A stretch of DNA of 64,000 nt from Polytrichum commune. Taxonomy: Eukaryota; Streptophyta; Polytrichopsida; Polytrichales; Polytrichaceae. The DNA lies in contig OX485805.1 of NCBI GenBank assembly GCA_950295325.1, positions 8,680,501 through 8,744,500 of the forward strand, given 5' to 3'. Of this stretch, positions 1 to 64,000 are shown in pieces. The notes beneath the pieces were generated by a model. It ran no database searches and was not told the origin of the DNA. It saw only the letters and a program-made list of their open reading frames with translations. The stretch's first letter is position 1. The number at the start of each line of letters is the position of its first letter. The translations under genes and the position numbers were made by a program.

Positions 1-19
1 TTGGAGTGAGGCCTTCCGG

Positions 20-1048
20 CTAAGTGAAGTTGTTCACATTCAACAACGCCTTTTGGCCCACCTCATTCTCCACTTCGCGTCTTCCGGCATTGATTTGCAC
101 TCCGTAGCACCTTCGGGCTTTCTCCACCAACAACTTGGTCATCTCCAAGACTTGTTCACGCTTCTTGGCCAAGTCCTCACCATCTTGGTTGAACTCTAGT
201 GTTGAATGTGCCTCCTCGAGAGCTAGGTTAATGGGTTGGAGCGCATCCACTCCATAAGCCACCACCAAAGACCACCCCTTGGTAGCCAAGTGCGTGGCTA
301 CATTTCAATTACACTCCGCTCGACCCACATAGTCCGCCCAATCTCCTTGGTCCGCCCCCACCAAGCTCCTCAAGTATTGCTTCAAGACTCCATTCACATG
401 CTCCGCTTTCCCATCCATTTGGGAATGCAAGGCCGTGCTAAACCTTAGTTTCATTCCGACCTCCTTAGAGAAATGCATTGAAAATGCACTTGTGAACTTT
501 GGATCTTGATCCCACACAATCACTTTTGGCAACCCGTGGTGCCTCAACCATCCTTTGAGAAAAGGCTATGCGGTCTCCAACGCGGTGGCGGTTCCCACAA
601 TCGGCACCATGTGTGCCCACTTGGCAAACCGCTCTACCATCAACAAGATGGCATCATACCCATGTGACTCCGGCAAACTTGTGATCAAGTCCATGCACAT
701 ACCATGCCATGGCGCCAACGGGATAGGCAACGGTTGCAAGAAGCCGCCTTGCTTTTGGTAAGAGGCTCGGTTCACTTGGCACTTTGATTCAAGCCTTCAC
801 AAAGTGGGCTATATCTTCCTTTATGCACCGCCAATGGTACCTCTTTGACACCATTCTATGGCGGCTTTTTCTTTCTTCTCTATGGCCGGCAATAGGACTA
901 TCATATTCCTCCTTCAAAACCGATAGCCTCAACTTGCCTTGTGGCACATACACCCGACTTTGTTTGCACTTGAACAATCCGTCCACCAACTTAACCTCTT
1001 TGAGCACCTTGCTCTTGCGAAGCTCACCTAAAAGCTTTTGTGCTTTGG
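20..1048 (-). pseudogene. Integrase remnant of copy I
   Basis: The minus strand encodes an integrase zinc-finger-like region (789-1007), the core start MDLITSLPESHGYDAILLMV (566-775) and the segment with VWDQDPKFTSAF (305-547), i.e. the first two acidic positions of the D,D-35-E core, then the C-terminal part (20-289). An in-frame TAG after ATALETA (near 563-565) is present at the identical place in copy II, so it was inherited. Another stop separates 305 from 289. The region continues beyond position 1. Confidence 0.85.
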
Positions 1049-1989
1049 TGTCGCGACCCTTGCTAGTTTTTCTCCACTTAGCTCAATCGCTTTCCAACTC
1101 TAGCAAGTGTCCCGAGCGCTAACCTGCACATCCCACGCACATGCATGGTTAGCTCCCAAAACCACGGACCTTCAATCCCATATTTGGTCACCAAACCCTC
1201 CTACACATGCATTCGGGACTCTTTCCCCTTAGTAGGTAACCCATCGCTAAGGTGGACTTCCATCCATGGAAGTCCACTCCCTACTTGGTCATAGTGTTGC
1301 TAGGACAACACTACAACCACCCGGAGCACATTGCCAAGTATGCTCCGGGGGGGGTCGGTCGGCAAAGCCGCCTCACCCATATAAGCCTCTAGGACTTTTG
1401 GCGGGGCCCCTCCCCCACCGTCAACATCCCTTTTGTCTCTCTACCAAGAGTTGGGGCCAAGTAGACATTTTCCTTTAGCCGCTGGGTCTAGAAGCCTCCC
1501 TGCAGCTTCAGACCTTCATAACTTCCACGTGCGGTCTCTGAATCTAACAACCAACCACTCTATCGTCATCTACATTTCACGTAGATCCCTATGGACACCT
1601 CACTTGCCCTATTCGGGCAAGTATTGAGGAAGTTATGCCTGTTTAAACCTTTGCAGTCCCGGGAGCCACTCCCAGGCCCCTGCTGTTCCAGGGCGCTGTC
1701 CCGGGACAGCATCCCACTCAAAGTGCCATATCTCCTAGCTCACACCTCAGATTGAGGTGTTCTTTAGCATTCTAGAATCGGGACGCCATAAGCTACTCAT
1801 AGCTTATGGCTTTACCCTCATGACTCCTAGTCTTTGTGGGTGGGAGGCGTTCTAAACGCCCGGGGCCCTCACCCACCTTAGGATCACTTGGTCCCTCTCA
1901 CCAATGGCGTCACAAGTCCCGGGTGTCACTCCGGGGTCCCCCTTGTGCCCATGGTGTTGCGGGCACTCCTCATGGAGAGGTGCGCGACA
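1049..1989 (-). repeat. Nested solo LTR, diverged subfamily, TSD TTTGG
   Basis: A 941-bp block with the family's terminal TGTCGCG...CGCGACA ends lies inside the internal region of copy I. It is flanked by a perfect 5-bp duplication TTTGG (1044-1048 and 1990-1994). Copy II shows the uninterrupted target at about 37600-37625. Sequence is clearly more diverged from the other LTRs. It keeps hairpins, including a 26-nt one at 1252-1277 (GTGGACTTCCAT, CC, reverse complement). Confidence 0.92.
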
Positions 1990-2439
1990 TTTGGGGTAGT
2001 TAATTTACCCCTCCCGTATCTTGCATCACAAGTTTCCTTTGCCGGCACACATTAGCCACAAGGTTTGGATGGTTCTCATTGCTTGGAACTCTTCCGGTCT
2101 ACTTCGCGCATCCGGCACCACATTTCCACGGTCCGGTTTGTGGATCAAATCCACCTTCATAAGCGCCAAACTATCATGCCTCCGCAATGACTTGGCGTTC
2201 ACTTACGCTTGTATGTCAAAATACTTTTAGGACACATTGTCCATGTAGACCTTTGCTTTGTGCGACCCCATATAATGTCACCACATCTTCCAGCAATGCA
2301 CTACGGCAAAGAAGTTCTTTGTCATGAGTTGGTTGTCTTCTTTGACAACCATCGAGCTTTATGCTCCCATATGCAATGGCCATTCATCTTACACATAATC
2401 CACCATTGGCAAAGGCACTCACCCCGGTATGCACCTCGA

Positions 2440-3330
2440 AAGGTTTGTCAAGCTCCGCGAACTTGAGCACGGGCGGCGAAGAGAACTTGGTCTTAAGCTC
2501 CCCAAAGACTCGTGACAAACATCATCTCACTCTTGGGATAGCCATTTCTTCCACAAGTCGCACAAGGTGGGACAACCATCGAGCTTCATGCTCTCATATG
2601 CCATGGCCATCCATCTTGCCTCAACATCCGCCAATGGTAAAGTCACTCGCCCCCGTATGCACCTCAAAAGGTTTGTCAAACTCCGCGAACTTGAGCACGG
2701 GCGGCGAAGAGAACTTGCTCTTAAGCTTCTCAAAGACTTGGTGGCAAGGCTCATCCCACTCTTGGGATAGCCATTTCTTTCACAAGTCGCACAAGGTTTG
2801 ACAACCTTTAAGCTTAATGCTCCCATATACAATGGGCATCCATCTTGGATCAACATCCGCCAATGGTAAAGTTACTCGCCCCCGTATGCACCTCAAAAGG
2901 TTTGTCAAATTTCGCAAACTTGAGCACGGGCGGCGAAGAAAACTTGGTCTTAAGCTCCTTAAAGACTTGGTGGCAAAGCTCATCCCACTTTTGGGATAGC
3001 CATTTCTTGCATAAGTTGGACAAGGTCGGACAACCATCGAGATTCATGCTCTTATATGCAATGGCCATCCATTTTGCCTCAACATCCGCCAATGCTAAAG
3101 TCACTCGCCCCCGTATGCACCTCAAAAGGTTTGTCAAAGTCCGCGAACTTAAGCACGGGCGGCGAAGAGAACTTGTTTTTGAGCCCCCCAAAGGCTTGGT
3201 GACAAGGCTCATCCCACTCTTGGGATAGCCATTTTCCTCAATAAGTTGAATAAGGTCCTAGCAACCTTAGAAAACTCTCGAATGAAGTTGTGGTACTAAT
3301 TGGCTAGGCCAACAAATGACCTAAGCCATT
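2440..3330 (-). pseudogene. RT-thumb/RNase H junction with four tandem module copies (copy I)
   Basis: After a thumb-like segment (GLANQYHNFIREFSK type, near 3250-3330) the same module of roughly 215-235 bp recurs four times. Each copy encodes W-x-[ED]-x-x-C-H, then SSPPVLKF and FDKPFEVHTGAS, the start of a gypsy RNase H domain. Ordinary elements have one. The RT palm with its Y-x-D-D motif is absent between the protease remnant and this block. Copy II has the same four-fold arrangement (36380-37210). Confidence 0.75.
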
Positions 3331-3603
3331 TTTGAATGAAGGGCCAACTGTCCTTTTGGATTGCCTTGACATTCTTCATGTTCGTCCACCAACTTCATTT
3401 ATCACCACATACCTCAAGAGCTCAATCTCTCGTTGAGCAAAGTTATTTTTCACTTCTTGGCGGTAATTTTTTTTTTTTGGGCAACACATTGGTGAATACA
3501 TCCTTGTATTTCACCAACATCACACCAATGTTGTTTGGGGGAGGCCCATCTTTCCTAGCCTCCCCATACGTTCCTTGGAGTTGCTCCAATTGAACCACGA
3601 CCA

Positions 3604-3948
3604 TTATGTTTTTTTTTTTTTTTTTATTCGGTCCATTAAGACCAAATTCAACTTAGGTCCTCCTACCATAGGAGTCATTGTTAATTTGAACTTCAATTCT
3701 TTGCCATTATGACACATCATAATGCACCGCAAGCACACCGGCTTGCACCTCACATCTATCATGTGAGTTTCAAAGAAGGCGGCCTTCACAATGACATGCA
3801 TTTTATCTATTTCACTTGGTGTGAAATTTTGACAAAAATCCAATGTCCCACATTGCAAGGTTACATGCATTGCGGCCTCCTTTGTCTCATGCGGTTTGCC
3901 CTTTCCAAACCGCACCTTGGTGGGCTTGCCCGCTCTACCAATCGGCAA
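3604..3948 (-). pseudogene. Protease-region remnant (retropepsin-like) of copy I
   Basis: An open stretch of about 114 codons matches the layout of the gypsy aspartic-protease region: a cysteine segment (QCGTLDFC), a hydrophobic strand ending AAFFETHMIDV, then a TPMVGGPKLNLV tail. Functional plant gypsy proteins have an Asp near the hydrophobic strand and an upstream D-[ST]-G; neither is visible. It ends in a lysine run encoded by an A/T tract at 3610-3626. Copy II carries the same region at 35647-35913. Confidence 0.6.
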
Positions 3949-3999
3949 GCCCCAACTCCCTTATGAGTTTTGGGCTCAAGAAGGCATGGCTTGCCTCTT

Positions 4000-4860
4000 T
4001 GTCAACCCATTAGACGTTTGTCCCATTCATTTGAGCCTCAAGATATAAAATAGTTGGCCTTGGCTTAAAGCTACTAGCCTTGGCCACAAAACCATCGTCT
4101 AACATTTGGTCCTCGGCAACACCATGAGTTTGGCTTGGTCCACAAGGCCAACTTTTAACACTCCGTCCGTGGCACAAATATGATCTAGCTTGGTACCACC
4201 AAACCACCTTCTCACATTTTGTCCACGGCACGAGCTAGCATGATTTGCCTTGGTATAATGGGCCAAACTACTTGCGCTCATTTCCTTGGGGCCTCTTTCG
4301 GCTAAACCCACTTTGTGGTGATGTGCCGTCCAACTTCTTCTTAGGAACATCGGCTTCAATGCTCTTCAAATCTTTATGATTCGCACTACGTCCTCAAGAT
4401 GCTTTGGGGTCTTGAACATGGTTTTCACCACCCGCTTTTGAAACCCACCTAAACTGATGCATTTCTTAGAAAGCTCGTCCATCCTAGATGTACCATTCAT
4501 TTGGGTGTGAAATTCGCACATATACGCCTTAAGAGACCCCGCGTGCCTCATGTGCCCCAAGTTCATTTCAACATCACCACCTTCTAAGCATTTCGAATTG
4601 AAATTTCAATCCAACATTAATGCCCTCCAAGGTTTTGGGTGCATTCGGTATTCTAGCCCCTGAATACTTTTCGAGGTTTGCGGGAGCCTTTTCAAAGCAC
4701 TCCTCCATTTTCCTCACCGAATCCACCCTCATGCCCACCATTGTCATTAGAACCAATGGTATGGTCAAATTCCATTTACACATGATCTTTGTTCCAATTT
4801 GAGCCTCACAACCTTTTGGAAACCCCGGGTCACCATCATAACCCGCTTATATGATAGCCA
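4000..4860 (-). pseudogene. gag-like remnant of chromovirus copy I
   Basis: Short open segments at 4574-4783 and 4366-4566 hold a helical stretch with repeated VRK...ECFEKAP-type residues in the position expected for gag, just downstream of the primer-binding site. I see no CCHC zinc knuckle. Copy II has the matching segment at 34872-35300. The call rests on position and shared sequence; the domain itself is too decayed to recognise alone. Confidence 0.5.
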
Positions 4861-4898
4861 TGCTTCCCTCAAAGTGCTAGCTCAAATATTGGAACCCT

Positions 4899-4910
4899 AC
4901 TCTGATACCA
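4899..4910 (-). promoter_or_regulatory. Primer-binding site, initiator tRNA-Met type
   Basis: The minus strand reads TGGTATCAGAGT two bases inside the 5' LTR. Plant Ty3/gypsy and Ty1/copia elements primed by initiator tRNA-Met carry TGGTATCAGAGC, so one base differs here. Copy II has the exact form. Confidence 0.85.
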
Positions 4911-4912
4911 AG

Positions 4913-5886
4913 TGTCGCAACCCTTGCTAGCCCCCCTTGACAATCTTGCCAATTTTCAATTCTAGCAAAGGTTACGAGTGCTAACCATTCGCATTCCGCC
5001 ATGCTAATGATTAGCTCCTCTTACCCCGGACCTTATAGTTCATAGGAGGGAACCAACCCTCCTACTTTGCTTTCGGGACTCACCCCTTAATTGGTAACCC
5101 ATTCCTAGATGTGGACTTCCATCCATGGAAGTCCAATCCCATGTTGATCATCGCGTTGCCGGAGCAACACTACAACAACCCGAACCATACTAGGCAACTA
5201 TGGCCTCACAATGGGCCAATGCCCATGGAGGCCTTGCCGTTTGGCCTCGGGTGGGTGAGGCCACACCACCTCACCCATATAAGCCTCTAGGACTTCACGC
5301 GGGGCCCCTACCCCACCGTCAACCAACCTCTTGTCTCTCTACCAAGAGTTGGGGCCAAGTGGACATTTTCCTTTAGCTGCTGGGCCTAGAACCCCCCCAG
5401 CAGCTTCAGACCATCATAACTTCCTTGTATGATGTCTGATCATAACAACCAACCGCTCCATCTTCATCTACGCTTCACGTAGATGCCGATGGACTCCTCA
5501 CTTGCCCCGTTTGGGCAAGTTATGAGGACGTTATGCCTGTTTGAAGCTTGGCAGTCCCGGGAGTCACTCCCAGGCACTGCTGCACCAGGGCGCTGTCCCG
5601 GGACAGCGCCCCACTCAAATGGCCATAACTCCTAGCTCACACCTCCGATTGAGGTGATCTTGAGCATTCTAGAATCACCACGCTATGAGCTACGCATAGC
5701 TCATGGCCTTACCCTCATGCTTCCTAGTCTCAGTGGATGGGAGGCGTTCCCAACGCCCGGGGCCCTCACCCACACTAGGATCACTTGGGCCCTCTCACCA
5801 ATGGCGCCACAAGTCCCGGGTGTCACTCCGGGGTCCCCCTTGTGCCCATGGTGTTTCGGGCACTCCTCATGGAGAGGTGCGCGACA
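4913..5886 (-). repeat. 5' LTR of chromovirus copy I
   Basis: This 974-bp block starts TGTCGCGCACC and ends GGGTTGCGACA when read on the minus strand. It matches the LTRs at 33857-34831, 39871-40850 and 53417-54389 along its length. Immediately inside it lies the primer-binding site. The flank at 5887 reads GGGTC; the partner target duplication would be outside the window. The LTR contains several hairpins, among them a 24-nt perfect palindrome near 5586-5609 with half-site GGGCGCTGTCCC. Confidence 0.93.
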
Positions 5887-6212
5887 GGGTCGAAAGCCTC
5901 GGAGAATTGGTGCATGAACATATGCACGTTCTGCACTGCGGAGTTCTCTAGAATAACGTCAACGTGCTCCCCGAGAGCTTGGACGGAAGCAACCTCCCAT
6001 CCCGTCAGCGTTGCCCAGGTGTGTTGCTCGTGGGTCCCCACTTTCACCACGAACAAGAGCTTGTATTGGGAGGCTTTCACAACCTGAACGGACCACGCAA
6101 GAACGATCCCGTCCTTTGGGACGTATGAGTCGTCCTGTGGAGTTTCGTACTCCTCCCAAAGGTGGTCTGGGGCGAGCATGAACCACCTCTCTCCATGTCT
6201 CTTTTTAGTGGC
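5887..6212 (-). pseudogene. Unidentified gene, 5' coding part, cut by the LTR at 5886
   Basis: Starting at ATG 6212, about 108 codons run to the LTR insertion: a basic start (MATKKRHGERW), then a mixed alpha/beta-looking segment with VLAWSVQVVKASQYKLLF and HTWATLTGWEV. A splice acceptor (CTTACAG) directly abuts the ATG, so the upstream sequence is probably a 5'-UTR intron, and that intron contains the palindrome array at 6240-6730. The rest of the gene would lie beyond copy I, outside the window. I do not recognise the family. The association with a TTTGGGTCG palindrome array suggests it belonged to another giant element. Confidence 0.55.
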
Positions 6213-6239
6213 CATCTGTAAGTCCAGAAACAAAATTGT

Positions 6240-6730
6240 TAGTTTAGGTCGATCGACCCAAAGTTTTTTAACTTGGATTGAACATCAGTGCAAATTGAAG
6301 GGTGCTCTACTGGCCATCATGAATAGGTTTGGGTCGACCGACCCAAGCCCAAGCCTCGAATAGCCTAATCGTATAAGAATTATTGGTAGAGTTTGGGTCT
6401 TAAGAATATGAATATATTGAATATTGTGTAGTGGTCAAATTATCCAGCAGGAGAGCAATTTTTGGTGACCTTCTAGGGCCGCGCTGGACGTATGTGGACA
6501 TGCCAACAAATATCAGACGATTTCAAATTATAGCCATTTGAATATAATTTCTTGTTGATGGTGGGAAGGATGTTTATTTTGGGATATTGGATTTGTAGGT
6601 TGCAGAGTTTGGGTCGTTCGACCCAAACCAGCTGCAGAGTTTGGGTCGAGTGACCCAAACCAGCTGCAGAGTTTCGGTCGAGCGACCCAAACCAACTGCA
6701 GAGTTTGGGTCGAGCGACCCAAACTAGCTG
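6240..6730. repeat. Palindrome cluster, half-site GTTTGGGTCG
   Basis: Four close copies (6608-6722) of a 22-nt inverted repeat, with arms GTTTGGGTCG and its reverse complement and a 2-nt centre (TT, AG), recur every 37-38 bp with short CAGCTGCAGA-type spacers. A further full copy lies near 6329-6350 and a diverged one near 6245-6262. The arms are the same as in the 28386-29453 and 60140-60262 arrays while the centre dinucleotide varies. Confidence 0.88.
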
Positions 6731-7230
6731 CCCAGTTAATTCTTTATGGGTTTGGGGTTTTATATAGAGGTTTCGGGCGTCTACCGAAACCGTAGTGTTT
6801 CAATATTCACCCATAATGTTTTACGCTGCATATACAATGCTTATGCATTGTATATGCATGAAGACCCTAAAGGCTAAGAAGCAGGTTATGTTGAGTGAGA
6901 TAAGTTACCTTGATGCAAGCTCTGCCAATCTGATGTTGTTTTGCGAATCTGATTCTTAGAATCAGATTACACCTGAACACTCAGATATCACTAACATTCA
7001 CTAAAATTCCACTCACTAGATTTCACAAACAACTCACACACACTTCAAAACAACAAAAACACTCTGAAATCACTACAAGGGCGCACTTTAAAACAAAAAC
7101 ACACTCCTAACCAACAAACACACTCTGAAATCACTCAATGCTCGTATTTTTAAACAAAACAACACTCTTAAACAACAAACACACTATGAAATCACTCAAT
7201 GCGGATACTTTTACACAAAAACACTACCCT
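6731..7230. repeat. Non-coding flank with ~62-bp tandem repeats
   Basis: No gene seen. From about 7020 to 7230 a unit of roughly 62 bp (AACACACTCTGAAATCACTC core) repeats about four times. The same repeats resume at 24883, on the other side of the split LTR, which confirms that 7231-24877 is an insertion into this tract. A hairpin with arms GGTTTCGG lies at 6768-6790. Confidence 0.7.
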
Positions 7231-7872
7231 TGTCGCGCACCTCTCCATGAGGAGTGCCCGAAACACCATGGGCACAAGGGGGACCCCGGAGTGATACCCG
7301 GGACTTGTGGCGCCGTTGGTGAGAGGGCCCAAGTGATCCTAGTGTGGGTGAGGGCCCCGAGCGTTGGGAACGCCTCCCACCCACGGAGACTAGGAGGCAT
7401 GAGGGTAAGGGCATGAGCTATGCGTAGCTCATGGCGTGGTGATTCTAGAATGCTCAAGATCACCTCAAGCGGAGGTGGGAGCTAGGAGTTATGGCCATTT
7501 GAGTGGGGCGCTGTCCCGGGACAGCGCCCTGCTACAGCAGTGCCTGGGAGTGATTCCCGGGACTGCCAAGGTTCAAACAGGCATAACTTCCTCAAGACTT
7601 GCTCAAATGGGGCAAGTGAGGAGTCCATCGGCATCTACGTGAAGCGTAGATGAAGATGGAGTGGTTGGTTGTTATGATCAGACATCATACAAGGAAGTTA
7701 TGATGGTCTGAAGCTGCTGGGGGGGTTCTAGGCCCAGCAGCTAAAGGAAAATGTCCACTTGGCCCCAACTCTTGGTAGAGAGACAAGAGGTTGGTTGACG
7801 GTGGGGTAGGGGCCCCGCGTAAAGTCCTAGAGGCTTATATGGGTGAGGTGGTGTGGCCTCACCCACCCGAGG
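7231..7872 (+). repeat. Split solo LTR, 5' piece (TSD ACCCT)
   Basis: The first 642 bp of a chromovirus LTR begin TGTCGCGCACC at 7231 and stop abruptly at CACCCGAGG. The rest of the LTR lies at 24538-24877. The pair is bounded by a perfect 5-bp duplication ACCCT (7226-7230 and 24878-24882), so it was a solo LTR before element A landed in it. Joined length is about 973 bp, equal to the intact LTRs here. Confidence 0.93.
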
Positions 7873-7894
7873 GGAAACTCAAGTATGTGAGCGT

Positions 7895-7925
<31 letters not shown>

Positions 7926-7935
7926 TTGGAGAGCG
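7873..7935 (+). repeat. Left terminal inverted repeat of element A
   Basis: It begins GGAAACTCAAGTATGTGAGC and continues into four or five AGAGCGG units. The reverse complement of 24470-24537 reads GGGGACGACACTTGTATGTG and continues into the same units. The first 11-14 bases match imperfectly; the next roughly 40 match well. The heptamer run makes a subterminal minisatellite shared by both ends. Confidence 0.88.
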
Positions 7936-8879
7936 GAAAATTTAGATTTTGTTGGGTAATTTTAGGAGAAGCAGTGCCTATTTCCGTGGAATTAGAGATA
8001 GTTTGAATTCTATATTTGGAAAGGTACCCCCATTCCCGTGGACATAATAACCCAGAATTGTTTGAGAAACCAACGGATCCTATAGGCGTGGAAGATTGCA
8101 TTTGTTATCAAACATCTTATAGTATATGTTTTCAAATGTATCATATTAAATTAGGGCTGACGTCACCAAATTGAAATCAAAATACCATACACAAAATATT
8201 TTATTGGTCAACAAAATGTAGCCAACCTCAAGACTTACAAAAATGGGTAGTTAGTTAAAATAACTATATACTCTAGTTTAGGGCCATCTACACCCTATCT
8301 GCCGGGCATGTCCAATATGGGTAAAATGATCCAAAGAACATGCCATAAAACTCCGTCGCACCATAACAGCCTTCCAATTAAGTCCTTAGCTTAGCCAAAG
8401 ACCTCAAAGACAAATCCCCCAAGTCCAACCTTAGAATCCTCTTGGAAATTTTTGAGGTGACGTGCCGGCTCTTTGAGAACAACATGAATTTCAATTTAAA
8501 AAGTTTGACGAGGTTATGTTCGCGTGCCAAACAAAACTTCCAATTGCTATATAGCAATTGGGATTGGAAGACGGCCAATGTGATTAGTGTGCACAACCAT
8601 AAAATAAACCATCCACACTAATAGAAAGTATGGTCCCCCTATAACTAAGATCTCACACTAAGAGCCGAGAGCTAGATTGTTTTGTGACTAGAAGTTAAGA
8701 GATCCGAACGATGAAGAAAAAATAAAGAATGCAATGCGGGTTGACATATGAATATGAAATAATGGAAAGAAAGAATGAAACTTGCGCCGGATATCAAAAA
8801 TAAAACCAACACACAACTTTTATTAAAGCCGGATAACAACAACAAACGGAGTTATAATCTCCAAAACCAAAATGATAAA
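7936..8879. other. Left subterminal non-coding region of element A
   Basis: About 940 AT-rich bases between the terminal repeat and the 3' end of the methyltransferase-like gene. I see no convincing coding sequence. It presumably includes that gene's 3' UTR. Confidence 0.6.
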
Positions 8880-11800
8880 CTAAGGGCTTGGAGAACATTC
8901 CCTATCACTCTCCTCACCCTCATTTGCTTCTAACAAGAAAAGATTTCGTGTTCCACGCGAGAAATGACGAACGCGAGGAGGAGATGGGGACTCCGCCTTC
9001 GCAAAACAATCCGCCATTGCACTAGCATACGGGGGAAGCTCAAACGGCTTCGGAGGACTTGAAAACATGTCTCGACAAATGACTGCGACCTCCGCTGGCT
9101 CTCTAAACACCCAAGCAAAAGGATTAGAAACATGATGACACTAGAAAATGAGAATTTGAAATAAAAGCAAACATGGCAAAATATAGAAAGCAAACTTACG
9201 CACAAAGAAATCCGAATGCCCTCTTGGTCATCTTTTGAGGAGGATCAAAGATAGATGTAGACGGTGCGGCAACTGAGCGAGATATACGCGCAGGCTGGGG
9301 ATCGCGCATGGGGAGTAGGAGTGAATTGAAAATGACGGGGTCACTCTCAAGGGCCACAATATGCCGCTCAAGGGAGCGACATGCTGTAATCGAACCACCT
9401 AAAGCAAAGAGAGGTAAAATGTTAGTATGAAAACTAGTCAAGGAAAAATAATGGAAAATTCAAAGTAAGGATGAAGTTGAAAAAGAAGGCGTACCTACAC
9501 CACACTGCCAGTCCATAATAACATCATTCTTGTCGGTGAGAGTAGCGAGAAGGATGGAAAAAAAAACAGGATGCTTCTCACAGGCACCTCGCCAAGGTAC
9601 CCCATCACTGCGCATCGTCTGGCTTGTCTCATCGGTGAAGGTATTCAACCATCCATCTCGTTGGAGGTTGTAACCATACTCTTGTATGGCCTCCTCCCGC
9701 ACTCTAAGAACGGAGTTAACACGAACAAGAACTTTGATGTTGAACTTCCGAGTCTGCAACAATGAAAATGAAATTGAATTGAAATGAAATGGAATTGAAA
9801 TTGAATTGAAATTGAAATGATAAGCAATACGGAAGGGGAAGAGAGGGAGACTTGCTTACCACTCCAGAGGGAACAACGGGAGATTGGAGGTCTAAATCAT
9901 TCATTCCAAACCAATCTTCCGCGACGTAGAAGTCATAAGTGTGTGCCCAATCGAAAATACTCCTAGAAACACTGGCACTCGCACAATGGGCAAGAACAAG
10001 GACACCATGATCATAGAGGTTAGATTTCGCAAATGCAAAAAGACACTCATAGTATGATTCATGGAGCTTGTTCCAAGCAGGAACATCGGTGGAGATGTTC
10101 GGCACCGGCAAATTTTCGGGAATGTCGGCGAAGAGCAAATCGAGGCCCTTGTGAGTTGTAGTCGAGGTGTTCACACGGGAACGACCTGCCCCAACCTGCA
10201 ATTGAAACTTCATGAGAAAACAAGAAGGAAAGAAATAAACAAAGCAAAGGAAAAAAAATTAAGAATTGACGAAGGCAAGTATACAAACCTTGGCAATGAA
10301 CTCTTGGATGCGGGTATATGCGGGGAGGGGACCTCCGGCAACCTCGGAATCCAGCATTAGTTGAACCATGTCCACATTTTCGATGAGGGTAAGCGTGTTA
10401 GTGGCATCCGAAGAGGTGGCACTGGTATCCAAGAGAGCGGCCTTCCTCTTGCGAGGCAAAGAGAGGAGAGAAGTGCCACTATGAGATGGAGTGGCAAGAG
10501 ATTGTGGATGAAATGCAGATGGAGTAACAGAAGGGGCAAGAGAGGGAGCAACGGAGGGAGCGATAGATGGACTGTGTGGAAGGGTGGGTGGCTCAACCGG
10601 GGTCTTAGAAGCAGACCGAGTGAGAATTTGGGAAGATGCTTGAGTGGCGGTCTTCTTTGCTTTGCCCTTTCTCCTTGGTGCCTTAGGAGGAGGAGGGGGA
10701 AGCTCAACGATGTCAGGGTCCTCCAAGGTAACAATATTATTATCCAGAGCACTACCCACAAGGCTAGCAAACAAAGCCTTCTCTTCCCCGGGGACAAATC
10801 CTGCAGCACAATCCAAGTACCATCCACCACCCTGCAAGTGCAATTCGGAAAACTTGTTTGTTTGCGCGGTCGTATACACGCAGAGGCTAGAAAAAATATT
10901 CACCCAGTCCGAGAGGTAGTCCGGCAAGGAAGATGAGGCCAATGCATTCTTCACAACCAATTCTCTCATGATATACCTACATGACAAAACAAGAATGTAA
11001 GAAAACCAACAAAACGAGCAAGAAATGACATTAAGGAGAGGTGCAAAGTGGAGGATAGATGTATTACCGATAGGCTACACGCTTGATAGCGAGAGCCCCC
11101 TCCTCGAACTCCAAGAAATTATCACCTTTGGCAAATGCGATGTCAGGCTTATCGCCGAGATAAGGCTTGAAGGCCTTGTCCCAAAGGACAATCCGCCAAT
11201 GATCAACGTACTCACGAGGGCGCAAGATAGTTTCTGATGCGTCCCAATCAATGTCGACGGAGAGGCTCTCCTCTAAGGTCTCAATTTCAACCGCGACTTC
11301 TTTCTCCAACTGCAGAGAAGGAGATGATTAGATATGAGATAAATGGAATAGAGGAAAATGAAAATGAAGAAGGCCGAGGAATGGATTTACTTGAGCCTAG
11401 AAGGACGCCTTGTGTAGCCAGTCGTCCAAAGCCCTCTCCCTCATAGGCTTGTCGACGGGGAACTTGTTATCTAACCTTTCACGAAGGGGGGCGTTCCACC
11501 AGTGAAGCCACTTAGCTTTGAACGAAGCTTCGACCGGGCATGTGACAATTTTTTGCAATTTTTCAATTGTCATGTCCGTCGAAGAGAACTCATTAAAATG
11601 ACGGTCAATCTGTGCACAAAATAAAAATGATTTGAGTTCAAAAGAATAATAGAGTTGAAGAGTGATTTGGATGAATTGCGTTCAAGAGTGATTTGAGTTC
11701 AAAAGAGTACCTCATGAAATAAATCCTTTCCATTGTCAGGGTGTGCAACGGATATGTACTTCTCAAAAGAACGGGCCCGAATACTTTTGATTGTCCTCTC

Positions 11801-14800
11801 CTGGGCCTTGGTCATAACATTCCAAATCTCAGTGGCCGACCTCTCCGCAACGGGTGTGGTCTCACGGTAATGCCTCACTGCAAGGTCTGCTTGAGCCGAA
11901 ATGTCTCTCTGCAAGAAATGACCTTGTGAGTTCATATAATCGGTATGGAAATTATCTATGTTGGAAGCTCTAAATGATTGAATGCATAAAACCATACCTT
12001 GTAAAGAAACTTAACGAACACATCCGCGGTCAAGGTGTACCAAGTTGGGCGACTCTCCTTTATCTTCTCGCATGCTTTGTAGTCAGATGGCGATATAAGA
12101 TCCTTGAAGGTGGACAACTCTAACCTCCCAAAAGTGCGGATTCGAAGGAGCTTGGCCGGAATGTTTGCCTTGACATAATCATGCTCGGTTGACCTGAGAA
12201 AAAATATGTGAGGAACGTAAGCTGAAAAGAATGGAAAAGAATTGAAACAAAAATGAAAAATGAATGAAAAAAATGAATGAGCTTACCAATTAATGTCGCT
12301 CATGGCATTGAGGAATATACCGGTGTATCCTCTAGGGTCAACAACAATGCAATCCACCGAGATATGCCAACTCTTGTCATCGGCGTGGTGGTTATTGATG
12401 TGTCTCCACCAAGCGGTGAGACGATGATTGCCTTCCCAGACGAAGAACATCTTTCCGGCGAAATGTGCAAGATCCGGATCCTCCTTGAGCTTGGCGTCAA
12501 ATTCTGCGGAGGCCTCTTGCCAGAGAGGGCTCCAAGAGGCCATAATGCCAGGGGGAATGGGGAGGTCCACGGGAACGTCGTTGAAAGAAGACACGTAAAG
12601 AACCCGATCACCCTCTCGGTATCCCATTACAAATTCACATTCCAAGCGCTGCACCTCAACCTCACTGATAGGACGGACGAGAGGGAGGGCTCTCAAGCGG
12701 CATAAAGGAATGGATAAGCGGGACTTACATGTTGGCTTAATCCGAAGGCGTTGGATAACACCAATGGAGTCCTCCTTTTGTGATTTCCGAAGCTCAAGCT
12801 CACACACCACGGGATCCGTGTCGGCAACTGCTTGAACGGCATCTTCGCTCATTGCGAGAGCCTAACAAAAACACAAACAATAAAACCATGCTTAGAAAGC
12901 TAGAACTCAAAAAACTTGCTTAACAAATTATTCAACAACTATCCAACTCACCTCTACTTGTAATGGGCCCTGCGAATTGAGACTCTCAACCTGCACAGCT
13001 TCAACTTCAACCGCGGGGGCCGCAAGAACAACATCCTCTCCAGATTGGGGTTGCGATTGCGCAACCTGTGAAGAGTCCATATCCTAAGAACATGGAGAAA
13101 ATGAGAATTTCACAAAGAAAAGTCAATAACTTCGTAACTATAAAGAAACAAATCCTCACAAAAACAATACAAGGCCGAGAGCAAACTACAAATGGAAATG
13201 GCCGAATGCTAAGTCAAGTGGTGAACTCTAGCACTAACTTACCTACGAATGAGAGGCCTCGGATCCGAGGCCTCTTTTCCTACCTCCTCCTTATGCACTA
13301 CCCAAAAGAAAAAGGCCGAGAGAAATCTTATGTGAACATAGCAGTTTGACTTTTCAAGCACATACATTGTCTCCAAAATGAGGCCTCGGATCCGAGGCCT
13401 CTTCACAAACCTTCTACTCATGTAGTACCCAAAACAAGAAGGCCGAGAGCAATCTTACACGAACATAACATTTTGATTTTTCTAGCATAAAATTGACACA
13501 AACATGAGGCCTCGGATCCGAGGCCTCTTCCCAAAACACATACTTATTCACTTCCCAAAACAAGAAGGCCGAGAGGATTCGAAAATGAACATAAGATTTT
13601 CATTTTTCAAGCACATACCTTGACACAAAAATGAGGCCTCGGATCCGAGGCCTCTTCACAAAGTACCTACTTATGCACTACCCAAAACAAGAGGGCCAAG
13701 CGCATTCAAAAATGAACATAACATTTTAACTTTTCATGCACATACCTTGACACAAAAATGAGGCCTCGGATCCGAGGCCTCTTCCGAATGCCCCTCCTTA
13801 TGAAATACATACTACAGAAAATGGCCGAGAGAATTAAAAAATGAACCTAACATTTTCATTCTTCAAGCACACAACCTGACTCAAAAATGAGGCCTCGGAT
13901 CCGAGGCCTCTTCCAAATGCCCCTCCTTGATGATTTTAAAACCTAACCAATTTACTTGTTACATGGCTCACGGGTGTTCACCCGTGAGGTTCACATTTGA
14001 TGATGTTCCAGGGGAGGTCACTCCATTGCCAAGTTGCATCACCAAAATGGGTCAAAATTTTCTCAAATGTTTTTGGGACGTAGATATACATGATATCTAT
14101 TACGGAATAAAATATCATGACCAAATTTGATGACCATATTTTTCTAGAAAACATACCATTTCTACCTAGAATGACGCAGAATTCAACTAAAACAATTACT
14201 AGAAAAAATGAAGATGACAAAAAATTTCAAAAAAATATACAAAAGATATAATCAATAGTTATGAATATAGAGAAAAAAAATCATAATTTTTAAAAATATT
14301 TGACATGGAGACATCTCCCCGTGATGATGCTAAATCCTACCCAAGTTACCTGTTACATGGCCCACGGGTGTTCACCCGTGGGGCACACATTTGATGATGT
14401 TAAAACCTAACCAAATTACTTGTTACATGGCCCACGGGTGTTCACCCGTGGGGCACAAGGCAGAGAGCAAGGAACCAAAAAACCAGGAAAGTTGACATTC
14501 TATTAGTTTGAGAAATCAAGAACCTCACCTCTCTCAAAACCCTACCTTTCACATACTCAAACTTACACAAATAGGAGGCTTCGGATCCGAGGCCTCTTCC
14601 CCTAGCTGGTTCTTATGCACTACAGAAAACAAGACAAGACCGAGAGCAATTGATGTGCACATAACATTTTGATTTTGCAAGCACAAACCTACCCACAAAT
14701 AAGAGGCCTCGGATCCGAGGCCTCTTCCTATGGCTCCCACTTATGCACTACACAATAGAAGAAATGGCTGATAGCAAGGAATCAAGAAAGCAAGAAAGTT

Positions 14801-17800
14801 GACATTCCATTAGTTTGAGAAATCAAGAACCTCGCCTCTCTCAAAACCCTACCTCTCACATACTCAAACTTACACAAATATGAGGCCTCGGATCCGAGGC
14901 CTCTTCCCCTAGCTGCTTCTTATGCACTACACAAAACAAGACAAGGCCGAGAGCAATTGATGTGCACATAACATTTTGATTTTTCAAGCACAAACCTACC
15001 CACAAATAAGAGGCCTCGGATCCGAGGCCTCTTCCTATGGCTCCCACTTATGCACTACACAATAGAAGAAATGGCCGATAGCAAGGAATCAAGAAAGCAA
15101 GAAAGTTGACATTCCATTAGTTTGAGAAATCAAGAACCTCGCCTCTCTCAAAACCCTACCTCTCACATACTCAAACTTACACAAACAAGAGGCCTCGGAT
15201 CCGAGGCCTCTTCACAAACCTCCTACTCATGTAGTACCCAAAACAAGAAGGCCGAGAGTAATCTTACACGAACATAACATTTTGATTTTTCTTAAATAAA
15301 ATTGACTCAAACATGAGGCCTCGGATCCGAGGCCTCTTCCCAAAACACATACTTATTCACTACCCAAAACAAGAAGGCCAAGAGCATTCAAAAATGAACA
15401 TGAGATTTTCATTTTTCAAGCACATACCTTGACACAAAAATGAGGCCTCGGATCCGAGGCCTCTTCACAAAGTACCTACTTATGCACTACCCAAAACAAG
15501 AAGGCCAAGAGCATTCAAAAATGAACATAAGATTTTCATTTTTCAAGCACATACCTTGACACAAAAATGAGGCCTCGGATCCGAGGCCTCTTCACAAAGT
15601 ACCTACTTATGCACTACCCAAAACAAGAAGGCCAAGACCATTCAAAAATGAACATAAGATTTTCATTTTTCAAGCACATACCTTGACACAAAAATGAGGC
15701 CTCGGATCCGAGGCCTCTTCCGAATGCCCCTCCTTATGAAATACATACTACAGAAAATGGCCGAGAGAATTCAAAAATGAACCTAACGTTTTGATTTTTC
15801 AAGCACAAACCTTGACACAAAAAAGAGGCCTCGGATCCGAGGCCTCTTCCCAAAGCTCCTACTTATGCACTTACCAAAACACATTTCCCCCCCCCCCCGC
15901 AGCTTCAGACCTCCATATCTTCCACGTGTGGTCTCCAAATCTAACAATCAACCACTCTTTCGTCATCTACGTGAAATGTAGATGCCGATGGACACCTCAC
16001 TTGCCCCATTTGGGCAAAAATCAAGGAAGTTATGCCTGTTTAAACATTCGCAGTCCCGGGAGCCACTCCCAGGGGACTGCTGATCGAGGGCACTAAAAGG
16101 AGGCCTCGGATCCGAGGCCTCATTTTCAAACTAGTGTACATACTCAAAAACAAGCAAAGTGCCTCATTCATACAAGCTATACGTTGAATCAAAAAACCTC
16201 AAGTGGCCTCGGCTGAGAGGCCTCGGATCCGAGGGCTCACACACAAAGTAATTTACGTACTCCAAACCAACCATAGTGCCTCATCCGTACACTAGTTTTG
16301 GAACACATAAAAGAGGCCTCGGATCCGAGGCCTCTTCTCCTAGCTTCTACATATGCACTTAACAAAACACATTTCCCCCCCCCGGCAGCTTCAGACCTCC
16401 ATATCTTCCACGTGTGGTCTCCGAATCTAACAATCAACCACTCTATCGTCATCTACGTGAAATGTAGATGCCGATGGACACCTCACTTGCCCCATTTGGG
16501 CAAAAATCAAGGAAGTTATGCCTGTTTGAACATTCGCAGTCCCGGGAGCCACTCCCTGGGGACTGCTGATCGAGGGCACTAAAAGGAGGCCTCGGATCCG
16601 AGGCCTCATTTTCAAACTAGTTTACATACTCAAAAACAAGCAAAGTGCCTCATTCATACAAGCTATACGTTGAATCAAAAAACCTCAAGTGGCCTCGGCC
16701 GAGAGGCCTCGGATCCGAGGCCTTACACACAAACTAGTTTACATACTCAAAACCAACCAAAGTGCCTCTTCCGTACACTTGTTTTGGAACACATAAGAGA
16801 GGCCTCGGATCCGAGGCCTCATTCACAAACTAGTTTACATACTCAAAACAAACCAAAGTGCCTCATCCGTACACATGTTTTGGAACACATAAAAGAGGCC
16901 TCGGATCCGAGGCCTCATTCACAAACTAGTTTACATCCTCAAAAACAAGCAAAGTGCCTCATTCATACAAGTTATACTTTGAATCAAAAAACCTCAAGTG
17001 GCCTCGGCCGAGAGGCCTCGGATCCGAGGCCTTACACACAAACTAGTTTACATACTCAAAACCAACCAAAGTGCCTCTTCCGTACACTTGTTTTGGAACA
17101 CATAAGAGAGGCCTCGGATCCGAGGCCTCATTCACAAACTAGTTTACATACTCAAAACAAACCAAAGTGCCTCATCCGTACACATGTTTTGGAACACATA
17201 AAAGAGGCCTCGGATCCGAGGCCTCATTCACAAACTAGTTTACATCCTCAAAAACAAGCAAAGTGCCTCATTCATACAAGTTATACTTTGAATCAAAAAA
17301 CCTCAAGTGGCCTCGGCCGAGAGGCCTCGGATCCGAGGCCTTACACACAAACTAGTTTACATACTCAAAACCAACCAAAGTGCCTCTTCCGTACACTTGT
17401 TTTGGAACACATAAAAGAGGCCTCGGATCCGAGGCCTCATTCACAAACTAGTTTACATACTCAAAACCAACCAAAGTGCCTCTTCTCTACACTTGTTTTG
17501 GAACACATAAAAGAGGCCTCGGATCCGAGGCCTCATTCACAAACTAGTTTACATCCTCAAAAACAAGCAAAGTGCCTCATTCATACAAGTTATACTTTGA
17601 ATCAAAAAACCTCAAGTGGCCTCGGCCGAGAGGCCTCGGATCCGAGGCCTCACACACAAACTAGTTTACATACTCAGAACCAACCAAAGTGCCTCATAAA
17701 GACATGCCTAACCAAGTTACTTGTTACATGGCCCACGGGCGTTCGCCCGTGGGGCACAAGGCAGAGAGCAAGGAATCAAAAATGGAAGAAAGTTGACATT

Positions 17801-19391
17801 CCATTAGTTTGAGAAATCAAGAACCTCGCCTCTCTCAAAACCCTACCTCTCACATACTCAAACTTACACAAATATGAGGCCTCGGATCCGAGGCCTCTTG
17901 CCCTAGCTCGTTCTTGTGCACTACACAAAACAAGACAAGGCCGAGAGCAATTGATGTGCACATAACATTTTGATTTTTCAAGCACAAACCTACCCACAAA
18001 TAAGAGGCCTCGGATCCGAGGCCTCTTCCTATGGCTCCCACTTATGCACTACACAATAGAAGAAATGGCCGAGAGCAAGGAATCAAGAAAGCAAGAAAGT
18101 TGACATTCTATTAGGTTGAGAAATCAAGAACCTCACCTCCCTCAAAACCCTACCTCTCACATACTCAAACTTACACAAATATGAGGCCTCGGATCCGAGG
18201 CCTCTTGCCCTAGCTCGTTCTTGTGCACTACACAAAACGAGACAAGGCCGAGAGCAACATGATGTGCACATAACCTTTTGATTTTTCAAGCACAAACATA
18301 CCTTTCCTAACATGTTCCTAAACCCAAATCAAGACAAGGCCGAAAGCAAGTCAAGCTGATATTCCAAATACTATGAGAAATCAAGGTGATAGAAAGCAAA
18401 AACGTTGGCAAACATAGCTTGGCCGAGATCCCGACACCTTACCAGAATTTGGAGTATGCCCTCCACTGAAGCCCCTATATTGGCGCCACTATCTTCCGAG
18501 GTCCCGTCCTCTGTCGGCGATATTGGAGTGCTTCTCGAATCTCCGAGGTTTACTTGCGCCATTCCTCTCCCGCGGCCACGCCCTCGCCTTGATGTTTGTT
18601 GTGTTCCGCCCGCCTTGCTTCGCAGAAATCTTGAAGCAGGGGTCACAACATCCACACTTAGGGTTTCTGCGCATGGGTCTCCTCCTTCAGCTCTTTCGCG
18701 GCCTCCCAACAAATTTGATTTCAGATCTTCCTTTGCCGCTTTCCTCTTGGACGCCTTCATTTTTTCTCTTGCTTGAATCGTTGGTTGTCCCGACATCGGT
18801 TCTCGCTCTTCTAACGCCTTCTCAATTTGTTGTGCTACCTCCTTGTTGTCTTCTTCATAGATATTTCCACTATCTCCACTCCCCCCCTCTTCCTATATTT
18901 AAGATAAAACAATGTTTATAACAATGATGACAAACCATAATATCTAAAAGAAAAGTTGTTTCACAGTTGAATATGTTCTACCATTTTCATTATGTGCTCA
19001 AACAACTGAATATATGGAGAACCCGAAGAATACGTACGACACTTGTAGAGTTTGTCTCTTCGCGTGAGTCCTCTTGGATGCTGTCGTTTCCCAACTCCTC
19101 CACTTCTGCCATTGGTTGCGCTTTACTTCCGTCCGCCTCTTCTACAATCGGTGATAAATGAAAAGGCCGAATCCCACAGTCTAACCTCCACGAAGGTTTC
19201 CGCAGGTCCTTTATGCTTTGGCTCAAATCCTCGGGCGTCCCACGGCCCTCAATTGGCGCTTTCCTTGCCTGTGACTTTTGTGTCCTCACTGTCTTTCTCT
19301 TCTTATCAGTGTAATGTGTAGACGATCGCCTCCTCTTCTTTTTCTTAGATGGTTCCGTTGTCGGAGGTTGTGAATTGCCTATTTCCTTCAT
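8880..19391 (-). CDS. ParB-like / beta-class DNA methyltransferase-like protein, 13 exons (one in-frame TAG)
   Basis: I built this from 13 exons: 19391-19038, 18892-18443, 13083-12952, 12861-12287, 12193-11998, 11908-11711, 11609-11391, 11309-11068, 10976-10289, 10195-9860, 9753-9495, 9398-9200, 9102-8880. All introns are GT-AG, phases agree, and the total is 4071 nt (1356 codons plus stop). Residues 1-262 are disordered, with a KKKKRRR nuclear-signal-like run and an RGRGRGRG tract. Residues about 360-480 have IPLCRLRALPLVRP then VWEGNHRLTAW, resembling the ParB/Srx fold. Exon 9 is a Pro/Ser linker with PRRKGKAKK. About 1035-1240 look like a beta-class methyltransferase: DLLFADIPENLP at the D-P-P-Y site, then KHP, then DWQCGVGGS and ALESD as the AdoMet site. 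Exon 7 holds a TAG (11397-11399, codon 706) where the homologue at 51231 has Trp. Joining exons 1-2 to the rest across the palindrome intron is inference from phase and repeated layout; they could be a separate gene. No homology search was possible. Confidence 0.7.
9768..9825. repeat. ATTGAA/AATG simple repeat in intron 10
   Basis: A purine-rich low-complexity run of AATTGAAATG-type units lies within the intron between exons 10 and 11 of the methyltransferase-like gene. Confidence 0.75.
13966..13990. repeat. Minor palindrome CTCACGGGTG-TT-CACCCGTGAG and three relatives
   Basis: A different 22-nt inverted repeat sits within the array: 10-bp arms around TT. Relatives lie near 14363-14385, 14432-14455 and 17730-17752. 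Arms read CTCACGGGTG here, CCCACGGGTG at 14363 and 14432, and CCCACGGGCG at 17730, with the right arm changed to match in every case. Confidence 0.9.
15891..16098 (-). repeat. LTR fragment inside palindrome array 1
   Basis: About 205 bp from the middle of the chromovirus LTR, closest to the diverged solo LTR at 1049-1989 (same CAGCTTCAGACC... and GGGAGCCACTCCCAGG phrases, same strand), lies within the array preceded by a C run. A second near-identical copy is at 16374-16580. Confidence 0.85.
16374..16580 (-). repeat. Second LTR fragment inside palindrome array 1
   Basis: Near-duplicate of 15891-16098 with only a few differences, also followed by GGGCACTAAAAGGAGGCC and the next palindrome. 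It was therefore probably copied together with array units and not inserted twice. Confidence 0.85.
16671..17640. repeat. 309-bp higher-order repeat in array 1
   Basis: Blocks starting TGAATCAAAAAACCTC recur at 16671, 16980, 17289 and 17598, exactly 309 bp apart. Each block contains three main palindromes plus one CCTCGGCCGAGAGG variant. Because 309 is a multiple of 3, one frame stays open for 380 codons; it is a by-product of the period. Confidence 0.92.
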
Positions 19392-19710
19392 GTGTTCAAC
19401 CCTCCCGCAATTCAGACCTATTCGCTCTATTTCCTTTCCACAACCTCACCACATCAAACTCACACATTGGAAAGAAAGTGAGCAATCGCATTCTTCTCAG
19501 TATATAATTGCAATACCTCCCGATGGGAGGCGCGCTTTACTATCTGACAACCATCTTTATAATTAGGGGTATTTTTTTTTAGGATGCCTGACAGTTTTGT
19601 CTCCTTCCTGATATTCATGCGTATTTGTTTATAACTTCATCGTCATCACCATTCTCCTTCTCTATGCATCTTTGCATCTTTGTTCCTTCACGTTTGCTTT
19701 CTCTGCCTTC
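19392..19710. promoter_or_regulatory. Bidirectional promoter region, element A
   Basis: Only 319 bp separate the start codons of the methyltransferase-like gene (-) and the transposase (+). The segment holds AGTATATAATTG near 19498-19509 and TTTATAATTAGG near 19555-19566 as possible TATA elements. Assignment to one direction is not possible from sequence alone. Confidence 0.45.
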
Positions 19711-22700
19711 ATGGCTTCCACCTCAATTCTTCCTCCCGTCTCTGAGATGGCCGAACTTCGTTCACATGGCATCGGGGTCCCTATTATATTCCCCATTGGT
19801 GCACAAGGTATTGTTGTTGTCTCGGAGCTTCATCTTAGCATTAGGTTCTCTTTGAAAGCTAGTACAATATGGGTAGAGCGTGAGATCTACCATCCTGATA
19901 CTGGATTGCTCGTTCATACCTTCCATGAGACCTCCAAGATAACTGACAATGGCAATGTAGTGTGGGAGCTTGGCGCGGGAAAGTATAGGGTTTGTGGCTG
20001 GCCAGATTCTCAGATGGAAGTGTCAACAGAAATCCTTCCTCCTCTTCGATCATCCACTGTTGCCTTTAGCACACCCCCCGTAATAAGCGTCAAGACCGAG
20101 CCTGGTGTAGACAACGTTATAGACTTGTCTGATTCTTCGAGTGAAGATGTACCAGTGTATAAGGTTGCTGTCCATGATTCCCCTCATTTGTTTCCCTTTG
20201 CATCCTACATAACGCCTTCTCCATCTAGCTCTGTCCCTTCAACTCCTTCGGTCCCTACGTCTAAACCTCCTCAAACTATTGTTCAATGTCTTCGTCGTCT
20301 TGGCTCTATGCCCGGTAGTAAGAACGTCCTCAAGAAAATAGATTACGATAAAATCAAAATCCAAGAAGTTAATCACCTTCCCCCTCGTTTCGATGGCACC
20401 CAGTTATTTGTCCTCCCTGCAGCAGAAGTCTCTTCATCTCAAACCAGGGCCAAGTCGTTGGACGGCATGGACAAGCAATATGATGGCCATGTTTGGACTA
20501 AGACTCAAACCACCAACATTACAAACGACGTTGGCCTTGCATTTCGTTCCTCTACCTGTGTTGGCCATCTCCAATGCCAAAACCCGAGTTGTGATTACCT
20601 TCAACGCGCCCATCGTACCTCTAAGGTCAATGACACAGAATTTGAAGGTTTCACTAAAGATCCTTTCCGTCTCTCTGGCATTGTGCCATCCGGATCTACT
20701 CTTGTCTGCAGGATCTGTAAAGAGCCTCCCAAATGCATTGCACTATGCGAGGCCAAAATCTTCTACGTCCATGGGAAGGAGTCATCCCAAAGAGCCTGCA
20801 TTCATCTCGGTTCTCATCAACATCCAGTGAAGGTTGGAGACTGCAGAGACAGTCGGAAGCGTATCAATGCACTTCTTGAGGAGCACGTTGAACGTACGCC
20901 TCAAGCCACCCATAGCAAGATCGTCCTTGAAGCTAGCAAGGACATTGTTGGTGAGTTTCTCCTTTCTGGCGATAATGACACACACCGTCTCTTCTCTTTA
21001 AAAGAGCTTGAACCTGTTTTTGAGAGCTGTAGAGAGTTGAATTCCCCAAACCTTCGCTCTAAGGTTACCTCTTTCAAATATTTGCGGAGGTTTGGTGTTA
21101 TGGATGGCATCGCAAAGCTCCGAGGCGTTAGCAATTGGGCCTACGTCCAACGGAACCAATTCCCAGGACAAGGTGACGATACAGACAAGGTGTTCGTCTT
21201 CAAGATGTCGGAGGTTGGTCCTGGAAGTGGAGTGGATTTGGTTCGTCGGATGCAACCGGGTGGGGACCTGGAGAACGCGTGGATGATGTCCGATCACGTG
21301 AAACGGGTCAAAGGGTGGACCACCATGGCCGCTCATGTGTACGATGGGACTTATCAACGGGTCATGACCATTTCATGTTGTGATTTCCAATCGGAGGATA
21401 AGGATGCCCAAGTTCTCTTCTGGCAGAACCTCAACCACGTCATGGCCCGACACGGTATCCCACATCCAAACTTTATAGGCTTCATGGCGGACAGTGCCCA
21501 AGCCAATTGGAACGCTGTTCGCATTGTATATGGTTCGGGGGATCCCAAAGTTCCAATGGAGGGTCGTGAGCGCACTTGTTTTTTCCATTGGAAACAATCG
21601 CTCGAAAAACATACGAAATCGTATATAAAGCATGAGTTACAAGACCAACATAGACATCTTTGCCTTCAATATCGAAATGCGTCATCTATGGAAGAGGCTG
21701 AGACTAGGTACCTAGCTATCAAGGCTTGGTGGGCGTCATCGAATTGTACAAGTGAGGACGGTCTCAAGCATCTTCAGCTCTGGCTTGCTTTTTGGCACTT
21801 CCGCTACCTTCAATGGGGTGGTTTCATGGAACTGGTACATCTCCTTCATAATTCATTATTGGTTTTTCTTGGATTCGATTTCCTCTCTCTGTACATTTAT
21901 ATTAATACTTGATTTCTCCAATCAGGAAAAGGTTTTAACCCAAGACCAATTGGCCGAGATGCCGTCGTGCAATCTTGCGGAGTCCGTCCACAACAAATGG
22001 CTTCAAGCCTCCGGCAACAAGGGTGGAGATCTATACGTGGCTACGGTTGACGACTACATTCGCGCCTTCTTACAAGTTGTTGCATACTACCAGTTCCTTA
22101 AAGGTGGAATTGGCGGAGATGGTCCAAGCAAAGAAGAACTAAAGCTCAGGGGTGCTCAACGTCGAGCTCAGCGTACTGGCGACCCCACAGTGTTGCAGAA
22201 GGTCTTGCTTGACATGTCCGGTGGGGAAGAATTTTGCACTCGCGATCCACACCTTGAGGGCGCCGAGGTGTTTGGATCGCAGAAGCGAAGATCAGACACT
22301 CCAATTGGTGATGATGGCGAGACCCACCGCCCCGATACCGTGAACTTCTCTCGCCCTCCCCCCGGTAAGCGTGTCACTCGATCTCAACCAGAAACACTAC
22401 CCACTATCATTGAGGAGTCTTCCCCCTCTGTACAAGAGGTTCAAGTGCCTTCACCTGCAGGACTTGGTTTCCAGCGTGTCACTGCCGTGCAAGAAACCAA
22501 AGTAGATGTCTCTCTTTGGCATATTGCCCGCATACCCTATACGTCTGGGAAGTCTTGTTGGGCTAATCATGCGGGCACGAAGAAGAAGTGCACCGCAAGA
22601 ATCGTCACTAATAATAAGAGCGTCCCTGCGCCGACCTACACCGGTATGTGGCATCATTACAAACTCCAATCTATGAAGCGCACGGACTTTGTCTTTTGCC

Positions 22701-23383
22701 CCGACGACATTGAGCGTTGCGTGAAGGGCCCTCGTCGGAAATGGGTCATGCCGTTCTCTGCTCATGACCAGAAGCCTCCTATTCCCCCAATCTGGCCCGT
22801 GAAGATTGGTACCAACCTCACCCGCTCGGATATCTTCGCCCTTGAGAACGCAGGTTTTCAACTCCCACCAAAGGAGCGCATCACACCGACTCAACTCTTC
22901 ACCAACTCTGCTCCCCCGCTGGATATGTCTGGAATCCGTGTTCCAGAAAACCCCGACATGATCCCTCCGACAAGATTGTCCAAGCTTGTTCGGCGATCCA
23001 GTAGCGCACCTTCGGCAAAGCAGAGGCAGATGGTGGCCTCTGCTGAAGCTATGCATGGTACCGTTATGAAGTTAACTATGATCCCTCAACCGGGATTTGG
23101 TTGCATTATCACACTGCAGTCCAAATCAGAACCCCAACCACCGATCTACCAAGTGACAGTCAGTTCTCTTCCAGAGTGCAACTGCGCATTTTTCTTGGAT
23201 ATGATTTCCAAGTTCAGCCGCAAACGAAATTCTTATTTGAATTGTAAGCATTTGTATTACATTTTCATCAAGGTTTCTAATTTGGATGCGGAAGTGAATT
23301 TGTTCATTCACGCCCCGACATTTAGCTTCAACGAAGTCAAACTCATCCTCGAAGGGGGTCTTTTGACAAAGTCTACTTCTTAG
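19711..23383 (+). CDS. MULE-type transposase with SWIM zinc finger, element A
   Basis: Two exons, 19711-21834 and 21926-23383, are joined across a 91-bp GT-AG intron in frame, giving about 1193 residues. The start at 19711 (ATGGCT) has a good plant context; alignment with the homologue at 62553 begins at the later ATG 19747. An N-terminal Cys/His region (C-x2-C then RACIHLGSHQHPV, residues about 333-371) looks like a MULE DNA-binding zinc finger. The catalytic core shows YDGTYQRVMTISCC (about 545), FMADSAQANW (about 590) and ERTCFFHW (about 618), the usual MULE DDE surroundings. The C-terminus has a SWIM signature, CNC...CKHLYY (about 1125-1150). It probably mobilises element A. I see no stop or frameshift, so it may be active. 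Confidence 0.88.
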
Positions 23384-23467
23384 GATTTATCTCAGCCTAG
23401 CAGTACTTTGGGCTATGATATATGTGTCCATTTCTGGACCTCTTGTGAAGCAATAATTGATTGATAT

Positions 23468-23473
23468 AATAAA
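23468..23473 (+). terminator. AATAAA-type polyadenylation signal, transposase A
   Basis: AATAAA lies 85 bp past the transposase stop codon and 72 bp before the 3' end of the convergent small gene. Confidence 0.4.
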
Positions 23474-23544
23474 GGTATAATCTCAATGATTATTTTTATT
23501 TGCTTCAAAATTTTGTATTACAATGCTTCCTATGTCTATCAACT

Positions 23545-24012
23545 CTATTTCCGTTTTGCATACTTCTTAGATGATTGCGAGGGAGGTGGACCCGGTCGAA
23601 GCAAATCCATATAAGAAATTGTCTTATCTCTCTTTCGATCCTTCAGCGGAAGATGATGCGGCGTCATTCCTCTCATCCGTTCGCGAAATGAAAGAGACTT
23701 CGAAGATTCCCCTTCCACCTTCACCTCCTCCTCCGTTTCGTTCGATTTGTCTTCATCTAAATCAACATCCTTCTCCGGCACATCTTCCTGCCTTTTTTCC
23801 TTTTTCTCATATTGTTTTTGCTCCTCCTGCACCCTCCACCTCCATGCTTGTGTAGACTGCGAAAATGGAGTCAGCTCGTAGTCATCACTACTTTGATTTC
23901 CAGCAGCAAACTCAAATTCCGGCGATGGATTAAATGGAATATGAGGATCTCCTAGACTTCTAATTTCCTTCTCCCATCCTAATCCAGCAAACATGTCTCT
24001 CTCATCTCCCAT
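23545..24012 (-). CDS. Small charged protein of element A, function unknown
   Basis: A single open frame of about 155 codons from ATG 24012 (MGDERDMFAGLGWEKEIRSL). The middle (QEEQKQYEKKEKR, then an Asp/Glu-rich stretch) is predicted to be helical or disordered. The C-terminus is basic (KDRKRDKT, KKYAKRK) with a PGPPP turn. It is convergent with the transposase, 161 bp apart, inside the right terminal repeat. It may be an accessory protein of the element, but I do not recognise the family and no second copy is visible in the window. Confidence 0.55.
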   Translation of the reverse strand: MGDERDMFAGLGWEKEIRSLGDPHIPFNPSPEFEFAAGNQSSDDYELTPFSQSTQAWRWRVQEEQKQYEKKEKRQEDVPEKDVDLDEDKSNETEEEVKVEGESSKSLSFRERMRGMTPHHLPLKDRKRDKTISYMDLLRPGPPPSQSSKKYAKRK

Positions 24013-24469
24013 TGTGTGCAACTGTATATACAATTATGTTGGGTATGAGTCCAATTTATAATCTATTCGGCCACAAACGATAATTGCTAAAGTCCAAGCT
24101 ATAGAATAGACTCACATATAAGACAAAGAGAAAAGTGATGAATAAAAACCAAGCAAGTTTATTATTTTGATTCCTTTGTATATTGATTGACTCATTCTTC
24201 AATTATACCAATCTCAAAAAATCCATTTTCATTGATTTTTCTTGTAGTCATCATTGGTTTTAATAATTCAACCACCTCACGGTTTCCAAACTTAATGAGA
24301 CCATTTCAAATTCAGGGTTTTTATTTTATTTTATGACCTATACATCCCACGGAAATAGGTCCAATTTTTTTACTATTATTGTCAAATTCTGGAATATTCT
24401 TGGTATATTCTTGGCTATTTTGGAATATCCTAATTTTAGTTTGACAAGTTTACTATTTTTATTTCCTCT

Positions 24470-24537
24470 ACGCTCTCCGCTCTCCAAATCTCCGCTCTCC
24501 GCTCTCCGCTCTACGCTCACATACAAGTGTCGTCCCC
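24470..24537 (-). repeat. Right terminal inverted repeat of element A
   Basis: This is the inverted partner of 7873-7935, with CTCTCCGC units followed by CGCTCACATACAAG and the terminus before the target duplication at 24538. The exact last base is uncertain by up to two bases because of a C run. Confidence 0.88.
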
Positions 24538-24877
24538 CACCCGAGGCCGAACGGCAAGGCCTCCATGGGCATTGGCCCATTGTGAGGCCATAGTTGCCTA
24601 GTATGGTTCGGGTTGTTGTAGTGTTGCTCCGGCAATGCGATGATCAACATGGGATTGGACTTCCATGGATGGAAGTCCACATCTAGGAATGGGTTACCGA
24701 TTAAGGGGTGAGTCCCGAAAGCAAAGTAGGAGGGTTGGTTCCCTCCTATGAACTATAAGGTCCGGGGTAGGAGGAGCTAATCATTAGCATGGCGGAATGC
24801 GAATGGTTAGCGCTCGTAACCTTTGCTCGGATTGAAAATTGGCAAGATTGTTAAGGGACCTAGCAAGGGTTGCGACA
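24538..24877 (+). repeat. Split solo LTR, 3' piece
   Basis: Continues the LTR broken at 7872, beginning with the duplicated CACCCGAGG and ending GGGTTGCGACA at 24877, followed by the TSD copy ACCCT. Confidence 0.93.
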
Positions 24878-24882
24878 ACCCT

Positions 24883-25230
24883 ACTACAATCACTCCTAAA
24901 CCCTTACAAGAAGAAGAGAGAATGAGAGATGGCGAGAAGAATGAGAGAAGAGAGAATGAGAGTATGAGAGAATGAGAGAATGAGAGAATGAGTGTAAGTC
25001 GAAAGGCGCCGCTTCCAGTCCTAACCAACAAACACACTCTAAAATCACTCAATGCTTGTATTTTTAAACAAAACAACACTCCTAAACAACATACACACCC
25101 TGAAATCACTCAATGCGCATATTTCTACACAAAAACACTTCCCCAACCCGTAAACACACTCTACAATCACTCCTAAACCCTTACAAGAAGAAGAGAGAAT
25201 GAGAGAAGAGGGTTACAAGAATCAGAGAGG
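24883..25230. repeat. ~62-bp tandem repeats and GAGAGAATGA microsatellite
   Basis: The tract seen at 7020-7230 resumes here (ACTCTAAAATCACTCAATGC-type units), interrupted by a purine-rich run of GAGAGAATGA units at 24914-24990 and again near 25180-25250. No coding sequence seen. Confidence 0.75.
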
Positions 25231-26100
25231 TGGAAAGGAATGAGAGAGAGAATGTGGGAAGCGGTGTTAGGCGGAGGCGCCGCTTCACGACAAGGTGAGA
25301 AATGAGGGAGAGAAAGGAGGGAGCTTGACGCGGAGGGAGTTAAATAGACAAAGCGAAGGGTCGCCATGGGACCCAATCTGGGCCATGGGAGCGCCCCGAG
25401 CCCATCTACGGCTCACAAGCCTCGCGGGCAGCCACCCTGCCATGTGTCAACACCTTATTGGTGATGGTGGCTACCCGAGGCTTCTGGGGTGCACACTTGG
25501 CGCCTAGCAGCCACCCGGCCTCCTGCCCGCCGAAGCCCGGCCCCGGCCTTCTAAGCCGCTATCTATAGCGGCTTAGCCCAAAAATCGAAAAGCAACATAG
25601 CCTAAGGTATTGCACAAAATTAACACCATCACCAACTCTGATTTTAATGGTGTTCAATTCAATGGTCCCGCGTTGGAATTGCTTACATCATAGAATGAAT
25701 CCATTATTTGTTTTAGTATTTGAATATTGTAGTCATATGGAGTAAGATGAGAGCGATACAAAGTCTAAGAGGAGTATTTCATAAGTATATTGCAATCCTC
25801 AAATGCAATTGCACGGTGCAACAATTAAAATATGGTGACAATTTACATGGTCAAGGGTTTAGACTAAGTGCTCTCTATTGTAATTTCTATAACCCAAGTT
25901 CGTAGAAGATAAGGCTCTAGCCTACAATGGATATTACCCACCCAAGTAGCATTAAATTCAACATTTATATCAGTACATAGAAGTTGACATTTGAAGTACA
26001 TGGGAGATACACAAAGATTACAAATTTATCTACTGCAACCCCATGGAGTTCAACATCATATGAAGCCATGTAAGCATTAAGCTTGATGTTCGATGATCCC
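25231..26100. other. Non-coding stretch with one 26-nt palindrome
   Basis: A GC-rich part (25370-25580) is followed by AT-rich DNA. I see no gene. At 25551-25576 a hairpin has 12-bp arms (CTAAGCCGCTAT and its reverse complement) around CT, the same arm-2-arm design as the arrays. Confidence 0.6.
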
Positions 26101-26104
26101 TCCA

Positions 26105-26126
26105 ACCTAAACCCTAAACCCTAAAC
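26105..26126. repeat. Interstitial telomeric motif (CCCTAAA)
   Basis: Two to three CCTAAAC units in a row, plant telomere type. The complementary orientation (TTTAGGG twice) occurs at 27682-27702. Confidence 0.75.
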
Positions 26127-26939
26127 ACCGCAAGCCTTAAATGAATGGCACATAAGGTTAAATGACAGGGCCTTAGTGCTTGTAGTTTCCAATACAAATG
26201 TATATTGTCTTGACAACATCCTAATCATATGTGCTCACGATCATGTCAACCAATATTAAGTTATAACAATGTCTGTCTAAAAAGAAGAGTATAATAACTT
26301 GATTATAGTATATATGATCTTCATACTAGATTTCAAATGGACTTCATGATAGTTTCAAACATCCTTGAAAGAGTGAACTAAAAAGTCCTATTCGTGATGG
26401 AATTCCCATTAATGCCTTTCACATAGGTTATCCATTGCCACACTTGTATGTTGGACAATGGATCAACGTTGTGTGCACACATTACAAACGTCACATGTTC
26501 TTTTAAAGCTTTTCTCATTTTATTGTTGCAAATTGAAAGTTGGCCAATTTATTCAAATTTGTCATGAGATCAATTCCTTGTTTTCAATGTATAAGTCCTC
26601 ATGTGAAAGTCTTCATAACGACATAAACTGTAATTGTATTTGGTGGCTTCAGCTATATGAAGTTTCATAATGTTGCCACATATATTGTCAAGATATTATT
26701 TGAAATAAACCATAATATTTGAGTCCAAGTAGAGTAATATCCTGGAAGTACATAATTTAATTTGTATGCAATGCATCAATGTGAAGTTGTGGAGGATGGG
26801 TTCTCAAAATCAGTTATCAAATATCATTTTCTTCCCAATGGTGCATGTCATAGGCACATAAAATGAGACAGTCTACCCCCATCAACAATAATTTTAATTT
26901 TTTTGACAAATATTGTTATAGGATATTGGAAGATATATT

Positions 26940-27355
26940 GGAGATCTTTCTTTATCATTTTTTTTCCATATCCTTACTAACACTATATTCAAACATGTAA
27001 CTTCAACATATTACCATAGATAATATTGAGTGTTTGAGTTTACAATGTTTGATGTTACTTACTTTCATAGTGGTATTAGTATTGAGTAGATGCGTTCGTA
27101 TTTAGTGTATCAAACTCTAAATATGTTATGAACTAAACTCCTAAACCCAACTACACAAAATATGATATCTAGTGTTTGATACCCTATATACAAGCGCATG
27201 CACTAAATATCAATAACCATATGAAAGTCAATGACATAAAATGTAAACTCTCACAATAAGTATCATCTATGGTAATATGTGGAATTTACATGTTTGCAAT
27301 TAGTGTTAGGAAGGATGTGAAAAGAAAAAATATACATGAAAGTAGAAGGTAAGCG
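26940..27355. repeat. Imperfect long inverted repeat (fold-back)
   Basis: The left arm at about 26940-27125 and the right arm at about 27165-27355 are complementary over most of their length (for example CATATTACCATAGAT at 27007-27021 against ATCTATGGTAATATG at 27267-27281), with many mismatches and small gaps. AT-rich, no gene. Weak direct similarity also links about 26330-26475 with 27548-27685. Confidence 0.65.
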
Positions 27356-27681
27356 ACACATTTATGTGTAACAGTAATTGTCAAAGATTTAAAAATTAAT
27401 GTTGAGCATAGTAGGGTGGTAACAACACTAAATATAATGAAACACACACCCCATATTTTGTGTAGTTATTTCATCACGGAATTAGCAATGTCATTTGATG
27501 GTTGGCGCCACGAAGAGCCACGAAGGCCACACATTAGTAAACTTGAAGTGAACTTCAAGATGGATTCAAATATCATTAACAGATTGAACTAAAAAGCGAC
27601 ATTGGTAGTTAGTATCCCTTTAACAACGTCCACATACGTTCCTCATTGGCACACTTGCATGCGAGATAATAGAGCAATGTT

Positions 27682-27702
27682 CTAGGGTTTAGGGTTTAGG
27701 GG
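27682..27702. repeat. Interstitial telomeric motif (TTTAGGG), inverted partner
   Basis: GGGTTTAGGGTTTAGGGG, opposite in orientation to the motif at 26105, about 1.6 kb away, with the fold-back between them. Confidence 0.75.
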
Positions 27703-28111
27703 AGACAAATAAATAATTTTATTCATCACGACAATGGCCTCAAGCCTTGGAAACCCTTTCATAATTGCAGCCTCCAAATGGCCCAAACCCCACCTAAATA
27801 GGTTTACACTTGAAAGCATTGAATGGAGTTAAAATATTTGTTAAAATATACCGTCATGACACTTGAAAAAATTAATGTGGCCGCCACCCTTCCTCCCAAC
27901 AGCGTATGTCATATCCACACAAGACAAAAAAAAAAATTAAATATCATAGACTAAGTCATATGACGGCTGGGGTATCAGAGGGGCATTGAAAGATGCGCAT
28001 TTTCTACTATAAAAAAAAAACGGGGAATTATGTCAGGAGGTTTGAAATAACCTCTGCAGGAGAACAAGGCAGGAAAGGCATCCAATGAGGAAGTCCGAGA
28101 AACGGAGGTGG
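27703..28111. other. AT-rich stretch, no gene seen
   Basis: Contains poly-A runs at 27930-27938 and 28010-28020. Nothing coding is recognisable. Confidence 0.5.
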
Positions 28112-28115
28112 ATAG

Positions 28116-28121
28116 TATAAA
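28116..28121 (+). promoter_or_regulatory. TATA box candidate for the DUF7869-like gene
   Basis: TATAAA is followed by a pyrimidine-rich initiator-like segment and then, 265 bp later, by the palindrome array. If used, transcription would place the array in a 5'-UTR intron ending near 29660. Confidence 0.4.
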
Positions 28122-28385
28122 GGGACGCACCCCCCAAAAGTCTGTCCTTTTTTGCTCTTCTCCCACTCTTGAATTCGTAGAGAGAACTCTTAGTCGGAGC
28201 TATACTTCAAGGTTCGTGCATGCTGCCGTTCATTAGCACTTATCCACAGCATGCAAGTTCATGAGCACCTACCCACAGCATGGAAGCCCACCGTGAACTT
28301 TGCAATGAGCTTAAAAACAACACATTTCGGATTATCCGCCGCATTATCCGCCGGATTTTGAGGGTTTTAGCGTGACTCTTATCGG

Positions 28386-29453
28386 GTTTGGGTCGGTCGA
28401 CCCAAACCCCTCCGCTACTGTGGGCGGGTTTCAGCCTGACCCTGATTAGGTTTGGGTCGGTTGACCCAAACCCCTCCACTAGTGTGGGCGGGTTTCAGCC
28501 TGATCCAAACCTATCCCCTCGTGAGGCAGGTACTAGAGTGGACAAGGAGCCCATCCTGGCCCTCAAGGTTTGGGTTGGTCGACCCAAACCTATACCCTCC
28601 TGAGGCAGATACTATGGTGGACACGGAGTCCATCTTGCCCCTCAAGGTTTGGGTCGGTCGACCGAAACCTTTACTCTCATGAGGCAGGTACTAGGGTGGA
28701 CACGGAGTCCATCCTGCCCCTCAAAGTTTGGGTCGGTCGACCCAAACCTATCCCCTCGTGAGGCAGGGTCTAGAGTGGACAAGGAGCCCATCCAGGCCCT
28801 CAAGGTTTGGGTCGGTCGACCCAAACCTATACGCTCATGAGGCAGGTACTAGGGTGGACACGGAGTCCATCCTGCCCCTCAAGGTTTGGGTTGGTCGACC
28901 CAAACCTATACCCTCATGAGGCAGGTACTAGGGTGGACACGGAGTCCATCTTACCCCTCAAGGTTTGGGTCGGTCGACCCAAACCTATACCCTCATGAGG
29001 CAGGTACTAGGGTGGACACGGAGTCCATCTTACCCCTCAAGGTTTGGGTCGGTCGACCCAAACCTATACCCTCATGAGGCAGGTACTAGGGTGGACACGG
29101 AGTCCATCTTACCCCTCAAGGTTTGGGTCGGTCGACCCAAACCCACCCCCACGTGAGGCAGGTACTAGGGTGGACTTTGAGCCCTTCCTGCCCTATAAGG
29201 TTTGGGTCGGTCGACCCAAACCTTATCCCACAGTGGGCATGTACTAGGTTTGACACATCCCATTGCCCTTACATAATTTGGGACGGTCTACCCAATCCAT
29301 CCCCACTGTGTGGGTGCTCTCTGTTATGAGCCTGAACCCATCTTGCGAAAAGGTTTGGGTCGGTCGACCCAATTTATCCCCACTGTTTGGATGGAGTCTG
29401 GATGACCATGATCCCATCGTGCCACAAGGTTTGGGTAGGTCGACCCAAACCCA
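28386..29453. repeat. Palindrome array 2, 79-bp tandem (half-site GGTTTGGGTCG)
   Basis: About 13 copies of an inverted repeat with arms GGTTTGGGTCG and its reverse complement around GT. From about 28567 to 29200 the copies follow one another at exactly 79 bp. Spacers carry GAGGCAGGTACTAGGGTGGA. The last three copies (29270-29453) are degenerate. The array lies just upstream of the coding start at 29663. Confidence 0.95.
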
Positions 29454-29662
29454 AACCCACCGTGTGGATGGGCTCTAAATGATAGTGTGTCCACTGGCCA
29501 ACCCAAACCTTTACAAAGCCAATGGCATAGCATTCATATGAACATGTATGAACACTGTGTATTTGCAATATTGTTTATATAAGATGGTTTTTGTATTATT
29601 CGATTGGAACCTACAATTTTGTGGTTTCTTGATAAGGTTCAATGTTCATGTGTGTAGGCAGA

Positions 29663-32600
29663 ATGAATGGGTTTAGTGAAAGAGGGGATTGGTCATCTGA
29701 AGATATGGCCACTTGGCCATCTGCATCTGAGGATGAGATAGACATTGTCGGGGAGGATACTTTGGCTGACAGTGCAGATGAAGATCATTTGGATTTACCT
29801 TCGCCTTCCGTACCGCAATGTCCCATTGCTGAATGTACGGGACTCTCAAGGGCTTCATGGGTGAATTTGGAGGTGATACTTCTTAATGACAGTGGAGTTG
29901 TTGTGGCGGAGGGGATTTGTCGCAACACCCATCCACAAGATTGCATTGATGAAAACCCGCTTGGCACCGAGGACGTTGGGGTTGTCATATTGGAGTCGCT
30001 CGTTCATTCCGAGGTGGATCCCACTCATAGGTTCTCCCTCCGGAGGTGGCCATTGAGGAATGTCACGATTGATGGTGTTTCCTTGTGTGAACATGAGCAA
30101 CGACACTTGCAAATCCAAAAAGAGCAGCAATCAAACATGCGGCCACGCAAGGGTCAAAGAAAGTACGATACATTGGCACGTCCTGCTCCGTCTGCAACTG
30201 ATTGTAAACGTCAAAGGTTGCTCGGGGAGGAGTCCATTAGAGAAGTTGCCACAAAGGATTGTTGTGTGCATCGTTGTTGCCAATTGTTTCCCCGGGATAA
30301 ATTGTTGGCCATCCGCGAAGAAATGTGGCTTGGTGATTTCCGTCTAAGATCCACCAAAAAACTTGATGTGCATAGGGCGATACATATGAATGGGGCGGGT
30401 CGCAAGGTCATCACCATTGAGAGCATAGACGTGTGTTGCAAGGCATGGTACACCATTCATGGTGTGTCGAAAACGGACTTTTATAGACAAGTTGCTTATG
30501 CCAAGGAAGGCTGCCGGTCCCGTCACCATGGGAACGTGGGTTTAAAGAAACCTAGGGAAGCAACAAGGCAAGCAACGGCCACTCTAGCAACCATAATTGT
30601 CCCACTTGCCGATGCAATGCCGCACAAAACACGCACACTCACAACTGGTGAAAAGGTTGTGGAGAAAGTTCTTCCCACAGGCACAAAATGGAAAGACATA
30701 TTGTTGGATGTAAATGCAGTTGGGGAGAAGATTGGGTTGGAGCCAATTTCATCGTCAAAATTGAGTGCAATCAAGAAAGCAAACTTCAGCGAATACATTA
30801 CAAAAAGACGAGGGGACAAATTTGCAAGGTGCTCTAATTGCGAGAAGTTGAAGCGCCTTCGGGATGCACACACGATGGGTACCGAGTCGTTTGCGGTGCA
30901 TCAATTGAACTATTTCAAGCACGTAAACATGCAAGAGGCACACCGTAATGATTACTACACAAATAGAGCGTTGTCCATCTCCAGGCCCTTGGAAGTTCTT
31001 ACGGTCATCCATGACAAAATGGACCATGCCAAGACAGCCTCCCCATGTTTTGCAAAACGAATCAAGGCCACGGATGGGTTTTTTTAGTTGCCTGTATCGG
31101 TTACAGGTGATCTTCGAAACAATGTTGACATACCCTAAATATTGTTGTATTTTATTATGTGATGTGCTTGAGAACATTGATTCACTCAAAACGATTTAGA
31201 CATACATAGATACTAATCACTTTGGGTTGGCATTGTAGGAATGATTGCACATGGACACGGTGATGTCAAGTTTGCCCATTATGCTCTTGATTTGTATCCA
31301 GCAGATTCAAACCACACGATAGGGTCATTTGCAAGGCTTTTGCGTGATTTAGAGAAACCGCCAGCCTATTCTTCAGGATTGTTATTTGAAAATACGGGTT
31401 CAACACCTTTATATGAAGCAGTGATGGATGGAAAAGATGTATGCTTGCATTCGTTGCCCGAACCACCCAGTGAACCCGTGATAGCCAAGAAGTTGCCCCC
31501 CACTTTGCGTGTCCAATTGGACAATTGTGCCAAGGACAATAAAAGTAGATATGTATTTGCATATTGGTCGTTGTTGGTTGCGAAAGGCATTTTCAAGGAG
31601 GTTTTTGTGTCCTTCCTATTGGTAGGCCACACGCACGACGATATTGATGCATCTTTTGGATGGTGGAGCATGAAGTTGCGGGAGGAGGATTTTCCTACAA
31701 TCCCGTTATTGATGAAGTCGTACATGGATTTGGAGAACGTTCCCGTCATCCCCCATATGATTGAGGAGGTGCCAGACTTCAAGGCATTTATAGAACCTTA
31801 TATTCGAAGTGGAGCTCATCGATTGATTGGCCATACGAAGGCACAACAATTCCGGTTCTACATGCGTGACGATGGTGTCCCGGCCATGCAATACAAGTTG
31901 TTGTGCACGACACAAGACTGGAGCCCGCCAGAGGGTCTCCTTGTGTGGTGCGTGGATGCGGATGGGAAGACCATGTTACCGGATGGAGAGCCTAGGCCTT
32001 GCAAGCCAATAGCCATGAAGAATTTGGAGGATATTTTGAAAGGTATATCAGGCTTCATTCAATATTGGGAGAGTTTGAAGATAGCGGATGTTGGCGGATC
32101 ATGTTGGCATCGTTATGGGAGTTGGATACATTATTGGACACGTGTTCGTGCGGCCTTGGCAGACCTCCACCAAGATAGCCCTCATACTTTGAGGCACGGA
32201 TTTTGGCCACAAACTCGTATCGATGTACAAGCTTCGGAGGCTAGTCTTTTGAGTAATGGAGAGGTTCGTGAGGAGTTTGATATGGACGACCATTACGTTG
32301 GGCCTGCTAGTCAACGTCCCCCACCATCTTTCCGCATTGCAGTGGATTGTCATGAAGGTTATATGCTCATTTTGCGTCCTGGAGATGAGACATATGCAAA
32401 GCCAGTGTGGGTGGCAAGAGCTTTGTCCAATCCAAATTTTGTATCTTCCAGCCCTCATTTTCGACAAATACAAGTAGAGTACTACCGACCGACAGCACGG
32501 AATGAAGATGTTGTTCGGTATTATACAGGCTGGGATACAAACCAACACTTTCGGTGGAAGGTGGATTCTGAGCACGGTCCATCTTGGGTAGATACAGATT

Positions 32601-32725
32601 CCATATTCATAGCATGGAAACCACAGAAAAATCATAGTGGATCAGTGTCCATCCCTCAAAAGTACATAACTTTTGCAAAAGACAACCTTGCTCGGATCGC
32701 AGAAGAAGCAACCCACGTTGAATGA
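29663..32725 (+). pseudogene. DUF7869-like putative transposase, one in-frame stop
   Basis: Exons 29663-31106 and 31239-32725 join in phase across a 132-bp GT-AG intron, giving 976 codons. A TAG at 31085-31087 (codon 475) interrupts exon 1 just before LPVSVTG, which continues smoothly into MIAHGHGD of exon 2, so the stop looks like a point lesion. Motifs: a Cys-rich block (CCVHRCCQLF), a C-x2-C (RCSNCEKL), TVIHDKMDHAKTASP, VQLDNCAKDNKSRYVFAYW and VGHTHDDIDASFGWW. From memory of the family, the last two typify DUF7869 proteins, which look like RNase H-fold transposases. An alternative in-frame ATG is at 29642, but an acceptor-like TAGGCAG lies between the two. It may be the transposase of the element holding the ParB-like gene downstream. 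Confidence 0.65.
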
Positions 32726-33271
32726 GAAGTTGGTAGGATTGTGTTAGCATGATTATAGTGTAAACAGTAATTCGACGAATATATATTACTCATATGTGTG
32801 CTCCTCAAACTTGGGGCAAAGTTTGGGTAGAACTTGCGAATGCTATATTGTTTGGGGTTGGATGAATATCCATTTACTATATTTCAATACAATTGTGAAG
32901 TTCATTTTTTTATTAAATTTGGGACTAAATTTTCCATTGAAGAAATATGCATTTATTGCATGCACTTTGTATGTTGCAATGTCTATATTTTATTGACCAT
33001 GCTAATAATAGAAATCATTTTATATGTTTCTTGGGTGAAACTAGTTTGGAGTGCTCTACCCAAAGTGTTTTTGTTGATGAGGTTGGTGTTGAGTGCTCTA
33101 CCATATGTGCTTATGTCCACACATAATAGATTTGGGATATTATAACATATAATATATTTGAGATTGTTCGCAATATAGTTTCGGAACACGGAATGTTGTT
33201 TGATCCATATATTAATTTGAGACTAGAGAAAGTCTCAATTTAACGAATATAGTGTTAAATTGAGGTCAACC
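32726..33271. other. AT-rich spacer, 3' UTR and promoter region
   Basis: About 545 bp between the stop codon at 32725 and the next start. A short direct repeat (GTTTGGAGTGCTCTACC / GTTGAGTGCTCTACC, 33043-33107) is visible; nothing coding. Confidence 0.5.
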
Positions 33272-33856
33272 ATGGGAAGAAAAGGGGATAATTCAACAAA
33301 GGCTACTCACAGTCATTCAAAACGAAATGTTGAGTCATTTGAAAAGGCGGAGGTTGCTCCCATTAGGTTATTCTCATTAGGAGAGGAAGACACCTCCTTG
33401 GACAATGAAGAAATTAAGGTATGCTCTGCTTACATTACATTTAGTTTGAATTTATTTAAATTTTATGAGTCCCGTGTATAGTTGGCTTGAAAGGAAACAT
33501 TATGGCATGAGAGGAAACTATCCTATGCATTCGAGTAATGATATTTTCGATGCTTTGTCGCATCATTGCAAGTTTGGCACTAGACATTGTTAATATATAT
33601 GCACTAGAAATTAGGGGTAGTAATCGTGAGGTAAACAAGGCAGCAAGTGTGGGCCTGTGGAAGCACTCACAATGCAAAGGGTGGTCACAATGACTTGGAA
33701 GAGGAAGGGAACAAGACGCAACAGTAACATACCATCGTTCCCCGCATTACAACAAACCTCAGAAATAGGGTATTCCTCCAAATACGAGGAGTGAACACAG
33801 AGTTCAAGGTTGCAGCCTCAATTTGGAGAGGGGGAGGGATTCGAGGGGAGGGCAGT

Positions 33857-34831
33857 TGTCGCGCACCTCTCCATGAGGAGTGCCCGAAACACCATGGGCA
33901 CAAGGGGGACCCCGGAGTGACACCCGGGACTTGTGGCGCCATTGGTGAGAGGGCCCAAGTGATCCTAGTGTGGGTGAGGGCCCCGGGCGTTGGGAACGCC
34001 TCCCACCCACGGAGACTAGGAGGCACAAGGGTAAGGCCATGAGCTATGCGTAGCTCATGGCGTGGTGATTCTAGAATGCTCAAGATCACCTCAATCGGAG
34101 GTGTGAGCTAGGAGTTATGGCCATTTGAGTGGGGTGCTGTCCCGGGACAGCGCCCTGGTACAGCAGTGCCTGGGAGTGATTCCCGGGACTGCCAAGGTTC
34201 AAACAGGCATAACTTCCTCAAGCCTTGCCCGAATGGGGCAAGCGAGGAGTCCATCGGCATCTACGTGAAGCGTAGATGAGGATGGAGTGGTTGGTTGTTA
34301 TGATCAGACATCATACAAGGAAGTTATGATGGTCTGAAGCTGCTGGGGGGGTTCTAGGCCCAGCAGCTAAGGGAAAATGTCCACTTGGCCCCAACTCTTG
34401 GTAGAGAGACAAGAGGTTGGTTGGCGGTGGGATAGGGGCTCCGTGTAGAGTCCTAGAGGCTTATATGGGTGAGGTGGTGTGGCCTCACCCACCCGAGGCC
34501 GAACGGCAAGGCCTCCATGGGCTTTGGCCTATTGTGAGGCCATAGTTGCCTAGTATGCTTCGGGTTGTTGTAGTGTTGCTCCGGCAATGCGATGATCAAC
34601 ATAGGATTGGACTTCCATGGATGGAAGTCCACATTGGGGAAATGGGTTACCGATTAAGGGGTGAGTCCCGAAAGTAAAGTAGGAGGGTTGGTTCCCTCTT
34701 ATGAATTATTGGTCCGGGGTAAGAGGAGCTATCCATTAGCATGGCGGAATGCGAAGGGTTAGCGCTCGTAACCTTTGCTAGAATTGAAAATTGGCAAGAT
34801 GGTCAAGGGGGGGCTAGCAAGGGTTGCGACA
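33857..34831 (+). repeat. 5' LTR of chromovirus copy II
   Basis: 975 bp, TGTCGCG...GCGACA. It contains hairpins with arms CCATGAGCTA, GGCGCTGTCC (one arm mutated in this copy), CATCTACG, AGCTGCTGGG and GGACTTCCAT. Confidence 0.95.
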
Positions 34832-34833
34832 CT

Positions 34834-34845
34834 TGGTATCAGAGC
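34834..34845 (+). promoter_or_regulatory. Primer-binding site, initiator tRNA-Met
   Basis: TGGTATCAGAGC, two bases after the LTR, is the exact complement expected for the 3' end of plant initiator tRNA-Met. Confidence 0.93.
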
Positions 34846-34871
34846 AGGGTTCCAATATTTGAGCTAGCACT

Positions 34872-35470
34872 TTGAGGGAGACATGGCTATCAAACGTGAG
34901 GGTTATTATGGTTAGCCCGGGGTTTCCAAAAGGTTGTGAGGCTCAAATTGGAACAAAGATCATGTGTAAAGGGAATTTGACCATACCATTGGTTCTAATG
35001 ACAATGGTGGGCATGATGGTGGATTTGGTAAGGAAATTGGTGGAGTCCTTTGAAAGGGCTCCCGCACACCTCAAAAAAGCATTTGGGGCCTAGAATACCG
35101 AATGCACCCAAAACCTTGGAGGGCATTAATGTTGGATTGAAATTCCAATTCGAAATGCTTGGAAGGTATTGATGTTGGAATGAATTTGGTGGAAATGAGG
35201 CGTGCGGGCCTCTTAAGGCGTATATGCGCGAATTTCACACCCAAATGAATTGTGCATCTTAGATAAACGAGTTTCCTAAGAAGTACATCGTTTTAGGTGG
35301 GGTTTCAAAAGCGGGTGGTGAATACCAAGTTCAAATTTCCAAAAGTTTATTGAGGTTGTGGCGGGGATCATCAAAATTGCAACGAGCATTAAGGCCGATG
35401 ACCCCAATAAGAAATTTGGTGGTGCCTTACAACAATGGACGTTGAGGGGAGATAGGTACCACACCAAATA
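34872..35470 (+). pseudogene. gag-like remnant of copy II
   Basis: Opens with MRETWLSNVRV and a helical VRKLVESFERAP stretch, then stops and frameshifts. Collinear with 4000-4860 of copy I. No CCHC knuckle seen. Confidence 0.5.
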
Positions 35471-35646
35471 ATACTTATGCCGCGGACCGAATGTAAGACG
35501 ATGGCATTGTGGCCAAGGCTAGTAGCCTTAAGCCGAGGCCAAGTCTTTTGTACTTTGAGGCTCAAATGAATGGGACAAATGTCTCATGGGTTGATAAAGA
35601 GGCTACCATTCCTTCTTGAGCCCAAAACTCATAAGGGAGTTGGGGC

Positions 35647-36146
35647 TTGCCGATTGATAGAGCGGGCAAGCCCACCAAGGTGCGGTTTGGAAAGGGCGAA
35701 CCGCATGAAACAAAGGAGGCCGCGATGCATGTAACTTTTCAATGTGGGACATTGGATTTTTGTCAAAATTTCACACCATGTGAAATAGATGAAATGCATG
35801 TCATTGTGAAGGCTGCCTTCTTTGGAACTCACATGATAGATGTGAGGTGCAAGCCGGTGAGCTTGCGGCGCATTTGTGATGTCTTGATGGCAAAGAATTG
35901 CACTACAAATTGACAAGGACTCCTATGGTAGGAAGAACCAACTCAAATTTGGTCTTAATGGACCAAATGAATAAACGGAAAAACATAATAATAATGGTCG
36001 TGGTTCAATTGGAGCAACTCCAAGGAATGTGTGGGGAGGCTAGGAAAGATGGGCCTCCCCCAAACAACATTGGTGTGATGTTGGTGAAATACAAGGATGT
36101 ATTCACCAATGTGTTGCCCAAAAAAAAAATTACCGCCAAGAAGTGA
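35647..36146 (+). pseudogene. Protease-region remnant and start of RT region, copy II
   Basis: Carries FQCGTLDFCQNFTP and AAFFGTHMIDVRCKPV (protease-like), then VVVQLEQLQGMC and KDVFTNVLPKK, which in this group precede the RT domain. After a stop near 36144 and EIELL (about 36168-36182) the sequence passes directly to RYVVINEVGG, a segment normally after the RT palm. About 200 residues of RT, including Y-x-D-D, are missing. Confidence 0.7.
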
Positions 36147-36249
36147 AAAATAACTTTGCTCAACGAGAGATTGAGCTCTTGAGGTATGTGGTGATAAATG
36201 AAGTTGGTGGACGAACATGAAGAATGTCAAGGCAATCCAAAAGGAGAAT

Positions 36250-37210
36250 TGGCCCTTGATTCAAAAGGGCTTAGGTCATTTGTTGGCCTAGCCAATTAGT
36301 ACCACAACTTCATTCGAGAGTTTTCTAAGGTTGCTAGGACCTTATTCAACTTATTGAGGAAAATGGCTATCCCAAGAGTGGGATGAGCCTTGTCACCAAG
36401 CCTTTGGGGGGCTAAAAAACAAGTTCTCTTCGCCGCCCGTGCTTAAGTTCGCGGACTTTGACAAACCTTTTGAGGTGCATGCGAGGGCGAGTGACTTTAG
36501 CATTGGTGGATGTTGAGGCAAAATGGATGGCCATTGCATATAAGAGCATGAATCTCGATGGTTGTCCGACCTTGTCCAACTTATGTAAGAAATGGCTATC
36601 CCAAAAGTGGGATGAGCTTTGCCACCAAGTCTTTAAGGAGCTTAAGACCAAGTTTTCTTCGCCGCCCGTGCTCAAGTTTGCGAAATTTGACAAACCTTTT
36701 GAGGTGCATACGGGGGCGAGTAACTTTACCATTGGCGGATGTTGATCCAAGATGGATGCCCATTGCATATGGGAGCATTAAGCTTAAAGGTTGTCAAACC
36801 TTGTGCGACTTGTGAAAGAAATGGCTATCCCAAGAGTGGGATGAGCCTTGCCACCAAGTCTTTGAGAAGCTTAAGAGCAAGTTCTCTTCGCCGCCCGTGC
36901 TCAAGTTCGCGGAGTTTGACAAACCTTTTGAGGTGCATACGGGGGCGAGTGACTTTACCATTGGTGGATGTTGAGGCAAGATGGATGGCCATGGCATATG
37001 AGAGCATGAAGCTCGATGGTTGTCCCACCTTGTGCGACTTGTGGAAGAAATGGCTATCCCAAGAGTGGGATGATGTTTGTCACGAGTCTTTGGGGAGCTT
37101 AACACCAAGTTCTCTTCGCCGCCCGTGCTCAAGTTCGCGGAGCTTGACAAACCTTTCGAGGTGCATACCGGGGTGAGTGCCTTTGCCAATGGTGGATTAT
37201 GTGTAAGATG
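36250..37210 (+). pseudogene. RT thumb and four-fold repeated RNase H start, copy II
   Basis: Begins with GLRSFVGLANQYHNFIREF-type sequence, then four tandem modules (about 36365, 36590, 36820 and 37045 onward) encoding SSPPVLKF and FDKPFEVHTGAS-like segments. Frames shift between modules. Copy I has the same four modules. Confidence 0.75.
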
Positions 37211-37611
37211 AATGGCCATTGCATATGGGAGCATAAAGCTCGATGGTTGTCAAAGAAGACAACCAACTCATGACAAAGAACTTCTTTGTCGTAGTGCATT
37301 GCTTGAAGATGTGGCGACACTATTTGGGGTCGCACAAAGCAAAGGTCTACATGGACAATGTGTCCTAAAAGAATTTTGACATTCAAGCGCAAGTAAGCGC
37401 CAAGTCATTGCGGTGGCATGATAGTTTGGCGCTTATGAAGGTGGATTTGATCCACAAACCGGACCGTAGAAATGTGGTGCCGGATGCGCGAAGTAGACCG
37501 GATGAGTTCCAAGCAATGAGAACCATCCAAACCTTGTGGCTAATGTGTGCCGGCGAAGGAAACTTGTGATGCAAGATACGGGAGGGGTAAATTTACTACC
37601 CCATAGCACAA

Positions 37612-38597
37612 ATGTTTTTAGGTGAGCTTCGCAAGAGCAAGGTGCTCAAAGAGGTTAAGTTGGTGGACGGATTGTTCAAGTGTAAACAAAGTTGGGTGTA
37701 TGTGCCACAAGGCAAGTTGAGGCTATCGGTTTTGAAGGAAGAATGTGATAGCCCTATTGCCGGCCATAGAGGAGAAAGAAAAAGCCGCCATAGAATGGTG
37801 TCATGGGGGTACCATTGGCGGTGCATAAAGAAGGATATAACCCACTTTGTGAAGGCTTGGATGAAGTCCCAAGTGAACCGAGCCTCTTACCAAAAGCAAG
37901 GCGGTTTCTTGCAACCGTTGCCTATCCCGTCGGGGCCATGGCATAGTATGTGCATGGACTTGATCACAAGTTTGTCGGAGTCACATGGGTATGATGCCAT
38001 CTTGTTGATGGTAGAGCGGTTTGCCAAGTTGGCACACATGGTGCCGATTGTGGGAACCGCCACCGCGTTGGAGACCGCATAGCCTTTTCTCAAAGGATGG
38101 TTGAGGCACCACGGGTTGCCAAGAGTGATTGTGTGGGATCAAGATCCAAAGTTCACAAGTGCATTTTCAATGCAATTCTCTAAGGAGGTCGGATGAAACT
38201 AAGGTTTACCACGGCCTTGCATTCCCAAATGAATGGGAAAGCGGAGCATGTGAATGTAGTCTTGAAGCAATACTTGAGGAACTTGGTGGGGGCGGACCAA
38301 GGAGATTGGGCGGTCTATGTGGGTCGAGCGGAGTGTAATTGCAATGTAGCCACGCACTTGGCTACCAAGGGGTGGTCTTTCGTGGTGGCTTATGGAGTGG
38401 ATGCGCTCCAACCTATTAACCTAGCTCTCGAGGGGGCACATTCAACACTAGAGTTCAACCAAGATGGTGAGGACTTGGCCAAGGATGGTAAACAAGTCTT
38501 GGAGATGACCAAGTTGTTGGTGGAGAAAGCCCGAAGGTGCTACGGAGTGCAAATCAATGCCGGAAGACGCGAAGTGGAGTATGAGGTGGGCCAATAA
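37612..38597 (+). pseudogene. Integrase remnant, copy II
   Basis: The zinc-finger-like segment retains HRGERKSRH but the second Cys pair is lost (KAWMKSQ where K-x-C-x2-C-Q is usual). The core start MDLITSLSESHGYD is followed by the TAG shared with copy I (38080-38082), then VWDQDPKFTSAF. A private one-base deletion near 38190 shifts frame; the last part is open again at 38193-38597. Confidence 0.85.
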
Positions 38598-38904
38598 GGT
38601 GTTGTTGAATGTGGACAACTTCACCTTGCCCAAAGGCCTTACTTCAAAAGTTCATGTCCAAAATTGGAGCTTCGTTTTCCATTGTGGAACAAGTGTTCAA
38701 GGACATGTATAAGTTGGAATTACCGCCGGAGATCAAAGTGCATCCGACATTTCATGTCTCATTACGAAAATCATTTTAGGACGACACCTTGTGGCACGAT
38801 CACAAGCAAGTGATTAGGCCACCTCCCGACCTTGTGGAGGTCATTTGGAACATGAGGTAGGAGGGCACCCTCAAGTGTAGGAAACCCAAGTGAAAATGAA
38901 AAAA

Positions 38905-39058
38905 ATGTACAAAAGAGTACTTGGTGAAATGGTGAGGATACCATGAAAAAGAAACCGCTTGGGTGGCGGCAAGAGACATGGTAAACACCAATGAATTGGT
39001 GAAGCACTTTGAAGAAACTAAGGCTAAGGATTCCAATAAAATGAAGCGTAGGCATTGA
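38905..39058 (+). pseudogene. C-terminal chromodomain remnant, copy II
   Basis: In the frame reading EYLVKW-x-GYHEKETAWV the segment matches a chromodomain core, followed by NTNELVKHFEE. Stops interrupt it. Its position after integrase classifies the family as a chromovirus. Confidence 0.65.
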
Positions 39059-39857
39059 TGAGGACATCAATCTCCTTTAGTGGGGGAGAGACGCTAGTAG
39101 CACACTTAGCTTCGAGGTTAATTATGCCACAACATGAACTTGTTCTTTGGCTTGAGGGAATAAAGTCCAAACTTTAGTGGTGCAAAGAGAAAAGTATGAG
39201 ATGAGGTCCTAGTCTTGTACTTGTGCTTGGTTAATGGAAGAGGGGGAATAGATATGCCAAACTAGGTTGGGTAAGCCGAGTAATTGGGGGCCATGGCTTG
39301 GAGGGGCCTTGGATAAAACCAAGAAACTTCTTTGTTATGGGCTTGTCCGGACAGGGGCAAGGTGATGGCGCGTGCTCATAAAAGTGCTACCCGCGAGCTA
39401 ACGAGAGTTGGCGCATGGGAGTCATGAACCCATGTCTCGAAAGAGCAAAGTGGGAACCGAGTCGGGCGGGACTTGGCATCACCCCCGTGCGATCGAGGCG
39501 TGGCTTAACAATGGAAAGCCATCTCGGAGTTGCAACCGAGACAACTTAGTGGAAGCGTTGAGGTCTCGCCTAGATGTGTCACGTTAGGCTAGTGGAGCCT
39601 AACGGGGGAGGCCCCAAAGGAGGGGCAACCCAAGTGAGTCCCAAAGTAGGTGGGTCTAGTATAGGTTAGGTCCTTGGAGGAGTTCCAAGGTCGCTAACGG
39701 AACACCTAGTAACGACACCTTTGGGACTATGCCAAATTTGAAGATGCATTGTGGGGGTCGCGCCCTAAGGTAAACACAATGCCGCACCATAGAGGATGGC
39801 AACTTGAGAATTGGTGTGCCGACTACGAGTATAGTCGATGAGGGCATCGACTCCGTT

Positions 39858-39870
39858 TGGTGGGGGTGAG
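39858..39870 (+). promoter_or_regulatory. Polypurine tract before the 3' LTR
   Basis: GGTGGGGGTGAG sits immediately upstream of the 3' LTR. The 800 bp before it (39060-39857) show no coding sequence; a second purine tract, AGTGGGGGAGAGA, lies near 39080. Confidence 0.75.
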
Positions 39871-40850
39871 TGTCGCGCACCTCTCCATGAGGAGTGCCCG
39901 AAACACCATGGGCACAAGGGGGACCCCGGAGTGACACCCGGGACTTGTGGCGCCATTGGTGAGAGGGCCCAAGTGATCCTAGTGTGGGTGAGGGCCCCGG
40001 GCGTTGGGAACGCCTCCCACCCACGGAGACTAGGAGGCACAAGGGTAAGGCCATGAGCTATGCGTAGCTCATGGCGTGGTGATTCTAGAATGCTCAAGAT
40101 CACCTCAATCGGAGGTGTGAGCTAGGAGTTATGGCCATTTGAGTGGGGTGCTGTCCCGGGACAGCGCCCTGGTACAGCAGTGCCTGGGAGTGATTCCCGG
40201 GACTGCCAAGGTTCAAACAGGCATAACTTCCTCAAGCCTTGTCCGAATGGGGCAAGCGAGGAGTCCATCGGCATCTACGTGAAGCGTTCATGAGGATGGA
40301 GTGGTTGGTTGTTATGATCAGACATCATACAAGGAAGTTATGATGGTCTGAAGCTGCTGGGGGGGTTCTAGGCCCAGCAGCTAAGGGAAAATGTCCACTT
40401 GGCCCCAACTCTTGGTAGAGAGACAAGAGGTTGGTTGGCGGTGGGATAGGGGCTCCGTGTAGAGTCCTAGAGGCTTATATGGGTGAGGTGGTGTGGCCTC
40501 ACCCACCCGAGGCCGAACGGCAAGGCCTCCATGGGCTTTGGCCTAATGTGAGGCCATAGTTGCCTAGTATGCTTCGGGTTGTTGTAGTGTTGCTCCGGCA
40601 ACGCGATGATCAACATAGGATTGGACTTCCATGGATGGAAGTCCACATTGGGGAAATGGGTTACCGATTAAGGGGTGAGTCCCGAAAGTAAAGTAGGAGG
40701 GTTGGTTCCCTCTTATGAATTATTGGTCCGGGGTAAGAGGAGCTATCCATTAGCATGGCGGAATGCGAAGGGTTAGCGCTCGTAACCTTTGCTAGAATTG
40801 AAAATTGGCAAGATGGTCAAGGGGGGGGGGGGCTAGCAAGGGTTGCGACA
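39871..40850 (+). repeat. 3' LTR of chromovirus copy II
   Basis: 980 bp, near-identical to the 5' LTR apart from an expanded G run (40821-40832) and about five substitutions. Two of these (CGTAGATG to CGTTCATG) break a hairpin; the solo LTR at 53417 shares that change. Confidence 0.95.
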
Positions 40851-42302
40851 GCAGTGGTTGCCCCGTGGAGAGGTCTGAGGTGAGGTCAAAAAGGTTTATT
40901 TTGTGGTTATATGAATTATGTAGTCATCATATGAAGTGAGGGGTGCTTGTTTGTGAGGTCTCACGTAAGGCCTAAAGGACATTGTCGGATCCGACAAAGC
41001 ATCGAAGACCAAGTTGAGAACCTCTAAATACTTAGAAATTTGGATATATGAAATAGTGGGTTGACTTAAATGTGGCCTTAGTTAGGTCTTGAATGAGGTC
41101 TGAGATGTTGAATTTTGTGGCACACTGAGTAAGGGGCTGACTTTGATGTGGCTTAGTTAGGTCTTTAATGAGGCTCAAAGTGTTGATTTTGTGGCTAACT
41201 GAGCAAGGGGGCTGACTGAAATGAGGTATTAGTTAGTACTTAGGGATTCAAATTTCTGGCCATGTGGTTGAGGGGTGCTTGTTTGGGAGGTCACAGGTTA
41301 GGCCTAGAGGGCATTGTCGGATCCGACAAAGCATCCAAGACCAGCCTGAGAACCTCACAATACTTGGAATGTGGGTAACTGAGTAGGGGCTGACTTTGAT
41401 GTGGCCTTAGTTAGGTTTTGAATGAGGCTGAAATTGTTGATTTTGTGGCTAAATGAGGAGGTTATTCACTGAGATGTGGCCTTAGTTAGGTCTTGAAGGA
41501 GGCTCAAATTGTTGATTTTGTGGCTAAATGAGTAAGTTATTCACTGAGATATGGCCTTAGTTAGGTCTTGAATGAGGTCTGAGATGTTGAATTTTGTGGC
41601 TCATTGAGTAAGGGGCTGACTTTGATGTGGCTTAGTTAGGTCTTTAATGAGGCTCAAAGTGTTGATTTTGTGGCTAACTGAGGAAGGGGGCTGACTGAAA
41701 TGAGGCATTAGTTAGTACTTAGGGATTCAAATTTCTGGCCATGTGGTTGAGGGGTGTTTGTTTGGGAGGTCACAGGTTAGGCCTAGAGGGCATTGTCGGA
41801 TCCGACAAAGCATCCAAGTCCAAGTTGAGAACCTCTAAATAATTAGAAATTTGGCTATATGAAATAGTGGGTTGACTTAAATGTGGCCTTAGTTAGATAT
41901 TGAATGAGGTGTGAGATGTTGATTTTGTGGATAACTGAGTAAGGGGCTGACTTAGATGTGGCTTAGTTACGTCTTTAATGAGGATCAAAGTGTTCATTTT
42001 CATGCTAACTGAGTAAGGGGCAAGACTGAAATGTGGTCTTAGTTAGTACTTAGGGATTCAAATTTCTGGTCATATGGTTGAGGGGTGCATGTGTGGGAGG
42101 CCACAGGTTAGGCCTAGAGGGCATTGTCGGATCCGACAAAGCATCCAAGACCAGCCTGAGAACCTCACAATACTTGGAATGTGGGTAACTGAGTAGGGGT
42201 TGACTTTGATGTGGCCTTAGTTAGGTTTTGAATGAGGCTGAAATTGTTGATTTTGTGGCTAAATGAGGACGTTATTCACTGAGATATGGCCTTAGTTAGG
42301 TC

Positions 42303-44314
42303 TGTCGAGGTCACCTTCAAACCCTCGGCAACTTAGACGGTGTAACCCGCTGCTGACCGGTTTACATGGAAGTTACTCCTACCAAAATTAGATCCTCTTG
42401 TATTTCAATACTTGTGAAGGTGTCCGTACTCTCTTTGTTAACTCAATCTTGTAACCTATAATTTTAATGCTCCTTGTATCCTCATGAAGTCATTGACCTA
42501 AGATTGTAAGTTCATGTTCCCCGACATCTAATCTTAAGGTGTTCCTAAGAACCTAGTTCCTAATCACCTATTATATCTTGCATCTTTCATGGCTTGAAGG
42601 ATTCGCAAGATATTCTTATCCCAAATCCGGAATGTGGTATTAAAGTCTCTTTCTAAATCTCTAAGGAGAAAGTAGCCTAAGCTTTCAAGCTTATGTTCCC
42701 CGAAATCTTAATGTCAAGGTTAAGTGTTTTAGAAGAAACTCTTACTCTTACATACAATATCTTTCATGGTTTGAATGATCATAAAATATTCTTAGTCCAT
42801 TTCAATATTCTAAAAATATGTATTCATGATAGAGTTATAAGTCTTTGAAAGTCAAACATACTCCCTCACTAAAGTACATTTATAAGATTTCATTCTTCTA
42901 CTCAATTCCTAGAGTTCGCATAATTTACATGAATGCTTTCATCAAATGTTTGTTCCACTTTCTATTCCAACTTTATTCCTAAATCTTTCGTCATGATTTA
43001 GGTTCCTCCTTAAAACAATGATGTAAGGGTAAATGAGTTGAAATCCTAATCTTGCTCGAGTTGATAGGTTGATGTGATTCAAATTGCCGGCCGCATTCCT
43101 CTCCTTGTAATGATTCCGAATTTGATATTTCCCGCGTCTCGTCCAATGGTACTAACTCCAAAACTTAGCTTATTCCATCACTAATTTTCCTCAAATAACT
43201 CTAAGTGCTAATTACGGCCTTGTGTCGTAGTTTCTTCAAGTATTTCTAAGATTTCTCAAACGGTCTTCCGTGTAAGTTAACTACTTTCCAAGTACAATCA
43301 ATATTTCCAAAGTTCCTTCGGCTCCCAAGTTTTCCAACATTCTAAATTTCTATGGATCCTTGATCCTCTTGTGTTTGGAGCAACCCTAGGATATTTCCAA
43401 TCCTCTAATGTTCTAGCTAAACTCAAGGATAATATTCCAATCCTTAAGTCTTCAAACTTATCAACTAACTCCGCTAAGTCTTCAAGTTCGCCAATTAAAC
43501 TCTTAGGTCTTCAATTCCGCCAACTAAGTTCTTAAGTCTTCAAGCTTGCGATGATGCCTTGACGCTCACGTGAGATATGTCCTAATGATTATGAGGTGCT
43601 ATAGGGTCTTTTAGTGCCCCTTTAAATAGGGTGTGAAATCTATTAACTTCCTATTAGGCGGTTAGGCCTTAGTCCCTTATTACCATATGTGCTGATTCGG
43701 CTATTTCTAGTCCTGTATCTACCAATAGTCTAATTTTAGGTTCAGACAGTATATTAACAGTAACTGCACGTGCCAAATTTAGATGTGCGGATGGAATACA
43801 TTTTGGGGTATGTCTTGTGCATGTACATGTGCCATTTAGGAGTTGGTTACAACTTCCCCTAATTCTCATTCATCTATACTCCAACTCTATCCCTCTATGT
43901 CTCCATCCCCTCTAACTTTTTAGCTAATCTACTAAGTAGCTCTCTAACCTGGTAGTGGGAGAGTTTTACTAAAAGGTTCACTTAATGGGTAACCCTAAAT
44001 CTATTGCTTGCCCCCGATAACATGCTAGGTGGGGCCCATAAAACGTGGTGTCCCGGCCCCCCCCCTTCAAACTCACAGCCCTCCAGTCCTCCGCCGCGGG
44101 CTCGCAACTCCTTTTCCGTTGGGCTCCTAGCCCCTTTTGCCACGTGGTCTGTCTGTCTCTCTCTCTCTCTCCCCTGGCCGGCTCTCAGTCATTTCTCGAG
44201 TCTTCCGCTCCTGCTCCGAACGGCTCCTCACCCACCGTTGTCTTGAGTTCGCACAACCAAACTCCTTTCTGGCTGAGTGTTTTCCTGTCAATCTGGAGCC
44301 TGGAGGGGTCTACA
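42303..44314. repeat. Solo LTR, second family, TSD AGGTC
   Basis: A 2012-bp block, TGTCGAGGTCACC...GGTCTACA, interrupts an array unit. Perfect duplication AGGTC at 42298-42302 and 44315-44319; removing the block restores the unit phrase TTAGTTAGGTCTTGAATGAG. It contains a CT microsatellite (44150-44170). No coding sequence; orientation not determined. Confidence 0.88.
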
Positions 44315-47300
44315 AGGTCTTGAATGAGGTCTGAGATGTTGAATTTGTGGCTCACTGAGTAAGGGGCTGACTTTGATGTGGCTTAGTTAGGTCTTTAATG
44401 AGGCTCAAAGTGTTGATTTTGTGGCTAACTGAGGAAGGGGGCTGACTGAAATGAGGCATTAGTTAGTACTTAGGGGTTCAAATTTCTGGCCATGTGGTTG
44501 AGGGGTGTTTGTTTGGGAGGTCACAGGTTAGGCCTAGAGGGCATTGTCGGATCCGACAAAGCATCCAAGACGAGCCTGAGAACCTCACAATACTTGGAAT
44601 GTGCGTAACTGAATAGGGGCTGACTTTGATGTGGCCTTAGTTAGGTTTTGAATGAGGCTGAAATTGTTGATTTTGTGGCTTTATGAGGAGGTTATTCACT
44701 GAGATGTGGCCTTAGTTAGGTTTTGAATGAGGTTGAAATTGTTGATTTTGTGGCTAAATGAGGAGGTTATTCACTGAGATGTGGCCTTAGTTAGGTCTTG
44801 AATGAGGCTCAAATTGTTGCTTTTGTGGCTAAATGAGTAAGTTATTCACTGAGATATGGCCTTAGTAAAGTCTTGAATGAGGTCTGAGATGTTGAATTTT
44901 GTGGCTCACTGAGTAAGGGGCTGACTTTGATGTGGCTTAGTTAGGTCTTTAATGAGGCTCAAAGTGTTGGTTTCGTGGTTAACTGAGGCAGGGGGCTGAT
45001 TGAAATGAGGCATTAGTTAGTACTTAGGGATTCAAATTTCTGGCCATATGGTTGAGGGGTGCATGTTTGGGAGGTCACAGGTTAGGCCTAGAGGGCATTG
45101 TCGGATCCGACAAAGCATCCAAGACCTAGTTGAGAACCTCTAAATACTTAGAAATTTGGCTACATGAAATAGTGGGTTGACTTAAATGTGGCCTTAGTTA
45201 GTTATTGAATGAAGTGTGAGATGTTGATTTTGTGGATAACTGAGTAAGGGGCTGACTTAGATGTGGCTTAGTTACGTCTTTAATGATGCTCAAAGTGTTC
45301 ATTTTCATGCTAACTGAGTAAGGGGCAAGACTGAAATGTGGCCTTTGTAAGTACTTAGGGATTCAAATTTCTGGCCATAGGGTTGAGGGGTGCATGTTTG
45401 TGAGGTCTCAGGTAAGGCCTATAGGGCATTGTCGGATCCGACAAAGCATCCAAAACCAAATTGAGAACCTCTAAAAAGTTAGAGATTTGGCTATATGAAC
45501 TAGGGGGTTGACTTAAATGTAGCCCTAGTGTGGCCATTAATGAGGTCTGAATGTTGATTTTGTGGCTAATTGAGTAAGGGGGCTGACTTTAATGTGGCCT
45601 TAGTTTGGTCTTTATAATCCAAATTTCTGGCCATATGGTTGAGGGGCGCATGTTTGTGAGGTCTCAGGTAAGGCCTATAGGGCATTGTCGGATCCGACAA
45701 AGCATCCAAGACCAAGTTGAGAACCTCTAAAAACTTGGAAATTTGGCTATATGAACTAGGGGGTTGACTTAAATGTAGCCTTAGTGTGTCAATTACTTAG
45801 GTCTGAAATGTTGATTTTGTGGCTAATTGAGTAAGGGGCTGACTTTAATGTGGCCTTAGTTAGGTCTTTATAATCCAAATCTCTGGCCATATAGTTGATG
45901 GGTGAATGTTTGTGAGGTCTCAGGTTACGCCTAATGGGCATTGTCGGATCCGACAAAGCATCCAAGACCAAGTTGAGAACCTCTAATGTAGCTTTAGTAT
46001 GGCCATTAATGAGGTCTGAAATTGTTGAATTTTTGGCTAACTGAGGAAGGGGCTGACGTTAATGTGGCCTTGGTTAGTTCGTAGGGATTCAAATTTCTGG
46101 CCAAATGGTTGAGGGGTGGTTGTTTGTGAGGTCTCAGGTTAGGCCTTAAGGGCATTGTCAGATCCGACAAAGCATCCCAGACGAAGCTGAGAACCTCTAA
46201 AAACTTGGAAAGTTGGCTTAGTATGGCCTTGAATGAGGTCTGAAAAATTCATTTTGTGGCTAACTCCATAAGTGAATTGACTTTAATGTGGCCTTAGTTA
46301 GGTCTTTATAATCCAAATTTCTGGCCATATGGTTGAGGGGTGCATGTTTGGGAGGTCTCAGGTAAGGCCTATAGGGCATTGTCGGATCCGACAAAGCATC
46401 CGATAACAACCTCATAACCTCTAATGTAGCCTTAATGTGGCCATTAATGAGGTCTGAAATGTTGATTTTGTGGGTAACTGTGTAAGGGACTGACTTTAAT
46501 ATGGCCTTAGTTAGTTCTTAGAGATACAAATTTTTGGCCATATGGTTGAGGGTGCTTGTTTGTGAGGTCTCAGGTAAGGCCTGTAGGGCATTGTCGGATC
46601 CGACAAAGGATCCGATAACAACCTCAGAACCTCTAATGTAGCCTTAATGTGGCCATTAATGAGGTCTGAAATGTTGATTTTGTGGGTAATTGTGTAAGGG
46701 ACTGACTTTAATATGGCCTTAGTTAGTTCTTAGAGATACAAATTTCTGGCCATATGGTTGAGGGTGCATGTTTGTGAGGTCTCAGGTAAGGCATAAAGGG
46801 CATTGTCGGATCCGACAAAGCATCCAAAACCAAATTGAGAACCTCTAAAAAGTTAGAGATTTGGCTATATGAACTAGGGGGTTGACTTAAATGTAGCCTT
46901 AATGTGGCCATTAATGAGGTCTGAATGTTGATTTTGTGGCTAACTGAGTAAGGGATGAGTTTAATGTGGCCTTAGTTAGGTCTTTATAATCCAAATTTCT
47001 GGCCATATAGTTGAGGGGTGCATGTTTGTGAGGTCTCAGGTAAGGCATAAAGGGCATTGTCAGATCCGACAAGGCATAAGGGACCAAGTTGAGAACCTCT
47101 AAAAAGTTATAAAATGGCTATATGAACTAGTCGGTTCACTTTAATGTTGCCTTAGTGTGGTCTTTATAATCCAAATTTCTGGCCATATAGTTGAGGGGTG
47201 CATGTTTGTGAGGTCTCAGGTTACGCCTAATGGGCATTGTCGGATCCGACAATGCCTCTAAGACCAAGTTGAGAACCTCTAATGTAGCTTTAGTATGGCC

Positions 47301-50300
47301 ATTAATGAGGTCTGAAATTGTTGAATTTTTGGCTCACTGAGCATGGGGCTGACTTTAATGTGGCCTTGGTTAGTTCGTAGGGATTCAAATTTCTGGCCAA
47401 ATGGTTGAGGGGTGGTTGTTTGTGAGGTCTCAGGTTAGGCCTTAAGGGCATTGTCGGATCCGACAAAGCATCCAAGACCAAGTTGAGAACCTCTAATGTA
47501 GCTTTAGTATGGCCATTAATGAGGTCTGAAATTGTTGAATTTTTGGCTAACTGAGGAAGGGGCTGACATTAATGTGGCCTTGGTTAGTTCGTAGGGATTC
47601 AAATTTCTGGCCAAATGGTTGAGGGGTGGTTGTTTGTGAGGTCTCAGGTTAGGCCTTAAGGGCATTGTCGGATCCGACAAAGCATCCCAGACGAAGTTGA
47701 GAACCTCTAAAAACTTGGAAAGTTGGCTTAGTGTGGCCTTGAATGAGGTCTGAAAAATTCATTTTGTGGCTAACTCCATAAGTGAATTGACTTTAATGTG
47801 GCCTTAGTTAGGTCTTTATAATCCAAATTTCTGGCCATATGGTTGAGGGGTGCATGTTTGTGAGGTCTCAGGTAAGGCCTATAGGGCATTGTCGGATCCG
47901 ACAAAGCATCCAAGACCAAGTTGAGAACCTCTAAAAAACTTAGAAAGTTGGCTATATGAACTAGTTGGTTGACTGAAATGTGGCCTTAATGTGGCATTCA
48001 ATTATGCTCAAAATATTGATTTTGTGGCTAACTGAGTAAGGAACTGAGTTTTATGTGACCTTGGTTATGTCTTTCATGAGGCTCAAAGTTTCAATTTTGT
48101 GGCTAACTGAGTAAGGGGCAGCCTGAAATGTGGCAGTAGTTAGTTCTTGGGAATCCAAATTTCTGGCCATATTGTTGAGGGGTGCATGTTTGTGAGTTCT
48201 CAGGTTGGGCCTAAAGGGCATTGTCGGATCCGACAAAGCATCCGCGACCAACTTCACAACCTCTAATAACTTTGAAATTTGTCAATATGAACTAGTGGGT
48301 TGACTGAAATGTGGCCTTAATGTGGCCTTCAGTAACGGTCAAATTGTTGATTTTGTGGCTAACTGTGTAAGGGGCTGACTGTAATGTGGCCTTAGTTAGT
48401 TCTTGAATTAGGCTCACAGTTTTGATTTCTGGCTATCTGAGTTAGGGGCTGACTTTGATGTGGCCTTGGTTAGGTTTTTAATGATGCTCAAAGTTTTGAT
48501 TTTGTGGCTAACTGAGTAAGGGGCAGCCTGAAATGTGGCCTTAGTTAGGTCTTTATAATCCAAATTTCTGTGCATATGGTTGAGGGGTGGATGTTTGTGA
48601 GGTCTCAGGTTAGGCCTATAGGGCATTGTCGGATCCGACAAAGCATCCAAGACCAAGTTGAGAACCTCTAAAAACTTAGAAAGTTGGCTTAGTGTGGCCT
48701 TGAATGAGGTCTGAAAAATTCATTTTGTGGCTAACTCCATAAGTGAATTGACTTTAATGTGGCCTTAGTTAGGTCTTTATAATCCAAATTTCTGGCCATA
48801 TGGTTGAGGGGTGCATGTTTGTGAGGTCTCAGGTAAGGCCTATAGGGCATTGTCGGATCCGACAAAGCATCCAAGACCAAGTTGAGAACCTCTAAAAACT
48901 TGGAAATTTGGCTATATGAACTAGGGGGTTGACTTAAATGTAGCCTTAGTGTGTCAATTACTTAGGTCTGAAATGTTGATTTTGTGGCTAATTGAGTAAG
49001 GGGGCTGACTTTAATGTGGCCTTAGTTAGGTCTTTATAATCCAAATTTCTGGCCCTATAGTTGATGGGTGCATGTTTGTGAGGTCTCGGGTTACGCCTAA
49101 TGGGCATTGTCGGATCCGGCAAGGCATAAGAGACCAAGTTGAGAACCTCTATAAAGTTAGAAAATGGCTATATGAACTAGTGGGTTCACTTAAATGTGGC
49201 CTGAATGTGGTCTGGAATAAGGATCAGAATATTGATTTTGTGGCTAACTGAGTAAGGTGGCTGACTTGAATGTGGTTTTAGTTATGTACTAAGTTTTCAA
49301 ATTTCTGGCCATATTGTTGAGGGTGCATGTTTGTTAAGTCTCAGCTTAGGCCTAAATGGTATTGTCGGATCCGACAAAGCATCCAAGACCAATTTGAAAA
49401 CCTCTTAAAACTTAGAAATTTGGCTATATGAACTAGGGGGCGTCTGAGATGAGGCATTAGAGTGTCCTAAGTGAGGCTCAAAATGTTGAGTTCGTGGCTA
49501 ACTCTATAAGTGGGCTGACTGAAATGTGGGCATAGTTAGGTACTAACTATTCAAATTTCTGGCCATATGGTATAGTTGTCCATGTTTGTTTGGTCTTAGG
49601 TTAGGCTTTAAGGGCTATGTCGGATCCGACATTGCCTCCGAAACAACTTTAAGAACCTCTAAAAGCGTAGAATTTTGGCTATCTGAACTAGGGGGTTGAC
49701 TGTACTGTGGCGTGAATGAGGTTTGGATTTTTAGGATTTTGGGGGGTTGATTGTAATGTGGCCTTAGTTGGGTTCATTTGAATGCTCCTCATTTTTTCAA
49801 TAAATTGGTTGTCCGCAGATCGTTGAGATGGATGCCGATCGTGAGTCTGTGGATGTTGGGGGTCGTATTGGCGCTGGGTCATCCCTTAGTGTTGAGGAGC
49901 ATAGGGAGCAAGGGTCTCCCTTGTCATGTGATCAAAATACTGGGCTTACACCAGGTAGTAGCGAGGCGCCGACACCCGGGATGCCACTCTGCGGCTCACC
50001 TGCAGATTCGGATGTGGGTGTTCGTGCAATGGAATATCGAATTCGCCACAATTTAAAGAAAGATAGTTTTTCAGTTGTTGAGGGCATGAGAATCCTACCG
50101 GTGGAAAAGTCCTCCATGAGAATCCCCCTGTGCAGGTTGATTCACATGCCATTGGTTCGCCCAACCCTCCGCAGCGACGTTACAAAGTTCATGTCGGCAT
50201 TTCAATTTGGATACCGAGCTGGGTCAGCCACCTTTTATGTGTCTACTACAAATGAGTCCGGAGATAATCGATTCATTTCAGCGAAAGATAGGCGTGAATG

Positions 50301-53300
50301 GGGAGACCTATGGAATGCAGAAAATGATAAGTTTGAGTCTCTTTTGCGCAAAGATAAGGACTTGATGAGCCTCAGTGGATGTATGTTCTTTGTGTATGAT
50401 GGTAACCATCGTTTGTTAGCCTGGAAGGAGTGTATTGAAACAGATCACAAGGACGATGCACTCTGGTACGAGAAGCATGGTTGCCCAGAATGTGTCATCT
50501 TGGACACAACGGGTGGGCGTGGGGACGTCCTTAACGCAATGCACGACATCAATAAGTAAGTATGATCATTTTTCATATCGTTGTTTCCTTCATTTTTTTA
50601 TTTGCATTTAATGACATTTGTCTCTACCGCAACAGGGCTAACCAGACCGTGCACGTTAAAACTAGCCTCGTACACACTCTACACCGCATTCAAAAATACG
50701 GTTCGTATGATCTTAGCTACTACCAGCCCTTATTGACCGAGGAGCAATTCCAAGCGTGCAAGAGCAGAGGCCCCAAGAGCCCTTGGTACCCGCTGACCCA
50801 GGATCTTATGGTGTCCTCCATTTTCAATGTAAGTCACTCCAAATTTCTCAACCCTCTACTTCGCATTCATTACTCTTAGTCGTGATCTAACAATTTAGAA
50901 TATATTTTCAGCAAGAGATAGCCGATGCGGTAGATGAGGCTACCCAAATATACAAGGAGGAAGTGCCTCCAGATGAGCAGTCGGGGAACGGGTTGGGTGA
51001 AGTATTGGACGCTGTGATAAAGAAGACGACTAAGGAACTTGGACACAAGTTCAACAAGCAACAATCAATCGCAAACCCGGCCCTTGGAAAAGACTTCCTG
51101 GAGGAGGTTATTTCCTTCTCACCAACCTTCGGAATTATACCTTCGGTATTGCTCGCATTCATTTCAGCACTTTCTCGTAAATTCATGATTAAATTTACTC
51201 CGCCTTCTTTTTTGATGACATTTGTTTCAGGTTACTAGGCATTATAGCGCCCACCATTCTAAGAAGATTGAGATGACATTGGAGAAATTGCAACTCATTG
51301 CCACAGCTGCTGTGGAGCCAGAGTATAAAGTCCGTTGGCTAAAGTGGTGGAATAGTGGAAATTTCAATCGTGAAGCTATCCGGTTCCCCAAAAGTCCTGC
51401 AAGCGAGGACACCTTGAAACCTTGGCTCAATAAAGCAGCGTTCTGGGCAGGGGTACATCTATCCTCCTTATCCTTACTTACCAATCAACTCTTCATTCTA
51501 TGCCGATTCTTATCTTGGCCTTGAATTTATCCACAGCTTGAGGATGCAGTGGTCAAGGAGTTACCTGATATACTTGACGCATTGGGTGGGCTTGACGGAG
51601 ATGTCGAAGTTGATTCATTGCCTGACTACTTGGAGAAGTGGCGGATCTGCCTTTGGGATAAGGTGTTCATAGGTCACTTTTCAGGTTCAGATATCTACGG
51701 AAAGGGAACGTGGTGGAAGGATGTCAAAGGCTCTGACAACATTGTCAAGCGTTTAATTTTTCGGTACGTTAGTTGAGACATCATTTGTTCTCCTCATTTA
51801 TTTAAAACCATTTAATCTATCCCTTTTAGAGCTCGTCGTGAGCTAGTTGGCGACTAAGATGTAGCTTATTTAGGTACTAAGTATATAAATTTCTGTCCAT
51901 ATGGTTGAGGGGTGCATGTTTGTGAGGTCTCAGGTTGGGCCTAAAGGGCATTGTCGGATCCGATAAACCATCCGAAACCAACTTCAGAACCTATAAAAAC
52001 TTGGAAATTTGGCTATATGAATTAGTGGGTTGACTTACATGTAGCCTTAGTGTGGCCATTAATGAGGTCTGCAATATTGATTTTGTGGCTAACTGAGTAA
52101 AGGGCAGCCTGAAATGTGGCAGTAGTTAGTTCTTGGGAATCCAAAATTCTTGCCTTATTGTTGAGGGGTGCATGTTTGTGAGGTCTCAGGTTGGGCCTAA
52201 AGGGCATTGTCGGATCCGACAAAGCATAAGAGACAAAGTTGAGAACCTCTAAAAACTTAGAAAATGGCTATATGAACTAGTGGGTTCACTTAATTATGGC
52301 CTTAATGTGGTCTTGAATGAGTCTCAGAATATTGATTTTGTGGCTAACTGAGTAAGGGGCTGACTTTGATGTGGCTTAGTTAGGTCTTCAATGAGGCTCA
52401 AAGTGTTGATTTTGTGGCTAACTGAGGAAGGGGGCTGACTGAAATGAGGCATTAGTTAGTTCTTAGGGATTCAAATTTCTGGCCATATGATTGAGGGGTG
52501 CATGTTTGTGAGGTCTCAGGTAAGGCCTAAAGGGCATTGTCGGATCCGACAAAGCATCCAAGACCAAGTTGAGAACCTCTAAAAACTTAGAAATTTGGCT
52601 ATATGAACTAGGGGGTTGACTTAAATGTAGCCTTAGTGTGGCCATTAATGAGGTCTGAAATGTTTAATTTGTGGCTAACTGATGAAGGGGGCTGACTTTA
52701 ATGTGGCCTTAGTGTGGTCTTTATAATCCAAATTTCTGGCCATATAGTTGAGGGGTGCATGTTTGTGAGGTCTCAGGTAAGGCCTAAAGGTCATTGTCGG
52801 ATCCGACAATGCATCTAAGACCAAGTTGAGAACCTCTAATGTAGCTTTAGTATGGCCATTAATGAGGTCTGAAATTGTTGAATTTTTGGCTAACTGAGCA
52901 AGGGGCTGACTTTAATGTGGCCTTGGTTAGATCTTATGGATTCAAATTTCTGGCCATATTGTTGAGGGGTGCATGTTTGTGAGGTCTCAGGTTGGGCCTA
53001 AAGGGCATTGTCGGATCCGACAAAGCATAAGAGATAAAGTTGAGAACCTCTTAAAACTTAGAAATTTGTTTATATGAATTAGTGGGTTGACTTAAATGTA
53101 GCCTTAGTGTGGCCATTAATGAGGTCTGAAATGTTGATTTTGTGGTTACTTGATTAAGGGGGCTAACTAAAATGTGGCCTTAGTTATGTACTAAGTATTT
53201 AATTTTCTGGCCATATGGTTGAGGGGTGCATGTTTGTGAGGTCTCAGGTTAGGCCTAAAGGGCATTGTCGGATCCGACAATGCATCCAAGACCAAGTTGA

Positions 53301-53416
53301 GAACCTCTAAAAAACTTAGAAAGTTGGCTATATGAACTAGTTGGTTGACTGAAATGTGGCCTTAATGTGGCATTCAATTATGCTCAAAATATTGATTTTG
53401 TGGCTAACTGAGTAAG

Positions 53417-54389
53417 TGTCGCGCACCTCTCCATGAGGAGTGCCCGAAACACCATGGGCACAAGGGGGACCCCGGAGTGACACCCGGGACTTGTGGCGCC
53501 ATTGGTGAGAGGGCCCAAGTGATCCTAGTGTGGGTGAGGGCCCCGGGCGTTGGGAACGCCTCCCACCCACGGAGACTAGGAGGCATGAGGGTAAGGCCAT
53601 GAGCTATGCGTAGCTCATGGCGTGGTGATTCTAGAATGCTCAAGATCACCTCAATCGGAGGTGTGAGCTAGGAGTTATGGCCATTTGAGTGGGGTGCTGT
53701 CCCGGGACAGCGCCCTGGTACAGCAGTGCCTGGGAGGGATTCCCGGGACTGCCAAGGTTCAAACAGGCATAACTTCCTCAAGACTTGCTCGAATGGAGCA
53801 AGTGAGGAGTCCATCGGCATCTACGTGAAGCGTTCATGAGGATGGAGTGGTTGGTTGTTATGATCAGACATCATACAAGGAAGTTATGATGGTCTGAAGC
53901 TGCTGGGGGGGTTCTAGGCCCAGCAGCTAAAGGAAAATGTCCACTTGGCCCCAACTCTTGGTAGGGAGACAAGAGGTTGGTTGACGGTGGGGTAGGGGCC
54001 CCGTGTGAAGTCCTAGAGGCTTATATGGGTGAGGTGGTGTGGCCTCACCCACCCGAGGCCGAACGGCAAGGCCTCCATGGGCTTTGGCCTATTGTGAGGC
54101 CATAGTTGCCTAGTATGCTTCGGGTTGTTGTAGTGTTGCTCCGGCAACGCGATGATCAACATAGGATTGGACTTCCATGGATGGAAGTCCACATTGGGGA
54201 AATGGGTTACCGATTAAGGGGTGAATCCCGAAAGCAAAGTAGGAGGGTTGGTTCCCTCTTATGAACTATTGGTCCGGGGTAAGAGGAGCTATCCATTAGC
54301 ATGGCGGAATGCGAATAGTTAGCGCTCGTAACCTTTGCTAGAAACAAAAATTGGCAAGATTGTTAAGGGACCTAGCAAGGGTTGCGACA
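53417..54389 (+). repeat. Solo LTR of the chromovirus family, TSD GTAAG
   Basis: 973 bp, TGTCGCG...GCGACA, flanked by GTAAG at 53412-53416 and 54390-54394. The empty site is preserved at about 48020-48045 in a duplicated array segment (AACTGAGTAAGGAACTGAG). Confidence 0.96.
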
Positions 54390-55006
54390 GTAAGGAACTG
54401 AGTTTTATGTGACCTTGGTTATGTCTTTCATGAGGCTCAAAGTTTCAATTTTGTGGCTAACTGAGTAAGGGGCAGCCTGAAATGTGGCAGTAGTTAGTTC
54501 TTGGGAATCCAAATTTCTGGCCATATTGTTGAGGGGTGCATGTTTGTGAGTTCTCAGGTTGGGCCTAAAGGGCATTGTCGGATCCGACAAAGCATCCGCG
54601 ACCAACTTCACAACCTCTAATAACTTTGAAATTTGTCAATATGAACTAGTGGGTTGACTGAAATGTGGCCTTAATGTGGCCTTCAGTAACGGTCAAATTT
54701 TTGATTTTGTGGCTAACTGTGTAAGGGGCTGACTGAAATGTGGCCTTAGTTAGTTCTTGAATTAGGCTCACAGTTTTGATTTCTGGCTATCTGAGTTAGG
54801 GGCTGACTTTGATGTGGCCTTGGTTAGGTCTTTAATGATGCTCAAAGTTTTGATTTTGTGGCTAACTGAGTAAGGGGCAGCCTGAAATGTGGCCTTAGTT
54901 AGGTCTTTATAATCCAAATTTCTGTGCATATGGTTGAGGGGTGGATGTTTGTGAGGTCTCAGGTTAGGCCTAAAGGGCATTGTCGGATCCGACAAAGCAT
55001 CCAAGA

Positions 55007-56899
55007 TGTGAGGCCAAACCCCCCACCCTTAAGCGTCCGTAGTCCGAGTAGTGGGTTTGGGCTCACATTCCTCCGCGGTATTGGATTTGGACTTGGATGA
55101 GTCCATAGTGCAAGGTTCACCCTTCAAGTGGTCTTGGATTTAACTTTGGTCTTTGCTTCCTTTGTCTTGCCATCGCGAGAGTGCTCCACATTCTCCATTA
55201 AGTTGTGCACGTGGTTTATTTTTAAAGAGAGGATGCAAGTGTTAAAAAAAACACTATTCTCTATAGTCAATCTCAAATACATTTACTTGTGAAAGCCACA
55301 CATAACACTAACTAGCATAATGTAACTAACTACTTGTCTATGAGCTAATTAGGTAGGCTATCTACTAAGCTCCTTCATGAACCCATCTCTTTACTTTCTA
55401 ATTACATAAACCTAGCTCCTTCATAAACCCAGCTCCTTCATAAACCCAGCTTCTTAGCTTCTAACTAAACAAACCCAGCTCCTTCATAAACCCAGCTCCT
55501 TCATGAACCCAGCTCCTTAGCTTCTAACTAAACAAACCCAGCTCCTTCATAAACCCAGCTCCTTCATGAACCCAGCTCCTTAGCTTCTAACTAAACAAAC
55601 CCAGGTCCTTCATAAACCCAGCTCTTTACTTTCTAACTAAACAAACCCAGCTCCTTCATAAACCCAGCTCCTTCATGAACCCACAACTTTGTAGTTGTAA
55701 TCCCCAACTACCTCACTAATTATTCAAGCCCTTAACTAATCTTCCTACCTAATTTCCCTAATTCTACTAACAACCCCTTTCTAATCACACAATTCTTCTC
55801 TAATCCTAAAATCCTAAAATCCTAGAGAGGAGAGGGGGAGAGAGAATTTCCTAACTTCACTAAGACTAACTAATCCACACAAGTATATTTTTGCACTCAT
55901 TACAACATCAAGTGCTCAACTCTTAAACATGGAACTTGCAACCACGTGTATTCAAAACATGAACTTAAAGTACCACAAATTGGAATCATGAATTAACTTT
56001 AAAATCCTTCACGTCAACACTAATTCTACCAAGAGGTCAAGCCCTCTTCAAGGCTAACAAGCCTTGGCTCTCAAACTAAAAACTAAGCACACACATGTGC
56101 TCCAATATGGCTTCCCACACCCACACTTATAACTCGTGGGGTGCCTTGGAGCACAAAGGAAAGAGAGGATGAGTGAGGGAAGAATGAGGGATTATATAGT
56201 AAGCTTGAGGGGGTGAGCACCCTCAAGGCTCACGATAAGCCCTTGAGATTTCCTCCTACTTAGTAGGCGCCAATCCTATCTTCTAAGCCTCCCTCCCTCA
56301 AATGATCAACAAGGATCCTAATTCGAACATTTAACTAGCCTTGGCTTTCTACCTACCACACTTTACCAAACTTGGGATGCTTCAACCCAAACTTAGCCTC
56401 CTTCGCTTTCCGCCGCCATAACTTTCTCCCCTTACTTTCCCAAATCGTCGCTCACCACTTAATTCAAACCACGATGCTTAACTCGTGATTTGATTGGTGC
56501 TTTGAGAATTTGCTTATCCTCCACCTTGCATTCTTCCTTGGGCCTTCCCCATTAAGTGGCCATGATGAGGTGGTCCACTTGTGCGCTCCATGTGATCCTC
56601 CATTCATCCCAATTCGAATGCACTTGCCTCTTGAGTCACTTTGGTTGTCTCCATCCATTTGTACTAGCCTACTCACTAACTACTCAATCCAAGTTCTCCT
56701 TACCTATCCTCATTCACTCAAATCCTTCCGAAGGTAAAAACACAATAACAACTCACATCCTAGCCTCTTACAACATGGTACTTCTAAGACTAACATTTCA
56801 CTCTTTTTATATTTTTGTGAAGTAACATGCTACTTCAAAGTGCATCAACTAACGTTTCAAGGGTCTAAGACTAAATGTGGGCACCCTTTTGGGCTCACA
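55007..56899. repeat. Solo LTR, third family, TSD CAAGA
   Basis: A 1893-bp block with ends TGTGAGGCC...GGGCTCACA and duplication CAAGA at 55002-55006 and 56900-56904. Its first 60 bp fold back on themselves (TGTGAGGCCAAACCC against GGGTTTGGGCTCACA). It contains a minisatellite (55390-55690) of CCCAGCTCCTTCAT units. No coding sequence recognised. Confidence 0.88.
55390..55690. repeat. AACCCAGCTCCTTCAT minisatellite
   Basis: About a dozen 16-17 bp units, grouped in larger units with TAGCTTCTAACTAAACAA, lie inside the third-family solo LTR. Confidence 0.88.
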
Positions 56900-57839
56900 C
56901 AAGACCAAGTTGAGAACCTCTAAAAACTTAGAAAGTTGGCTTAGTGTGGCCTTGAATGAGGTCTGAAAATTTGATTTTGTGGCTAACTCCATAAGTGAGT
57001 TGACTTATATGTGGGCTAAGTTAGGTCCTAAGTATTCAAATTTCTGGCCACATGGTTGAGGGGTGCATGTTTGTGAGGTTTCAGGTAAGGCCTAAAGGGC
57101 ATTGTCGGATCCGATAAAGCATCCGAGACCAACTTCAGAACCTTTAGAAACTTAGAAATTTGGCTATATTAACTCGTGGGTTGACTGAAATGTGGCCTTA
57201 TTTGGTTCTTGAATTAGGCTCACAATGTTGATTTTGTGGCTATCTGTGTTAGGGGCTGTTTGAAATGTGGCCTTAGTTAGGCCTTCAATTAGGCTCCAAG
57301 TGTTGATTCTGTGGCTAACTAAGTAAGGTGCTGACTGTAATGTTGCTTTAGTTAGTTCTTGAATTAGGCTCACAGTGTTGATTTTGTGGCTATCTGAATA
57401 AGGGGCTGACTGAAATGTGGCCTTAGTTAGGTGTTCTATGAGGCTCAAAGTTTTGATTTTGTGTCTACCTGAGTAAGGGGCAGACTGAAATGAGGCATTA
57501 GTTAGTTCTTAGGGATTCAAATTTCTGGCCATATGGTTGAGGGGTGCATGTTTGTGAGGTCTTAGGTTGGGCCTACAGGGCATTGTCGGATCCAATAAAC
57601 CATCCGAGACCAACTTCAGAACCTATAAAAACTTGGAAATTTGGCTATATTAACTAGTGTGTTGACTGAAATGTGGCCTTCATGTGGCCTTTAGGTAGGC
57701 TCAAATTGTTGATTTTGTGGCTTACTGAGTAACGGGGCAGAATGAAATGTGGCTTACTTAAGTACTAAGTATTTAAATTTCTGGCCATATCATTTAGAGG
57801 TCCTAGTTTGCGAGGTCTGAGTGAGGTGTGAGGGAGGGA

Positions 57840-57925
57840 AGCTATCTTATGAGCGATGAGCAGTGAGCGGTGAGCGGTGAGCAGTAACACATGAGCAATG
57901 AGCAGTAACATATGAGCAATGATTC
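57840..57925. repeat. GAGCGGTGAGCGG-type short repeats at the edge of array 3
   Basis: Units GAGCGATGAGCAGTGAGCGG and relatives repeat where array 3 ends. The composition recalls the AGAGCGG subterminal repeats of element A, so this may be an element terminus. No matching partner end is visible in the window. Confidence 0.5.
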
Positions 57926-58163
57926 CAAACTTAGTAAAGACACACGGGTTTAGGGTACACAACCAAAATTTTGACAAATTAATTGCATATTTTCAATTGT
58001 AAATTGCCAATATTTTAAATGAAGCACAAGTGAAAGGGCCCTATTTCCATGGATCATTTAAAACACTTTCAATTCATTGTTGATTTTTATTATAATAATC
58101 CAAACCAATACATGTCATTTATTGACATCCTTATACATGTAGTTACAACCAACACTTGCACAA

Positions 58164-58283
58164 CTACTCACATTCCACAACACCAGCAAGTTCAAGTAGG
58201 TGCATAACCTCATTATACGTACATGTAGGTGCCATAATTGTGAGCCACTCAAACTGCTCACGGGTTGAATTAAGGCCCAGAAT
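58164..58283 (-). pseudogene. Duplicated terminal exon of the MULE transposase
   Basis: After an acceptor-like ATTTGTAG (58284-58291), the minus strand encodes ILGLNSTREQFEWL, then TYNEVMHLLELAGVVECE and a stop. The last part is nearly the same as the end of the transposase at 58719. Flanking 3'-UTR sequence is also duplicated (about 58058-58163 against 58605-58718). It may serve as an alternative last exon or be a relic. Confidence 0.6.
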
Positions 58284-58344
58284 CTACAAATGAAAGGAAA
58301 TTAGATATTAGAAATAGTCAATATGTAGGTAACTACTAGGTTTT

Positions 58345-58550
58345 GAGACATCCGCATGTGGATGCGAGTTGTGTAAGAGACTGGTATTAGGTCTGTATCA
58401 ACCCGGGTTCGAATCCGGTTGGTTACATTGACTGGTGCTATCCCAAATTGAGCTAGTGATAAAGTAGGAATAATCTATAGGCGGATACCAAGAAGACGTT
58501 ACTACGCGGATGTACGTAGAATCTTCTCAATTATTTTTTATTTTTAGAAA
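58345..58550 (+). mobile_element. tRNA-derived SINE-like element
   Basis: GGTTCGAATCC (58406-58416) is a perfect Pol III B box. A weak A-box-like stretch, GAGTTGTGTAAGAGACTGG, lies about 40 bp upstream and a T-rich tail follows at about 58535-58550. It lies in the spacer between the duplicated terminal exon and the transposase. No cloverleaf can be drawn, so it is not a functional tRNA gene. Confidence 0.5.
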
Positions 58551-58718
58551 CTTGTTATTATTTATCCATGTCAATCAATCAAACCGCTCACGGTTGGGTC
58601 GTACTGAATCATTTGAAATACTTCCAGCCCATTGCTGATTTTTATTATAAAAATCCAAACCAAAACATGTCATATTTTGACATTCAAATATATGGTACTT
58701 AATAGACCATTTGCAATA

Positions 58719-61700
58719 CTATTCACACTCTACGATACCAGCAAGTTCAAGTAGTCGCATGACCTCGTTATAGGTATATGTAGGTGCATGAATGAACTTG
58801 TCACTCTCGTAATCCACCTTGCACAAAAATCTAAACACATAATAAAGATGTTTACAATACACCCATTTTCCTTTCTTTCCCAATGCATGAGAGGACATTT
58901 TCGTGAAATCCGGGCATGTGCAATGCGGGATGTCGCCAATTGTGACATGGTAGGTGATATCCTGCTTGGAGACAATGTTGATTATCACTCCAAAGCCCGG
59001 ATATGGAATGGCAGTGACCCCAACCACATAGTAACCCTCCATGAGTCCGGCGCTCTCCCATTTGTTTTTGTGATCCGCTAGCGGTGCTGTTGGATTACGA
59101 CGCACTGTCTTCCCAAACCTGAATGTAGGGTGGGCGTCCGGGTTTGGTGGCATAGAAAAATGCGAGCGAGGGATGGGAAGAGTTGCGATTGTTGAAAGCC
59201 TACGACGAGGGGACAATGCCTCCCTCTGTTGTAGTTGAAATCCAGCATCTTCAAGTGCCAAAACCTCCTCTCGCGATAGATTGGTACCTATCTTCACCGG
59301 CCACGTGTTGGGTACTATAGGCCAGTCTAACACATATTTCTTCTTACAGCCACTCACACAACGTTTGATGTCATCAGGGCAAAACCAAAATTCATACTCC
59401 ACATTGTTGGGAGAGCGAAATTCCTTCCTGAGCCCTTTGTATGTTGGAGCAGGTGTGCCATGTTTCCCAGTCCCGACTTTGGCATTGCACATAGTCCCTG
59501 TGATGGCCTTCAGTGCCCAACATCGTTTGGCTGAATTGGGTGGTAATCTTGCAATGTGCCAGTTGGAAGCAAGACAATCAGTCTCTAACACGGATGTAGT
59601 ATGAGCCACACCATGAATTGCAGAACTTAACGATTCCTCTATGCGTTGACGAGTTGCTCGGGTGTTCGGATGGGGAATGGAATAGTTCACTTTGTCGGGT
59701 CGATGAGAGTCACAATCAGCACCCGGTGGTAGGTTGAGTTTGCGTTTGGTGGAACCAAAGAGCTCTGACCCTTCCAATGCACAATCTCTAGTGTTGACGT
59801 CTTCTGCCCCTGGATAAGACTTCATGGCATCGGCCAACATTTTTGGATCTCCACATCTTGCAGCCGCTTTGAGTTTCAAGGATGCCGAATCAGGACCTTT
59901 ACCATCAGACCCCCCTTTCAACCATGTCCGGTAATTTGCAATTTGCATGAAAGCACGGATCATGTCGTCCACTGTAGCTTCATATAAACAAGTCATCTTG
60001 TTGCCGGACTGTTGGAGCCATTTGTTGTGTACAGTCTCTGCAAGGTTGCATGTTGGCATTTCCGCACGCTCTTCTATTGTCATATCCTATGAACAACACA
60101 CAAATACAAGGATAAGACAAACATAAGATAGATTATATATTTAGGTTTGGGTCGTTCAACCCAAAATGGCTGCCACGTTTGGGTCGAACGACCCAAACTG
60201 TTTGCGTAGTTTGGGTCGTTCGACCCAAACTGCATACAAGGTTTGGGTCGAACGACCCAAACTATTTGTTGTTTGTTGTGTACAGTCTCTGCAAGGTTGC
60301 ATGTTGGCATTCCCGTACGCTCTTCTATTGTCATATCCTATGAACAATACAGAAAGACAAAGATAAGAAAAACATAAGATATATTACATTGAATAATGAA
60401 GTTTGATATGTACTTACAAGTAGCATATGGCCACCCCATTGTCTGTAACGAAAGTGCCAAAATCCCAACCACTCTGAAAGGCCAAGGATGCCTTCCTCGG
60501 AGGCAGCTTCAGATGACAACCACCAAGAACGAATCACATGGTACTTGGTCTCAGCGTCGTCCATTGTTTTCGCGTCTTTGTAATCCTTGCATATTTGTTT
60601 GTGTTGAAATTGCAATGATGGTTTGATATACTTTTGGGTCACCTTATCCAAGCTTGCGGACCAATGGAAAAAACATGTACGCTCACGTGCAACCATGGGT
60701 AGACTTGGATCACCATCCCCGTAAATCGCCCTCACCGCATTCCAATTAGCTTGAGCACTATCAGCCATAAACCCTTTGAAGTTTACGTATGGTACACCAT
60801 TTTCTGCCATGACAGCATTCAAATTTTCCCAAAAGAGAATTTGTGCTGCACCATCTTCAGATTGCATGTCACAACACGCAATAGTCAACACTTTACAATA
60901 TCGACTGTCGTACACATGGCAAGCCATGGTCGTCCAGTCCTTCAAACGTTTGACATGGTCAAACATAATCCATGAATTCTCCATATCCCCACCGACTTGC
61001 ATCCTCTTCACAAGCTCCACACCACTACCTGGAAGGTCTACAGACATCTTAAAAACAAACACTTTGTCCTTTGACTGCCCTGGGAACCGACTACCATGGA
61101 CGAATTTGAAAGCAGAGTGGTCTTTGAGCGCCATAATACTATCCATAGTTCCCATTCCACTACGTAAAAAACGCTTTGATCCAGATACAAAGTTACGACA
61201 ATTTGGAGACGCAAGAGTGCTGAATTTGTCCATAACGACCTCTAGGGATGAACCAACCAAGTGATGGCCTTCGACATTTGCGGGAGATTTGAGAAGGTAA
61301 TCGGCCAAGAATTGTTTGCTCGCCGCCATAACTATGGCTGAATTTTTTGCTGTGGGTGTTTTCAATACTTCATTTGCAACGCATTGGTATGCCATGTCCA
61401 ATGATTCACGGCATGTGCCATTGGCCACAGGGTGATCATGTACACCAAGATGAATGCAAACCCTGGACATTCCAACGGATGTGGAGTGAATGTATATGAT
61501 TCGAGCATTACACAAAGCAATGCACACAGGTGTGGACCGACATACCTTACACTCGACAGTAGACTTAGTAGGGGGAACAACACCCACAGCAAATGGGATA
61601 GGAGTTGAACCGGCCCATTCAGTGTTGTTCCGGAGGCCCCCATTGCGATTCATGTAATCACAGTAGTCATTATGACATTGGAGATGACCAGCACAAGTAG

Positions 61701-62553
61701 AGCGCCGGAAGGACAGTCCAAAGTCATTTTTGATATTCGTGGTTTTGGTGGTGCACCAAGGATGACCGTCGCACATCTTGTCCATGCCGTCCATTGAGCG
61801 ACCATACGTACTTGGAGCTTTGAATGCCACAGGAGGCAAGAGAAACAAAACATCACCATTAAAAGAAGATGGTAAGTACTTGACTTCACGAACATCTATA
61901 CTGTCAAAATCAATGGATGCAAGATCGGACTTTGATCTTTTTGTTGACTTTGTCAGCTTCAAGGCATCAACCATAGTCAACCTTGTAGATGAAGGTGAAG
62001 GGTGTAGTGGAGGACGTTGAGAAGGTGAGATTTGGGGAACCACCTTGTTGTACATAAGACCGCAAGGGGATTTGGCTACATGTATAGGAAGTTGGAAAGG
62101 AGTAGAATGAACACTTCTAAATGGAAATGGCGATGTGTTTGAAAGATCAACAGATGCACAAATGTCATCTTCTGAATCTAATAGCACAAACACACTATCA
62201 TCAAGGGGTTCCACCTTAACAGGTGCGATAGAGGGAATTTGAACTGTGGATGTATCGGATTCGTTTGTCAAAATGACAGTTGAAGCTTGCATCTGAGACT
62301 CAGAAAGTCCTATCACCCTAAATGAACCAGGTCCTAAGATCCACATAAAACCAACATCAGTTCTATTTTGTGGAACCAAAATCGTTTCATACACCTCTCC
62401 ATCTGCAGAGTACATCTCATGTTCTAAATACATGGTTCCTATCTGGAGGTTGAATCTCAAACTAAGTAAATCCTCTGAAACACTCACATGACCATCATCT
62501 TGGAGTGGCAAGATGAAGGGAACAAAAGATCCATGAGCTCTAATGGTAGCCAT
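58719..62553 (-). CDS. MULE-type transposase with SWIM zinc finger, second element (B)
   Basis: Exon 1 (62553-60418, 712 codons) and exon 2 (60086-58719) join in phase across a 331-bp GT-AG intron, giving 1167 residues. It is collinear with the element A transposase throughout: MATIRAHGSF start, C-x2-C and RVCIHLGVHDHPV, the MULE core (YDSRYCKVLTIACC, FMADSAQANW, RERTCFFHW), WPVKIGTNLSREE and a C-terminal SWIM signature (CTC...CKHLYY). No stop or frameshift. The intron carries a palindrome cluster and a duplicate of the first ~75 bp of exon 2. The terminal repeats of this element are not visible, so its limits are unknown. Confidence 0.85.
60140..60262. repeat. Palindrome cluster in the transposase B intron (half-site GTTTGGGTCG)
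   Basis: Four copies about 32 bp apart, with centres TT, AA, TT and AA in alternation; the first has a mutated right arm. Same arms as arrays at 6608 and 28386. Confidence 0.9.
60264..60352 (-). pseudogene. Partial duplicate of exon 2 start, transposase B
   Basis: Repeats 60014-60100 with a few differences, including the TTCATAG acceptor and MTIEER...MPTCNLAETVHNK, then runs into the palindrome cluster. The true exon 2 lies on the other side, so the cluster is bracketed by copies of the same exon edge. Confidence 0.8.
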
Positions 62554-63075
62554 AGAAAATCAAAAAAACATATGAACAACACATCACAAAAATATGGGGT
62601 GAATGTTGGTTTTGTATAGAGTTGTATGAGGAAATGAATGGAAATGAAAACGTGTGATACAATAATGGATGGAAATGAAAGCGTGTGATACATAGCATCT
62701 AATAATACAGAAGTGGACATAACACAATAATAGTCAGAGAATATTTATGAACAAAATATACAGAAAATGGCGTCAAATACTAAAAGTATTGGTAGAAAAC
62801 AAAAATATATATGTGTGGACTGACGTAGATGTAGAAAGAATTAAAATTGGTTGGAAAAATAAATTACTGCTCATTATGAATAGAACAAAGTAGGTGTCAG
62901 AAAATTTTGGCAGATATAACAAAAATAAACACATAATGACAAACGCGTCGAAATATCTCGCTCATTGAACGCCAATTACAACATGTGATCGTAATATACG
63001 CAGGATTTTGTGAGATAGATACATTGGAAGAATAAATGATAGTACCTGATAGAAAACATATCATGGACACCAACG
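62554..63075. promoter_or_regulatory. Divergent promoter region, element B
   Basis: About 520 AT-rich bases separate the transposase (-) from the basic-leader gene (+), the same head-to-head layout as in element A. A tandem GGAAATGAAA(A/G)CGTGTGATAC repeat lies at 62639-62694. No clear TATA box can be assigned. Confidence 0.45.
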
Positions 63076-63357
63076 ATGGTGGACGATGTAGAGAGAACAC
63101 CTGTGAGGCCGAAGAGAAGACGTAGGAAAGCTTTGTATTTCACTTCCGAGAAAAAGAGGTTCAGACTGAGTGTGGGAAAGAAGAATGCAAATAAGAAAGG
63201 GAAAAGAAACTTGTTGAGTACGGTAGAAGAAACTGTGAAGATACTGGATTTTGATGCGATGGAGGATGATGAAGGTGCAAAGAGCAAAGAAGATATAGAT
63301 GATCGTATATCAGAGTCCGAATTGAAGACGGGTTCAAAGAAGACGACAAACAAAAAG
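63076..63357 (+). CDS. Basic-leader exon, probably exon 1 of a third ParB/methyltransferase-type gene
   Basis: From ATG 63076, 94 codons end at a GTAAGT donor in phase 0. The start is very basic (RPKRRRRKALYF, EKKRFRLSVGKK, KKGKRN) and the end acidic (DAMEDDEGAKSKEDIDD). Exon 1 of the element A gene has the same basic-then-acidic layout, the same phase, the same divergent position relative to a SWIM transposase, and an intron full of palindromes. The remaining exons would lie beyond the window. An upstream out-of-frame ATG at 63063 weakens the start call. Confidence 0.5.
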
Positions 63358-63404
63358 GTAAGTCAGTTCAACGTTCACATAATTTGATAGTGCATAAGTT
63401 GTAA

Positions 63405-63820
63405 GTTAGGACGGAGAACCTTGTACGTTCACTCACATATCATGTAGTAGCAATTTATAGAGGTTATAAATTGGAAAGGAAAAAACCTATACATTAATGC
63501 ACATGGTATATAACAGAAATTTAGGAAGGCTAGAAGTCAGGAGGAGAACGTTCAGGGTTTATAAGAGCAACTTAGGAGGCGAGAAGTTTGGAGATAAAAC
63601 CCTATACGTTAACGCACAAGGTTTATAAGAGCAACTTAGGGAGGCCAAAAGTTGGGAGCTAAAACCCTGTGCGTTAACGCAGAGGATTTGTAATAGCAAC
63701 TTAGGAAGGCCAAAAGTTGGGAGGAGAAACCCTGTGCGTTAACGCACAGGGTTTGCAAGAGCAACTTAGAAAGCAAAAAGTTGGGAGGAGAAACCCTGTG
63801 CGTTAACGCACAGGGTTTGG
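63405..63820. repeat. Palindrome array 4 (half-site CCCTGTGCGT), graded
   Basis: About seven units of 52-75 bp follow the donor at 63358. The last two (63727-63754 and 63791-63818) are perfect 28-nt palindromes: AAACCCTGTGCGTT and its reverse complement. Units become less perfect towards the exon. Spacers carry AGCAACTTAGGAAGGCCAAA. Centre is an HpaI-type GTTAAC. Confidence 0.93.
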
Positions 63821-64000
63821 AATAGCAACTTAGGAAGGCCAAAAGTTGGGAGGTAAAATGACTAGGAGAGCCTAAAAGTAAACAAATATCTATTGTATGA
63901 ATTTAAATCGATCTTCAGAGCGTAGGAACAAAAAAACCATTCAAAACGGGGTTAGAATGCAAGAAATGAGAAATATGTCTACTCAAGTATTCATGCAATA

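Follow-up and report, generated by a model that had tools for sequence, protein, structure and literature searches.

A giant MULE-type transposon of the moss Polytrichum commune carries, next to its transposase, a spliced gene in which a ParB-like domain is predicted to be fused to a beta-class methyltransferase core, and arrays of TCGGNNCCGA palindromes sit within a large intron of the gene itself or directly upstream of its ParB exons. The reading that we prefer, with a probability of roughly 0.5, is that a giant MULE-type family carries this gene as its second one, besides that for the transposase, and that the encoded protein coats the element via the palindromes, thus marking it as self. 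Dozens of near-identical palindromes crowd one intron of the gene and resemble binding sites, a hint that the transposon may label its own DNA.

The window, that is the whole analysed stretch of 64,000 nucleotides, contains element A, a second, C-type ParB gene and part of an element B (Table 1). The first-pass annotation had placed the fused gene inside a MULE-type element and adjoining its transposase, and this location stands: the bounds are real, as target-site duplications of 9-11 bp together with terminal inverted repeats are present in 4 of 4 copies of element A with both ends located (11 copies were examined). An empty site for the insertion is represented by repeat copies at 34470, 40484 and 54030. 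The copies vary in length and alignment over the palindrome arrays. No MULE family was matched in a Pfam scan of the transposases, while a SWIM domain scored 13.0 bits, under the cut-off of 19.6, in the transposase of element B only. The transposon is present in many genomic copies, with about 1,119 candidate ParB exons across the genome, and each of the families A and B has both a transposase and a gene of the ParB-methyltransferase type.

Table 1. Positions in the window of the elements, genes and repeat arrays discussed in the text.
Feature	Position	Strand	Remark
Element A, MULE-type transposon, 16,663 bp	7873..24535		ends common to other copies
Left target-site duplication CCCACCCGAGG, element A	7862..7872		
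Right target-site duplication CCCACCCGAGG, element A	24536..24546		
Left terminal inverted repeat, AGAGCGG subrepeats	7873..7940	+	inner edge approximate, by eye
Right terminal inverted repeat	24470..24535	-	inner edge approximate, by eye
Transposase exon 1, element A	19711..21834	+	46% identity to second transposase, 60334-62553
Transposase exon 2, element A	21926..23383	+	SWIM-like CxC...CxH by eye; 45% identity to 58722-60086
ParB-methyltransferase exon 1	19038..19391	-	basic start, nuclear-localisation-like by eye; open, GT donor
Exon 2	18443..18892	-	AG/GT, phase 0
Intron 2, contains palindrome array	13084..18442	-	phase-0 junctions on both sides
32 perfect palindromes, core CTCGGATCCGAG	13252..18204		within intron 2, element A; 28 contain 22-mer GAGGCCTCGGATCCGAGGCCTC
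Exon 3	12952..13083	-	
Exon 4, ParB/Srx-fold domain	12287..12861	-	GNHR motif
Exon 5	11998..12193	-	
Exon 6	11711..11908	-	
Exon 7	11391..11609	-	in-frame TAG, present in 1 of 11 copies (the window copy)
Exon 8	11068..11309	-	
Exon 9, proline/serine-rich linker	10289..10976	-	
Exon 10, methyltransferase motif IV region	9860..10195	-	FADIPENL
Exon 11, methyltransferase motifs X and I	9495..9753	-	MDWQCGVG
Exon 12, further methyltransferase core	9200..9398	-	ACRSLERHIVALESD
Exon 13	8880..9102	-	with stop codon
C-type arrays, 28 perfect GTCGGATCCGAC palindromes	40982..54995		both sides of C-type ParB exons
Second ParB gene (C-type)	49828..51763	+	exons 49828-50555, 50636-50828, 50912-51145, 51231-51452, 51537-51763
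Element B	57838..64000		extends beyond window, left end by eye
Element B transposase	58722-60086, 60334-62553	-	
Element B 5' exon	near 63043-63357	+	
Element B palindromes	63670-63818		

The 13 exons that had been predicted at 8880-19391 hold up: donors are GT, acceptors are AG and the phase is consistent. In particular, within exons 3-13 all ten donors are GT and all ten acceptors AG in each of the 11 copies (the window copy and 10 others), and the in-frame TAG of exon 7, which the first-pass annotation does not mention and which falls at codon 437 counted over exons 3-13, is absent in 10 of 10 other copies. All 13 exons are open in 4 of 11 copies (L009, L013, L019 and L023, the last with a 27-bp in-frame deletion), and exons 3-13 are open in L025, where exons 1 and 2 were not located. 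The prediction of a single gene encoding both domains, with about 530 residues between them, is supported.

The C-type ParB gene, which is interrupted ahead of the methyltransferase part, shares 35% identity over 492 aa with the gene of element A, and its introns correspond in place and phase to those there; a last short exon of its model (51830-51857) was dropped, because the sister copy L042 continues differently. The ParB exons of element B lie just past the window, in L029. Among 19 locus pairs with Ks below 1.6, from which element A is excluded as its Ks to every other locus is higher, 18 have a Ka/Ks of 0.09-0.31 for the ParB exon and the remaining one has 0.50 (Ks 0.024), indicating at the sequence level purifying selection between families. 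Conserved splice sites in the 11 copies, the C-type homologue with its matching introns and the low Ka/Ks rule out chance exons and mark the gene as conserved. The earlier label of cargo was misleading, as the gene recurs across the divergent A, B and C-type families, and therefore looks like a standing second transposon gene rather than a captured passenger.

The ParB/Srx assignment of the first domain is backed by a structure model of the C-type exon, which predicts this alpha-beta fold and to which exon 4 of element A is 40% identical. The GxxR of the Box II P motif reads GNHR in all eight ParB sequences of the alignment. The ParB exons matched no Pfam family in the Pfam scan and a PHROG ParB-like partition protein with an E value of 0.18 only, and the ParB alignment gave no match among PDB sequences. 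The domain that follows, in the region where canonical ParB has its HTH, is modelled with low confidence (P0006, pLDDT blocks 38-58). Scans of genome contigs and viral contigs returned no relative, and thus no prokaryotic or viral source close enough for detection.

The beta-class N6/N4 methyltransferase core was confirmed in the sister copy L042, where PF01555 scores 29.3 bits against a curated cut-off of 26.7; the domain of element A itself reaches only 12.6 bits. The order of motifs IV, X and I that had been read from it also stands, with residues 38-221 collinear with PF01555 33-215 and preceded by a motif IV stretch that aligns weakly (-2.0 bits to 5hek and 1.9 to CcrM, compared with 24.4 and 11.6 across X-I). 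The catalytic motif IV [DNS]PP[YFW] was found in 0 of the 57 sequences with this stretch located, among 116 database proteins scanned. The region reads [DN]-[IV]-P-[EK]-N-[LF] in 57 of 57 and DLPEN in the C-type sister, and lacks the second proline and the aromatic residue in every relative where it was located, while DxxxGxG and RHIVALE are retained in most relatives that cover these stretches. By sequence, the core thus has an altered catalytic motif, whose alignment to known enzymes is itself weak, and the proposal that the protein writes DNA methylation finds no support.

Tandem or palindrome arrays lie directly upstream of the ParB exons in 14 cases read, in a sample restricted to ParB surroundings; with only some six ParB clades represented, these are not 14 independent cases. 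The count leaves out L041 and L042, whose sequence lies on the downstream side and has 2 and 0 core sites. In element A, unrelated repeat units have mainly the palindrome in common, and arrays from different families have one common core. The earlier guess that the protein binds the element's repeats thereby gains strong indirect support. The palindromic core is missing in 3 of 14 arrays: in L037 and L038 the direct half-site CCGAGAGG alone is present, in 35 and 18 copies, and element B has GTCGNNCGAC and GCGTTAACGC instead. Flanks of the palindromes track the ParB clade poorly, as they differ among L031, L036, L039 and L040, whose ParB exons are 82-92% identical. A palindrome array also lies upstream of a DUF7869 gene, in a stretch (24536-40800) within which no ParB or methyltransferase relative was found. 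These three observations count against the mechanism set out below.

In the proposed mechanism, the protein would dimerise and recognise the palindromes; its ParB domain would bind nucleotide, and the protein would build up on the array or spread along it, in the manner of ParB at parS. The methyltransferase domain has a glycine-rich SAM-binding loop but no DPP[YFW], and could serve as a module for site recognition or SAM sensing rather than as a normal DNA methylase. By analogy with the VANC proteins of VANDAL elements, the coat may then mark the element as self, most likely keeping its activity against silencing or aiding transposition. The fullest version is a eukaryotic counterpart of ParB-parS, in which nucleotide-gated clamps load at TCGGNNCCGA arrays and spread over each transposon while a dead methyltransferase reads the sites, giving anti-silencing self-recognition across a large family of elements within a single plant genome; we hold it as tentative and rather doubtful. 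ParB domains elsewhere may be non-specific nicking nucleases or NTPases with no need of a palindrome, according to the accessible part of PMC5512222.

Alternatively, the arrays could be where the transposase or a host factor binds, with the ParB-methyltransferase protein doing something else. The array partner is known only as a candidate, palindromes also occur by the DUF7869 gene, and the transposase is the other gene common to elements A and B; however, the terminal repeats consist of AGAGCGG units and not of TCGG half-sites, and the upstream position of the arrays in the 14 cases, all sampled around ParB, points to the ParB gene, so that we regard this explanation as unlikely. It appears improbable that the protein is an active methyltransferase that methylates the element at the palindrome. 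Many enzymes of this kind read palindromes, the core exceeds the Pfam cut-off in the sister copy and DxxxGxG and RHIVALE are mostly kept, but motif IV is altered in 57 of 57 sequences and in the C-type sister (DLPEN), albeit in a weak alignment.

We give little credence to the arrays being a satellite-like by-product of tandem-repeat turnover, devoid of binding function and with palindromes kept via slippage or hairpins: the arrays are tandem and differ in length and alignment among copies of element A, yet unrelated units in A share mainly the palindrome, and different families one core. Very little falls to a ParB domain that is a nicking nuclease or NTPase aiding transposition or DNA processing with the palindromes unread, as in the B. 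cereus ParB-methylase; the available text of PMC5512222 describes a ParB domain that is fused to an adenine methylase and nicks DNA non-specifically, and other ParB domains that act as nucleases or NTPases, but the common palindrome core would stay unexplained. Finally, MULEs tend to pick up host gene fragments (PMC6446971), and a captured host gene of the Pack-MULE type would be such a passenger; the recurrence of gene and arrays in the A, B and C-type families with common introns, and Ka/Ks of 0.09-0.31 in 18 of 19 pairs, leave this hardly credible.

The gene brings a bacterial and phage-type DNA-clamp domain, together with candidate-site arrays of its own, into an abundant transposon of a plant genome. 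If binding is true, it would be a second answer to the VANC problem, namely a transposon recognising its own kind, would offer a ready set of diverged protein/site pairs for changes in DNA specificity, and possibly would represent a ParB-like loading system in the nucleus. To our knowledge, no such nuclear system has been described. Among the papers listed in searches of the open-access literature, preprints excluded, none describes in its title or abstract opening a eukaryotic transposon with a ParB-methyltransferase gene; 'plant' and 'transpos' occur nowhere in the main text of PMC12704722, nor 'ParB' in PMC6446971.

Among known systems, the VANDAL elements of Arabidopsis (PMC5735166, accessible part) are likewise MULE-type elements that carry an accessory gene; their non-coding parts, among them introns of that gene, hold tandem arrays of a family-specific motif, and the motifs differ among related families. 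The moss elements have family-specific motif arrays in their own non-coding parts too, whereas the VANC motifs are not called palindromes in that part of the paper (0 occurrences of 'palindrom'). The whole moss protein matched no Pfam family in the Pfam scan, and the likeness to VANC is one of description only. Like ParB-parS partition, the moss element has a ParB fold with palindromic-site arrays next to it, but no ParA was noticed, no plasmid is involved and the array lies inside the gene. With beta-class N6-adenine methyltransferases, such as the DpnA-type (5hek) and CcrM, the protein shares a collinear core and a glycine-rich loop, unlike them having [DN]-[ILV]-P-[EK] where they have DPPY. 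Fusions of a ParB-CTPase fold to an N6_N4 methyltransferase are known in phages (PMC12704722), and in the ParB-methylase of B. cereus a ParB domain is joined to an adenine methylase and nicks DNA non-specifically (PMC5512222). As far as the accessible texts of these two papers go, such proteins have the same two domain types and the GxxR Box II, are often on mobile elements and are bacterial, phage or archaeal; the moss protein differs in the long stretch between its domains (~530 residues) and in its altered motif IV, and is encoded by a spliced gene in a nuclear DNA transposon.

The element A transposon ends in imperfect inverted repeats of AGAGCGG subrepeats, flanked by an 11-bp duplication (CCCACCCGAGG), and its empty site is seen in three further copies of the repeat that it entered. 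Target-site duplications of 9-11 bp flank all four copies with both ends located, among 11 copies examined (that of the window and 10 others). The genome searched comprises 408 Mb in 64 contigs, nearly all of it in seven contigs of 42 to 78 Mb. A 701-bp piece of the gene matches this genome at 96-100% identity at 40 places (the best 40 of 143 first-look candidates), so that the element A family has probably spread recently. By the right end of the element lies a third open frame (23545-24033, minus strand), charged and 162 aa long from stop to stop. Positions 1-5889 and 33857-38597 are long inverted copies with apparent retrotransposon pol fragments (by eye), and a 785-bp repeat is found several times; one of these repeats holds the element A insertion.

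Position of the window and of the features delimited in it
Feature	Position	Strand	Size	Remarks
Window in genome	C3:8680501-8744500			
Element A transposon	7873-24535		16,663 bp	ends common to other copies
Element A gene	19391 to 8880	minus		13 exons, in phase, GT/AG borders
Element B	start near 57838			left end by eye

The first-pass annotation had claimed a ParB-like and beta-class methyltransferase-like gene inside a giant Mutator-like transposon, and its exon coordinates and the residue ranges of both domains agree with the 13-exon model, in which a 5.4-kb intron parts exons 1 and 2 from exon 3. All 13 exons are open in four of the 11 element A copies. The window copy carries an in-frame TAG in exon 7 that is present in none of the other 10, while the six further non-open copies have stops, a 1-bp deletion in exon 11 (common to three copies) or 5' exons that are broken or not found. 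The in-frame stops of A (exon 7, 11391-11609) and B (1714-1716 of L029, the locus just beyond the window with B's ParB exons) fall where relatives have tryptophan, a position that would be compatible with decay of a methylated cytosine on the opposite strand.

The C-type ParB gene (49828 onward) has introns that match those of the element A gene and shares 35% identity with it over 492 aa. Its methyltransferase part is incomplete and out of place: one piece is located in L029 and shares 89% identity with L042, a sister copy that has both ParB and methyltransferase in a single locus. The transposase of element B shares 45-46% identity with that of element A. Oriented divergently from it, element B also has a 5' exon that is basic, an array, and ParB exons interrupted by an in-frame stop of their own. 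The C-type ParB exon, searched against the whole genome, yields 1,119 candidates, the best 150 of which have E <= 6.3e-36, about 100 of these being stop-free by hand count. Of the 19 pairs of ParB loci with Ks < 1.6, none of them including element A, 18 have a Ka/Ks of 0.09-0.31.

Against PF01555, the METHYLTRANSFERASE domain of element A scores 12.6 bits and that of the sister L042 29.3 bits over residues 38-221 (cut-off 26.7). An eight-sequence profile of the domain matches a DpnA-type adenine methyltransferase (E 6.8e-5) and CcrM (E 0.077); the score derives nearly entirely from the X-I part, the motif IV stretch being weak, though correctly placed. In this weak alignment, DPPYN of motif IV becomes [DN]-[ILV]-P-[EK]-N. 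Neither the second proline nor the aromatic residue occurs in any of the 57 proteins having the stretch, out of 116 database proteins scanned with a pattern that would have matched DPP[YFW] too. The aspartate and GxG of motif I are kept in most of the 22 sequences where the motif is found, so that a SAM pocket may remain. None of 110 related proteins from public contigs has a precomputed Pfam domain.

The element A intron ahead of the ParB exons contains 32 perfect palindromes of at least 12 bp centred on CTCGGATCCGAG, and the 22-mer GAGGCCTCGGATCCGAGGCCTC lies inside 28 of them; the C-type array holds 28 palindromes centred on GTCGGATCCGAC. The A array has 35 inverted repeats of palindrome size and the C-type array 23, versus 0.2-1.0 in Markov-shuffled arrays, and each of the window's 63 TCGGNNCCGA sites is within these two arrays. 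Over 33 sites of the A array, the palindrome columns are 0.91-1.00 conserved and 53 of 58 flanking columns fall below 0.9, with a minimum of 0.30. The C-type array is less telling, since its flanks are conserved as well as its palindromes. Palindromes of another sequence, GTTTGGGTCGNNCGACCCAAAC, form a 79-bp tandem array ahead of a DUF7869 gene (28383-32725; Pfam E 6.2e-40), and tblastn detects no ParB or methyltransferase relative near that gene in 24536-40800. They are also present at 6607, 6703, 60177, 60209 and 60241; the B transposase intron (60087-60333) contains three and the short A transposase intron none.

Twelve more loci were chosen across ParB subfamilies from the C-type ParB exon matches listed, their arrays unseen beforehand; L041 was left out of the count, as it had been fetched from the wrong side. 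When each of the 256 possible palindromic cores with 2-bp spacing is counted in 14 arrays, TCGGNNCCGA ranks top in nine (one tie) and second in two, and is missing from those of B, L037 and L038. The half-site CCGAGAGG occurs 35 times in L037 and 18 times in L038, about once per 75-bp unit, and takes palindrome form in L034, whose ParB exon is 95% identical to theirs. Across L030-L040, the palindrome flanks CTCGG, TTCGG and GTCGG swap among elements with similar ParB exons around a constant core. Genome-wide, there are 1,903 occurrences of the A palindrome and 1,310 of the palindrome of the L032 type, against none of the reversed controls. Among 50 listed L032-type sites (of 1,310), 36 are at most 5 kb from three listed ParB exons, on both sides, 13 form one C1 cluster without a listed exon and one is single. 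Among 50 listed A-type sites (of 1,903), 18 are at most 10 kb from one of the 40 listed element copies, 29 belong to one cluster whose copy is outside those 40, and three are scattered.

Palindromes kept amid changing surroundings would most simply be accounted for by a homodimeric reader protein. The neighbouring gene codes for two types of domain known to do so: ParB loads at palindromic parS, and palindromes are read by many beta-class methyltransferases. There is also a precedent in Arabidopsis, where VANC, the accessory proteins of the VANDAL elements, bind short motifs in tandem-repeat arrays, including those in the introns of their genes, and relieve elements of their own kind of silencing (PMC5735166). 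We therefore propose that the transposon recognises itself through a ParB-type protein whose methyltransferase domain is catalytically altered; the binding of the palindromes by this protein and its outcome are inferred. Against self-recognition stand the differing site flanks among elements with similar ParB exons, the different array of element B, and the palindrome array that adjoins the DUF7869 gene, around which (24536-40800) no ParB relative is detected. A further point against it is that ParB domains of other systems can be non-specific nicking enzymes (PMC5512222); the odds that this one is such an enzyme instead are rated as small.

Phages are known to have fusions of a ParB-type domain with an N6_N4 methyltransferase (PMC12704722), and B. 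cereus has one as well (PMC5512222). Among the papers listed in searches of open-access literature, none describes a eukaryotic transposon with a ParB-methyltransferase gene. The likeness to VANC concerns the proposed mode of working of the ParB-methyltransferase protein and is not a claim of kinship.
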